This document shows positions 1-64,000 of a DNA stretch of 64,000 nt, one piece after another. Under the pieces are notes generated by a model. That model had not been told where the DNA came from. It saw nothing but the letters and a program-made list of their open reading frames with translations, and did not search any database. The stretch covers positions 62,001-126,000 of the forward strand of contig JBBHKE010001810.1 in NCBI GenBank assembly GCA_037447655.1, given 5' to 3'. Made by a program: the position numbers and the translations under genes. Numbering within the stretch: position 1 is the stretch's first letter; every line of letters starts with the position of its first letter. This stretch comes from Zygnema cylindricum. Taxonomy: Eukaryota; Streptophyta; Zygnematophyceae; Zygnematales; Zygnemataceae.

Positions 1-346
1 AGGGAGGACGTGGAAAGCATTGCCTCCATTTCAGGTTCATGCCAGCAGTTCCTGACGGGCAATCAGTTAGCAGTACATCGGCCATATCAGAGATAGATTT
101 TGGAGAACACGGGTCCTTTCCAGCAGGGCATGTGCATCGTCACAGGAGGAAGTCAGGTGCATGGTCATGAGGATGGAGGAGGACATCCTCATGTGCATCA
201 TTAGGAGGAGGATATGGAAAGCATTGATTCCATTTCAGGTTCATGCCAGCAGTTCCCCTCATGCAATCAGTTAGCAGTGTATTGGCAGTAATGAGATAAA
301 GATTTTGGAGAACAAAGGTCCTATTAATGAACTTTCCAGCAGTTTC
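1..346. repeat. Imperfect direct duplication at the left edge
   Basis: Bases 1-128 and about 207-346 are two diverged copies of one segment. Both carry the shared run TTTCAGGTTCATGCCAGCAG and end in CTTTCCAGCAG. The spacing is about 210 bases. No protein could be assigned. Its position just upstream of a copia RNase H remnant suggests decayed copia sequence, but this is inference. Confidence 0.5.
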
Positions 347-360
347 TGAGAGGTAAAACA

Positions 361-870
361 GATGGAACATATGTTGACTTGGAGACTGACTAAAGAAAGT
401 AAGACGAGGAAAATGCTTCGAAATATGTTGGATGAAGTCTGTCAACCTCTGCACTTCGCGCCCCAAAGGCTCTCGGTCTCTCCTTCGACCGTTGGTGGAG
501 TACAAAAGCCGCGACAAAAGCGTGCGAAGACACCAAAAAAGCAAGCTACAGAAGATTACACCTCAGTCCAAAATGAAGTCTGAGTATGTGGCAGTCAGTT
601 CAACAATCAAAGAAATCATGTGGGTTGAGTTCTTTATTCAGGAATTAGAACCAATGCAAATCGGCACTTGAGTCTTCTCTGAGAATCAAGCAGCCTTGGG
701 CATTACAGTCAGTCCTTGGTATCACTTCAAGAGCAAACACATGGATATTAGGCTGTGCTTGAGGCTTTGTCAGGAAAAAAGTTCAGAACAGGGCTGTAAA
801 AACTGTAGGAAAATATACCATACACTGGAGGCACTCTAAGTAAACATTGTGCACCCTATCAAGTAAAAAA
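361..870 (+). pseudogene. Copia RNase H remnant
   Basis: A broken reading frame from about 570 to 790 encodes a copia-type RNase H end: KSEYVAVSS and KEIMWVEFF, then after an in-frame TGA at about 668, ENQAALGI and FKSKHMDIRL. These match the SxEAEYMA, CDNQAAI and SKHMDIR blocks of the intact copies elsewhere in the window. Stops and frameshifts make it non-functional. No LTR or target duplication was found. It may lie in a long intron of the ALDH10 gene if that gene continues to the left. Confidence 0.7.
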
Positions 871-1204
871 CGTACACCTTATCAGTACAGTCCCTGAGAA
901 GGTTCCTGAATGATGTAACGAAAATTGTGATGACTGGCGCTATTTCTCGAATACCCGGAATTGAACGAGCGTTAACAGTCGCATCCGGACTCAACTGAAT
1001 GACCATGTACGGAAGACAACAAGAACACCGACGGATTTATTTCGGCAGACATTTGTGACGATTGCTGAAGACCATATAGCTATTCACATACAACGCCCGC
1101 ATGAAACTCCTAAAAAATAATGAATATGCACATTGAACAAATGCACTGTTTACAAAATGTGTTGACCGAGTTTGACTTTATAATAAAAGTAAAAATAGAA
1201 AAAA
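871..1204. other. Unassigned AT-rich spacer
   Basis: No reading frame, RNA gene or clear repeat was recognised between the copia remnant and the first hAT-like element. Confidence 0.5.
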
Positions 1205-1616
1205 TAGCGTTGTGTATCGGTAGAAATTTGCCGATAACCGAAATGTACCTTTTTTTTACCTACCGATAAGCGATATATTGGTCCAGTATATCGGGTAACG
1301 GAATTATCGCGATAAAAAACCAGTATATCGCGATAATTTTAACGATAAATATCGAGCCCGATAATTATCAGCGATAACTGTACGGTTCAGACCGTACACT
1401 TGTACTGCTTTGTCATACGTGGCATGCCACACTATATAATGTATATGATAAAATACAATGTAGTATAAAGTACTATGATATAATATACTATTTTTTACAC
1501 TTATCGGCGATAAAAATGTCGTTGGTTACTGCGTGATATACCGGGACCCCTCACCGTTCGATAACCGATAATTATAGGTATCGGTTTTATCGCAATAAGT
1601 TCGATACACAACACTA
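1205..1616. mobile_element. hAT-like non-autonomous element, copy 1
   Basis: This 412-bp palindrome-rich element starts TAGCGTTGTGTATCGG and ends CGATACACAACACTA, so its termini are inverted repeats. The interior is dense in CGATA/TATCG. The termini match copies at 5369 and 5809. Flanking 8-mers are both A-rich (AGAAAAAA and AAAAATAA) but not identical, so the target duplication is uncertain here. No transposase is encoded. The superfamily call comes from the other two copies, which have perfect 8-bp duplications. Confidence 0.75.
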
Positions 1617-1698
1617 AAAAATAATACACCATGAATTGCTATTAGAGTAAGCGTAAAGAAACAATTAGTGTTATTAACTCTATTTTGGGTTCAAGGGC

Positions 1699-1890
1699 CT
1701 AACGCCAACAAAAATTAACGCTACACCTGACACTAATTTGGATACACATTCCCATATTGTAGCCGCGATAGTTTGTGTTCACATATTCGACGCTTGAACA
1801 TGTGAGAACAGGTTCTCGCAATTTTCCCTCGTCTTTATGACTGGGATCAAACCTGGGTGCGCTTTTCCGTGGCGACGCACTCAATTTCTC
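1699..1890 (-). other. Exon-like conserved peptide, copy 1 (unknown family)
   Basis: The minus strand reads DEGKLREPVLTC, SSVEYVNTNYRGYN. A second copy at about 54840-54950 reads DEGKPREPVLTC, QSIDYVNTNYRTYK. Most codon differences are synonymous (GTT/GTA, CTC/CTT, AAC/AAT) or conservative (V/I, E/D). That pattern fits coding sequence kept under selection for some time. I do not recognise the family. No start or splice sites are established, and the frame closes soon after the shared block. Confidence 0.4.
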
Positions 1891-3284
1891 GTGTCGGCGC
1901 CTTTATCTGAAACTTATTTTGTACAAAATAATGAGCAGTTTAAATACGGACTGACGCATTTTGTACATTACACTATTTAAAAACAGTCGAAATTAGAGTA
2001 AGTAACACTAATTAAACAGTACCTATATAGGTAAAAAAATAAATAGAGTTATTAATTCTATTTTAGGTTCGCGGGTCAAAATTTGGGGGCGCCAAATTAG
2101 CGTTATTAACGCTAATAGCGAGTCACATTTTATCCATACACAAAAAGTATATGAAATTTAGGAAAAGTTCAAAAACTAGAAAAAAAAAACGCATTTTTGT
2201 AAAAAAGTCAAAAAAAGTACGAATGAAACCTGTATGCTGAAGACACTGTGCGAGACCACCGTGAGTTTAGAACTGAGTGACAGTGTAGAGATTTGAAAGT
2301 CTATGTAGCATTAATATAGAGTGTTCACAGAATAGTAATGATTCAGGTAGCTATTTCGGGTTTGTCCGTATGACGTACCAGTACCATAAGGTCCTCTAAT
2401 TGGCTGATAGGGCAGTAGACGGACCTGTGAGTTTATAACTCTATTTTCAACAAAGCAAAAATACAGTTTTCAGTTTGTACTAAAAATTATACTCAAACAA
2501 AAAGCATTCATGTGTGAGCTATATCTTCTTGCTTGTTTTTCAGTTTCGTGTGAAATATTGTATGCAGTTAGTTTGTGGGGAAACTCGGACACTGCCAAGT
2601 TTCAGTGGCTGGTAGCCGGTTGTCTATCAGTGGCAAGAGGTTAAAGTGACCTGTGGAAAGGACAGCTTAGCGTAAGCTTAAGTCCGGTTCCTTTAATATG
2701 GAGGATACAAACCAACATCACGTACCCTACTATGTTTGTCGTTGAGTACAATTTTCAAGAGCTCTCCACAAATGCACCCTTCATTCATTTAAGCTTCCGT
2801 GAGCTTTTTCAAGGAAAAAGTATTCAACAACTGATTTCATACTTCCTACAACAACGTAGTCGCATAACTTGAATTCTTTAATATTAATGAAGGTCAAGAT
2901 GTTGACCAAAATGACCTTCGTCTATACAAAAAATGCATTGCTAAATATAGGGTAGAAAATAGTAAGTTGTAATTCTAAAAACTAAATTCAAATATCTTTT
3001 TGTCGATATAATGCACCCATGTCAGCTATGACGATTCACCTCTTCATCAGTTTTTATGCAAAAGACAACTAAATTTCATGGACAAGACCTGCAGTGTTAA
3101 CAATGGCCACACTTCTGGCTGTACGAAATGGACTGATAGTAAAGAGGGCAAACCATCTTGAGCACACAAAGTAGGAACTATTCTACAGCCAGAATTCGAG
3201 AGTTCTGCCCAGGCAAATACAATTAAATTCAAATGCAAGCATAAAAGTATTAGCTGGAGAAGAAAGTTTTTTGCGGGTACAAAC
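1891..3284. other. Noncoding stretch, probably intron 4 of ALDH10 plus repeats
   Basis: No ALDH10 exon was found here by looking for the expected continuation after the Thr-Pro-Trp block. A short direct repeat (TTATTAACTCTATTTTGGGTTC at about 1670, TTATTAATTCTATTTTAGGTTC at about 2049) hints at a decayed repeat. The rest is AT-rich with no supported gene. Confidence 0.4.
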
Positions 3285-4990
3285 CAGGGAGTAATGAGGC
3301 CCACAACTCCAATCGGCTCCTTGAGAATGTGACACTTAAAAGTATCCATGGGCAACTCAACTGTCGCATTCTGTTGCTTGTCCAGCTCCTCCGCTAAGCC
3401 CGCATAGTACTCAAAGCAACCGGCTACGTCGTCCTGAGAAAAAGGAACATGTTATGCTTATAAATTTTTATCAAACTTTCTCCCGAAATTCACATATATA
3501 TGTTCTATGTTTGTTTTTGTCTTTCCAGTTTATGATAAAAAAATGAATTGCAGTCATTGTGTAACAAGCAGATGTAACACAAGAAATAAACATTTCCAAT
3601 AGGAACTTAATGACTATGAAAACACACATGTGCTTTTCAATTCATGTTCCAAACAAATGTGTTCAGACCTCCAGTATGTCGGATATGAAACAAAGAGGTC
3701 AGGGATCCAGGATAGTGTGAATCATTAGAGCCATTCAGGCCAGAACAATGGGTCAACCCAATGCATTTTAAAAAGAAAAAAGGGCCGATATCCCACCATG
3801 TCCCATAAAGCCTCATCCAACGGCTTTCCCATGTCTACAGCCTCAAGCTCTGCCAAATGTTGCTTCCGCTCAGTAATCTGAAGTCAAGAGGTCCGAGAAA
3901 AAAATGTCAGATAATTGAATTAGAACATGGAAGGATTTCCATTAACAAGTCTTCTATACTCATAAACAAGACCAAATTGTAAGGTTCTTAACATCAAAAG
4001 ATAACAGCTACTCGTGCTTGTCAGGGAGCCCAAACTGAAAATTTGTTAAGCATGATGATATGTTAAGTGCATGGATAAAGAGAGCGTAGTGTCAGTTAAT
4101 TTTATCAATGTCTTTTCAATCAATATCGAACACCAAACTCTTTGTGATCGAATCGGCCTCCATCAATTACTATCTTACCATAATGCCCCAAAATTAAACC
4201 AAACCTGTTGAAACAAACCTAATCAACGGAAGATCCGTATCGAAGGATCTCAGCTGTGATCCATAGAGTATTTTTTTAGCACAAATGCTCCAAATTTCCC
4301 TTTAAAGTCATTGATGGAAATCAGCAAAAAGAAGCACAACGAGAAGATATGAAAAAACAATATTCCAGCGGTTGTCATACCTTGGCTGCTATTTTCCTTA
4401 AGAAGATGGCTCTGTGTGCTCCACTAGCCCGGGACCATTCCACACCTTTCTTGCGATAGAAGGCATCTCGTGCAGCTTGGACTGCTGCATCCACATCTTC
4501 TTTCGTTCCAGCAGGAATATGACCTGTTCAAGTGAATAATTGTTTGTAGAGTTGATATTACACCTCTGTCGTTGAAGATTCAATTCTGAACCATATGAGA
4601 CTACTACCAAACTCTAAGACCTTTTAGATGAATTTAAATTGAACAAAATAACATTGTACATCTCCGTTCCACAATTGCAGTCAATTGATCATAGAAACCA
4701 GAGTTCTACCAGCTTAGACATCGTGGCTGCCAAAATACTGCTCTTTACATACTTTCTACCACAACATGTCATCATAGCTACTTGCTGCTCACATCCAGCA
4801 CATCATTCGATGTGCAAGACTGGCATGACACATGGCACATGCAAGGCCAATGGGGCACGGCATCGGAGTGCACAAGCTCACCGACAACCTCCTCGGTGGC
4901 GGGGTTGATGACAGGCAGACGGACACGGCTAACAGCAGGAGTCCACTGGCCTCCGATGAAGAGTTCGCGAGAAGGAACAAGAGGAGCCAT
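3285..4990 (-). CDS. ALDH10: ALDH10-family aldehyde dehydrogenase, 5' four exons
   Basis: NAD-dependent ALDH10 enzymes oxidise betaine aldehyde and aminoaldehydes in plants. Exons on the minus strand are 4882-4990, 4381-4523, 3797-3877 and 3285-3433. All visible introns are GT-AG and the phases join exactly (109+143+81+149 nt, ending in phase 2). The ATG at 4990 has A at -3 and G at +4. The protein starts [16 protein letters not shown], then [69 protein letters not shown], and [14 protein letters not shown]. This is about 160 of the roughly 500 residues usual for the family. The NAD-binding remainder, catalytic Glu and Cys are absent. The next exon was not found down to position 1, so the gene either has a very long intron full of transposons or is a truncated copy. 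No stop or frameshift occurs in the four exons. Confidence 0.9.
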
Positions 4991-5368
4991 CGTTGCACAG
5001 TTTGAGTGAAAAACAGGAGACCATCAGAGAGCGGGATAATCGTTTGTTCTTTGCCCTAAAGATGAAGCTTTGTCACCAGGGTATTCTTTTTCAATCTCAG
5101 GCTTCAGCACTGCGGCATGGGTCTCTACCTGTATTGCAGTGTCACCAATCGAATCGGCAAGGCTTGCGTATTGGTGAAAATAAAATGAGCGAAACGGGCC
5201 GAAGCTTGGCCAATTTTTCAGGCTGTGTGCCCGTGTGTCAAGGTATCCGTTTTTTTCATGTCGTTTTCCTCCAAATTTGAACCTGCGACTGAGAAACGTA
5301 CGAAAAATGTGTGAAACTGAAAAACCATAGTACATTTTACGTCATCTTTAAGAATGTACCCCAATTTG
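4991..5368 (-). promoter_or_regulatory. Probable 5' UTR and promoter of the ALDH10 gene
   Basis: These 378 bases separate the ALDH10 start codon from the nearest hAT-like element. No clear TATA box was identified. The hAT-like insertion at 5369 limits the proximal upstream region, so distal regulatory DNA, if any, was displaced by at least 1.2 kb. Confidence 0.35.
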
Positions 5369-5733
5369 TAGTGTTGGGTATCGAGGACCACTTGCCGATA
5401 TTCAATATGTACCGAATTTTAGGTACCCGATAATCGATATATCGCTTCGATAGCGATATTTCTGCGATATATACATCTTTTTTTTTTCCATTTTTTTTTC
5501 CCAAAGCGCCCCCCCCCACGTGTCGCGCGGTCAGTTTGGGGGGGGGGCGCGCGCATACGATTTTCCGTACGAATTTCCGTACTCGATCTGTACGAACAAC
5601 TATCTTTTACCAAATATATCGCGATAATTTATGTTGGTCCCAGTACGATATATCGAGGCCTCTGTCCAATCGATAATCTATATATCGAATGTCGAGATTA
5701 TCGCGATATGATTCTACCCGATACCCAACATTA
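5369..5733. mobile_element. hAT-like non-autonomous element, copy 2
   Basis: A 365-bp element with inverted termini TAGTGTTGGGTATCG and CGATACCCAACATTA. It is flanked by a perfect 8-bp direct repeat CCAATTTG (5361-5368 and 5734-5741). An 8-bp target duplication with a TAGTGTTG terminus is typical of the hAT superfamily. The interior is rich in CGATAT and contains long T, C and G runs. No transposase is present, so mobilisation would need a partner in trans. Confidence 0.88.
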
Positions 5734-5808
5734 CCAATTTGGCGTCATTACCTTTTCGACCGACTGCCACGTCATGCCGACTCTGTTGAAAAAGTAAAGT
5801 GTATTTCC

Positions 5809-6651
5809 TAGTGTTGTGTATCAGTAAAAAATTTATCGCGATAACACCGATACCGATAGTTTTCGGTTATCGAACGATCAGAGGTCCCGATATATCGGTC
5901 CGAGACCAACAAATTTCATATCAGCGACAACTTCAAAAAACTATAGTGTGCATACAATAGTACTTTATAACATACTGTATTATATTATTGACTTTATATA
6001 GCGTGGCATGCCACGTATAACAATCTGTTCCGTATCAGTTTAACTAAAATTTATTACGGGCAGCGCAGCACATAAACGTTGACAAATTTAATCAAATACA
6101 TTATAGTTCTAAAATATAATACAGAAACGAAAAATATTAAATTACATTGTACATTTGTAAATCAAACTTTTTCGAAAAACAGACGAACGGACAAACAGAG
6201 CAGACGAGCACATCTGTCAGATTGCCGCCATTTACTGCCACCATGGAAGTGATATGAGGGCGTAACTAAACTTGCACAAAATAATAAAAGTGAAAAGGAC
6301 ATTATGGACGTGTATGGGGGCGTGGAACCCAAGTAAAACCCCCTTATATTATAAATAATCAAGGAAATATAATGTTTTTTTATCGAAATGGGGGGGAAGG
6401 GGGTTTTCGGCGCGTCCGTGGAATAACACGTACAGTTGAGAGTACTAGCCGTATAATTTATCTGTATGGTATGTACCGTTATCGTCGATAATTATCGATA
6501 TCGATGTTATCGCCCATAAACAACCGATATTATCGAATAATCATTGGCGATAACACCGATAAAGATATATCGTACCAATATATCGATTATAGGCAACCCG
6601 AAAAAAGGCCCATAACGGTTAACGACAAATCCTTATCGATGCACAACACTA
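5809..6651. mobile_element. hAT-like non-autonomous element, copy 3
   Basis: An 843-bp element starting TAGTGTTGTGTATCAG and ending CGATGCACAACACTA, flanked by a perfect 8-bp repeat GTATTTCC (5801-5808 and 6652-6659). It is the longest of the three copies and lies 75 bp from copy 2. Both ends are dense in CGATAA and TATCG. No transposase domain is visible. Confidence 0.88.
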
Positions 6652-6662
6652 GTATTTCCTAG

Positions 6663-7542
6663 ACTCCTAATAGGAGAGAGAGAGTTAGGCGGAGAGTCAC
6701 CATGGCTGCCTCCTTAGTAGACAAAAAGTGTAAACTAAAGAGACAGAGAGAGAGAGAGAGAGATAAGCAAGAGGGGTACAAATCAAAAAGATGGGAGCGA
6801 CCTAAATTTGATCCTAGATCCTACGTAGTTGAATGTAGTTCTCCGCCTTATCCGCTACGTCATCGAGGATTCGTTAATGACATAACATTTCTCGACTAAA
6901 TATTGATTTTAACGGAGAACCAAAGTGGAGAACATGGATCGGAAAGAGTACGACGGTCGCAAAGTACAAACGGCCACAATGAACATTTTGCGCGCCGCCG
7001 GAATCGAACGAAATATATTAATTCGAAATTGTAAGCGAACGACCCCCGTGAGCGCCGACATACCTGAATGGCTCTTTTGGCACCTTTTGTCAAAAGAGCG
7101 GAATGATTAACACGTGGCGGTCTCAGAGGTCAATAGAGGGAGACGAGACAAATCCATGGCGTCGAACATGGAAGGTACATCTATTTCTTTGGTGTCGTAC
7201 ATAAGCCGTACAGATCGTACTTCAGCTAGCGTACCTTCTCTTGTAGAAATTGTACGTTACTGTATTCTATTGGTAAATAGGTCACTAGATAGGGGTTGTG
7301 CATAGGACTTTAGAATTTAGGTAGTTTTTCTAGTACCTCTCTCCTAGAGATTGTTGACTTTGACCAGCCATAACATTTCGCTCGGGTGAGCGTTTTTAGT
7401 GATTCTTTTTGCGGCGGACTGTAGGAGTCTTGTACTCACAAGGGTGAGGCTGGTCAAAATTATTGCTTGCCTAGGTGGATGTTATTCTTTTTCAAACCAA
7501 AGTTGGTCTTGGCTATCTTAGAGGCTTAGGTTGAGCTATGCA
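6663..7542 (+). repeat. Diverged solo LTR of the copia LTR group
   Basis: The order of shared LTR landmarks identifies it: CCATGGCTGCC hairpin arm (about 6702), a block matching ATACCTGAATGGCTCTTTTGGC, ACACGTGGC, GTAC motifs (7196-7255), AGTGATTCTTTTTGC (about 7397) and CTTAGAGGCTT near the right end. It contains a short GA microsatellite at about 6740-6760. It is more diverged than other copies, and neither terminus nor target duplication could be fixed. Confidence 0.55.
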
Positions 7543-10500
7543 TTATAGGCGGCTATGGAGCCCCCATTATTTCAAACTCGTCTTCAAACTTTTACTGAAA
7601 CCGACTCGAAAGTCAATTTTATTAATAGTAACAATTTAGTAACAAATAAGAAAACGCAATGGCAACTATCACCTGTTTGAAAACAAAAATTTGCAAGAGT
7701 TCATAAAAAAAAAATGATTGTCCATTTGCAAGATGTACGCGATTTTTTTCTTGCAAATGTTTATGCCAAAGTTTATAATTTTGCAAAAGTGAATAAAAGG
7801 AAATCATTATTGCATAAATTGTGATGTTAAAACCATCTTTGTACAAAAGGAAAAAAACTTAACAATAACATTTAAAGGCTACAACAGTATAAAAAAAGTA
7901 ATCTAAGACTTAACGATTTAAACAAACAAAGACTAAAAGATTAAAACAAACAAAGTATCAGTTACAAAAACAAATACATAAACATGTATCAACGATAACC
8001 ACCTACAAAGAGATTAAACCCACATTAACAGTCTACCTACAACCTAAACAAGTTGAAATCCAATGGATGCGGACCGAGTCCCTTGGTGGAAGATCTAGAA
8101 GCAATGGAAACCAAACTTCAAAAGCGTGTTGAGAGAGGACTTTTGCTCCAATCACAACCCTCCTTTGAATCTAACCAATGGGGAATAAGGTAGGATCAAG
8201 GTCCTTTCACTAGGGCGAAAGAATGTTACAAGCATTCTAAACCATTTCACCATCGTATATCGAGATTCCTCAACAAACCAAATCGCTAGGTCGCTACGTG
8301 CCATAATGGTCATGGAACATCTATTATTGAAACGCTCATTAACTAACTGTAATCTACACATATGGGCTACAAATTTGACGTTGTAAGCCATTATATATAA
8401 TTTGTGATCTAGGTTTTTTAAAGAGCGTGTGTATCGATCTGACCTACACGAGGGTATGTTAGGCCAAAGGGACCATTCCAAGGTAGTTAAGGCCCCTTTG
8501 ACTAACTACCCTAAGATGGTATGTAAGGCCAAAGAGACCATTCTAAGGTAGTTAAGGCCCCGTTGACTAACTACCCTGAGATTAACCTGTCAATAATAGC
8601 ATTTATGGTAGAATTCTTGTTTACACCAAACAATGGGCGAACCTCAAGTGTTTTGAACCCCTATCCTAAGTATACCATTAATTTCTTTATGGATTTTTTA
8701 AAGTATAAAAGTTCTTATGGCACAACCCTAATGGACACTTTAACCATAGACCATGTTTGGAACTATTTTGACCCTAAAAAAAAATTGTAGGCGTTTGTGT
8801 TTGTCTAACTCTACGGCCTCCATTGCTCTTACCAACAAACGATCAGTAGGGTGAGTCATCCACAGTTTCGTCAAAGAAGCAGATTCCTTTTTTGGGATTG
8901 CGTGGGATGTCGTGCATGTGTCTAATTGAACCAAAATGCATGCAACCCAGCCAGCTGTCCAACACAAAAGGTGTAATAGACAACGAGCAATGCAAATCCC
9001 AATGTTAAAAGAATTATAATACAAAGCAAAATTAGTTATGAGAATGTGAAAAAGAAAAGATGGAAGGTGAGTGGGCAATCGAGAGAGAGATTGATTTATT
9101 CAACTAAGCCGATAGGTAGCCACTAGGCTCCATGGTCTGGGTGTATTCCTTACAGGAGTTAGGTTTGGGACTCGGAGAATCCGAATAAATAAAAACAGAA
9201 ACCAAAAGATACATAAAACAATAACTAGCAAACTGTAAGGAATTTGAGATAATTGAATTTTGACAACTTTGATAGCAAGCCACCAGCAAACAAATAAAGA
9301 GAAAACAAATAACAAGAAATCAAATAAGTAAAGCTAGCAAGAGGAAAATGTAGGAAAGCAACAATGGAAATCTGCAAACAATCCAAGATAGTCGGATTCA
9401 GTCACACTAATAACCAGTTGTAGAAAAAACAAACAGCAAATCAAGCAATGGAAACAAAGGAAATTTGTAGAGAATCGAGATAACCGGATTTTAACAAATC
9501 ATAAATGAAATTCAACAAAAGGCAACAAAAATTACACCACAAAAAGTCAAACTCTAATCACAGAGTGCATCCACAAGGGTTTAGACACAACCTGAGACAG
9601 TCTAGAAGAATCCACAATTAAAGAGGTTGTTGAAGGGAAATCGTGCGAGTGAATTAACTTGTAGGGCTTACCATGAAAGTATGTAAGGGAAAAACAAAGA
9701 CTTGGCGCATAACAACCTATGGCAAAAAAAGCCTTGCAGAAAAACACAAACAATTTGACTAAGGAAAAAGACAAATAAAAAATACAAAAAAATGTAAGTC
9801 CTCTTCGACCAATTCATGTACTCCCAAATTACGAGAGTACAAATCTAACGCAATCGCCTAAGTACTAACGAAATAACATAAGTACCAACGTTTGACATTT
9901 GCTACTAACCAATAGCGTACAAGCATTCTAATGTACGAGTTGCGCTTAATTTGGGTCCTAACCAATAAGCGACCAAGACCATATGCCTATGTTACACAAT
10001 TCACAATCCGCGGATTAAAACCCTTCCTAACTACAAAGAAATGCGTGAACCTACATGGGTTCACGACTTAAATGTGGACCGAAAATCGAAGCGCCAACAA
10101 ACGCTGTGTGTACACGCGAATAAAAGTACAAATGAAATATCGCGGAGGTTCGCCCATCTTGTTTCGTACAACCCCCAAACAATATCGAGGAAAGCCATTT
10201 GAATCGTGCACCTTCAAATCGCGTACCTAGGTACGAAATGAAACACAACGCACTAAATTAGTATTCATTCCACTATACGCGTACGCGAATCACGTCCACG
10301 TCCCAAATAAATGCACCACTGATATGAAATTAGTGACCGTGGGAAAATCGTGCGTGCAAACTAAACCACTGTCAAGCTCGTGTGCTTTACAGACACACCT
10401 TTATATCACCAAGGATTTTCGGGCCCTTTCTCCCCTGTATGGTCATCAAAGTACGGAGGAAGGAGTGTACCTAGCCGGACAAGATTCTTCTATTTTCTAA

Positions 10501-10592
10501 ACTAAGCGGAACGCACTTTATTGCGCGCCTAACGGAGGCCAGACGACCAAGTTATTCCGTCTCACAGATTGCAATTCCGTTACATGGGACCA
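7543..10592. other. Unassigned 3-kb region without a recognised gene
   Basis: Both strands hold only short, unconvincing frames. Composition is A-rich on the plus strand from about 7620 to 8100 and 9180 to 9800. The one structured item is the tandem duplication at 8453. This region is the left flank into which copia A inserted. Confidence 0.5.
8453..8582. repeat. 65-bp tandem duplication
   Basis: Two adjacent copies (8453-8517 and 8518-8582) each contain GGTATGT, AGGCCAAAG, GACCATTC, AAGGTAGTTAAGGCCCC and TTGACTAACTACCCT. They differ at a handful of positions, so the duplication is recent relative to surrounding decay. No function is assigned. Confidence 0.85.
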
Positions 10593-10597
10593 GTTTA

Positions 10598-11410
10598 TGT
10601 TGTTTTAGAAACCTTTAGTCCTCTCTATATCTTGTGTGTGAGAAAGAGATTTCGGACTTAGTCGTTTTGTGTGCAAGCTAATTTATCGTAGAAAGGTTTT
10701 TAGTGTGGTAGGTAAGTCCGAAGGGAGTACACGTGGTTATTACACTCCAGGCACACGTGTCGGTCCGTGGGGAAGTCAAGATTGTGTGTTTCGGATGATG
10801 GAAAGTACAGTTTCGTTTGGGGACCGGGTTTACACGTGGAGGTTTATCTTCGGTGATGAAAGAATGCGCGGACGGCGAACGGAGTCTGCCGTCATTTTTT
10901 GGAAGAAGAATATTGACTGTGCCGTCATTTCAGCGGGCGAACTTTGACCGCGTACTATTTCAATTTAGCGGCTGTTAGTTTTAGGTTTGTTGTAAATATT
11001 GTGTACGGTTGACGGCGGGTTTTTGTTTGATTAGGTTTAGTGTACCGGTCAACCAACGGTGTAGATCAGCTGCAGGTTCACTTGTATATATAGGACTTAG
11101 AATATTTTGGAGTTAGGAATTCTTCGTATGCAAAACTGCAAAGCAGTTTTTTTTGGTGTCTTTGAATTACAAGATCATTGTGATCTTTAGGCAAAACCTT
11201 TTGAAATTTTGCATGTGGTTTTTTTGATGTAATAATTTACTTTGTGGCAAATTTGCAGACCTAGGGTGGGTCTGGTTTGCTTGGAGCTTCATTGTGAAGT
11301 TGGTCTTTTGTGGGTTTTTCATGAGAGTTTCCTCTTTGTGTATTGATTAATATGGCAACTGCCGGTGCTTCTTTTTCTTCTTATGGGGCACCAGTTGCCT
11401 CAAGAAAACA
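10598..11410 (+). repeat. 5' LTR of copia A
   Basis: It starts TGTTGTTTTAGAAACC and ends AAGAAAACA just before the primer-binding site. A TATA box (TATATATA at about 11084-11091) is followed by GGACTTAG. A short inverted repeat at about 11131-11150 (AAAACTGCAAAGCAGTTTT) could fold in the transcript. The Gag ATG is at 11352, 59 bases inside the LTR. Confidence 0.85.
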
Positions 11411-12530
11411 GGTCACGGGCCCACCCTCACGGATCCCAGTGTTTAATGGGCAAAAGTATTTTTATTTGGTGGAATTAACTAAGTCTTACCTTAAGCAAGT
11501 GAAACTATATGATGTGGTTTCCGGTGTTCTTCCGAATACGGATCCGGATTTTGAGAAGAAAAATGAGGATGCTTTGCATGTTCTTAAATGACTCTCGTCA
11601 AAGAATTTGAACATGACATATATCAATATCTCTACAGCATCCGAAATATGGAAGGCTTTGAAAGAATCTTATGTCCTAGCTAGTGAGCAGAATGAGGTTA
11701 TAACTGCTGGAAAGATTTGCGATTATAAGTATACTAGGGGGGATATGAACTCATATTGTAACGGCTTTAAACTTCTTTTGTCGGAAAATGCATGTTCCAG
11801 GGGGAATTTTCCTCCCTATCATCAAGCTATGATTCTAATGAGAGGGCTTCCTACTGAATATAAAGGAGCCGCGGAACAGTTAAAGAGGATAGAGAAAAGT
11901 AAATGGAATATAGCTGTAGCTCAAGCTTATATCTTAGAGGAAGAGGCCACTCAGATAAGATTAAATGGTGGACACTCAGTGGTAGCTTACAATGCTCAAA
12001 CATATAAGCCGGCTGGATTTTTCGGAAATAGGAACTTTACCCCTAATCTGAATTATAGTCAATATGATAGGTGTGTCTATTGCTTTGGTCAAGCTCATGT
12101 TTTTCGGCTGTGTCTGACATTTGTAAAAGCGTGTGAAACAAGAATTTATCGTGCGCGGTGGAAGGTGCGGTCGGAGGATTCACCATCCAAAATGGCGGCA
12201 TCAAAATTGTCGGTTAAAAATGCGGCGTTCTTTGCAACCGATGAGACGCCACATGATCAACCGGTGGAGGGAAACGACGACGCGGTCAGATTTCCGCAAT
12301 CGGATGATGATGAGTTTTTTGCTCTCGCAAAGGATCTCATGGAGGGACCTCAAGAAAACGGGTGGATTATGGACTCCGGATGCTCTTCCCACATGTGCGG
12401 CAACAGAGCTTACTTCAAAACCCTCACTCCTATTCCCGCTCGCTGGATTTATTATGCGGATGACAGCGGCGTGGAGGCTACGGCAAAGGGAAGCGTGGAG
12501 TTGCTTGTGACATCAATGGTTAGGTTGTAA
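11352..12530 (+). pseudogene. Copia A Gag-protease
   Basis: Starts MATAGASFSS inside the LTR and runs through TGPPSRIPVFNGQKY, the conserved copia Gag start. A TGA at 11589 breaks the frame after residue 79, then the same frame continues to 12530. A CCHC knuckle (CVYC, QAH, RLC) lies near 12080. The protease motif is DSGCSSHMC at about 12370-12400. Gag coats the RNA, and the protease would mature the polyprotein. The frame closes at 12530 where related copies continue, so there is a frameshift there. Confidence 0.85.
11411..11425 (+). promoter_or_regulatory. Primer-binding site of copia A (half-tRNA type)
   Basis: GGTCACGGGCCCACC directly follows the LTR. It differs at two positions from GGTTATGGGCCCACC in elements D and E1. 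That sequence complements the anticodon arm of plant initiator tRNA-Met. It also encodes the Gag residues VTGPP. Confidence 0.7.
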
Positions 12531-13640
12531 AAAGGACCTCGCATGATGTTATCTATATTCCAAAGTTTAAGAAAAAATTGTTTTCCACTTCGGTGGCTGA
12601 AATGAAAGGATTTGAAATTTTACAAAAGAATGGGAAAAAGGTAATAAGCAAAGATGGAAGAGTAGCCTTGGTAGGAATTAGAGGCCCAAACTTGTTGTAC
12701 CGGATGGACTTGGCTAATGAAATTGACTTTGCAGACTCTAGTGTCGTTCCGAAAATGTTTTGTGGCATAAGAGGTTCGGTCATGTTCACCATGAGAGACT
12801 TGATAAAATGGTAAAACAAAAAATGATAGATGGTGTTAATTTAGGCCAAAAAGACTCTCATGTATGTGATGGGTGTGCTCTAGGAAAGCTTCGTAAGTTA
12901 CCCCTACCTCAGGCCGCGGATAACCGCGCTACGGATTTGCTGCAAATTATTCATTCGGATGTGTAGAGACCGTCAAAAGTCCCTTCCTTCAGTGGCAGCC
13001 GGTTTTTGGTCACTTTTACCGATGATTTCTCCCCGTACAGCAAGGTTTACTTTATGAAGGAGAAGAGTGAAGTGTTCACTCACTTCAAGAACTTTTGGGT
13101 TTGGGCGGAAAAGCTTCATGGGAAGCCGATCCTCTCCCTTTGGTCCGACAACGGAGGTGAATATATTTCTCATGCATTCTCATACTATTTAAACGAAAAC
13201 GGCATTTCTCGGCAATATACAGTTCCCTATACTCCGGAGCAAAATGGAGTATCAAAAAGACTCAACCGAACTTTAACGGAAAAAGTAAAATCTATGATGT
13301 TAGATAAAGGAATAGATTTCAAGTTTTGGAGTGAGGCTTTCTCTTGTGCTTCGTATATAAGAAATAGAATAGCAACTAGAGCCGTGAAAGGAAAAACACC
13401 ATATGAAGTGTGGACCGAAAGAAAGCCTAATGCTAGTCACTTTTGGGTTTTTGGGAGCAAATGTTTTATTTTGGATAATCTCCCTATTTCTAAGCTTAGT
13501 CCGAAATTGGTTCCCGGGATTTTTATGGGATATGATGATGAGTCCTTAGGCTATAAAGTATACAATACGGATTGAAAAACTCTTCAATTTGCTAGAAATA
13601 TTCAGGTTAAGGAAGAAAGTCAATTGGTTGATGTGTTTGC
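12531..13640 (+). pseudogene. Copia A integrase
   Basis: The HHCC zinc module is split by a frameshift at about 12765: WHKRFGHVHHERL, then CDGCALGKLRKLP. The catalytic triad is visible: Asp in IHSDV (about 12957), Asp in WSDNGGEY, Glu in PEQNGVSKR. A TAG follows IHSDV at 12964 and a TGA at 13573 ends the long frame after YKVYNTD. Integrase would insert the cDNA with a 5-bp stagger, matching the target duplications seen. Confidence 0.85.
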
Positions 13641-15020
13641 CATGACACATTTAAAGTAAAATGCCAAAATTCAAGAATATGTTATTTTTGAGAGTGTTCT
13701 ATTACATCTTCCACCACCACTTCCTCATCTATCAGTGGTGGAACATCTCCTATTCCTATTCCAGACATTCAGGCTGCTCCACTTGTCGAGAATACTCGAC
13801 CTCCTGCCACCTCCTCCTCCTCCTCCTCCTCCTCCTCCTCGGCGGCCACGTACGGATCCGACAGTTCCAGCCTCAGATTTTCCGGGGGGAAGAAGGCAAA
13901 GCAGCAAGCTGCGAGGTGAACCGGTGGAGCATGCTCTATTTTTTGCCAGCACAATGGAACCGGCTATTATACAGGAGGCTTTTTCATCTCTGGAAAAAGA
14001 TCAATGGATCTCCGCGGCGAACGATGAAATGCGATCGATAATGGAGGCTCACTCTTGGGAGCTTGTGGAACTTCCGCCGGATCGAAAGGCAATCGGTTGT
14101 AAGTGGGTCTTCAAAGTTAAGTTAAATCCGGATAATTCCATTGAAAGATACAAGGCTAGGCTTGTTGCAAAGGGTTATAGTCAGAATGAGGGAATTGACT
14201 ATGAAGAGACTTTCTCTCCGGTTGTCGGATTTCCAACTGTTATAATTTTGATGTCTCAAGCGGCCATTGAAGATATGGAATTACATCAAATGGATGTTAA
14301 AACCGCTTTTTTGCATGGAGACTTAGAAGAAGTGATTTATATGAAGCAGCCTGAAATGTATGTAGAGACAGGAAAAGAAAATCTGGTCTGTAAGTTGTTA
14401 AAATCCTTTTACAGCCTGAAGCAGGCTCCTCGTCAGTGGAATCTTAAACTAGATGAGTTTCTAACCGGTCTTGGCTTTGTAAGGATTAGTTCAGATCACT
14501 CAATCTATGTTATAGAAGGGGAAGATGGGATTATTTACATTGCAGTATATGTAGATGATTTGCTGCTTCTAAGTAAGTCATTGAATGAGATTAATAAAAT
14601 TAAAGCAGCCTTGAATTCAAGATTTGAGATGAAGGATTTAGGTGAGGCAAAGTATATTCTTGGAATTCAAGTAGAAAGGGATAGAGATAGGAGATTAATC
14701 TATCTAACACAACAGGAAGCGATAGGGAATGTGCTTGAAAGATTCGGCATGGCAAAGCCAAAGGAAAGTGCCACTCCTATGGAATTTAAGCAGAAAGTGA
14801 AAGGCATGGAGACCGATGGAGGAGTCATTTTTGACGACACCTTCGAGTCAGGGGAGGCAGATTTTATGGCCACCATTCCATACCAGCAGATTGTCGGCAG
14901 CCTATTCTACTTCATGAATTGCACGAGGCGGGACATTGCGGCAGCAGTTGGTGCCTTGAGCCGGAGTTTGCAAAATCTTAGGAAAATGGATTGGGAGGCA
15001 GCAAAAAGGGTTTCTTCGGT
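13641..15020 (+). pseudogene. Copia A reverse transcriptase
   Basis: One open frame from 13735 carries a CCT repeat encoding a run of prolines (13801-13840), then the copia RT: IGCKWVFKVKLNPDNSIERYK, FSPVVGFPTV, QMDVKTAFLHG, LKQAPRQW, and the catalytic YVDDLLLL. This block is open to about 15020 and is the best preserved part of the element. The proline run sits in the linker between integrase and RT. Confidence 0.88.
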
Positions 15021-15535
15021 ACCTTGCAAGAACACGAAATCTTCGACTTGCTCTTGGTGGAGACGAAGTAAAAATTCAGACTTGGAGCGAAGCTTATTAC
15101 GGAGACATATCAAGCCGCCTTTCCACAACCGGATTTATATTGAAGATTGGAAGTGGAATATGTTGTTGGAGCAGCAAGCTCCAATAGGTTTTGGCTCAGT
15201 CTACAATGGAGGCTCAATATATGGAGGCAAGCTCACCTGTCAAGAAGTTATTGTGGGTAAAGTCACTCCTTTAAAAACTTCCGTTTATGCAATCTGGACC
15301 TCAAATTGTGTGGTGTGATAACCAAGCAGCTATTGCGATTGCATCTAACCAAATTCATCAATTCAAAAGCAAACAGATTGATATCAAGTTGCACTTTGTG
15401 ATAGAGAAGGTGATGAACAAAATTTCGAAAATCAGTTACATGCTGGATGAGATGATGGTAGCTGATATGATGACTAAGGCTTTACGGGCATCTAAATTGA
15501 AGTTTTGTAGAGAGGAGTGTGGACTTAGTGGCTGA
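15021..15535 (+). pseudogene. Copia A RNase H
   Basis: The frame breaks at about 15015 after EAAKRV. RNase H traces continue: QAPIGFGSVYNGGSIYGG in one frame, then WCDNQAAIAIASN and MVADMMTKALRASK in another. The end CREECGLSG is followed by TAGGGAG, a short polypurine tract abutting the 3' LTR at 15558. Confidence 0.8.
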
Positions 15536-15557
15536 GAGAGTCTAAAGGTTTAGGGAG

Positions 15558-15846
15558 TGTTGTTTTGGAAACCTTTAGTCCTCTCTATATCTCGTGTGTG
15601 AGATAGAGATTTCAGACTTAGTCGTTTTGTGTGCACGCTGATTTATTGTAGAAAAGTTTTTAGTGTGGTATGTAAGTCTGAAAGGAGTACGTAGGCTGAA
15701 TACACTCCAAGCACACGTGTCGGTCCGTGGGGAAGTCAAGATTGTGTGTTTTGGATGATGGAAAGTAGAGTTTCGTTTGGGGACCGGGTTTACAACTGCC
15801 GGTGCTTCTTCTTCTTCTTTCGGGCACCAGTTGCCTCAGAACAACT
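15558..15846 (+). repeat. 3' LTR of copia A with internal deletion
   Basis: It matches the 5' LTR up to GGGTTTACA and then jumps to ACTGCCGGTGC, equivalent to 11354 in the 5' LTR. About 520 bp, including the TATA region, are missing, with CA microhomology at the joint. It ends AGAACAACT, where CA is expected, and then the target duplication GTTTA. Confidence 0.85.
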
Positions 15847-15851
15847 GTTTA

Positions 15852-16488
15852 CACCAGCCCTCATAGGGGGTACATTGTGGATTTCCATGTAAACTTTCAG
15901 ATTGTCATCTAGATTATGCTGTTAAATGTCAATACGAATTCAGTTCAGGTTCAACTGACTTTTGGTCTATTAATTACCTTAGGTCAAAGTCTGGCACTTT
16001 TGTGTTATTTTTAGTACTTTGTCTTATAATAGTGGAACAAATAATAACTTCTGGCCGCGGATCTAGCCGCAGTCCGGTTCATAAACTTTTGCCCCAAGCG
16101 TAGTACGGATTAATTTGTCTCATGTCAGTTCCATTACACTTGTTTGCCGCTCATTGGCTAGTAGTAGAGCATTGACCTTTGGACCTACGATTTGACAAAC
16201 TTTGATGTATAAGGCATTTGAGGCCGAAGGAGATAGGTTGCTTTTTCTGTACTGTCTCCTATGAAAACCCTCAAAAATCCCAACAATCGTTCTTTGGAAA
16301 ATCTTTGTTTTGTTTTGACTCTATTGCCATGTTGGTTTTGGATATGTCTTGTTTAGGAAATCATAGTCCGGGCGGGTAGTTGGCACTATCTTCCCTTTTT
16401 GGGTGATTTTTGGACTTTTGCTGTTTGAGACCGAGAAGAGTCGTGTCGATTTTGATTTGCAGACAACGAGGAGTGAAAGAAGATCGTA
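15852..16488. other. Unassigned region between copia A and a solo LTR
   Basis: No gene recognised. A TATA-like GTATAAGG at about 16207 and a following pyrimidine-rich stretch could belong to the 5' LTR or leader of element G, but no second LTR is present to prove it. Confidence 0.35.
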
Positions 16489-16493
16489 CCTAT

Positions 16494-17125
16494 TGAAACT
16501 CTGAGACCTCCATAAGTCCTCAGAGTGGACAGCTTCCGAGAAGCCTCTAGGATAATCCTGACCCCTTTGTGTTTAAGCAAAAATAACTGCCACCCTGGCA
16601 GACAAAAACTCTGACCACCTTCACCCCTGTGAAGACAAGACTCCCTTGAGTCGATAGCAAAAAGAATCTCTGAATTTGCTCTCCTGAGCAGTAAGTTATG
16701 AAGGGTCAAAGTTGACCTTTTGTACAGAAGCTCTCTGGGAGAGAGGGTCCTATCTCCTAATTTTTCTAAGTCCTATCTCTCTCACAGACTCTATCTACTG
16801 ATGTACGGAACCAATCACAACTTTTTTTTAACATTACTGCTAGACTTAACGGCTAAGGCTACCGGCTATTACTGGCTGTCGGCCGGCAGGTACCAGGATC
16901 AAATCCTGTGGCCGGCATATACCTTTTAGTAAATAATCCCTTAACTAGTATAAATTTCCCGTAAACCTCAGGATAGCCTAGGTAGCCATGGCTCTAGCTT
17001 CCTCTCCAATTTCTCAGTGACTGCGACAAGTTTGAGAGTTGGAGAGAGAAGTTGGAGGTAGACTGCCTCGGCTTCATTATTTCTATTCAGACCTAGAAAA
17101 TACTTTAAAACCATTAGTTTCTACA
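16494..17125 (-). repeat. Solo LTR, internally deleted
   Basis: Starts TGAAACTCTGAGACC and ends TTTCTACA, flanked by the perfect 5-bp duplication CCTAT (16489-16493 and 17126-17130). By comparison with the copy at 51808 it lacks several hundred bases between CCAATCACAAC and the tRNA-like module. The tRNA-like module (about 16830-16910) contains CAGGATCAAATCCTG, a perfect T-arm-like stem. The hairpin is at 16983-17071. It is oriented as in minus-strand elements. Confidence 0.88.
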
Positions 17126-17130
17126 CCTAT

Positions 17131-17566
17131 TTGTGGTACCATCGGGAGAGGTGTCGCCTTTCCTCATTGTCATCATTAATTGCCGGGGTATGTTGAGCTT
17201 GCTTAGCCATATTTCATATCTTCTATCTTTTATTCTCTATTCTGGGGCAAGGTGATATTGTTAATTTTGAAAACAACTCAATTATCTTTCTATGTATATT
17301 TCTACGTGGTAGTGCATTTTTTTCTTCGTTTCTAGTTACCTCTTGCTTTGGCGTGACGTTTCCGGAGTAAGCTGCAAACCCATTTGATCAGAACAGTAGA
17401 TTTTGAGGGAGCAAGTGTTCAAGATTTCCGGTGGATTAAGTACAGTACTGAAAAAGCCACCTTTCCGCTCGGAGTAGAGGGGATAAGAGCTTTGACTGTG
17501 GAAGTTCTCTTTTTGGAAGGTAGCGAGGGTTTCACTTTATATTTTTGTTCTCTTTCCAGTGCAATC
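17131..17566. other. Leader-like region before G Gag
   Basis: No gene recognised. TTTGATCAGAACA at about 17381 weakly resembles an initiator-Met primer site (TGGTATCAGAGC) and would place the end of a G LTR near 17375. The similarity is too weak to rely on. Confidence 0.25.
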
Positions 17567-18639
17567 ATGGGGGGAGGAAAGACTTCGGAATTTGGATTTG
17601 GAGAGCAGGATAGGCAGGAGCAGGCTGTAAAAGAAAAAGGGTCGCATATGTCCAAGGAATCCGTACCCATGGAAGCGGTATTTGATTCTCCGGCCAAAGA
17701 ACCATCAAGGGCTCCATCTCCTCCATCTCCTCCTAGTTTTACTCTCGAACATTACCCATCATTGGCTCAGGCCGCCACGGCTCAAGCTGAGGAAAGGTAG
17801 GATGCCCAGGCCCAGGCCAAGAAAAGGAACAGACTGTCTCCTAGGGCTTGGCCAAAAAGGCTAGCTCATAGGGAGCCCTATTTGGGTCCTCTTTCGGAGG
17901 TCGGGCTTCATACGCGATCTAGATACCTAGGGCCGAGATTCGGATTGACCCCGTTGTTTTGGCGGATCCACATCGCCCTGGTCGTAAAGAACTCCTTGCT
18001 GTTCACGACCTTCATGAGTTGAAGGTGAAGAGGGAGTTGGTGCAGAGAGTGGCTCGGACAGATCGAGCCTGGGTGGTTAGACGATTAGGAGGGGTGGTGG
18101 AGATCTTAAGCAGTTCTTTGGAGAGTAGTTCTTCACAGTCGGTGCAGGACCTGTCCCGGAGGGCTTTATATTCTCGTCCCCCTCGAACTTCCTCCCAGGG
18201 CACTGTAGCTAGTAGGCCTTTCCGGGGACGCACCACTTTGCGGTCTCGTAGGGGAGAAGGGGGTAGCGAGAGGGAAGCGCGAGACCCATTGAGAAAGAAG
18301 AGGTTTGACCATAGGGACAGCAATGGGAGATTCGCACCTTTTCCAAAAGAAGAGACCTCCCCCACTTCAGTGTTAGTCTCAACCGAGAGACCTTCCCCAA
18401 CAACACCATCTGCTCGCCCTGCCGGAGGGCTATGGCTATCTGAACTTCCTGATCCACAGGTTCCGGGTACGGGACCAGAAGATTTGTTCGAAGGATGGTG
18501 GCGGACCAGGACTAATGATCGCAAAATTTTGGGAATGTGGATAGGGGATTTGACCAGAGTAGTCGAAAGAATCCAAGAACTAGTGGAGGTTCTAAAATCC
18601 CAGGGCAAGGCTACGCAGGGGCCGCATCCGCCACGGTAG
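17567..18639 (+). pseudogene. G Gag-like N-terminal region
   Basis: Starts MGGGKTSEFGFGEQDRQEQ, followed by Pro/Ser-rich residues to a stop at 17798. A second frame (about 17950-18639) encodes a basic, Arg/Ser/Pro-rich segment, ADPHRPGRKELLAVHDLHEL then helical residues ending RVVERIQELVEVLKSQGK. Low-complexity basic and proline-rich sequence is common at Gag N-termini, but no domain is identified. Stops and frame changes show decay. The Gag assignment rests on position upstream of the knuckle and protease. Confidence 0.5.
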
Positions 18640-19375
18640 ATTGGGAGGCTTTGGAGGTAGAAAGGTTAAGTTATGGGAACAAGAATTGAAGCTCATAAAG
18701 AAAGCTCGGCGTAAGATAAGTGGGATTATCAACAGGTAGATTCCTCCTACCCCAAAGACAGAGCCGCATTTTGAAGCTCTTGTTCAGGGAACCCCTCCTC
18801 TCGTAAGCACTCAGCTGGACGTTCCTTCCCCGGAGCCTAGCCGAGAATCTCCTCTTTAGCGGGAAGGGGGGGGAAACACATAACCTAACATGAAGGGTTT
18901 GGGTGCAGATATAACTCGAGAGTCTGCTGCTGTTCCCCAAGAAGAACTTACCTTTGTTTCGGTGGAGGTCTCTTTAGCCTTGGTAGCCCTAGTAGACTTA
19001 CGAGCGGACGAGAGAGTTCAATTTCCTTTGAGACCGGCAACACCTCCTTTGCCATTTCCCTGAGTGTCCCCAGATCTTCCATCTTCTCCTCCTCCTCATT
19101 CCTCTCTGTCCCTGAATCCTACCACTAAGCCCCGGGACCTTCCCACCTCACACTCCGATTCTCCGGTTAGGCCGCCATTCATTTCCGTCTTTACAACTAT
19201 CATTGCCTATTCTCCTCCTCATCGACGTTCACCTTCATCCAGTTCCGAAGCCGTACCTTCAGCTCGATCTGGACGCACGACCAGGGGGAATACACTGTAT
19301 CCCATGCAGGCGCCTTCACCTTCCCCTTCGTCTTCGTCTTCGTCCCCCTAGGGAACTCCACCTGTCTTCTCTAGA
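18640..19375 (+). pseudogene. Decayed Ser/Pro-rich linker of G
   Basis: Frames here are closed by many stops until about 19050. From 19064 a Pro/Ser-rich stretch (SSPPPHSSLSLNPTTKPRD, then PSPSPSSSSSSSP) ends at a TAG at about 19349. It probably links the N-terminal region and Gag core of G. Confidence 0.4.
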
Positions 19376-19522
19376 GAGCCTAGGCAGCCATGGCTCTAGC
19401 TCCCTATCCAGCCTTCAGTGACTACAACAAGTGTGGGGGCTTGGATAGGGGAGTTAGAGGCAGACCGCCTCAGCTCTTTTTCTATCCTTTATACAGACCT
19501 AGAAAATACCCAAATATCAACA
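19376..19522. repeat. 147-bp LTR-terminal fragment inside G
   Basis: It matches only the terminal hairpin module of the copia LTRs: GGCAGCCATGGCTCTAGC, loop CAGTGACTACAACAAG, the complementary right arm, then AGACCTAGAAAATA and a terminus ATCAACA. The stem here pairs CTAGCTCCCTATCC with GGATAGGGGAGTTAG. The remainder of an LTR is absent and no target duplication was found. Confidence 0.7.
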
Positions 19523-20728
19523 CACCACAGGGGGCCGCACCTTCTAGCACAGAAGGACCCGGTTCGCGTCCCGAGGAAGAAGATACTAGAGTCATCTCAC
19601 CAGCTCAGTTTGTAAGCCCCACCGGGCATTCCTCTTCCCATTTCACCAACTCTGCAGAGGAATAAAAAGAGATGTGGGATATCCGGATCTTTACCAGAGA
19701 TAGCTCGGGGATTGCACTTTCAGATTTCGAGTTGTTGTGGAAATCTTTCACCCAATCTGAAATTAACAAGTACCGGGGGGGGGGCATTCTGGATGACTTT
19801 GAAACCACCCTCTTCCCCATGATGGTCAACTACCTGTGTAGAGGGGCGTTGGCGGATTACAAGGAGCGTCAACCTCTTTTGATGGCTTCTAGCATCAAAA
19901 TCTCGGATCCAACTCTTGATGCGACGGATTTACAGGCGGAGGACGACTTGACTGCGGCAGTAGCAACCCCTATGTCTGCCACCTTTACAGCAGACATGAA
20001 ACTAAAGGCACAGGGAAGCGCCTAAGTAAACCATCTTCAAGCCATTTAGGCCGCTCAAGATGCGACTCGCATGGTCGCAAATCTGAACCCTTGTACTACT
20101 CTGCTTAACAAATGGAGACTCCTCTACACCGAGAGGAACAAATCTGCCATCAAGGAATTTACGGAATTCCGATGTTTGAAGAATGAAATCCCACAAACTC
20201 TTTTCAATCGACTCTCCAGCCTTTGCTAGAAAATGAAACTATCAACTATTGACCTTCTAGCTATGGCTACAAAATATTTTATCCTTGTCCGTAACTCGTT
20301 ATGACGGACAAGGCAAACTGCTCTGGATAGTTGGATTGTCAGACAGGCAATTCAGGACCTTAATCCCTTTGCCAATGATATTTCGCTGGTGGCGTGAAGT
20401 CCACGACCACATCGTCCATAGTGAGGCAACGGAGAAGGCCGTGACCTGCAAGGCCTGGGCCAATTTTGTAGGCTTTGCCGCGGAGACCTCATTGAATGAG
20501 GAGGAACAGACTGAACTTCAAGCTTTGCGGAAGCTTAAAGGGAAGCAGGTGGTGGACTTCAGGTCAGAACGAGCAATGGAAGAAGACAACCGAGTATTTC
20601 TTTATAATTCCCTGAATTGTCAACAACCAAGTCATAGGTGGAAGCACTACACCCATAAGCTTAAACCGGAACTAGATCTAAAACTGAAAGAATGCGAAAA
20701 AGAATGCGCTGAAAGGACCGGGAAATAA
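19523..20728 (+). pseudogene. G Gag core
   Basis: Frames include GHSSSHFTNSAEE, then MWDIRIFTRDSSGIALSDFELLWKSF (from 19672), and a later helical, charged frame to 20728 (KAWANFVGFAAETSLNEEEQ, ending KECEKECAERTGK). Stops at about 20023 and 20227, and frame changes near 20290, interrupt it. No named capsid domain is recognised. Helical character and position before a CCHC knuckle support Gag capsid. Confidence 0.5.
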
Positions 20729-20820
20729 CAAGAACGGCTTAAAAGAGAAGGGGGGGGAGAGACAACACGAGTGACCAAGGACACCTAATGTCCAACTCCC
20801 CGAGGCAAAACATCTAAAAT

Positions 20821-21199
20821 GTCCCAATTTCAACTGCGGCAAATCAAACTTCCCAAGTTTGATGACGCCCAAATATCAAATGAAATCCACAGCAAATATA
20901 CCTCCGAACGATCCAAATGTGAGGCTTGTGGTTTCATGTGGCATAAGGAAGGGCAATGCTTCCGCGAGAATGGGGTCCCCAAAGAAATGATGTAGTTTGC
21001 CGTGTTCACTAGTGAAGGAAAACTGTTGTTAACCCTCTCCCACTTCAACTTCTTTACCCTAAGGGACGCAGCGTTCCGCTTACCCAAGAGGAACTAGAAC
21101 GAGCACCGATTGTTCTGACGAGGCTTACCCCGGAGACCATAATCTTGCAACAGAGCCAACAGCTGGCCGCAATGGCTGCTAAATTTGCCGCCCTCCGCT
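20821..21199 (+). pseudogene. G Gag zinc knuckle, left of the copia C insertion
   Basis: The frame from 20821 reads SQFQLRQIKLPKFDDAQ, then the knuckle CEACGFMWHKEGQC (CX2CX4HX4C). A TAG at 20993 follows, then a Gln/Ala-rich stretch (LQQSQQLAAMAAKFAALR) up to the insertion point. The frame resumes after copia C at 35569. The knuckle would bind the element RNA. Confidence 0.7.
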
Positions 21200-23169
21200 T
21201 GTTGTTACCTGACCACTGGAGAAGGTCAGTAGTAGTGGAAGTAGACATAATCGCACTCACAGAAGCTTATCAAGAATCGTAACAAACAACTGTTTTAGGC
21301 ACCACAACAATTCTGTCACAAAGATCCAATACTAACTCAAACTATACCACAATATAGAGTAAATACAAAACTGACAACTCCCAAAGTTTCAGCTCAATTG
21401 ATCCAACATACACCAAGATAGGTAACTCAAAAGTTTCCCAAAAACGGTCTACAAATTACACAGTCTAGAAGTCTAGATACATAAAATGTTCTACATCCTA
21501 GGTTTTATACTCTACACTCAGTTGTCCTACTTCATAGTGTTGTACCGCCGATACAAGTGACCCTAAGAGATACGTCCAACGAACTAAAATTCCACTCAGG
21601 TCAAGTGCTCCTAATCACGCTAAAACTAATCTATCACTTTACAATGAATATTACTCAGAATCTTATACAGGTGATTTGTTCAAATACTTGTCGCCGGCTT
21701 AGTGACACTTTTCTAGGTACGTCCATCCGGCTGTTGCAGAGCACCTGTAAGCGAGTCACTTGTTTATCCTCTTATGAATCTCGTCCGTTGACTTGATTAA
21801 TATTAATCGTAGCTGCGCAGTTCAAATCTTAATCATATTCAAATATATGTAGCTTCGTCGCTGTTGCGTTGTCCTATACCAAATTAGCCGCAGCTGCGTT
21901 TTGTCTCGTTGCGTTGCATGTGTGTTGACCGTGTTGAAATTAATAGATTTCTTGAGTATTTTCTAGGTTAAAAATGTTAGTATAAAAGGAAAAGAAAAAA
22001 GACAGACATCCTGCCTACACCTCCCTCTCTAGCCCCCATACTTGTTGTAGTCACTGAAGGATAGAGAGAGTGGTTGATCCATGGCTGCCTTAGTTCAACA
22101 GGCAGATATTTTTAAGGCTACTAAAAATATACCTGACGGACCCGGGATTTGATCCCGGTACCTGCGGTTCGTCAAGCTGGCCGATAGTGGTCAGCTTTAT
22201 CCTACTAGACTAGGACCAATGCTAAATGCTATAGTATGTGATAGATATATATATATATTTAGGAAGGAGCAAATCCATTTAACTAAAACTGTGTATGGCG
22301 TACATGGATACTGTTTTATAAATGTACCAATTCAAATCGGATACCACGTATTTTGTTTCGACAACGAAACAAATATCGCGCAAGTATTTATTACGGCCAA
22401 GATTGTGTCATGCTGCAAATCCAGCGGCGCACATCATCGCCGAAATCCCGGAGTAGTCACTTTGGCGTTTAGTTACGTGGCATGACCTGGAGCCACGTGG
22501 AGAGATGACATTCGGTCATAGGAATTCCGACGAATGTACGGACGAGTGAAAAGGAGACACGCGTCCACTTAATAGTCCTATCGTACATAGGCCGTACAAA
22601 AGGTACACCGGCAGTAGTATTTTTTGGTACGGTACAGTAATCTGATTGGTCCGTACTACAGTAGATAGAAGTTATTAGATGAAATCAGGACTTAGAAACT
22701 TTTTGTAGGCAGTCACCTCTCCCTTTGAGAGTTTGTACAAATTGGCATTTTTACTGCCTCATAACTTATCGGCTGGTTGGTCGTTTTCAGTGATTCTTTT
22801 TGCTACGCACTCAGGGGAGTCCAAGCTGCACACGTGTGTAGTCAAATGGTCAGTGTGACTTTTTGGGCAGCAGTGGCTGTGGGTTAAAGTGGGCTAGTTA
22901 ACAACTATCTTGAGGCTTCCTGTATTCTGTAGTCCAATGGAGGACACAGAATTGCAGACCGTACAGATCGTATCAAAGATTATCGCAGCTTTGCTTGTCC
23001 AGTCTGCGTTGCAGCTGCGTTGTTCCACTCTACATGTGACACGTACATGCTAGTATCGGTACGAATCCAAAACCTGCACTGTGTTTCAGACGACGACGTG
23101 TGTCCCTATAGATCTATATTTTTACCGTCTTACTATTATGTTGAGACTAAAAGCTTTCCAAAACCAACA
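21200..23169 (-). repeat. 3' LTR of copia C, split by a solo LTR
   Basis: It matches the 5' LTR at 34614-35563 outside the insert at 21932-22956. On the plus strand it starts TGTTGTTACC and ends AAAACCAACA. The end next to 21200 includes the Gag start codon region (GTAGTAGTGGAAGTAGACAT), confirming that this ATG belongs to the LTR. Confidence 0.88.
21932..22956 (+). repeat. Solo LTR (1025 bp) inside the C 3' LTR
   Basis: Starts TGTTGAAATTAATAG and ends ACAGAATTGCA, flanked by the perfect duplication GACCG (21927-21931 and 22957-22961). It contains the hairpin (about 22015-22095), a tRNA-like block with GGATTTGATCCCGGTACC (about 22145), the palindromic pair TTTTGTTTCG/CGAAACAAA (about 22350), ACGTG motifs and GTAC clusters. 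It is the plus-orientation relative of the E1 LTRs. Confidence 0.92.
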
Positions 23170-25080
23170 ATCCTCTAAGCTTTAGACTCAGTATCCCGGC
23201 GGAGCTGCGATGATAACTAGCGCATCATTGCAGCATACAACATAGCAGTTTAACAGGTCACCTAGTCCCACTACATCTCAATGTTGGACTATCGCAGCAT
23301 GGCAGTATAGCAGTGTAGCAATTCAACTATTCACTTAATCCCACTGCATCCCAAGGATACTTCAGCTTAGGAGCAAGAAGAGCTTAGTGAGCATATCAGC
23401 AATCATTTTTGCATCTGGCAAATAACATAATTCAATCACTCTAGAGAAAACTTTTTCTCTTACAAAGTGAAATCTTACATCCATGTGCTTGCTTTGGAAG
23501 TGCTGACTCGAGTTAGAGGCAATGGCAATGGCAGCCTGGTTATCACACCAGATCGCATGTGGACCAACCTGCATGTATCGTAGTTGTTGCAACATGGATT
23601 TCACCCATAGGAGTTCTTTGAGGGCCGAGCTTGCTGCCATATATTTTGACTCCATCGTCGATTGTGCCATGAATTTTTGAAGTTTGCTGCTCTAACAGTA
23701 AGTCGCGTTCCCAATTTGCAGAACGAATCCTGTGGTGGATTTTCGGCTTGGCATGTCGCCATAGCTTGCATCAGTCCACGTTAGCAACTTTACTTCTCCT
23801 CCGTCTAGTGTGAGTTTGAGATCCTTGGTTCCTACCAAGTATCTTAAGACTCTTTTTGCTGCATCATGACCGATTTCCTCGGATTCTATAGACTTATGCT
23901 CAGTACCCCAACTGCTGCAGCAATATCCTGACGCGTACAGTTCATGAAATATATTAAGCTTCCCACTATCTGTCTGAAAGTTATGAGTGTCATAGGATCA
24001 TCCTCCCCTGACTCAAAAATCTCACTGACAATAACACCCGGTTCTATCTCTTCCCCCTCTAACTTCTAGCGAAACTCCATCGATGTTACGCATCCTTTTG
24101 CCCCCTGCATTCCATATTCATCTAACATGTTTCCATAGCCTCGTTTTGAGTCAAAATTTTTAATCACTTGTTCCTATCCCTTTTTACCTGAATACCCAAA
24201 ATATATTTTGCCTCACCGAGGTCTTTCATCTCGAACCGTGAGTTTAAAGCACTTTTGATTTTGTTAATTTCAACCATTGATTTGCTAACTAATAGTTAAT
24301 CAGCTACATACATCGCTATATACATTACTCCATCCTCACCCTTTAAAACATAGACTAAGTGATATGAACTTATCCTTTTAAATCATAGGCTAGTTAGGAA
24401 TTCATCAAGTTTTAGATTCCATTGCCTAGGGGCCTGTTTTAGGCCGTACAAAGATTTTAACAGTTTGCATACTAAGTGCTCTTTTCCCGGTTTTACAAAC
24501 ATTTCAGGCTGCTGCATGTAAATGGTCTCCTCTAGTTCTCCATGCAAAAAGGCTGTCTTTACATCCATCTGATGTATTTCCATATCTTTTATAGGAGCTA
24601 GAGATAGCAAAATCCTAACTATCGAAAATCTTACAACAAGAGAAAAAGTTTCTTCAAAATCAATTTCTTCCTTTTGATTATACCCCTTTGCCACAAGTCT
24701 AGCCTTATATCGTTCAATGGTATTATTTAGATTTAACTTCACCTTGAATACCCATTTGCAGCTGATCGCTTTTCGGTCCAGAGGAAGGTCCACAAGCTCC
24801 CATGTCGAGCCTCCATGATCGACTTCATTTCATCGTTTGCCGCCTCGATCCAGTGATTTCGCTCCGATGATGAGAAGGCTTCTCGGATGGTCAAAGGCTC
24901 CCTTGAAGGTGCCGAGTAGTCGAAGTGAGAACTTGCTTGCAAGCGGCTACTAGATCTTCTTCCCCTCGGAAAGTTGTGGCTGAAATTGACGGATCCGGTG
25001 CATTGCGCTTGTTGCGTTGGTTGCAATCCGTAGGCAGTGTCTGCTGTTGGTCTGCTTCGAAATGAACTTGTTGGGGAAAC
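23170..25080 (-). pseudogene. Copia C reverse transcriptase and RNase H
   Basis: RT pieces: ISCKWVFKVKLNLNNTIERYK, YNQKEEIDFEETFSLVVRF, IHQMDVKTAFLHG, LYGLKQAPRQWNLKLDEF (24383-24793). The YVDD region at about 24300 is degraded. RNase H: MAQSTMESKYMAASSALKEL, WCDNQAAIAIAS, FQSKHMDVRFHFVREKV (23362-23670). Frames are broken repeatedly between 23690 and 24380. Confidence 0.85.
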
Positions 25081-26751
25081 CGATAATGTTCTGACTCCTG
25101 TGTTACCACTGGTGAATTTTGCATTTGTGGGACAATATTATGGATGCTATTTAAAATGACATATTCCTGTACTTTTTGTTGCTTCTGCTGCTTTGTCATT
25201 TTAAATAAGTCTATCAAGTCTAGTTCATCTTTCACAACAATGTTTCTTGCTACAATGATTTTCTGCCTCTTAAAAAAAACACTTTATAACCTTTAGAGTG
25301 ATCATCATATCCTAACAAAATGCCCGACAATCCCTTAGGCTCCATTTTCCATCTATCTATAGACGTATCCAAAATAAAGCACTTACTTCCAAAGACTTTG
25401 AAATGACAGACATCTGGTTTTTCACCTATCTAAATCTCGTAAAGAGTGGTTTCTACCGATCTTGAACCTATCCTATTTTAAATATAAAATGCACAATTTA
25501 ATGCTTCAACCCATAATTTCGGATCCACGTCCTTATCCGCAAACATGGACCTAGAGCTTTCTGTGATAGTTCCATTTAGACTTTTTGAGACCTGGTTTTG
25601 TTCCAGAGAGTATGGGACTGTCTGTTTGTGTTGTTCTGAGACAAGTGCTGGTACTGAAGATGAAGAAGATGCAGCAGTAGTCATCGTAGAACAAATCAAG
25701 AGAGGAAGCTTCCACAAATACCGATGGCTGAACAGAAACTTTGACAGACTATAACTTTCAAAAAAATGCTCCAAACGTCCTGAAAATTTGCCACAATGTA
25801 GATAACATACAAAGAAACACACACACAAAATTTCAATCAATTCCGCTCACAAATCTGTGAGATATGTAGAAATGAAATTACATAAAACTGAATGTACAGT
25901 TTTCATATCATTTGTTCCTAAAAATCAAATTCACTAAGTCCTACTTTTATACACCGAAACTACACTAAGCTGTACGGAGGCATTCCAGCCGTACATCTAA
26001 CATTCTATCACAAATATTTACACCGAAGTTCAGACAACGTAAAGTGATAATGATCTAGTCATGCCTCGTCACTATTTGTTGGCGGCGGCTGTCAGCGGTC
26101 CGATTAGAGGATTTGGCACCGTAGAATTGACTTCACGAAGTCCAGTGGTCCTGCCGAAAATCCGTACGTCCACGGAGGACATACTCACGCATTCTCCCAA
26201 GTGACGACACGTGTCCCAAGTGTGAATGAACCGTGAACTCCCAACTTCACTGTCACACTAATTTCGGTAAGTACCGAACCGAACTCAACCAAAAATAGCT
26301 TAAGTCCTGAACAACTCTCTCTCACAGCTGAGGCATAAAGAGGACTAAAGCTTTCTAAAAACAACAGTTTGTGACTTATACCTTCCTTGAGTAAGAAGTT
26401 TTCAAACTCTTTTGAAGTATATTCCCCGCCATTGTCCGATCTAAGCTCCAAAATTGGCAAACCGTGTAGTTTCTCCGCCTACGCTTTGTAGTGTTGAAAC
26501 TGAGTGAAGACATCACTCTTGTCCTTCATGAAGTAGACTTAAGTAAACCTCGAAAAATCATCTGTAAACGTTACCATATATTTCATCCCTCCGGCAGATG
26601 GTACCTTTGCAGGGCCGAAAACATCTGAATGAATGAGTTGCAAAAGTTTAGTAGACCTATGTTCAGACTCTTGAGGAAATGGTAATCTCTGTATTTTTCC
26701 TAGTGCACATCCATCACACGTTTTAGGTGACTGATTTGACAGAGTGACTCT
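25081..26751 (-). pseudogene. Copia C integrase, interrupted by a solo LTR
   Basis: Right of the solo LTR: CDGCALGKIQRLPFPQ, LIHSDVFGPAKVPSAGG, and SDNGGEYTSKEFENFL up to GISHK at 26367. Left of it: PYSLEQNQVSKSLNGTITES and a linker with KQQKQQKVQEY. The triad Asp, Asp, Glu can be placed as HSDV, RSDNGGEY and LEQNQV. Several stops are present. Confidence 0.82.
25629..26366 (-). repeat. Solo LTR of the A-like family inside C integrase
   Basis: 738 bp, plus-strand ends TGTTGTTCTGAG and AAAAACAACA, flanked by the perfect duplication GTTTG (25624-25628 and 26367-26371). In its own orientation it starts TGTTGTTTTTAGAAAGC, has TATAAAAGTAGGACTTAG (about 25937-25954) and an ATG followed by TTAASSSSSVPALVSEQ near its end. 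It gives an undeleted LTR length for comparison with element A. Confidence 0.92.
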
Positions 26752-27800
26752 TGCAATTCTGTGTCCTCTATAGGACTACAGAATACAGGAAGCCTCTAGA
26801 TAGTGATTAACTAACCCACTAGCAATGGCAACCACGGCTACCCAAGCAGACAAGCAGACAATCTGACTGCACCCCTTTGCAGCATAGACTCCCCTGAGTG
26901 CGTAGAAAAAGAAATCTCTTAAAACGCCCAACCAGGTGATAAATTATAGGGTGGCAAAGATGCCAAATTATACAAACTCTCAAAGAGAAAGAGGACTATC
27001 TACCTAATTTTTCCTAAGTCGTAGTTTTTCCTACTTCTCTCTCACAGCTCCTATCTACTGCCTGTACGAACCAATCGCAACACTGTATAGTACCACAAAG
27101 TACTACTGCCAATATACTTTCTGTACGACCTCTGTACGACAAGGCCATTAAGCGGACGCGTGTCCATTTTTCACTCGTGCGTACGTTCCTCGGAATTCCC
27201 GCGACCGAATAATGTCTCTCCACGTGGCGCCAGGTCATGCCACGTCACTAAATGCTAAAGTGACCATTCCGGGATTTTGGCGATGATATGCGCCGTTAGA
27301 CTTGACGCGAAATTTAATCTGAGCCGTTATAAATACTTGCGCGATATTTGTTTCGCTGTCGAAACAAAATGCGCGATATCCATTTCAAATGAGTACGTTA
27401 CTTCGTACTTTGTAAAACTGTATCCATGCGTGGCGTAAAGAGTTTCAATTAAATCATTTCTGTATAACACAATAGTTTAAATAGTAATGAAACCCTATAT
27501 CTCCTAACGGACTTCTACGACAGACTGGTTAGAGCTAACGATTACGTCGCGCTCTGCCGGTCGTGGGTTCGAGTCCTGCCGGACTCAACCTTTTGTTGAG
27601 AGTGACTTAAGTCACTCTTTAGTCCTTCCTATGGTGCTGAGGCAGCCATGGCTCCATTGCTCTCGCTCTCTCCTTCAGTGACTACAACAAGTATGGGGGC
27701 GAGAGAGAAGAGATGGAGGCAGGCTGCCTACATTTTCTTTACATATTTTCCGCTAATTAATTTAGACCTAGAAAATACAATAAAACTACTTATTTCAACA
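26752..27800 (-). repeat. 3' LTR of copia E1
   Basis: 1049 bp, plus-strand ends TGCAATTCTGTG and ATTTCAACA. It has a tRNA-like module at about 27510-27590 (box-B-like GGTTCGAGTCC), the palindrome AGAGTGACTTAAGTCACTCT (27599-27618), a hairpin at about 27644-27730 and a TTTGTTTCG/CGAAACAAA pair at about 27345. GTAC clusters lie at 27050-27190. The polypurine tract on the minus strand (AAAGGGAG) abuts it at 27801. Confidence 0.9.
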
Positions 27801-28349
27801 CTCCCTTTATTTGCTATTCTAATTTTAACTTTTCTTTTAAACCACATTTTCCCTACAATATTTTAATTTTGGAGAGGGCACAGGTTTGGTCATTATGTCA
27901 CCCACCATTTCCTCATCAGATCTATATACAAGATTCGATATTTTATTCTCCACTTTTTCTCTTACAAAACTTTATCTTATGTCCATATGTTTCGCCTTAA
28001 AATGATGTTTTGGATTGGCTGCAATTGCTATGGCCGCTTAATTATCACAAAACACTTCATGCACTCCCTCCTTCATATACCCTAGTTCTTGAAGCAAGGA
28101 CTTGACCCACATCAACTCTTTCACAGCAGAACAAGAGGCCATGTACTCAGCCTCCATAGTGGATTGAGCACCCACCTTTTGTTGCTTACTGCTCCAACAG
28201 CAAGCACCTTCTCCAACATACAACACATACCCAGAAGTGCATCGTCTCATAGGTGCGTCCCCATAACTGGCGTCACTCCAAGTAGTGATGTCAGTGTGCT
28301 CCCCTCCCAAATGCAACCATAACTCTCTAGTTCCCACCAGATATCTCAT
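27801..28349 (-). pseudogene. E1 RNase H
   Basis: Reads TTWSDASYGDAPMRRCTSGY, CCWSSKQQKV, STMEAEYMASCSAVKEL, VKSLLQELGYMKEG, then a stop after FCDN, and degraded remains of the KAKHMDIR and MVADMMTK blocks toward 27870. RNase H removes template RNA during cDNA synthesis. Confidence 0.88.
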
Positions 28350-29330
28350 GACTCTTTTCGCGCCTCCCAGTCTCTCTTCCTAGGATCATTAAGACTCCTA
28401 CTGAGTACTCCAACTACTACCGCTATGTCCGACCTGGTACAGTTTATAAAAAATATTAAACTTCCTACGACTTGTCTATAAGAGATAGACTTCATAAATT
28501 CTCTTTCCTCTGCACTCATCTGATTGTCTAAGATCATCACTCCTCTTTCTACACTCCCATCACTTCCTTTTTTCAAGTCAATGGGAGTGGTACAACTGTT
28601 AGCATTTTCCATCTGAAATTTCTCAAGCATATTACCTATTGCTTCTTTCTGAGTAAGTCTGACAATCTTCTTTCCCCTATCTCCCTCTATTTGAATCCCC
28701 AAAATATATCTTGCTTCCCCTAAATCCATGTTATCAAATCTACTTCTAAGATCTTTCTTTAACTTATTGATCTTTTCCAAAGATTTACTCATCACAAGCA
28801 AATCATCCACATAAATTGCAATAAAAATGACACCATTCTCATCTTCAAACATATAGATAGAATGGCCAGAGATGATACGGATATAACCCAAACCGGTAAA
28901 AAACTCATCTAGTTTCTTATTCCACTCTCGGGGAGCCTGCTTCATTCCATATAAGGACGTTATGAGCCTGCACACTTTGCTCTCTTCTCCTTCTTCCACA
29001 ATCCCCTCGGGTTGTCTCATGAAAATTTCTTCCTCTAACTCATCATTAAGAAAGGCAGTCTTAATGTCCATCTGGTGTATCTCCATGTCTTCCGCTGCTG
29101 CAAGACTGAGGAGAATCCTTATTGATGGGAACCGAACAACTGGAGCAAAGGTCTCCTCGTAGTCAATCCCCTCCTTTTGGGTGAACACCTTCGCTTCCAA
29201 TCGAGCCTTGAAACTCTTAATGGTATTATTTGGGTTCACTTTTAGTTTAAATACCCATTTACACCCAATAAGTTTTATGTCTGGAGGACAATCGGCTAGT
29301 TCCCAAGTATTTGCTTACATAATAGAAGCC
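28346..29330 (-). pseudogene. E1 reverse transcriptase
   Basis: Reads LNPNNTIKSFKARLEAKVF-like block, EGIDYEETFAPVVRFPSIR, QMDIKTAFLNDELEE, LYGMKQAPREWNKKLDEF, and catalytic YVDDLLVMSKS (about 28790-28820). The frame is open from 29239 to about 28350, where a frameshift separates RNase H. A TAA-type break at about 29316 splits it from the linker. Confidence 0.9.
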
Positions 29331-30660
29331 ATCTCATCATTTATGGCTCTAATCCATCTTTCTTTCTCTTGACTATTCATTGCCTCCAAGTAAGACTGAG
29401 GCTCATCAAGGTGAGATAGCTTAGTTACCTTATGAGCGACTTGTTTTTCCTGTAATCTTTTGCTGCTCCTCCTTCCTCCCTCTAACTCCGAAGCTGGAAT
29501 AGATGGAAGTCTTCGATTTCTTTTAACTGTCTCATCGGCTCCCTTGTCCATGGAAACCGGTTCTTGTTCCGCTTCTTCTATCTCCTCAAAGTCCATAGGA
29601 GTATGTGAGGTTTCTGGTGAGTCTCCTGTATCTCGGATCTCCCCTGAATCTGTAATCACGGTTTCACTCATGTCCCTTTCGGGAACGACCGAGTTCTTCT
29701 CACTTTCGGACTCAAATCTGATTCTTATCTTCTTTGTATATTTGAAAGGGTCAAATGACTTCCCTTCATCCATGACAACTAAGTGTTTGACCAAAATGAT
29801 ATCTTTCTTTGCTAAGTCATAGACTTTATATCCCTTAACATCCTCATCATATCCCACAAAGTATCCAGGTTTTCCCTTAGCATCTAGTTTCCAGTTTTTC
29901 CTATCTGTGTCAGGACTGTAAACTTGGCTACTGAATACTTTAAGGTGTGAGATATCTGGTTTCCTTCCAACCCATCTCTCATAAGGTGTCACTCCCTTTA
30001 CAGCTGAGGTAAGGACTCTATTCTTAATGTAGTTGGCACAGTTCATTACTTTTGCCCAAAATCTCTTTCCTATTTTCTTGTCTGCTAACATACTGCATAC
30101 ACTATCTCCTAGTGTTCGATTCAACCTCTCAGCCACCCCATTTTGTTCCTAGTTATATGGCACAGTTTTCTGGTGTTGTACTCCCTCATCTATCAGATAT
30201 TCCTCAAACTCGTTAGAGGTATATTCCACCCCATTATCACTCTTTATCCTCTTAATGGGGGTTTCATGCAACTTCTCACTCCAAGCTATATATTCTTTGA
30301 AGTAAGTTGATGCTTCAGACTTTGTTTTTAGAAAGAAGACTCTAGAGTATCTAGACCAGTCATCAGTTATTGTCATCATAAACCTTTATCCTCCAACCGA
30401 AGGTACTTTTGCGCGTCCCCAAATATCTGTGTGGACCAAATCTAACACTTTCTCACCTCTATATGTGGCGGCTTTGGGAAAGGGAAGTCTGTGAGCCTTT
30501 CTTTGAGCACAACCACTACAATCATCCATCATTTCATTATCCCCAAACTGAATGCCATCTACTACCCCAAGCTTTTTCATTTCCCTCAACCTATCAAAAT
30601 GCACATGCCCCAACCGCTTATGCTAAATCATCACCTTAGGAACACCAACATAGTAAGCAT
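29315..30660 (-). pseudogene. E1 integrase and linker
   Basis: HHCC zinc module: HKRLGHVHFDRLREM, then CSGCAQRKAHRLPFP. Triad: Asp in LVHTDIWG, Asp in KSDNGVEY, Glu in EQNGVAERL (with a TAG replacing the codon before EQNG). Then ANYIKNRVLTSAVKGVTPYE, GYFVGYDEDVKGYKVYD and an acidic, charged linker with RRLPSIPASELEGGRRSSKR leading to RT. Confidence 0.88.
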
Positions 30661-30675
30661 TATTCTTTTCATTAC

Positions 30676-32157
30676 TCAGGTTAAGCCTAAACATTCCTTG
30701 GCTACCCTTATCTGCCGTGAAGTAAACTTCATCCCCATACTTAGCTGTAAAGACTCCCTTTTGGTGAAGGTATTAAACTCTTTGTCATCTAACACAGACG
30801 AAGAGACAAGACTTTTACTGAGCTGAGGAATGTAGAGTACATCTGAGAATGTAAGTATAGAAGTCTTACCCTCCACTAAGACTTTCAAATCTACTGATCC
30901 CACTAGATTTGTAGTAATCACTCTCCCATCCTGATACTCTATCTCTACAGTAGGGATCTTTTTTAGCTTAGTGAAGAGTTCTTTATCACGACACATATTC
31001 ATGGATGCACCTGAGTCGATGATCCATCCTTCTTGTGAAGCTTCCTGAATTGCTCCAAGGGCACACTTCTGTCTCCGAGGGATCTCCTTCTCCTCCAAAC
31101 TCTCGTCAAGAAGAAGCTCCCCAGCCTCCTCAAAGGACTCATCCTCGGTTTTTCCTGTCACTTTTATAACCACAAGTGCCTTTTTCTTCCCTCCGGAAGA
31201 ACCCCCTCCACGGTTCTCTTGGAGCCTCAGCTTCGACAGCTTGACACAATCTCCGATGAAATGTCCCGGCTTTTTGCAAAAATGACAAAGACCCTTTGGG
31301 GGCCTCGGTCCCCCAGAATTATCTCTTTCCCCTCTATAAGGTTCCTTTAGTTCCTTCCCCCATTGGTCCCCTCTTGCTGCTAGAGCATGAATGCTCTTTC
31401 CTCCTCTCCTAATCTCCATTGTGTTTTCATGCACAAGTATCATTCTAACCACGGTGTTCCATTTCCATGAACTATCAGGCATTTCCTGTACTTGGTACAC
31501 TATGTTCTGAAACTCATTTGGTAACTTCATGATAAGAGTGTTAACTTCATTTTCATTGTGCTTGTCCACCCGGCACTTTCCATCTCCATATACAAATAAG
31601 AAAGATCATTACAGTAATCTAACATCTTACCTCCTTTGAAAGTGTAACTCACTAGCTTTTGCTCAGCCAACTGGAGCTCCTGAATAGTCTAGCTCTATAA
31701 ATCTCCACCAAACTCACCCACAACTCCTCGGCCTTGAAAATGTGAAGATGAGGGGTGGCCAAAGCTTGAGTGAGGTGCCTAAGAATGAAGTTCTTGGCAG
31801 CCATGTTTACATCCTCCCACATTTGAGTATCGTTCTCCACGTACGTCACTGTCGCCACTCCCGATAATGTGGCAATAGGAGTGAGGGGCGTCTCCTTCCC
31901 TTTCCTTTTTTCGAACACACTGCTGTCCCCATCATCTGCCTCCTCCGCTGAGGAAGCCGTAGCTGTAGGAAACCTTACTCCTCCAAATCATGGTGGAGTT
32001 CCTGAAGGTGGATGTTTCACTTGTCCACTGACGATACCCTAATATATTTTTTCGCACAAAGCTCCCATTATCATGGCTTCCCAATAGATGGACCCAGATC
32101 CATGAAGGTGGGTACCCTAGAGGGTGGGCCCATAACCTGGAATTCTGTGTCCTCCAT
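30676..32157 (-). pseudogene. E1 Gag-protease
   Basis: The ATG at 32157 lies in the LTR: MEDTEFQVMGPPSRVP crosses the LTR edge. A frameshift follows at about 32090. Gag continues with HLTQALATPHLHIFKAEEL and helical residues. The knuckle CHFCKKPGHFIGDC is intact (about 31255-31300). The protease motif is IIDSGASMNMC (about 31000-31025). Stops occur at about 31652, 31570 and 30676. Confidence 0.88.
32123..32137 (-). promoter_or_regulatory. Primer-binding site of E1, anticodon-arm type
   Basis: On the minus strand GGTTATGGGCCCACC follows the LTR directly. It is the exact complement of GGTGGGCCCATAACC, the anticodon arm of plant initiator tRNA-Met as I know it. It also codes VMGPP of Gag. Confidence 0.85.
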
Positions 32158-32892
32158 TGGACTACAAAATACAGGAAGCCTCTAGATAGTGATTAACTAA
32201 CACACTAGCAATGGCAACCACGGCTACCCAAGCAGACAAGCAGACAATCTGACTGCACCCCTTTGCAGCCAGGACTCCCTTGAGTCCGTAGAAAAAGAAA
32301 TCTCTGAAAACGCCCAACGAGGCCATAAGTTTTAGGGTGGCAAAGATGCTAATTTATACAAACTCTTAGAAAGAGAGAGGACTATCTACCTAATTTTTCC
32401 TAAGTCCTAGTTTTCCCATCATTATTACTGTTGATAACATATTCTTTCTCAACTTTTTTTTGGTTGGGAATCATAGAATAATCTTTTCTCTCTCACAATT
32501 CCTATCTACTGCCTGTACGAACCAATCGCAACACTGTATAGTATCAGAAAGTACTACTGCCGATGTACTTTCTGTACGACCTCTGTACGACAAGGCCATT
32601 AAGCGGACGCGTGTCCTTTTTTCACTCGTACGTACGTTCCTCGGAATTCCCGCGACCGAATGATGTCTCTCCACGTGGCGCTAGGTCATGCCACGTCACT
32701 AAATGCCAAAGTGACCGTTCCGGGATTTCGGCGATGATATGCGCCATTAGATTTGACGCAAAATTTAATCTCAGCCGTGATAAATACTTGCGTGATATTT
32801 GTTTCGTTGTCAAAAGAAAATGTGTGATATATAATTAATTTTGTCTGTATAAATAATATTTCAAATAGTAATAACACCCTATATCTCCTAAC

Positions 32893-32972
32893 AGACTTCT
32901 ATGACAGACTGGTTAGAGGTAACGGCTATGTCGCGCTCTGCCGGTCGGGGGTTCGAGTCCTGCCGGACTCAA
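32893..32972 (+). other. tRNA-like module in the E1 5' LTR
   Basis: On the strand opposite to the element, GACTGGTTAGAGGTAACGG resembles a D-arm/box A and GGTTCGAGTCC matches the Pol III box B consensus. The T-arm-like stem around the loop pairs over most positions. No acceptor stem closes, so this is not a tRNA gene. It recurs in the D, E1, 37912 and 55313 LTRs. Confidence 0.65.
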
Positions 32973-32982
32973 CCTTTTGTTG

Positions 32983-33002
32983 AGAGTGACTTAAGTCACT
33001 CT
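32983..33002. repeat. Exact 20-bp palindrome shared by LTRs
   Basis: AGAGTGACTTAAGTCACTCT is a perfect palindrome. Identical copies are at 27599-27618 and 56118-56137, and one-base variants in the D LTRs (about 41227 and 46576) and in the 37912 LTR (about 38089). It sits directly after the tRNA-like module. Confidence 0.9.
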
Positions 33003-33184
33003 TTAGTCCTTCCTATGGAGCTGACGCAGCCATGGCTCCATTGTTCTCTCTCTCTCCTTCAGTGACTACAACAAGTATGGGGGCGAGAGAGAAGAGATGG
33101 AGGCAAGCTGCCTACATTTTCTTTACATGTTTTCCGCTAATTGATTTAGACCTAGAAAATACAATAAAACTACTTATTTCAACA

Positions 33185-34674
33185 ACTCCTATTTTACCAG
33201 CATTGACCATCTTTTTCATACTGTCGTAGTTCACCTGGCCTAATCTTTTATGCCACAGCTCATTTGAGGATAATGCATCGGAATACAAATCATCATTTTC
33301 TTTATTATCGTGCATATCCATTCGATACATTTTGCTGGTATCTCTAGTTCCCGTTACTGCAAATTTTCCGTTTTTGCTAACAACTTGTTTGCTATGTTTC
33401 AGACTGACCTCAAACCCTTTACTTTTCTACCAAAGAAGTTGAAAATTTTTTTTTCTTAAAATCAGGGACCTAGAGATTATTATGAAGAGTTCTCTCAACT
33501 GCCATGCCTTCTACATCAACTAGCAAGGAGACATCACCTACTACCCTTGTTTGCACACTCATTCCACATGCATAGTAAATATTTTTCTCCAGTGTTGATT
33601 TCAAATTTTTGAAAATTGCCTTGTTCCAACACATGTGGGCCGACGCTCTCGTGTCCAAAATCCATCCATTGTCTTTCGCGCCCTCCATCGCTGCCGCCAT
33701 AGCAAATAGATCATCATCCTCATTGTTAGAGAGGGAAAAAGACTCGTCTTGATGAGATGAAGAAGCTGAAAATAGTGCATTTCCACGTTGTGAAGATCCC
33801 GTGAAGCATTGATGAAATTGGCTCTGCTGCCATCCAGGCCTGTACAGACCTTTTTCATTAGCTTTCTTAAGCTTTGGACAAAACTTATATCCATGACCTT
33901 TTTCATTACAATAAAAACAAGCATTGAAAGATTGTCTATTTACTCTTGGATTAAACTGGCTAAACTGATTCTCATTCTGAGTAAACTGATTTCTCTGCTG
34001 ATTAAACTGACCTTTTATGTCAAATTCTGTGCTAAATGCCTCTTGTTGTTTTTCATTATTAAGAATTTTAGAATCTGCCTCCTCTTCTTATATCAAATGA
34101 ATAGCTAACTGTAGTGTCCAGCTAGCTTTATCTTTCTGTTTCAGCCTATCATAAAATGCTTTCATAGTAGTATAAAGACCTCTCATTAGCAAAGCAGCTT
34201 GCTGAAACTGAGGAAAAGATCCAGCTGCACAAGCATGAGAATCTATTAGTATTCAAAATTTGTTACAATATTCTGCCATTTTGCCGCTTGTGTATTTGTA
34301 GTCCCAAATCCATCCAGCTAAAAATAGTTCCTCATGAACATTAGCCTTTTCAAAATCATCCTTGAGAGATTTTGAGATAGCGATCGCCTTTCTCATTTTT
34401 ATCCCTGACATAGCCAATTCTTCTTAGATACAGAATTTCAAAATTGACCAAGCTTGCGAATTTTTCTTTGACCAAGACGGATCTGTTTCCCCCAGTGAAC
34501 CATCCAAAATATCCAAAAAGCTAACATTTTTGAAGTGTGTCTCCACCATATTCGCCCAATAAGCGTATTTTTTCCCCGTAAAAATAGGAATTCTTGATGA
34601 CAAGCCCATAACTTGTTGTTCCACGACCACAGGAGCTGGTGAAGCATCAGCAGTAGTAGTGGAAGTAGACATAA
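33185..34674 (-). pseudogene. Copia C Gag-protease and start of integrase
   Basis: ATG at 34674 lies in the LTR and gives MSTSTTTADASPAP. The Gag motif QQVMGLSSRIPIFTGKKYAYW crosses the LTR end at 34614. The knuckle is CFYCNEKGHGYKFC (about 33880). The protease site reads WILDTRASAHMC (about 33650), with Gly replaced by Arg in the catalytic triad. The integrase start LWHKRLGQVNYDSMKKMV ends at the E1 insertion (33185). Stops occur at about 34430 and several later points. Confidence 0.85.
34601..34613 (-). promoter_or_regulatory. Primer-binding site of copia C
   Basis: On the minus strand AGTTATGGGCTTG follows the LTR end (AACAACA). It shares GTTATGGGC with the D and E1 sites and encodes VMGL of Gag. 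Confidence 0.65.
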
Positions 34675-35563
34675 TCTCACTCACAAAAGCTTATCAAAAA
34701 TCATAACAAATAGTTGTTTTAGGCACCACACCAATTTTTTCACACAGATCCAACAGTGACTCAAACTAGACCACAATATAGAGTAAATACAAAACTGACA
34801 ACTCCCAAAATTTCAGCTCAATTGATCCAACATACACCAAGGTAGGTAACTCAGAAGTTTCCCTAAAACGGTTTGCAAATTACATAGTCTGGAGGTCCGG
34901 ATACATAAAATGTTCTACATCCTAAGTTTTATACTCTACACTTAGTTGTCCTACTTCATAGTGCTGTACCGCCGATACAAGTGTTCCTAAGAGATATGTC
35001 CAACGAACTAAAATTCCACTAAGGTCAAGTGCTCCTAATCACGCTAAAACTAATCTATCACTGTACAATCAATATTATTGAGAATCTTATACATGTGATT
35101 TGTTGAAATACTTGTGGCCGGCTTAGTGACACTTTTCTGGGTACGTCCATCCGGCTGTTGCAGAGCACCTGATAGCGAGTCATTTGTTTATCCTCTTATG
35201 AATCTCGTCCGTTGACTTGATTAATATCAACCGTAGCTGCGCACTTCAAATCTTAATCATATTCAAATATATGTAGCTTCGTCGCAGTTGCGTTGTCCTA
35301 TACCAAATTAGCCGCAGCTGCGTTTTGTCTTGTTGCGTCATAGCTCTGTTGACTGTATAGATTTTATCAAAGAATAGCGCAGATGCGCTTGTCTCGGCTA
35401 TGTCGCAGCTGCGTTGTTCCACTGTATGTGTGACACGTACATGCTGGTGTTGATACCAATCCAAAACCTGCACTGTGTTTCAGACGACAACGCGTGTCCA
35501 TATAGATCTATATTTCCATAGTCCTACTAATTTGTTGAGACTGAAAGCTTTCCAAAACCAACA
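34614..35563 (-). repeat. 5' LTR of copia C
   Basis: 950 bp, plus-strand ends TGTTGTTCCACG and AAAACCAACA. A TATA-like TATAAAACTTAGGATG (minus strand) lies near 34917-34932. It contains repeated GCAGCTGCG motifs (about 35280-35430). Confidence 0.88.
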
Positions 35564-35568
35564 CCGCT

Positions 35569-35714
35569 TGGCATCTACATCACGGGTTGCATCTCTCACT
35601 GCAGCAAAAAGACTGCAGAAAAAGAATCAGGAGTTGTTAAAGAAGCTTGCGGAGCTTGAGCTTCAAAGCATAGCGGGTGCTAACGATGATGACTTAATGG
35701 GCTCAGATTTATAA
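35569..35714 (+). pseudogene. G Gag continuation, coiled-coil-like
   Basis: Right of copia C the frame continues as ASTSRVASLTAAKRLQKKNQ, then ELLKKLAELELQSIAG, and stops at 35712. Heptad-like Leu spacing suggests a short coiled coil. The exact frame match to the left half is the best evidence that G was interrupted here. Confidence 0.7.
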
Positions 35715-36420
35715 CCTCCAAATGCCCACCATACACAACTTTCCTTTCCTCAGCTTGGAATGTAAGGGTGGGAGATAACCGCGGACAACTCCGCCATTTT
35801 ACCTCGGAGCAAAGAAAAGACAAACAGCGAATGGGTCAGAAGGACCACAACAGGTAGGCTAATGGGCCTTTGTCATTCACTCCACGGGCGGTGATCCTCA
35901 ACAGCGACATCGACTTTGGAACAAAACCCACTCATCCGCCATTTTATCCTGCCAAACCTAAACTGCCTCCCGATTTTGAAAACTACAAGAGCGAGAAACA
36001 ACAGCTAGAAAAAGAGTCACTAGAAAGAGAAAAACAAAGTTATAAAGATTAGTTTGAGAGATACATGGCAGAACGTCCGGACGATGACACTTCCCAGACT
36101 CCACCATCACCAAATTCCGGCTCCGAGAGTGACGAAAAGGAAGGAAAAGAGCAGAATTAGCAAGAACCAGATTCCCCAACATCTTCACCAAAAGCTCAAC
36201 TTCCTTCCTTCTAGCCGGTTGTCATGCTAGTCCGCCACGTTATGCCCTACGCCCTTAACCACGTCAAAACTCTGGCATCCTCCCACAACCTGCCGAAAGA
36301 AATCCTCATTCAGGCATTAAGATAAAAGATACACTTTGGGAAAGAGAGAGTCAATAAAGCAACTCCACCGAGAGCCGTCTTTTTGTCTACCGATCCGAAA
36401 ACCCCTATGGTGGAAAGGGA
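35715..36420 (+). pseudogene. Decayed linker of G between Gag and protease
   Basis: Frames are short. Charged Lys/Glu-rich pieces (EKQQLEKESLEREKQSYKD at about 36000) and acidic Ser/Pro pieces can be seen but no domain. About 700 bases. Confidence 0.4.
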
Positions 36421-36862
36421 CTACAAAGCCTTATCAGTGGCTCTTATACTGAACTGAACGGGAAATTTCAAACTCAACGGGTACGTAGGATATCAGGACG
36501 ATGTGGTCGACACCGGAGCGCTCCCCAACCTCATCACCACCTCTGCTTTACAGAAAATGCCCAAGGAACTTCGACCAAAAATCTGCCCAAGCAACATCTA
36601 CTTGAGCACGGTTAGTAGCGGTAGTTAGCTAGTCCATGGGATTATCAAGGCCATGAAAATTGAATTCTCCGATAACACAGGCCAACGGGTGAAAATTGAG
36701 CTCCCATTTTTAGTGGTTGAAGGAACTCAATTTGAAATCCTGTTGGGAATGGCCACATGGACGTGGATGCATATGGGGTTAAGCGTGTGGAAAGAACAAT
36801 GTACCGTTCGGGACCATGGAAATCTGGAAGGAACCAAAGTGGTGGTTCCTTTAGACTTATAG
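36421..36862 (+). pseudogene. G retropepsin-like aspartic protease
   Basis: The frame reads DYKALSVALILN, a stop, then GYQDDVVDTGALPNLITTSAL with the active-site triad Asp-Thr-Gly (about 36509). It continues IKAMKIEFSDNTGQRVKIEL and FEILLGMATW, matching the flap and hydrophobic-Gly (ILLG) ends of retroviral-type proteases. Two in-frame stops (about 36457 and 36627) inactivate it. The protease would process the G polyprotein. It lies about 285 bases before the methyltransferase. Confidence 0.75.
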
Positions 36863-37146
36863 AACCAAGGGAAGACCAATGTCCCAGTTTTTGGCTGCTA
36901 CCCGGTGTATGCTACATCCTCTCCGGCAGAACATTTTGCAAGCTCCAAAGATATAGTTGAGGAGATTTAGCAATTCCCTATTTACAAGGGGTGGGAAGAG
37001 GAATACAATGACACATTATTACAGGTGGCTAAACTTCGGCGGGAGTGGATCACACATTCTCAGCTTTATTACTAAAAGAAACAGTTTCAAACCTCCGTTC
37101 TGATGTTTGAAGGACCATATTCGAACACGAAAAATTCAACCGACTA

Positions 37147-37911
37147 GTGGTGTCATTAACGGTTCCCGATTTAGGCCTCCGGATTTTATATTTTTTTTGT
37201 GGAATCGGTTTTGATCTGGAAGCCGTTTTGAAAGCACGATATCTGGTAGAATCTTATAAAGCCGTGGAGAAATCGCCTGAAGCACGAGTTGTCAGCGAAC
37301 ATCGCCTCCAACAACTTCACAACCTATATCCTCAACAACTTTAAGTGTCGGCAATTTCCAAAGCTCACTGGAGTCTCCACAGAATGTGGATAATATTATG
37401 ACACCTCATCTGGCAAGTTTGGGAAGAGTACATCTAGTGGTGGCAGGATGGCCTTGTCAGAGATACTCCCTAGCAGGACAAAGAAAAGGGCATCGAGACC
37501 GGAGGAGTGAAACATTTTTCACAATGGTGCAGTCAATATCATGGTTACAACAACTCCAAAACACACCAGTAGGGTATGTTTTGGAAAATGTTCACCCAAG
37601 AGATGATAAACGCAGACATGTGGCCAACAGTTGGGATCAGGTTACCCATATTTTAGGGGCTCCATTAGCCTTTGATGGAGCACAGATGGGATCCCGGGCA
37701 CACCGAGTCCGAGCTTACTGGACCAATTTAATCTTGCTTTCGATACTCAAGAAAATCTTGGAGAAGCAGATCCCAGACTCTCAGAACTATGTGCAGCAAA
37801 TCCTCAAGAAAGGGCAAATAGCAACACCTGTGACAAAAACAGACCGTCCTCCATTCTTCCACTGCAACCAACCGGGAAGTCCACGCAGAGTACTTCTTAC
37901 AATAGTTTCCT
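37147..37911 (+). pseudogene. C5 cytosine DNA methyltransferase domain of element G (frameshifted, truncated)
   Basis: The protein carries motifs in C5-methyltransferase order. Motif I, ILYFFCGIGFDLEAVLKA (SAM binding, about 37177). Motif IV, VVAGWPCQRYSLAGQRKG, with the catalytic Cys of Pro-Cys-Gln (about 37443). Motif VI, GYVLENVHPRDD (about 37576). Motif VIII-like, GSRAHRVRAYWTN (about 37690). A one-base frameshift at about 37341 separates motif I from motif IV. The frame then stays open until the LTR at 37912, which removes motifs IX and X. Residues after LLTIVS are LTR sequence. The Cys, ENV and Arg positions are intact. It resembles DNMT3-like enzymes more than bacterial ones, by eye only. 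Capture of such enzymes by LTR retrotransposons is known from some streptophyte algae and dinoflagellates. Confidence 0.82.
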
Positions 37912-38904
37912 TGTTGAAATCACTAGATTTAGGGGAGATATTTTCTAGGTCTTAATTAAAATAAAAATGAAAAGCAAAGGCAGTCTGCCTCCACCTTCTC
38001 CCTCTAGCCCCCAAACTTGTTGAAGTCACTGAAGGAGAGAGAGGGCGGTGGAGCCATGGTTGCCTTAGCTCCATAGGCAGGGCTTAAGAGTGACATAAGT
38101 CACTCTCAACCAAAAGGGTTGAGTCCGGCAGGACTCGAACCTCCGACCGGTAGGGCGAGGCATAGCCGTCAACCCTTACCAGTCTGTCGTAGTAGTCCGT
38201 TAGGATACATAGGGCTCGACAGCTATTTAAGCAATAGATAGACGACTAATCCGATTAACGGAATTACAAATAGGATACATAGAAACCAGTTGGGGAATTA
38301 AGTGCGCACGAAACAAATGTACCAGACATTCGTTTTTGAACGGCTGGGAATTAAAGCCGGTTTGGATCCAACGGCCCGCACCATCGCCAGGATCCCTGAA
38401 TGGCCGTTTTGGCGGTTTGCGGATGTAACATGACCTATCGACACGTGGCAAGATATCATTGGGAAGCACGAATCTCGGGGAGCATAAGGGCAAGTCCAAA
38501 GGAGACATACGTCCACTCCATGGCCTTGTCGTACACTAGCCGTACAGAAAGTACATCGGCCATAGTACTTGTCTGTACTGAACAGTCTTCTGATTGGTTC
38601 GTACATCAGTAGATAGGTGTTGTGAGAGGGGTTTAGAACTTAGAGGATTGACGAGGTAGCCGCCTCTCTCCCAACAAGCTTGTGTATATATTGGCATCTT
38701 TGCCACTTGATAATTAATCGCCTGGTAAGGCGTTTTCAGTGATTCTTTTTGCTGTGGACTTAGGGGAGTCCAATCTGCACAGGGGTGCAGTCAAGTAACC
38801 TATTTGTCTGCTAGGGTAGCAGTTGCTCTTGTTGAAATTGGGTTAGTCAAAAAATACCTAGAGGCTTCCTCATTCTTGGTCTAAATGGAGGACACATAAT
38901 TGCA
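37912..38904 (+). repeat. LTR at a chimeric junction (no matching duplication)
   Basis: 993 bp, starts TGTTGAAATCACTAG and ends CATAATTGCA, closely matching the D LTRs in the opposite orientation. The left flank is the methyltransferase of G (TTCCT) and the right flank is integrase of copia B (TGGAC), so there is no target duplication. Two different elements are truncated at its edges. Confidence 0.9.
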
Positions 38905-39330
38905 TGGACGCCTCCAGCCAAAGCCACTTGTGAAGGACCGACAACATCAGAATGTATTAGCTGCAGAACTTTTTCCGATCTATGGTCTCTTTCCTGTGGA
39001 AACAGCAATTTGTGGATCTTGCCAAGTGAACAACCATCACATGTTTTTATAGGATGAGATGTGAGAGAAACTCCATCAACTTTTCTCGAATTCACCATTT
39101 TCTTTAGACTATCATAATGCATGTGTCCTAATCTCTTATGCCACAACTCATTATCAGATTGGACACTGGAGTAGAGAACATCATTTTCCTTATATTCAGC
39201 CATGTCCATCCAGTACATTTTGCTAGCATCTGTAGTTCGTGTTACTGCGACTTTCCCTTTCTTGCTAACAACCTGTCTCCCTCCTTTCAGAACATCAAAG
39301 CCTTTTCTCTCCACTAATGAAGTAGAATTT
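38905..39330 (-). pseudogene. Copia B integrase, N-terminal part only
   Basis: Reads KAFDVLKGGRQVVSKKGK-like block, TDASKMYWMDMAEYKENDVL, then the zinc module LWHKRLGHMHYDSLKKMV and CDGCSLGKIHKLLFPQ, and LIHSDVVGPSQVALAGG. It stops at the LTR edge (38905) before the second catalytic Asp, so the catalytic core is missing. Confidence 0.85.
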
Positions 39331-40428
39331 TTTTTTTTTTTTTAAATCTGGAACAAACAAATCATTGTGAAGGGTTCTCTCTATCGACTTTCCCCCCACA
39401 TCTACCATCAAAGATACATCACCCTGAGCTGAGGTTTGAACACTCATGCCACAAGCATAGTAGAGACTCTTTGGAGATGATTGTTGCTGATTTGTAAAAG
39501 CCGACTTGTTCCTGCACATGTGGGCCGATGCTCCCGTGTCCATGATCCATCGTGGATCCTTTGGACCCTCCATGGCAGCCGCCATAGCAAATAACTCCAC
39601 CTCCTCTTGCTCATTGAATCTTAAAGACTCATCTGCATCAGTGGTAGAAGTTGAGAAAAGAGCATTTCCACGGGAAGGATTTCCAAAAAATCCTTTGTGA
39701 TATTGGCTTTCCTGCCAACCGGCCTGTATAACCCTGTCTTATTAGCCTTCTTCAGCTTAGGACAGTACCTGTATCCATGACCCTTCTCAGAACAATAAAA
39801 ACAAGTAGTAATAGATGGCGTATTCTGCCTCTAATAAACTTATTTTGATTCTGGTTAAATTGGCTCCTATTCTGATTGATCTGATTTCTTTTGTCAAAAT
39901 CAATGGCAAATGCTTCAACTTTTCCTTCACTTTTAAGGAGTTTAGTATTAGTTTCTTCCTCCAATATAAGATTATACGCTAGCTGAAATGACCAAGTAAC
40001 TTTATCATGATTTTTTAATTGAACAGACACACCCTTCATGCAACTAGCGAGACCTCTAATAAGCAAAGCTGTCTGTTGGAACTCAGGATATGACCCCCCA
40101 GCAAAAGAGTGAGCATCAATGAGTGCACGAAAATTGTCACAATACTCGACCATAGTTCCCCCCGAGTATTTGTATCCCCAAATTTTTCAAGCCACCAAGA
40201 GCTCCTCTTGAACATTCGCTTTCTCAAAAATGGATTGACCAAATTTTCTGAAATACAAAGAATTAGATTGTTCCTTGCCATTGAATTCTTTCTCGCCCAA
40301 GTTGGATCTGTTTCATCAAAGGAGCCATCCAAGACCCTCAATAAGTCAGCAGTTTCAAACAACGATTCAACCATCGCCGCCCAGTACGCATACTTTTGGC
40401 CATTGAAAATAAGAATTCTTGACAAAAG
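39295..40428 (-). pseudogene. Copia B Gag-protease
   Basis: Gag starts right of D and resumes SRILIFNGQKYAYWAAMVESLF at 40425. The knuckle is CFYCSEKGHGYRYC (about 39770-39815). The protease motif is WIMDTGASAHMC with intact Asp-Thr-Gly (about 39530-39560). Frameshifts lie at about 40190 and 39830 and in an A-run (plus-strand T-run) at about 39330. Confidence 0.85.
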
Positions 40429-41420
40429 TGCAATTCTGTGTCCTCCATTTAGACCAAGAATGAGGAAGCCTCTAGGTAGTTTTTGACTAACCCACTTTCA
40501 ACGAGAGCAACTGCTACCCTAGCAGATAAATAGGTTACTTGACTGCACCCTTGTGTAGATTAAACTCCCCTGAGTCCGCAGCAAAAAGAATCACTGAAAA
40601 CGCCTTACCAGGCGATTAATTATCAAGTGGCAAAGATGCCAATATATATACAAGTTTGTTGGGAGAGAGGCGGCTACCTCCTCAATCCTCTAAGTTCTAA
40701 ACCCCTCTCACAACCCCTATCTAGTGATGTAGGAACCAATCAGAAGACTGTTCACTACAGACAAGTACTATGGCCGATGTACTTTCTGTACGGCTAGTGT
40801 ACGACAAGGCCATGGAGTGGACGTCTGTCTCCTTTGGACTTGCCCTTATGCTCCCCGGGATTCGTGCTTCCCAATGATATCTTGCCACGTGTCGATAGGT
40901 CATGTTACATCCGTAAACCGCCAAGACGGCCATTCCGGGATCCCGACGATGGTGCGGGCCGTTGGATCCAAACCGACTTTAATTCCCAGCCGTTCAAAAA
41001 CAAATGTCCGGTACATTTGTTTCGTGCGCACTTAATTCCCCAACTGGTTTCTATGTATCCTATTTGTAATTCCGTTAATCGGATTAGTCGTCTATCTATT
41101 GCTTAAATAGCTGTCGAGCCCTATGTATCCTATCGGACTACTACGACAGACTGGTAAGGGTTGACGGCTATGCCTCGCCCTACCGGTCGGAGGTTCGAGT
41201 CCTGCCGGACTCAACCCTTTTGGTTGAGAGTGACTTAGGTCACTCTTAAGCCTTGCCTATGTAGCTAAGGCAGCCATGGCTCCACCGCCCTCTCTCTCCT
41301 TCAGTAACTGAACAAGTATGGGGGCTAGAGGGAGAAGGTGGAGGCAGACTGCCTTTGCTTTTCATTTTTATTTTAATTAAGACCTAGAAAATATCTCCCA
41401 TAAATCTAGTGATTTCAACA
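40429..41420 (-). repeat. 3' LTR of copia D
   Basis: 992 bp, plus-strand ends TGCAATTCTGTG and GATTTCAACA. tRNA-like module 41143-41214 with GGTTCGAGTCC, near-palindrome AGAGTGACTTAGGTCACTCT (about 41227), hairpin 41269-41353. The minus-strand polypurine tract AAGGGGAG abuts it at 41421. Confidence 0.92.
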
Positions 41421-42692
41421 CTCCCCTTATTTTCTAGTCTAATTTTATTTTTTGTTTTAATCCTAATTTTTCTCTACAATACTTTAGCTTGGGAGATGGC
41501 ACAGGCTTTGTCATCATATCAGCCACCATTTCCCCATCACTCCTATACACCAAATTCACAATTTTTTTTCTACTTTTTCCCTCACAAAGCTCAATCTTAT
41601 ATCCATATGCTTAGCTTTGAAATGATGTTTTGGATTGGCCGCAATTGCAATTGTAGCCTGATTATCACAAAACACTTCATGTACTCCCTTCTTCATGTAC
41701 CCCAATTCTTGCAACAATGACTTCACCCACATCAACTCTTTCACAGGAGAACAAGAGGCCATGTACTCAGCCTCCATAGTGGAATGAGCAACAACCTTTT
41801 GTTGCTTGCTACTCCAACAACAAGCACCTTCCCCCACATACAATACATACCCAGAAGTGCAGCATCTCATAGGTGCATCCCCATAACTGGCATCACTCCA
41901 AGTAGTGATGTCAGTGTGCTCTCCTCCCAAATGCAACCATAGATCTTTAGTTCCCACCAGGTATCTCATTACCCTCTTGGTTGCCTCCCAGTCTTTCTTT
42001 CTAGGATCATTAAGACTCCTACTAAGGACTCCGACTGCTGCAGCTATTTCACGCCTGGTACAATTCATAAAGTAAATCAGACTTCCTACAACCTGTCTGT
42101 AAGGAATAGATTTCATAAACTGCCTCTCCTCTGGACTTATCTGATCATCTAGCATTATCACATCTCCTTCTACACTCCCATCACTGATTTTCTTTAGGTC
42201 GATGGGAGTGGTACAACTGTTTGCATTCTCCATCGGAAGTTTCTCTAGCATATTTCCTATAGCCTCTTTCTGTGTAAGTCTGATGATCCACTTCTCCCTA
42301 TCTCTTTCCATTTGAATTCCCAAAATATATTTAGCCTCTCCTAAATCCTTCATGTCAAATCTACTTCCCAGATCTTTCTTTAACCTATTTATCTTCTCCA
42401 TAGACTTACTCAATACTAGCAAATCATCAACATAAATTGCAATAAAAATTACACCATTTTCATCCTCAAACATGTAAATAGAGTGGTCAGAACTGATCCG
42501 AATATACCCCAGACTGGTAAGAAACTCATCTAGTTTCTTATTCCACTGTCTGGGGGCCTGCTTTAGTCCATATAAGGACTTTATAAGTCTGCAGACTTTG
42601 CTTTCCTCTCCTTCCTCTACAAAACCTTTTGGTTGCCGCATGAAGATTTCTTCCTCTAGTTCACCGTTGAGGAAGGCGGTTTTGATATCCAT
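41421..42692 (-). pseudogene. Copia D reverse transcriptase (C-terminal) and RNase H
   Basis: Open from 42692 to 41556: MDIKTAFLNGELEEEIF, LYGLKQAPRQWNKKLDEFL, catalytic YVDDLLVLSKS, LGEAKYILGIQMERD, RQVVGSLIYFMNCTRREIAA, then RNase H WSDASYGDAPMRCCTSGY, STMEAEYMASCSPVKEL, CDNQATIAIAANPKHHF, KAKHMDIRLSFVREKVE. A TAG for the Gln codon at 42693 separates it from the rest of the RT. The far C-terminal MVADMMTK block continues in another frame toward 41460. Confidence 0.9.
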
Positions 42693-44255
42693 CTAGTGAA
42701 TTTCTATGTCTTCCGCTGCTGCTAGACTAAGGAGAATCCTTACAGATGGGAATCGAACTACCAGAGCAAAGGTCTCCTCATAATCTATCCCTTCTTTTTG
42801 AGTGAACCCTTTTGCCACCAGCCGAGCCTTAAATCTCTCAATGGTGTTATCTGGATTCAGTTTCAGTTTAAATACCCATTTACACCCAATGGGTTTTCTA
42901 TCTGGTGGACATTCCACCAGCTCCCAAGTATTTTCCTCCATGATTGAAGCCATCTCATCATTTATGGCTCTGACCCACCTTTCTTTCTCCGGACTGTCTT
43001 TTGCCTCCGAGTATGACTGAGGCTCATCTGGATGAGAAATCTTTGTTACCTTGCAAGCAGCGTGTTTTCTTTGAAGCCTTTTGCTGCTCCTCCGTCCTCC
43101 CTCAAAGTCTGAAGCTGGAATAGAGGGAAGCCTTGGATTCCTCCGAACTGTCTCATCAGCTCCCCTATCCATAGGAACCGGTTCTGACTCCTCTTCCTCT
43201 CTCTCCTCAAAGGGTGTAGGAATATGAGGAGATTTTGGTATATCTCCCCCATCTTTTATCTCCCCTGGATCTGCAATCATGTTTTCACTAGTGTCCCTTT
43301 TGGGAAGATCTAAGTCTTCCTCACTCTCGGACTCAAAGTTGATTCTGATTTTCTTAGTGTATTTGAAGGGATCAAAAGACTTCCATTCATCCATAACAAC
43401 TAGATGCTTTACCAAAATGATATCTTGTTTAGCGAAGTCATAGAATCTATATCCTTTGACATCCTCATCATATCCCACAAAATATCCCGGTTTCCCTTTA
43501 GCATCTAGTTTCCAGTTTTTCTTATCTGTGTCAAGACTGTAAACTTGACTACCGAATACTTTCAAGTGAGAAACATTCGGTTTCTTTCCAACCCATCTTT
43601 CATAAGGGGTCATTCCTTTAACAGCTGTGGTGAGGACTCTATTCTTAATGTAGTTAGCACAGTTCATGGCCTCTGCCCAAAATCTTCTTCCTATTTTCTT
43701 ATCTGTCAACATGTTGCACACACTATCTCCCAAACTTCGGTTTAACCTCTCAGCTACCCCATTTTGTTCTGGATTATTTGGTACAGTTTTCTGATGTTTA
43801 ACTCCCTCATCTCTGAAGTAATCTTCAAACTGGTTAGAGGTGTACTCTCCCCCATTATCACTCCTTATTCTCTTAATGGGGGTTCCGTGCAACTTCTCAC
43901 TCCAGGCTTTGTATTCTTTAAAGTATTTTGGTGTTTCACACTTTGTTTTCAGGAAGTAAACTCTGGAATATCTGGACCAATCATCGATAATTGTCAACAT
44001 ATACCTCTTCCCCCCAACTGAAGGCACCGTTGCTGGTCCCGAGATATCTGCGTGGACCAGATCTAGTACTTTCTCACCTCTATATGTGGCAGTTTTGGGA
44101 AAGGGAAGTCTGTGAGCCTTACCTTGGGCACAGCCACTACAATCATCCATCATCTCATTATCCCCAAACTGAATGCCCTCAACTACACCCAGCTTCTTCG
44201 TTTCCCTCAATCTATCAAAATGCATATGTCCGAAACGCTTATGCCAGATCATCAA
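42693..44255 (-). pseudogene. Copia D integrase and RT N-terminal part
   Basis: A 520-codon open stretch. Zinc module WHKRFGHMHFDRLRETKKLG then CSGCAQGKAHRLPFP. Triad Asp in LVHADISG, Asp in RSDNGGEY, Glu in PEQNGVAERL. Then NYIKNRVLTTAVKGMTPYE, GYFVGYDEDVKGYRFYD, a charged acidic linker, RNPRLPSIPASDFEGGRRSS, and RT start IGCKWVFKLKLNPDNTIERF and EGIDYEETFALVVRFPSVR. All catalytic integrase residues are present. Confidence 0.92.
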
Positions 44256-45797
44256 GCTTGGAACACCACCATAATAAGCACTCTTCTTTTAATTACTCAG
44301 GTTAAGCCTAAACATTCCTTGGCTACCCTTATCAGCTTTCAAGTAGAATTCATCTCCATACTTAGCTGTAAAGACTCCCTTTCTAGTGAAAGTATCAAAT
44401 TCCTTGTCATCTAATACAGAAGTAGACACAAGATTCTTATTCAACTGAGGAATGTAGAGCACATCTGAGAAGGTGAGAATAGAACTCTTACCCTCCACTA
44501 AGACTTTCGGATCTACTCATCCCACTAGATCTGTGGTAACTACTCTCCCATCCCCATACTCTATTTCCACAGTAGGGATCTTTCTTAGCTTAGTGAAGAG
44601 GTGCCTGTCACGACACATATGCATGGATGCACCTGAGTCGATGATCCATCCCTCCTCTGGTGCTTCCCGAATGGCTCCAAGGGCACACTTCTGTTTTTGA
44701 GGGATCTCATTCTCCTCTAGATTCTCGTCAAGAAGAAGCTTCCCATCCTCCTCCTTGGAGGACTCGTCCTCCTGAGTCTCTCCTTTCACTCGTGTGACCA
44801 CAAGTGCTTTCTTCTTTCATCCGGAAGAACCACCTCCACGATTTTCTTGGAGCCTCAACTCCGATAGCTTGATGCAATCAGCTATAAAGTGCCCCGGCTT
44901 TTTGTAGAAATGACAAAGGCCCTTTGGAGTCCTCGGTTCTCCATATTGATCTTTCTCCCCTTTGAGGCTGTGGTACGGCTTCTTCGGATCCTTCCTCCAT
45001 CGGTCAGTTCCGGCAGCTAGAGCTTGCACGCTTTTTCCTCCTCTTCGGATCTCAATAGTGTTTTCCTGTACGAGTATCATTCGAACCACGGTGCTCCACT
45101 TCCAAGCACTATCATCCATTTGTTCCACTCGGTACACTATATTTTCATACTCCTCCGGCAACTTCATGATGAGAGTGTTAACTTTCATCTTCATAGTGAC
45201 TGTCCATCCGGCACTCTCCATCTCCATGTATAGACAAGAGAGATCAGTGCAATAGTCCAACATCTTTCCCCGTTTGAAAGTGTAATTTATCAGCCTTTGC
45301 TCAGCCAGCTGAAGCTCCTGAATAGTGCCAGCTCCATAGATCTCCACTAAGGTCATCCACAACTCCTCAGCCTTAACGATTTCAAGGTGAGAAGTTGCCT
45401 ACGCTTGGGTGAGGTGCCTTAGAATGAAGTGCCTTGCATTCATATTGGTGTACTCCCACATCTGAATGTCGTTTTCCTCGTTCTTCACGGCCACCGCTCC
45501 GGATGCCATGGCAATAGGAGTGAGAGGTGTCTCCTTTCCTTTCCCTTTTTCGGACACACTGCTGTCCCCATCATCTGTCTCCTCCGTCAGAGCAGATCCT
45601 GCTGCAGAAAACCTCACTCCTCCAAAGCTTGGTGGAGTTCCTTGAGATGGACGTTTCACTTGTCCACTAACAATACCCCAGTATCGTTTCTCACATAATG
45701 CCTCTGTCATCATAGCTTCCCAGTAAATGAATCCAGATCCGTTGAATATGGGCACCCTAGAGGGTGGGCCCATAACCTGCAATTCTGTGTCCTCCAT
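44256..45797 (-). pseudogene. Copia D Gag-protease
   Basis: The ATG at 45797 lies 20 bases inside the LTR and gives MEDTELQVMGPPSRVPIFNG. Single nonsense codons interrupt one otherwise continuous frame at about 45398, 44816, 44516 and 44287. The knuckle reads CHFYKKPGHFIADC: the second Cys is Tyr, unlike CHFC in E1, so zinc binding is probably lost. The protease motif IIDSGASMHMC is intact (about 44620-44655). Confidence 0.9.
45763..45777 (-). promoter_or_regulatory. Primer-binding site of copia D, anticodon-arm type
   Basis: GGTTATGGGCCCACC on the minus strand lies directly after the LTR terminus TTGCA. It pairs over 15 bases with the initiator tRNA-Met anticodon arm and encodes VMGPP in Gag. 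Confidence 0.88.
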
Positions 45798-46774
45798 TTA
45801 GACCAAGAATGAGGAAGCCTCTAGGTAGTTTTTGACTAACCCACTTTCAACGAGAGCAACTACTACCCTAGCAGATAAATAGGTTACTTGACTGCACCCT
45901 TGTGCAGATTGGACTCCCCTGAGTCCACAGCAAAAGGAATCACTGAAAACGCCTTACCAGGCGATTAATTATCAAGTGGCAAAGATGTCAATATATATAC
46001 AAGCTTGTTGGGAGAGAGGCGGCTACCTCCTCAATCCTCTAAATTCTAAACCCCTCTAACAACCCCTATCTACTGATGTACGAACCAATCAGAAGACTGT
46101 TTAGTACAGACAAGTACTGTGGCCGATGTACTTTCTGTACGGCTAGTGTACGACAAGGCCATGGAGTGGACGTCTTTCTCCTTTGGACTCGCCGATATGC
46201 TTACGGGATTCCTGCTTCCCAAAGATATCTTGCCACGTGTCGATAGGTCATGTTACATCCGCAAACCTCTAAAAAGGCCATTCAGGGATCCCGGCGATGG
46301 TGCGGGCCGTTGGATTCTAACCGGCTTTAATTCCCAACCGTTCAAAAATAAATGTCCGGTACATTTATTTCGTGCGCACTTAATTCCTCAACTGGTTTCT
46401 ATGTATCCTATTTGTAATTCCGTTAATCGGATTAGTTGTCTATCTATTGCTTAAATAGTTGTCGAGCCCTATGTATCCTAACGGACTACTACGACAGACT
46501 GGTAAGGGTTGACGGCTATGCCTCGCCCTACCGGTCGAAGGATCAAGTCCTGTCGGACTCAACCCTTTTGGTTGAGAGTGACTAAGGTCACTCTTAAGCC
46601 CTACCTATGGAGCTAAGGCAGCCATGGCTCCACCGCCCTCTCTCTCCTTCAATGACTGCAACAAGTATGGGGGCTAGAGGGAGAAGGTGGAGGCAGACTG
46701 CCTTTGCGTTTCTTTTCATTTTTATTTTAATTAAGACCTAGAAAATATCTCCCATAAATCTAGTGATTTCAACA
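45778..46774 (-). repeat. 5' LTR of copia D
   Basis: 997 bp. Minus-strand TATA region (TTGTATATATATTGAC) at about 45988-46003. tRNA-like module about 46496-46562 with a decayed box B (GGATCAAGTCC). Hairpin about 46617-46705. GTAC clusters at about 46076-46155. Confidence 0.92.
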
Positions 46775-47889
46775 AAAAGGCCCATAACTTGTTGTTCTAC
46801 AACCACAGTTGCAGGCAAAGGCTAGTAGTGGAAGTAGACATGAAAAACAACAGAAACTATCAAAGTACCTACTCAACAGCCAACTTTGTACTGACACAAA
46901 ATATGACTGAGAAAGGTAATATGCTTCAAATTTGACATATTTATACACAATAGAGTAAACTGAAAATTCCCAAAGTTGCAGCCAAAATGACCTAGTTAAC
47001 CATAAGATATGATGCATGGAAGTTTCCCAAAAATTGCTCTTAGAAAATCATATGCCCGATACTAGATGATACAAAATTGGCTAAGTCCTAAAATATATAC
47101 TCACAGTCAGTATCTACTGGTCACACTAATTCGGGTGACCGTACTACAGAACTCTCATGACTAACGCTAAAGTATCCAGCCCGTACTTTATTGTACCTAT
47201 AGTACCTCCAAAAACCTAATTATTGTTTTCCAAAAACCTAATTAATGAAACAGTAATTTTTAATACACTAAACTACAAAACTGTGTTATTCAAATATTTT
47301 CAGATGACGAACCGTACAAAAATGTTCCAGGTGCTTAGTCACGGTAGTCGCTAAAGTCCAGCCGACTGTGGTAGAGTAGTAAGAAACACATGAGTGCTTC
47401 GTCACTTGTGGTCACGCGTGAATCACGCCTCGTCACTTGTGGTCCCACGTAAATCACGCCTCGTCACTTGCGGTCCTACGTGAATCATGCTCGTGGTCCC
47501 TGGTGAATCGCGTTCGTGAACGTCTCTCAAAATCAATGATCATAAGTCGTATCGTATAATTTATTTCGGAAATATCCAGACGTTTCTATTTAATGATCAT
47601 AAAAACATTCCGTGCCATATACTTCCAAAACATCCGTATGACTCCAAAAATAGCCGTACCATATATTTTCTGAGATATCCAGATCAGATTCCGTCCGTCC
47701 GATCTCGCGATTCCAATTGTCTGTTGCGTGACGCGTGTCGACGCCACTCCGTAAAACGTGCAGAGGAACAATACACTCTATTGTACTTTGGCTACTGTAA
47801 CACTAAAAAAGGTAAGTCTTATATACAACTACTTAGAAACTATTCTAAGTCTACTCTATTTACTGAACTAAAGATTTCAAATCTCAACA
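46775..47889 (-). repeat. 5' LTR and Gag start of copia B
   Basis: The LTR spans 46790-47889, with plus-strand ends TGTTGTTCTACAAC and AAATCTCAACA. The Gag ATG at 46841 lies 52 bases inside it. The primer site AGTTATGGGCC (46779-46789, minus strand) follows the LTR and is cut short by the D insertion. Direct repeats of CTCGTCACTTG(T/C)GGTC occur at about 47398-47475. Confidence 0.78.
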
Positions 47890-48549
47890 GACAGGTGCTG
47901 GGCAGTCTGATTTATTTTATCAATTGTACCAGACCGGATTTGACAGCAGCTGTAGGAGTGCTAAGTAGGAGTCTAAATGCTCCTACCAAAAGGGATTGGG
48001 AAGCAGCTAAGAGGGTTCTCAGATATCTCATATGAACTAGGGATCTATGGCTGCATCTGGGTGGGGAAAATACTGACATCACCACTTGGAGTGATGCTAG
48101 CTATGGGGATGCTCCGATGCGAAGATGTACATCTGGATATGTGTTGTATGTGGGGAATGGTGCTTGTTGCTGGAGCAGTAAGCAGCAAAAGGTCATTGCT
48201 CAGTTTACCATGGAGGCATAGTATATGGCATCTTGCTTTGTTGTGAAAGAATTGATGTGGGTCAAATCCTTGCTTCGTGAATAGGGTCATGTTGAAAGTG
48301 GAAGTCATAAAAATTTTCTGTGATAATCAAGTAGGAATTCCAATTGCTGCTACTCCCAAACATCACTTTAAAGCAAAGCACATGGATATCAAACTTAGCT
48401 TTGTTAGGGAAAAGGTGGAGAACAAAATAATAAGTCTAGAATATAGACCAGACAGTGAGATGGTGGCAGACATGATGACAAAGCCTGTGCCTTCTCCTAA
48501 ATTATTTTTTTGCAGAGAGAAGTGTGGACTTAAACGTAAAAGTGACTAA
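47890..48549 (+). pseudogene. Copia F reverse transcriptase end and RNase H
   Basis: Begins mid-protein at RQVLGSLIYFINCTRPDLTA, just right of the B LTR. Continues DWEAAKRVLRYLI, stop, then in another frame TTWSDASYGDAPMRRCTSGY, CCWSSKQQKVIAQFTMEA, stop, FCDNQVGIPIAATPKHHFK, AKHMDIKLSFVREKVENK and MVADMMTKPVPSPKLFFCRE. The upstream part of F is absent from the window. AAGGGGAG before 48563 is its polypurine tract. Confidence 0.88.
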
Positions 48550-48562
48550 AACATAAGGGGAG

Positions 48563-49559
48563 TGTTGGAACTAAAAATTTTCTTATTTATTTTCTAGGTT
48601 TCTTAATTGATCTAAAATGAGGAGGAAAAAACAAAGGCAACCTGCTTCTAACTTCTCTTTTTGGCCCCATACTTGATGTAGTCACTAAAGGCTGGAGAGG
48701 AACTAGAGCCATGACTGCCTATGCTTCTCCCAGAGTCAGAAGGCAGCCATTTTGGTAAACTTACCAAAAAGGTTGATAGACCCAGGATTTGATCCTGGTA
48801 CCTACCGTCCGTCTAAATAACCTAGTATCGTTACCATGTAGCCTAGCACCTATGTTGAAGTATATAGGGTACATTAGCTACTTAACCATATGGAAATACA
48901 TAAGTTCATTTAACTAACGAACAGACAACAATCACATAGAGATAGTTAGATAGAATTACGTCGGAAATACCACTTGTATTTTTAACGCCCTGAATTAAGG
49001 CCGATATCAATCGGACGGTAGAGAAAAAAGTAGGTATCGCGGAATGGACGATTTGGCGATTTGCGGTCACAGCCACACCAAGTGACACGTGGCAACATGA
49101 CATTGGATAGCGCCATCTTCGAGACATACCATGGAAAACCCAGATATGGCAAGCGTCGTCTTCTTGGCCATGTCGTACAATAGCCGTATACAAAGTACTC
49201 CGGGCCAAGTACCTTTCTGTACTGTACAGTGATTAGATTTGCTCTGTACTTTAGTAGTAGAGGGATCAAAGAGGGGTTTAGGACTTCGGAGAATCACAAG
49301 TAGCCGCCTCTCTCCTAGAGTGCTCCTGTATAAAAGGTCACCTTTGACCATTGATAATTAACAGCTCAGGAGAGCAAATTCAAGGATCCTTTTTGTAGTA
49401 GACTCAAGAGAGTCTACTCTTCGAAGGGCTGCTGTCTAGTCAGTCTGTATTCTGTCAGGTAGTCAGTAATACTCATAAAAAGACTAAGGGATTGTGGCTA
49501 TCCTAGGGGCTTTTGGTAACCTGCCTACTCTGAGTACTAATGGAGGTCTCATAGTTGCA
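48563..49559 (+). repeat. 3' LTR of copia F
   Basis: 997 bp, starts TGTTGGAACTAAAAATTTTC and ends CTCATAGTTGCA. It has a TATA box TATAAAA (49329-49335), GTAC clusters (49175-49250), ACACGTGGC (about 49086), a tRNA-like block with CAGGATTTGATCCTGG (about 48782) and a hairpin (about 48630-48760). Confidence 0.88.
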
Positions 49560-51807
49560 AAGACAATCTTGAAAATATAAGTTAATCATAAACAAAATAT
49601 AAGTTAACCCTAAACAATCATGAAGTAACAATGGAACTGGGTAATCTTCGAGAAACGTTTACCTGCCACCATCAACAACAACTATAAAAATACAAGCATA
49701 AGATAAAACTGTACAACAACAAGAAAAATATTAATAATCACCTGCGATAAGTATAAAATCCAAAAAGTAACAGAGCCATCATAAGTGAAAAGGCTGGAAT
49801 AAAACCCTTAATATTCAAAAATAATAATAGAAGATATGGCAACAGTAATCGAATGCATACCTCAAAATTCAATTCGCATTGTTTGTATTGTTCCCAACCT
49901 TTTACCTACAAGTGCACGTACAACATCAAGTAATTCTTGTTATTCTTTAGCTTCATTTTCCTGTCGGCGTTCGTTTTTTTCCCAACTTACAGCCAATTAT
50001 TCTCCTATCTTGTCAAATGTTTCTTTGTTCTCCTTCATTGTCCTGTCATGTATTTTCAAGGCTACATTTTTGAACCCCTCAAGGTCCAATGCCCTTCATG
50101 TGCTTGTGCCGGTTTCTGTTCTCCTACGTTTTCCACTGCTATTTACATCAGATTGGGAAAAGGTATTCGTTTCCGTTGGTCCACCAACATCATGGACTGG
50201 GGTAAATTTTTCGGGACTTATTACAAAGGTGTCACGCACGTGAGTCGGTGCAATATTCTCCTATCCACCTAACCCGTCATCCACGGCTCGATAGAAACTT
50301 TAATTGAAACCTCCAGGCAACCTCCTGTCAGTCCTATCTTTTACACCCATCATCCAATCTTTTACCCCCATCTTTTACCCCTATCATCCAATCTTTTACC
50401 CCCATCATCCAGTAACTTATGTTACCACTCAGGATTTAAATCTGCCAATCATCTACTTTCTTATAATCTCACAAACGTTGTCCCATTTGTTCCAGCACAG
50501 CCTGAGGTCTCTTTCCACCCCATTTTTCCATTGATGAACGGTGGGTTGCTTTCAACCCATTCCTTCTTTCTTTTTGAACTTCACCAGTTTTTTAAGAAAT
50601 TAAAAGTAAAGTTTGGTTTTCGCTCCATCGGTCATTCTGGACCGGTGGGTCTTCTTCATGATTTTCAACCTCATTTTTGTCATTCGGTACTGGACTATTA
50701 ACTATGTTTTTCGGTTTCCTCGTCCCACCTTCTTGGTGCCCTTACTCGCAACTTCTTTAACGCCATTTGAGCCACTTTGCTTCCTAGCGGCTTTTTTCAA
50801 ATCTCCATTTTTTTCCCCGAACACGTTTGGCTACCAACTCCACCATCTTCAAATAATTGGGTCACGGCGAGAAATAATAATCATCAGTGGAGGAATAGTA
50901 AAAAGTGGAAGCAAAAGAAGAGGAAATAGTAGAAGACGAAAAAATGGCAAAAAAAACGGAAAAAGAAGACGAGGAGGGGAACGAGAGAGGAAAAAAAGAG
51001 TTTAAAGGAAGAGGGTAGTCAGTTTAATTAGAAGATATGTAGGAAGAGACGGAATTAGAAGAACAATAATAAAAGGTGACGAACAAAAAATAGGTGAAAA
51101 CCAAAGGACAAGAGGAGGATAAAGTGAAGTGAAAGTGGAATAAAGAGTGGAACTAAAAGAAAAGCATAGACCTAAATAAAATATCGAGATAAAATAAGTT
51201 GGATGCATCGTAAAAAGAAGAAAGGGTGGAGGAGGCAAAAAAAACCGAGGAAGAGGAAGTGGAAGGAGAAAAAGTGGAAATTGGTAGAGAGGTGAAGAAA
51301 AAAAAAGACGAGATAAGAAGCTAAAGAGGAAGGAGAATATAAGAAGGCGTTTAAGAAGAAGAGAAATAATTGGAATGAGGGGAAGGGGTGGAGGTAGTAT
51401 ATGGAGAAATGGTAGAGGAAGAATTTGATGTAGAACAAAAATATATATGATAGCTTTTAAAGTCTAATTAGGGAAGCTACTGACATATTAAAAATTGATG
51501 ACACTGCTGATTTTAGAAATGATATAGAGGCAGTCAACGAGAACAGTTCATTTGATAGTTTATTCAACTATGTTGCATACGTGGAAAAGGCAAATTTTAA
51601 GATCCATTCTCAACCACAAACGTGTAGTTTTAAACATATTAATTCAATTTATGACATCATTGCAGAGAATTTTGGACAGATATTACATAATTAAACATTA
51701 AGTTATTCATGAGATGAACGATTATAGTTTTGACTTAGGGTTCGGTATTCATCGTTATTTAACATTAGCCAAAAGGAAAAAAACATTGAATCCTCCCATG
51801 ACCGGCA
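49560..51807. other. Unassigned region with purine-rich tract and minisatellite
   Basis: No gene is secure. 50334-50413 is a short minisatellite built from CATCCAATCTTTTACCCCCAT units. About 50870-51430 is strongly A+G-rich on the plus strand, so its predicted proteins are low-complexity and not trusted. 51448-51693 is open without a start codon and is listed separately. Frames at 49836-50243 show no recognisable domain. Confidence 0.45.
51448..51693 (+). other. Open stretch without start codon, unknown protein fragment
   Basis: About 82 codons are open, including SLIREATDILKIDDTADFRN, DSLFNYVAYVEKANFKIH, and SFKHINSIYDIIAENFGQIL before TAA. Composition looks protein-like, unlike the low-complexity frames to its left. 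It could be an exon or a remnant of a mobile element. I do not recognise it. Confidence 0.3.
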
Positions 51808-52859
51808 TGCAACTCTGAGACCTCCATTGGTCCTCAAAATGGACAGCTTGCAAGAAGCCTCTAGGATAATCGTGACCCCTTCGTGTTTCAAGAAAAATAA
51901 CTAACACCTTGGCAGACAAAAACTCTGACCACCTGCACCCTTATGAAGGCAAGACTCCCTTGAGTCGATAGCAAAAAGAATCTCTGAATTTGCTCCTTTG
52001 AGCAGTAAGTTATGGAGGGTCAAAGTTGACCTTTTGTACAAAAGTTCTCTTGGAGAGAGGGTTCTATCTACCAAATTTTTCTAAGTCCTATCTCTCTCTA
52101 AAACTGTATCTAATGACGTACGGCACCAATCATATTACTGTACCGTACAGAAAGGTACAACTGCCGGTGTACTTTATGTACGAACATTGTACGACATGAC
52201 CAAAATGTCGACACGTGTCTTATGTGGATTCGTTTCCGTAATCCTTGGAGATGTCGAAATCCAATGTCGTGGTGCCACGTGTCATCCGATGTGGCGGCGA
52301 CCATAAACCGTCGAAATCTTCTTCCGCGATCTCGACATTCTTTCCGGCAGTCCGATTGAATGCCGATTTCAATCAAAGCCGTCATAAATATTTGCGATGT
52401 ATTTGTTTCGCTATCGAAACAAATGCGCGGTACTTATTTCTTCTCCGTACTCGTAATCCGTACTTTTCATAACTGACTCTATGTATCCCGTAAATAGTTG
52501 CGGTTAAATAAATTAGCCTATATGTTAACGTTTATATATTTGTTAAACCCTATTATCGTCTACCACTGATCCTATACTAAATGGATGAGGCTACCGACTA
52601 CCAGCGAGATTACCCGTCCGTAGGTACCAGGATCAGATCCTGTAACCGACAGCTCTCCTTTTAGTAAATCAACTACTTTACTATCTCGTAAATCTCTGGA
52701 TAGCATAGGCAGCCATGGCACTAGCTTCCTCTCGAACTTCTCAGTGATTGCAACAAGTGTGGGAGTTGGAGAGAGAAGTTAGAGACAGACTGCCTCGGCT
52801 TCTTTTTCTGCACTTTATTTTAGACCTAGAAAATACTAAAAGAACCATCAATATCTTTA
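51808..52859 (-). repeat. Solo LTR (1052 bp)
   Basis: Starts TGCAACTCTGAGACC and ends AATATCTTTA, flanked by CGGCA (51803-51807) and AGGCA (52860-52864), a duplication with one substitution. The expected terminal CA has become TA. Same family as 16494-17125 but without its internal deletion. tRNA-like module about 52570-52650 (CCAGGATCAGATCCTG), TTTGTTTCG/CGAAACAAA pair about 52402, GTAC clusters 52118-52195, hairpin about 52708-52795. Confidence 0.85.
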
Positions 52860-52864
52860 AGGCA

Positions 52865-55147
52865 CACCTCATTCATTTGTTTAATATGGTATATTAACCA
52901 AGTGACTTCAGCCACATTGAAAACCATTGAATCCACTAGCTTCATCAAAGATTGTGGTCCACACAATATGATGTTTAACTCGTGAATAAGCACAAATTCA
53001 TCATTTAAACCTGATTTTCATAAAATCTTTAAATATATTTAATAGGCCGGCAATAACGGCGTAGTCAAAAAACAAAAAAACATAATCACATTGAATTTGA
53101 AAAGACGTGGAACAATCGATGGCACCATATGACATTATTGTTACATTGCCATCACAACAACATCATTTTCTCAATTGCTTTAAACGAAAAACCATTCTTA
53201 AAAACAACATGTTTCCAAAACGATTTCTAAAACCGGTACTTCTCAACTAAATAAAAGAAGACATTTTTTTTCCGGTAACCGTAATATACATTCTGTTAAG
53301 TCCCTTAAAAAGAATAAAACCAAAAAACATTATCAAGGAATCAAAAACTACACAATTCTTGCCCTACTGTAAGTTGTTTATTCAGACGGACAAAGAGAAT
53401 TGAAAAAAACAAAAAAAAAGGTAAATACGAAAAAATAGATTTTTAACTCGACCCATATATACTGCAGCGAAGAACATTTTAAGACAAGATTTCCTACATC
53501 CATTAAAAACGAAAAAACATATAGCTTAATAAAAAAAGCAAAAAGAGCACAGTCTACGCTGTTATGAAACGACGTATATGGGCACAATAAGTCGAAGAAA
53601 CAAAGAGAAAAAACCCAAAAAAAGAAAAAAAAAGAAAGTAAGGAAGAAAACCTAAAAACAAGTACAGAAAGTGCACAAAAAACTTGAAGTATGTTTAAAG
53701 AGGACCCCAAAAAAATATCAAAATAAGAAGAGAAAAGGTGGAGAAGATTTAGGAATATGAGGATGTCAACACGAAAAGGATAAAAAAAAAACCGGGGTAA
53801 AAAGAAAAACAAGTAGAGGAAGAAGGGATAGGGTGAAAATTATTTGGAAAGGAACAAAGTGAAAGGAGAACAAGAGTATAAAACCGGAAGACGGAAAAAA
53901 TTTGACGACTTTGTTATATTTAAATTATTACAATTCTATTCAACCTCAAACAAACATTCATGTTGCATCTGTACCTTGTTTGGCATCGCCTCCTTCTTCC
54001 AAGTTTATCCGATGTTTAATGTCTTGCCTAGATTCTTCGTTAATCTTATGATTTTCGACGTGATTGTTGATTCCATGGTTGGTGTTTGATGCATTATTCT
54101 GCAGGACACGTTGTGGTAATCCTTGGCGGAAAACAAAAGGGTTGTTGAAACTCCCCCCTACGAAAGACATCTTGAGGTATTAAGCTATGAGAACTTACGG
54201 ATGCCCCCACAATTTGAGAATTTATGTATCCCCATCTTTATATGTACTACTTAAAGAGAAGTAATTTTTGTATATGTGGATTTTTGAAAACAGTGGTGGC
54301 TCCATATTTCGTGGGAGTTTTTAAAAATTGAATGTGTCTATCAAATTCAAAAATTGGCATTTGAAATTGCAGTAAAAAATTCGTAATTATAAATTTGGAG
54401 GCCAAATATATGCGCGGGAAACGAGGCAGACGAATGGATGCCAAGGAAGGTGAGAAACAGCGAAGCAGGAAGGAGGGGCGAAAATAATAGCGCGTGTAAT
54501 GTGCAAATTTCGTCAATTTTCATTGGTTTTCCATCATGACACGTAGCTAAATTGTCCAGCGCGTCACGATTAATTTTTTTCTGTATCTGCCTACTCACCT
54601 CCTTGAGGTACGTTGACAATTACAGAGAAAAATGAAGCGAACTCCTCGCCGATGAACATCCGACAGCCATATTACCTCCTAGACCTTGGGAGAGTGTTGG
54701 CAAGATTCTCTGTAAAGTTGTTTTTCGTATAAAAACAAAATATGAGGTACGATTTGGTACGGAGAGTCGCGGATTTCTGTAAACTTCCCCACTTTTCGCC
54801 TGATAGAACGTCTCCCTCACACTACTTTCACTGATAAGGTCATATGGATACACATCCGAATTTTTGTAGGTGCGATAATTTGTGTTCACATAATCGATGC
54901 TTTGACATGTAAGTACAGGTTCTCGCGGTTTTCCCTCGTCTTTGATTGGGAATCAAATTTGAGTGCGCTTTTATTTAAAAACGCACTCTATTTCTAGTGT
55001 GAAGTTTGAAGTGTGGACTTTAAAAAACACTTAGGGTACTTTCGCATGTGCTAAAGATACAGTTATTTTTTGTCGTTTTCCTCCATAACTTCAAAAAAAA
55101 CATGAAAATCCGCAGCCGTACAAACAAATTGAAATTACCACCGTACA
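52865..55147. other. Unassigned region with a second purine-rich tract
   Basis: About 53380-53900 is A+G-rich on the plus strand. The minus strand 53958-54170 encodes an Asn-rich hydrophilic peptide beginning MSFVGGSFNNPFVFRQGLPQ. A T-rich stretch lies at 53990-54070. No known domain is visible. The exon-like repeat near 54850 is listed separately. Confidence 0.4.
54620..54950 (-). other. Exon-like conserved peptide, copy 2 (unknown family)
   Basis: Reads DEGKPREPVLTC, QSIDYVNTNYRTYKNSDVYP, then SSVRETFYQAKSGEVYRNPR to a stop at about 54620. The first 35 residues match copy 1 at 1699-1890 with mainly synonymous or conservative changes. A TGA lies about 7 codons upstream of DEGK. GTGAGT at about 54598 (minus strand) could be a donor. 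No family recognised. Confidence 0.4.
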
Positions 55148-55152
55148 ACTTG

Positions 55153-57194
55153 TGTAGAAATAAAAGGTTATTTTAGTATTTTCTAGGTTTTGCAAAATGC
55201 AGAAAAGAAGCCGAGACAGTCTGCCTCTAACTTCTCTCTTAAGCTCCCACACTTGTCGCAGTCACTGAAGGTTGAAGAGGGAGCTAGAGCCAGGGTTGCC
55301 TATGCTGATTAGTGCAATTTCTGTGTCCTCCATTAGACTACAAATTATAGGAAGCCTCTATATAGTATTTAACTAACCCACTTAAAGCCACAACCACTGC
55401 TGCCCAAGAAGGCAAAATGACAGTTTGACTGCACGCCTATGCAGCTTGGACTCCCCTGAGTCTGTAGCAAAAAAAATAACTAAAAACGGCCAACCATCCG
55501 ATAAGTTATGAGCCGACAAAAATGCCAATTTATACTAAGCTCTTTAGAGAGAGGTGACTATCTACCAAAATTTCCTAAGTCTTAAACCTCTCTCACAACC
55601 CCTATCTACTGAACTACGAACCAATCATATTACTGTAAAGTACATAAAGGTACTACGGCCGATGTCCTTTCTGTACGGCCGGTGTACGACAAGGCTACTG
55701 AGTGGACGCGTGTCACTTTTCCACTCGTTCGTATATTCTCCGCAATTCTCGCGACCAAATGTCATCCTTCCACGAGGCGCCACGTCATGCCACGTCCATA
55801 AAATCCAAAGTGACCATTTCGCGATCTCGGCGATGATGTGCGCCGTCGGATTAATATCGACATTGAATGTCAACCGTTTAAAACAAATGCCCGTTTCATT
55901 TGTTTCGTGCGAAATGACGTTCGCACTAAACCTTAACAAGTTCTATGTCGGTTCGTCCATATTTTAGTTAAATGGTTTCTGTATTATACAATAGTTTAAA
56001 TACTAATGAAACCCTATATCTCCTAACAAACTTCTACGGCAGACTGGTTAGAGCTAACGGCTACGCCGCGCTCTGCCGGTCGGAGGTTCGAGTCTTGCCG
56101 GACTCAACCTTTTGTTGAGAGTGACTTAAGTCACTCTTTAGTCCTTCCGATGGAGCTGAGGCAGCCATGGCTCTATCACTCTCTCTCTCCTTCAGTGACT
56201 ACAACAATTATGGGGGCAAGAGAGAAGAGATGGAGGCAGGCTGCCTACATTTTTTTATATGTTTCCGCTAATTAGTTTTAGACCTAGAAAATACAACAAA
56301 AGCTACTTATTTCAACAATTAGAGATAGGGTTACGGGTGTTAGATGTTGGTAGATTTACCAAAATAGAACTTGATGGATCCAGGATTTGAACCAAGTACC
56401 TGCGGTTCATTATAGTAGCCGGTAGCCTTAGCCAATTAGTCTGATATCAAGGTTGAGGATATAGGGTTTGATATTTATTTAGGGTTTAACACGTAGGCTA
56501 TTTCATTTAACGGGATATTTAGACATAGACACAGTTTGTAAAGTACGGCGTACGGAACATCCGAAACGGATACTGCGCATTTTGTTTCGAAGCGAAACAA
56601 ATACTGCGCCAGTATTTATGACCGCCACGATTGTAATCCGGCTTAATCGGACGGCCACGAAGCATGCCGAGATCGCGGAAGAGGTTTTCGGCGGTTTGCG
56701 GTTGACGTCACATCAATTGCCACGTGGCATAATCACATTGGATTACGGCATCTCCGGGGATTCCAGGAACGAATCCAAAAATGACATGTGTCGACTTGTT
56801 GGCCATGCCGTACAATAGCCGTTCATAAAGTACATCTGCACCTGTACCTTTATATACGATACACTATTATGATTGGTGTCGTACTTCAGTAGATAGAGTT
56901 TTAGAGAGAGATAGGACTTAGAAAAATTTGATAGATTGGACCCTCACTCCCAGGGAGCTTCTGTACAAAAGGTCAACTTTGACCCTTCATAATTTACTGC
57001 TCAAGGGAGCAAATTCAGAGATTCTTTTTGCTATAGACTTAAGGGAGTCATGCCTTTACAAGGGTGAAGGTGGTCAGAGTGTTTGTCTGCCAGGGTGGCA
57101 GTTATTCTTGCTGAAAGATGAAGGGGTCAGGGTTATCCTAGAGGCTTCTTGTGAGCTGCCTACTCTGAGGTCCTTTGGAGGTCTCAGAGTTACA
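55153..57194 (+). repeat. Solo LTR containing a nested solo LTR
   Basis: Starts TGTAGAAATAAAAGG and ends CAGAGTTACA. Flanks are ACTTG (55148-55152) and AGTTG (57195-57199), a duplication with one substitution. It is interrupted at 55313-56317. Right part carries tRNA-like sequence (about 56375-56450), the TTTGTTTCG/CGAAACAAA pair (about 56582), GTAC clusters and AGATTCTTTTTGC. Same family as 16494 and 51808, opposite strand. Confidence 0.87.
55313..56317 (-). repeat. Nested solo LTR of the E1-like family
   Basis: 1005 bp, plus-strand ends TGCAATTTCTGTG and ATTTCAACA, flanked by the perfect duplication ATTAG (55308-55312 and 56318-56322). tRNA-like module about 56030-56108, exact palindrome AGAGTGACTTAAGTCACTCT (56118-56137), hairpin about 56160-56247. 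Confidence 0.93.
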
Positions 57195-57199
57195 AGTTG

Positions 57200-58577
57200 C
57201 GTTACCGTTAAACTTTATATGTACTATAGTTTGTCGTCTAGCGAGATGTAGTTTGTCGTCTAGCGAGTTTCGATCCAATTTCGCGTCCCTTCAGCTCATC
57301 TTCAAACTTTATATAAAATCACCTCGCCAAGTGATTTTAAATATAGTTACATGAGGTGAGCGAATAGGCAGGCGATGTCGGACGTGTCAAAAGTTTTAGA
57401 CAATTTTGAACGCGGAGTAAAAAAAAACAATACCCACCGCACGTTTGTTGCCTTGTTCGTGACTTTTTTTCCGTGCTCTTTTTTCAGTATAGGGGCCGTG
57501 GAGGGGGTTTCGACCAACGGACAGCATTTCGCAAAAGCAAAGTCTGTGAAAGCGCCTCTCTCTCTATCACTCTCCCACTAACGCGTCTATCTCACAATTC
57601 TTGCAATGAAAAAAGGCAAGAAACGTATTAAATGGAAGATATATAAAAATTATTTCTTTTGGCTGTCTTTTAGCTTATTTTAGTGGCAAATAGAGTGAAA
57701 ATGGACGAAAAAATAAAATCGGGAAACCATGGCGGAATGTTTTGGAATTAGTGACGTCGACGCTATCATAATTTGTGCGTGATGTCAAAATGTCACAAAC
57801 CCTAATTATCTACAATATCACAAGTAGGTAGACGTCTACAACCGTCGCTATTTTGTAAACGTCATCAATGTCGCGAGTTTTGTACTCGTCTACAATCGTC
57901 ACAAATTACACCCACGTCTACTTCTATGACAATCTAAAGTTACGATTTCATTTCTTTACATACGAATACTCTGAAAGTTTTACGGAGAATCTTCTCTAAA
58001 AAACAAAGTAACAAGACTAAGTTTTGGTTACATACGAAAGTACCCTTATTCACAAGTATTACAAGTATTAGTAAAACTTACACAAGGTTTGATAAGTCTG
58101 CAAACAATCGGTAATCCATAAGCTCAAATTTACTCCACCAGTTCCGACGACATCAATGATTTCCTTACTGTAACAGTAATACTGGATCAAACTTGTTAAT
58201 AAATGGGTATTTAAGTGTTACGAAAATAGAGTTTTGAATTTGATAGACGTCCGCGAAAAAAATGCACATTTGGGGTTGTATTTTAAAAGATATAGTGATT
58301 GGTGTATTTAGGCGACAACACGAGGTCAAAATAATGAATGGGTGTTCATTGTTACGCGTTAAGGGTCAAACTATCCACGGAGTTTAAGGCGTACATTTAC
58401 AAAGTACTAAACGAAATCAATATTTCGTTTGGTTCTCAGGATGGTTCGTTTCGTACAATTTTTAGTATGAAACGTCCCTTTCAGTTTAGGGAATTTCGTA
58501 TGAAGTTTCGCTTGCGAAATTTGAGACGCACGTTCGTGCTAAGACGCGTTTCGTTTGGCGCGCACTTTTGCACGTAA
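57200..58577. other. Unassigned region before the gypsy element
   Basis: No gene recognised. A short tandem repeat of AGTTTGTCGTCTAGCGAG lies at about 57228-57267. From about 58430 to 58560 the sequence is dense in TTTCG and CGAAA. The frames at 57375-57581 and 58338-58577 have no recognisable domain. Confidence 0.45.
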
Positions 58578-59142
58578 ATGTTACGTAGTGAAACGTAGCG
58601 CTTCATTAGTTAGAAATGCTACGTAGTTAGTAAGAGATTTCGCACGTTATTGCATTGGTTAGTCTGAGTCTTTGTTGATCAATGATTGGCCTAAGTAAAA
58701 CTTGATCAACAGAGCGTTGACTCTGGCCTGGCGAGTCTAGGGCGATGATGGATAAATAGTGAAGTCTAAGAGGAGAGTAAACATCTATTCTTTTGGAAGA
58801 TTTTGTGGAAATTTTGACTGATGTTGGTCTTGAGCGATTAAAACCAAATTGGAGCATTGGCATTTTGGCACTGAAATCTCTTACAAACTAAATAGTGTTT
58901 TAGTTAAGAGATATAATTATTAAGAGAGGAGAGCAGTGGAAAAGACTTTAAAAATAAGGGTTGAGCCACGAGGGCAAGAGACCGAGCTAATGTTATGTGG
59001 ACAGAAGCTTCTTCTAATTTAAAGTTTATCCTTAGGTACGTGCTTTCCAATGTGGATGTGTAATTTTCTAATGTGTGGAATATGTGGTTGAAATTGGTTA
59101 TAGTAATGGGATTTTCTGAGAGGTATAAGATCCTATTACATA

Positions 59143-59154
59143 TGGTATCAAAGC
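59143..59154 (+). promoter_or_regulatory. Primer-binding site of element H
   Basis: TGGTATCAAAGC differs by one base from TGGTATCAGAGC, the usual plant site complementary to the 3' end of initiator tRNA-Met. It lies two bases after the putative LTR end CTATTACA. This is the conventional primer type, unlike the copia elements here. Confidence 0.8.
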
Positions 59155-59863
59155 TTTGGTTAGAAACTAAAGAGAAGTTTGCTCACTCGAATATCGATTG
59201 CCGTGACCGGTGAGGGTGCTCTAACCTATGTCGGTAGAACCACAACGTGAAGTGGTAGGGGATTGGAGGGAAACTGAGTGATCACACTGCTAGCGGCCGC
59301 TGGCTAGATGTGGGAAGTGCTCAGGTGCTAAGGACTAAGGTGGGGTGGGCAGTATAGCCACCGCTAAAACTCACTCCAATTACCTAGAGGCAAAACAAAC
59401 TTGCCTTCTCCTAGCAATGATTCATGTGTAGAGGGAGGGCTTGAAGCCATGAAGGGTGAGGATGTGAGTAGTAAAGAACAAAAGATCTTGATGTTGTGGG
59501 AAATGGGAAATATGCTAATGGTGGAGAAAGAAAGTGGAGCACTTTACTTCTTCAAGAGCAAAGGAGTCCAAAAATGACTTAAAACTTTTCAAACCCTAAA
59601 TTTTACCTTTGAGAGCTTTGAATTTTGCTGCTGCAAAATTTATTGGGAAATTTTTTACCTTTCTATTTCAATGTTTGGGGAAATTGAATTTTCACTAACT
59701 TACTTTTAATGTTTATTTGATTTTCAGATTTTGATATATTCCAAAGGATTTGTTATGGAGAAGATGTCTTGGATTGGAGCAATCAAAGGACTTCAAACCT
59801 AGAGCAAATTTTTTTGGGAAATTATATTTTATCTTTCTTTAACTCGATTTCATTTTTGTAATA

Positions 59864-61170
59864 ATGGCAAATTCTGCATGGAAACGTGAAATGGAAAATG
59901 CCTTGAATGTTTTGAGGAAACATACTGTGAAATAAGTAAAAAAAAAAAATAATCATGTTGTTGTTGTGGATGAAACAATTTCCGAATTGAAATGTGAATT
60001 GAAAGTTATTAAATAAAATGTGAATGTTTCAAATGAGAAATTGGATGAGTTCAATAACTTAATTCAGACAAAGAATCATGTTAATGACCAAAAGGGTGAG
60101 AGTAGTAAAAAGAATGCCAATTTTAGGGAAGATGATCACGATAGACCTAAGAAGATAAGAGATCTGAAATTGTCTATCAATGAAGCACCATCATTTGATG
60201 GTAAAAAGATTGATGAGTTAGATGCTTGGATTTTTCATATGGAATATTATTTGGAATCTAGAAATTATGATCGTGATGATACACTTCTTTTGATGTTAGC
60301 TGTTTGAAACGTGATGCTCAAATTTGGTATTACACTCAGAGGAGATCTAATTTGATTCCTGATAATGCTGATTGGGAAGCTTTTAAGACCGCGATCAAAT
60401 CGCGTTTCTTGTCTGTCACTTTTAAATCCAGAATGGAAGAAAAATGGCTTAACTGTAAGCAGACAGGATCTGTGAAAGATTATATTGTGGAATTTGATTC
60501 ATCTAGCATTTATGTCATAGGTTTGACTGATGACATGGTTAGGTTGCATTTCTTGAACTATCTGAATCCTATACTTAAATCAGAACTGAAACATCAAAAA
60601 TTTATTAATTTGAAAGAATTAGAAGATAAGTCATTCGAATTAGAGGATCAGTCGGGGTATAATCGTGAAACTCGATCACTCAAGGGAAATTTCAATAAAG
60701 TATCAAAGTGGGGTGAGGAGGAATTTGAGAAAGAAGGTCTAAATGTAGGTTTGGTTAATAGGCAGAATATCTCCAGGGGAAATCAGAGGGGTGGACAGAG
60801 TGTTAATGCAGGAAATAAATTTCAAAATAGAGGGGGCTACATTAAGAGTCATAACCGAGCATTAATGCTCACAAACCTAATTTTACCATTCCCACGTGCA
60901 CTATTTGTCAGAAAAGAGGTCATAGGGCATCTGAATGTGCACAATTGTAGAAAATTAATTGATTTCACTGTGGAGAGGAGGGACATTTCAGCAGAGAATG
61001 CACAAAACCGAAAAAGAAAGTCACTTGTTTTAAATGCGGAGGTCCAGGTCAATACGCTAAAGACTGTACACATAAAGATTCTCTCAAAACAACCGATGTA
61101 AATGAAGGTCTCCAAGAGGATATTGCGTTATACCTAGCTGAGCAGGAAGCCAAGGAGGTGGGAAACGGAA
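59864..61170 (+). pseudogene. Element H Gag
   Basis: Starts MANSAWKREMENALNVLRK, broken by stops at about 59933 and 60014. Core: PSFDGKKIDELDAWIFHMEY, frameshift at about 60305, then DAQIWYYTQRRSN, WEAFKTAIKSRFL, LNYLNPILKSELKHQKF, typical of gypsy capsid. Three CCHC-type knuckles follow at about 60897-61064: CTICQKRGHRASEC intact, a second with its first Cys changed to a stop (then FHCGEEGHFSREC), and a third CFKCGGPGQYAKDC with Tyr in place of His. Confidence 0.87.
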
Positions 61171-61379
61171 AGGACTAGTTGAAAGGCCTCATTTGAGTCG
61201 ATCAAATCCAGAGGTTAGGGAGTTAACTTTGGAGGGCAAGCTAATGAATGGAAAGGCTAGGATAGCTGAATTTATTATGATGCTAACTACACTCCATAGT
61301 TAGAACAATCTTTCTGATGAAACTCTTAACAACAGACCTATGTTATGACAGTTAAGTAACGATGACAACGAACACAGTT

Positions 61380-61700
61380 TGATCAGATTTGAGTCTTTAG
61401 TGGAAAAGAAGCCATTGAGAGTTATGGTAGATTTAGGTGATATACATAATTTTGTTTCACATAAGTTTGTTGAGGAAAATAAAATTTCTACAGTCATAAG
61501 GGAAAAACCTTTACATGTTCAAATGGCAAATGGTAATAAGTCCACATAAGATTTACAAACTGACACAATAGAAGTTGATATCCAAGGTCATAAAATGAAA
61601 GTTGTGTGTGAAATAATGAATTTAGGTAGTGAGGAGCTAATATTGGGAAAGCCTTGGTTAACTGAACATAACCCTCAAATTAATTAGGAAACTAACACCT
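61380..61700 (+). pseudogene. Element H aspartic protease
   Basis: Reads KKPLRVMVDLGDIHNFVSHKF where functional relatives have Asp-Thr-Gly-Ala. The Thr is Leu here, so the active site is damaged. It continues LHVQMANGNKS, a TAA, DLQTDTIEVDIQGHKMK and LGSEELILGKPWL, the ILG end of the domain. Confidence 0.82.
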
Positions 61701-62029
61701 TAAGAGTGAAGTCTGAAAACGGATGGAAGGTTTTGCAAACATTACCTTCGAAGAAGTTGCATAACAATCATATAAATAACATAACCAATTTGGGAGTGGA
61801 AGGTTTGATTTCCGCTAAACAATTTAAAAAGCATTTTAAAGATAAAACAAATCATGCTTTGTTGTTATTACTAACTGAGGGAGTTACTAATGAAAAGGGG
61901 GGAGTAAACACTAACATTGATGTCATTACTAAATTAGACATTACTAAAACTTTTGAAAAACAAAAATATGATTTTGTAACAGACATTAATACATCTGATG
62001 CTGATGTTAAAGATTTGATTTTTGAATTT

Positions 62030-62950
62030 AGAGATGTTTTCCCAAGTGACTTACCCTCAGGGAGGCAACCTTCTTGAGATGTGGAACGTGTTATTAACCT
62101 TGAACTTGGATGTAATCCTCCGGTCATAGGAATTTATAAGCATAACTTCTTTGAGCAAGAGGAGTTAAAGAAACATATCAAGGAGCTTTTGGAGAATGGA
62201 CATATTCAGCCCAGCAAATCACCGTACGGAGCACTAGTTCTCTTTTTCAAAAAGAAAGACGGAACGTTGAGAATGTGTGTCGACTATCGTAGTATGAACA
62301 AGATTACGGTGAAGGATAAGTATCCGTTTTCTTTAATGTATGATTTGATAAATCGTTTGAAAGGTGCTAAATTATTTTCTTTGATTGATCTGGTAGTGGT
62401 TTTAAACAAGTGCCAATTAGAACTGAGGATGTAGGTTAAACTGATTTTAGAACTAGAGTCGGTCATTTTGAATGGATAGTGATGCCATTTGGTTTGACGA
62501 ATGCACGGCCTACTTATCAAAGATTAACGAACCAAACATTTTCAAATTATATAAATGAGTTTGTTTAGGTGTTCATAAATGATACTATATTTTACAATGA
62601 ATCTAAAGAACAACATGTAATTCATTTAAACAAAGTGTTGGAAAGGTTAAGGGAAAAAAAACTATATGTAAAATTGTCAAAATCAAATTTTCTTAAAAGT
62701 GAACGATTATTTTTGGTACATATAGTTTGTGGAGAGGGTGTTAAAACATATCCATCCAAAATTCATACAATCCAAAATTGGAAGCAACCCACTAATGTCA
62801 CAAAAGTTAGATCATTTTTGGGATTGGCCACATATTACAAGAAATTTATCAGGAATTTCAGTATGATCGCCGCACCTTTGACGGATTTACTTCCGGAGAA
62901 GCAAACGTTTGTGTGGGGAACCGATCATGAGAGAGCTTTAAGGAACTAAA
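62030..62950 (+). pseudogene. Element H reverse transcriptase
   Basis: Starts near FRDVFPSDLPSGRQPS, a stop, then [49 protein letters not shown] with a frameshift at about 62400, then FEWIVMPFGLTNARPTYQRL. The catalytic YVDD motif is replaced by VFINDTIF after a TAG (about 62566), so polymerase activity is lost. C-terminal NWKQPTNVTKVRSFLGLATY is well preserved. Confidence 0.88.
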
Positions 62951-63400
62951 AGGGAAGTTGACCTCTGCCCCTACATTGGTGTATTGTGATCCTGCTGCGG
63001 AATTTGAAGTTTTGATAACTACTGATGCATCGGATAAAGGTCTAGGTGTAGTCATAAGTCAAAAAGTTGGCAAACATTTTCACCCTATTGCTTTTGAGTT
63101 CCATAAAATACAATGATGCTGAAGAGAACTATCCAGCACAGAATAAAGAATTACTCGCAATTGTTCATGCATTGGTGAAAAGGCGTTGTTATTTGCATAA
63201 TAAAGAATTTACAGTTCACTGTGATTATAAGACACTCTCCCAATCATGATTGGCAGACAGGTTAGGTGGATGCAAAAATTGGCATATCTCAAATTTATAT
63301 CAAACATATTCTTGGAAAGACAAATGTAGTCGCAGATCCTTTAAGTAGATGTTTTGAAATAAGTGTGGTGGTTCGAGATGAATTGTTTTTAGATGCTGAT
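62950..63400 (+). pseudogene. Element H RNase H
   Basis: FEVLITTDASDKGLGVVISQ carries the first catalytic Asp. NYPAQNKELLAIVHALVK supplies the catalytic Glu, and FTVHCDYKTL the next Asp. ILGKTNVVADPLSRCFE matches the end of the gypsy RNase H. Frameshifts occur at about 62945, 63105 and 63250. Confidence 0.87.
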
Positions 63401-64000
63401 AAAAATGGTTACGATAAAGATCCTTATTTTGTTGTGATTTGCAAAAATATTCCGGGAGGGAATTTTGACCCATTGAATGAGAGGCATGTCAAAAACTTTA
63501 GAATAGAAGATGGTTTACTCTATTTGTGAACATGGGATAGATTATGCATTCTTAAACCAAGAGACCTAAGAAAACAACTTTTACAAGAAGCCCATGAGCA
63601 TTAAGGATATCTAGGTTGAGATCAAAGTCTTAATTAGTTGCAGAGTAGATTGTTTTGGCTCGGGATAGCAAAGCGGGTGTCCAAACACGTGAAAAGTTGT
63701 GTCCTTTGCTGGCAGAGTAAACCTTGTAACCAGAAACCAAGAGGTCACTTAAAACCATTAGATATCCCGGAAAGACCATGGGAATCTGTCAGTATGGATT
63801 TTATTGTCAGATTGCCAGCTACGTCTAGAAAAAATGACAGTATCATGGTCGTAGTCGATAAGTTTAGTAAAATGACAATCTTTATCCCTTGCAAAACTAC
63901 TCATTTAGTTGTGGATATTGCAAAGTTATATTTTGACAACGTTGTTGGACATCATGGAGTACCTCTGTCTATAATCATTGATAGGGATTCTAAATTTACA
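63400..64000 (+). pseudogene. Element H integrase, partial
   Basis: HHCC zinc module around QEAHEH (about 63590) and CVLCWQSKPC (about 63700), with stops at 63602 and later. Core: RPWESVSMDFIVRLPATSRK gives the first catalytic Asp, FSKMTIFIPCKTT, and PLSIIIDRDSKFT at the window end gives the second. The Glu lies beyond the window. Confidence 0.88.

Follow-up and report, generated by a model that had tools for sequence, protein, structure and literature searches.

Dead remains of a Ty3/Gypsy retrotransposon with a DNMT3-like methyltransferase in Zygnema cylindricum point to a family in liverworts and Closterium

We analyzed a 64,000-nucleotide stretch of Zygnema cylindricum DNA, referred to here as the window. 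The window almost certainly holds a dead, truncated Ty3/Gypsy LTR retrotransposon, the polyprotein of which ran from Gag through protease and a DNMT3-type methyltransferase (DNMT) to RT, RNase H and integrase, with the last three now lost. We also have hardly any doubt about how the element was broken: a nested Copia element split its Gag, stops and frame changes interrupt its coding sequence, and a Copia LTR took away the end of the DNMT with all that followed. The window copy is dead, as its stops, its frame change and its cut-off end show. The main value of the finding lies in the family to which this copy points rather than in the copy itself. The parts of the element and the sequences that interrupt it are as follows (P0004 and L001, named here and below, are relatives of the element).

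19990..20235, plus strand: decayed Gag capsid-like stretch (frame +1; gag profile iE 5.1e-9)
20846..21004, plus strand: Gag CCHC zinc knuckle region CEACGFMWHKEGQC of the DNMT element (frame +2; P0004 residues 205-257, tblastn E 2e-6)
21195..21199, plus strand: left copy of the TSD CCGCT
21200..35563, minus strand: nested Copia-type element splitting Gag (TG...CA ends; repeats and self-BLAST; perfect 5-bp TSD)
35564..35568, plus strand: right copy of the TSD CCGCT
35569..36409, plus strand: C-terminal Gag part (frame open over the insertion site to TAA at 35711-35713)
36410..36859, plus strand: retropepsin-type aspartic protease (DTG at 36509-36517)
37147..37377, plus strand: N-terminal part of the DNMT (frame +1; motif I FFCGIG at 37192-37209; stop TAA at 37342)
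37377..37911, plus strand: DNMT core (frame +3; motif IV PCQ at 37452-37460; motif VI ENV at 37584-37592; motif VIII AHRVR at 37698-37712)
37912..38904, plus strand: Copia-family LTR truncating the DNMT element (96% identical to the LTR at 40429-41420)

The C5 methyltransferase piece was recognized by Pfam as PF00145 (E 8.4e-8; score 32.4 bits, cut-off 22) in a 224-amino-acid ORF at 37281-37955, and TIGR00675 (dcm) missed its cut-off (score 42.6 bits, cut-off 100.65). When the DNMT of P0004 was used as the tblastn query, it matched 37180-37377 and 37377-37922 with a joint E of 9e-50, the larger piece scoring 151 bits. In the control, the window was shuffled 20 times by dinucleotide blocks, and the top score over the queries P0001-P0004 was 29.3 bits. 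The window DNMT core was 47 to 49% identical to P0002, P0003 and P0004 over 178 amino acids.

The preliminary description had reported motifs I, IV, VI and VIII with the catalytic Pro-Cys-Gln. All of them were found, between 37192 and 37712, spread over two frames with one stop among them; the letters were read from the sequence, and the motif numbers are those that we assume them to carry. Since motif I lies in frame +1 and motifs IV, VI and VIII lie in frame +3, the frame must change at least once, near 37377. With the TAA at 37342, this frame change and the end at 37911, an ordinary full DNMT reading frame is not present in the window copy. Motifs IX and X, both of which are present in the relatives P0002 and P0004, are missing together with a complete open frame. 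These motifs and all downstream parts are absent because the Copia-family LTR starts exactly at 37912. This LTR is flanked by TTCCT and TGGAC, which are unequal and form no TSD, so the junction probably arose by recombination or deletion. The CpG observed/expected ratio of the DNMT element (0.67) was near that of the whole window (0.71), indicating no special methylation scar in the element.

Upstream of the DNMT, a protease had been claimed at about 36509, and this identification held: the DTG codons stand at 36509-36517, residues 597-744 of P0004 match 36410-36859 in tblastn (E 2e-18), and a protease profile matches 36434-36805 (iE 1.4e-12). Pfam alone gave only sub-threshold matches to the window protease (PF13650, E 0.011). 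The protease frame contains 10 stops (seven TAG, two TAA and one TGA), and the excess of TAG is compatible with C-to-T change at CAG sites, without being proof of it. The DNMT had also been placed less than 300 bases past the protease. The two are indeed near each other on the same strand, and the matched parts lie about 320 bases apart, close to that figure.

The Gag pieces were found with a gag profile made from P0004, P0021, P0038, P0051, P0068 and L001, and with P0004 itself. At the zinc knuckle (20846-21004) the profile alone gave only iE 1.6, and its remaining matches within the window were at iE 0.15 or worse. Gag (19990-21199) lies about 15 kb upstream of the protease, and the roughly 14 kb between them consists mostly of the nested Copia element. 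This element has LTRs at 21200-23169 and 34614-35563, the first of which is interrupted by a solo LTR, and it contains a second nested Copia element at 26752-33184. Past the TAA at 35711-35713, the C-terminal Gag part passes into the protease frame with stops. The order of the parts in P0004, the perfect CCGCT TSD and the open frame across the joined flanks together indicate that Gag, protease and DNMT belong to one plus-strand element. By homology to the relatives, Gag with its zinc knuckle and the aspartic protease are thus both present upstream of the DNMT. The proposal that a protease-bearing retroelement had captured the methyltransferase was borne out, as Gag, protease and DNMT of P0004 match the window in order and on one strand.

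We then searched the window for the missing downstream half. With P0002-P0004 as queries, no further piece of the DNMT element was found anywhere else in the window, and neither an RT of its own, nor an RT-RNase H-integrase region, nor paired LTRs with a TSD were found for it. Two candidates were rejected. The RT at 62135-63237 has 30 to 35% identity to the RT of the relatives, as measured against 56% between the RTs of P0002 and P0004, and it belongs to another Ty3 element. The sequence from 46776 on was rejected as a continuation since P0002-P0004 had no match there.

The window as a whole is plant-like, repeat-rich DNA. Its nested insertions include a full Copia-type insertion at 40429-46774 (TSD AAAAG), the one at 26752-33184 (flanks ACTCT/ACTCC) and the solo LTR at 21932-22956 (GACCG), each nested in older elements. 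Beside the Copia 5' LTR end on the minus strand, 34600-34613 and 46780-46788 seem to resemble the anticodon arm of an initiator tRNA-Met, which is the pattern of half-tRNA primers. A decayed Ty3/Gypsy element at 60280-64000 has gag, CCHC, protease, RT, RNase H and the integrase zinc domain, and no methyltransferase was found in its plus frames up to the window end. Long ORFs run on both strands of 17357-18665, just left of the Gag remnant, where the GC content is 0.52 (18001-20000); no Pfam match was obtained in the three plus frames scanned. The sole host gene noticed was a plant-type aminoaldehyde dehydrogenase, with exons on the minus strand from 3146 to about 5000. The Pfam scan for host genes covered both strands of 1-10001 and the plus frames of 17130-19493 and 57001-64000. 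Rfam gave nothing at gathering scores.

To describe the family, we collected 70 different proteins from three protein searches, which yielded P0001, P0002-P0004, and 67 matches with P0003 as the query (E 0.01 or better, P0003 itself included). Five come from Marchantia polymorpha (P0014, P0021, P0022, P0038 and P0051; four of these marked partial), one from Calypogeia fissa (P0010), and four from Closterium sp. NIES-53/54 (P0063, P0066, P0067 and P0068). P0006 is filed under a bacterial MAG name, which is probably contamination, and most of the other relatives come from metagenome or ENA records. No Klebsormidium-named protein was among the 70. Judged from protein domain order alone, host-gene status was established for none of them.

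The position of the DNMT was classed from the flanking domains. It lies upstream of RT in 11 of the 70 relatives, and after RNase H and/or directly before integrase in 13, eight of which (P0040, P0043-P0046, P0052, P0058 and P0060) were classed by the following integrase only. A protease-like motif, found as a letter pattern, stands upstream of the DNMT in 10 of the 70, and 36 have no usable flanking domain. P0051, a partial Marchantia gene model with RNase H and integrase pieces directly after the DNMT, was manually assigned to the class of unknown position. In P0002-P0004, DNMT and RT share a single ORF with no stop between them. P0004 joins Gag-like, protease, DNMT and RT regions in one protein, with strong Pfam matches for RT and DNMT, a sub-threshold one for protease and a zinc knuckle at E 0.33. 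In P0004 and L001, the Gag and protease regions were named from their position, from patterns and from their homology to each other; Pfam assigns them to no gag family and gives the protease sub-threshold matches only. The order RT-RNase H-integrase was found in P0002 and L001. The DNMT had been described as standing after the protease and before any RT, and the same order recurs in P0004 (Gag-PR-DNMT-RT) and in L001.

L001, a nearly complete relative, came from a GTDB scan with alignment A2, which returned 49 loci, the other 48 being weak or short (24 to 47% identity). The 9285-bp contig, CADCWO010000201.1, is catalogued with a cyanobacterial MAG; since L001 is a retroelement, the MAG probably contains eukaryotic contamination. 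The contig begins and ends with the same 127 bases, as a circular assembly path would, and its one noncoding stretch lies at 6636-8608, where the LTR ends were not delimited. ORF1 (1346 amino acids) contains a Gag-like region with a zinc knuckle, a DSG protease (PF13650, 20.5 bits, below the cut-off of 24.3) and the DNMT. It ends in TAG followed by CAA TCA (L001:3489-3497), a stop of the UAG-CARYYA type. ORF2 (1047 amino acids), in the same frame, contains RT, RNase H, integrase and a PHD finger (PF00628, E 4.3e-10). According to a review, efficient readthrough has the consensus UAG_CAR_YYA (PMC3542737). Only 2 of the 190 TAG triplets of L001, both strands counted, have this context, and one of them is the ORF1/ORF2 junction. 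This leaky-type stop context after the DNMT was found in a single contig, L001.

Six proteins extend more than 150 amino acids past the integrase; 3 of them show a PHD pattern there, and PF00628 is listed by the database for a fourth, P0045. The integrase ORFs of L001 (6459-6593), P0044, P0045, P0058 and P0060 end in a PHD finger, a chromatin reader that these DNMT-bearing Gypsy elements have in addition to the writer.

The class of the enzyme was analyzed by profile and by fold. A profile of 26 relatives, searched against PDB sequences, had DNMT3A as its top match (E 5.8e-23), followed by DNMT3C and DNMT3B, with DRM (1.5e-11), a DNMT2-type enzyme (7.7e-8) and HaeIII/HhaI (4e-7 to 6e-7) ranking lower. 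The window piece alone had DNMT3A as its best match (E 0.00055), with HhaI at 0.0038. For the predicted structure of P0009 (pLDDT 80.2, pTM 0.75), the best ten folds were all DNMT3A/B/C chains (E 6e-15 to 1.5e-14), with TM scores by target of 0.76 to 0.79 for nine chains and 0.51 for one longer chain, and by query of 0.52 to 0.56. Profile and predicted fold therefore place the relatives in alignment A2 nearest to DNMT3, with motifs that are not rearranged. Pfam found no PWWP, ADD or DUF3444 domain in the relatives scanned.

The careful DNMT tree had 69 rows, namely 67 proteins, the window and L001. P0001 (by hand) and P0065 (less than 200 amino acids) were left out of the DNMT tree, and P0070 and four outgroup rows were also left out of the careful one. 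Support is given among 27 rows of four named groups. The window grouped with P0002-P0004 (94/80, a little short of the star, and in 98% of the 200 bootstrap trees), the liverwort rows formed one group (100/100), and the Closterium rows formed another (100/99). Over the 35 rows of known position (22 on the PR-RT side and 13 on the RNase H/INT side), the DNMT position changes once; the 13 rows form one group (100/98), and none of 500 label shuffles was as low. The quick tree of 74 rows left the place of the window near P0002-P0004 without resolution. Rooting with DNMT3A and phage rows had support 0, so that neither a single capture, as against host DNMT3, nor the direction of the DNMT move is proven. 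The RT tree (10 relatives and one outgroup) also grouped P0002, P0003, P0004 and P0065, its deep order being without resolution. The window copy adds a deep, dead branch to the DNMT-bearing family.

Could the window DNMT be a host DNMT3 gene or pseudogene that lies beside a retroelement fragment by chance? It is broken, its surroundings are a jumble of nested elements, and DNMT3 genes exist in non-flowering streptophytes (PMC6453930). Against this, in all three of its nearest relatives the DNMT is part of a polyprotein and shares its frame with RT, and one of the three has protease and Gag as well; the protease and DNMT of P0004 both match one window stretch in order; and the careful tree puts the window with these same three proteins. 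We consider a chance neighborhood highly improbable and rejected it on the polyprotein relatives and the ordered P0004 matches. A bacterial or phage methyltransferase, or contamination, was also considered. Phage C5 methyltransferases do match weakly (249 phage records, the best-covering at 26.6% over 81% of the query, E 6e-6). In IMG/VR, the window ORF found no DNMT relatives, and alignment A2 gave 53 weak matches (best segments 28 to 58% identity), which we presume from their sequences to be phage-type methyltransferases. The weakness of the phage matches, the profile and fold nearest to DNMT3, the element relatives that match the window at 47 to 49%, and a context of Copia-type elements and plant-type dehydrogenase exons leave this origin with a negligible chance, and it was rejected.

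The gene order and homology described above, the fold class of the relatives, and the stop of L001 with its context are observed, and from them we built a mechanism for intact members. De Mendoza et al. (2018, PMC5890265) propose methylation of element cDNA. By analogy with this case and with DNMT3, a packaged DNMT in intact relatives might methylate the cDNA of the element before or at integration, which we put forward tentatively, at somewhat less than an even chance. The DNMT would be translated within the Gag/Pol precursor, and the element protease would release it or leave it attached. The DNMT would then enter the virus-like particle and methylate newly made double-stranded cDNA, so that a new copy could arrive in the genome with host-like 5mC already. 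In L001, Gag and DNMT both precede the leaky-type UAG, and readthrough would give the DNMT at a Gag-like amount and RT-INT at a fraction of it. This dose idea would fit only some lineages, because P0002-P0004 are without the stop and 13 relatives have a Pol-side DNMT. Packaging, catalysis, target, timing and any effect on silencing are likewise what we infer for these elements. Taken together, the dead DNMT-bearing Gypsy copy and the cDNA-methylating mechanism in intact relatives make up a likely explanation.

A more elaborate scenario is doubtful, and we offer it as speculation. An old streptophyte Gypsy lineage, in liverworts and zygnematophytes, might have captured DNMT3 once and moved it once between the PR-RT and the RNase H-INT positions. 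A leaky-UAG branch might package the writer at a Gag-like dose, and the PHD finger of the integrase might read target histones, the two forming a write-and-read pair that pre-marks the parasite DNA.

The explanation in which the enzyme methylates element cDNA has competitors that concern its use. The DNMT may have been kept for a non-catalytic role, as a module that binds nucleic acid or serves assembly or as a decoy for silencing, and the KnitGypsy-Dnmt3 enzyme of Klebsormidium indeed had no activity in yeast, a result that its authors call inconclusive (PMC5890265). Among 59 DNMT domains of at least 280 amino acids, crude letter patterns found strict PCQ missing in 9 and other motifs missing in more (ERE.AMG-type present in 46, motif I type in 36, E[NS][VFL] in 36 and motif X type in 35), so that many copies may be dead, divergent or mis-modelled, or the patterns too narrow. 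On the other hand, PCQ is kept in 50 of the 59 domains and AHRxR in 52, and KnitGypsy-Dnmt3 is under purifying selection (PMC5890265). On balance, a non-catalytic role is improbable. It was also proposed, by Morozov and colleagues, that the methyltransferase is kept for the benefit of the host in defence against DNA viruses. This role is put forward in a 2019 paper (PMC6338049) that argues, in the passages available, from the absence of transposon methylases in land plants such as tracheophytes, whereas the family found here has proteins in Marchantia and Calypogeia, liverworts and hence land plants, if not tracheophytes. No virus link was observed for the DNMT elements here, and we regard an antiviral role as very unlikely.

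Methylation of element cDNA, the preferred reading, would bear on a broader question. 5mC is normally the host's means of silencing transposons, and an element with a de novo type enzyme of its own lets one ask whether parasites exploit it. Concrete predictions on dose and packaging follow from the leaky-type stop and from the existence of two positions for the DNMT. Since Marchantia polymorpha is a laboratory model, its members would make the self-methylation question directly testable.

A Gypsy element with DNMT3 in Pol is already known from Klebsormidium nitens as KnitGypsy-Dnmt3, with Ka/Ks below 0.2 (PMC5890265). Like the element described here, it has a streptophyte host and a Ty3/Gypsy Pol in which a DNMT3-type methyltransferase is embedded without rearrangement; its repeats are DIRS-like according to the figure legend, and it was compared here by description only (PMC5890265). 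Unlike it, the window copy is dead, and the relatives span liverworts and Closterium with two DNMT positions. The two may be of one sub-type. A 2025 paper names DNMT-bearing streptophyte LTR elements Copia (PMC12344493), whereas the original says Gypsy (PMC5890265). The Marchantia methylome paper reports five DNA methyltransferases in three classes (MET, CMT and DRM), and its available passages mention no transposon-borne one (PMC5784723). Among the open-access PMC matches listed, none reports a DNMT-Gypsy element from a liverwort or from Closterium, a DNMT in two alternative positions, or a leaky-type stop, which does not prove absence; within the literature searched, these liverwort and Closterium members, the two positions and the stop appear to be new.

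SymbioDIRS-Dnmt3 and SymbioLINE-Dnmt of Symbiodinium are likewise DNMTs borne by retroelements, and two SymbioDIRS-Dnmt3 copies were active in yeast, where this DIRS DNMT3 carried out de novo CG methylation; they differ in having a DIRS (tyrosine recombinase) or LINE backbone rather than that of a DDE-type integrase element (PMC5890265). In orchids, Gypsy elements have captured an AlkB-type m6A demethylase, likewise a nucleic-acid-related domain but a different one (PMC9289625). With the host enzymes DNMT3 and DRM, the relatives share the catalytic fold, and their motif order I-IV-VI-VIII-(IX-X) is that of DNMT3; they differ in being embedded in Gag/Pol and in not being rearranged as in DRM. 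Gypsy chromoviruses carry a captured chromatin-related domain as well, their integrase ending in a chromodomain, whereas some integrase ORFs of the DNMT elements end in a PHD finger.
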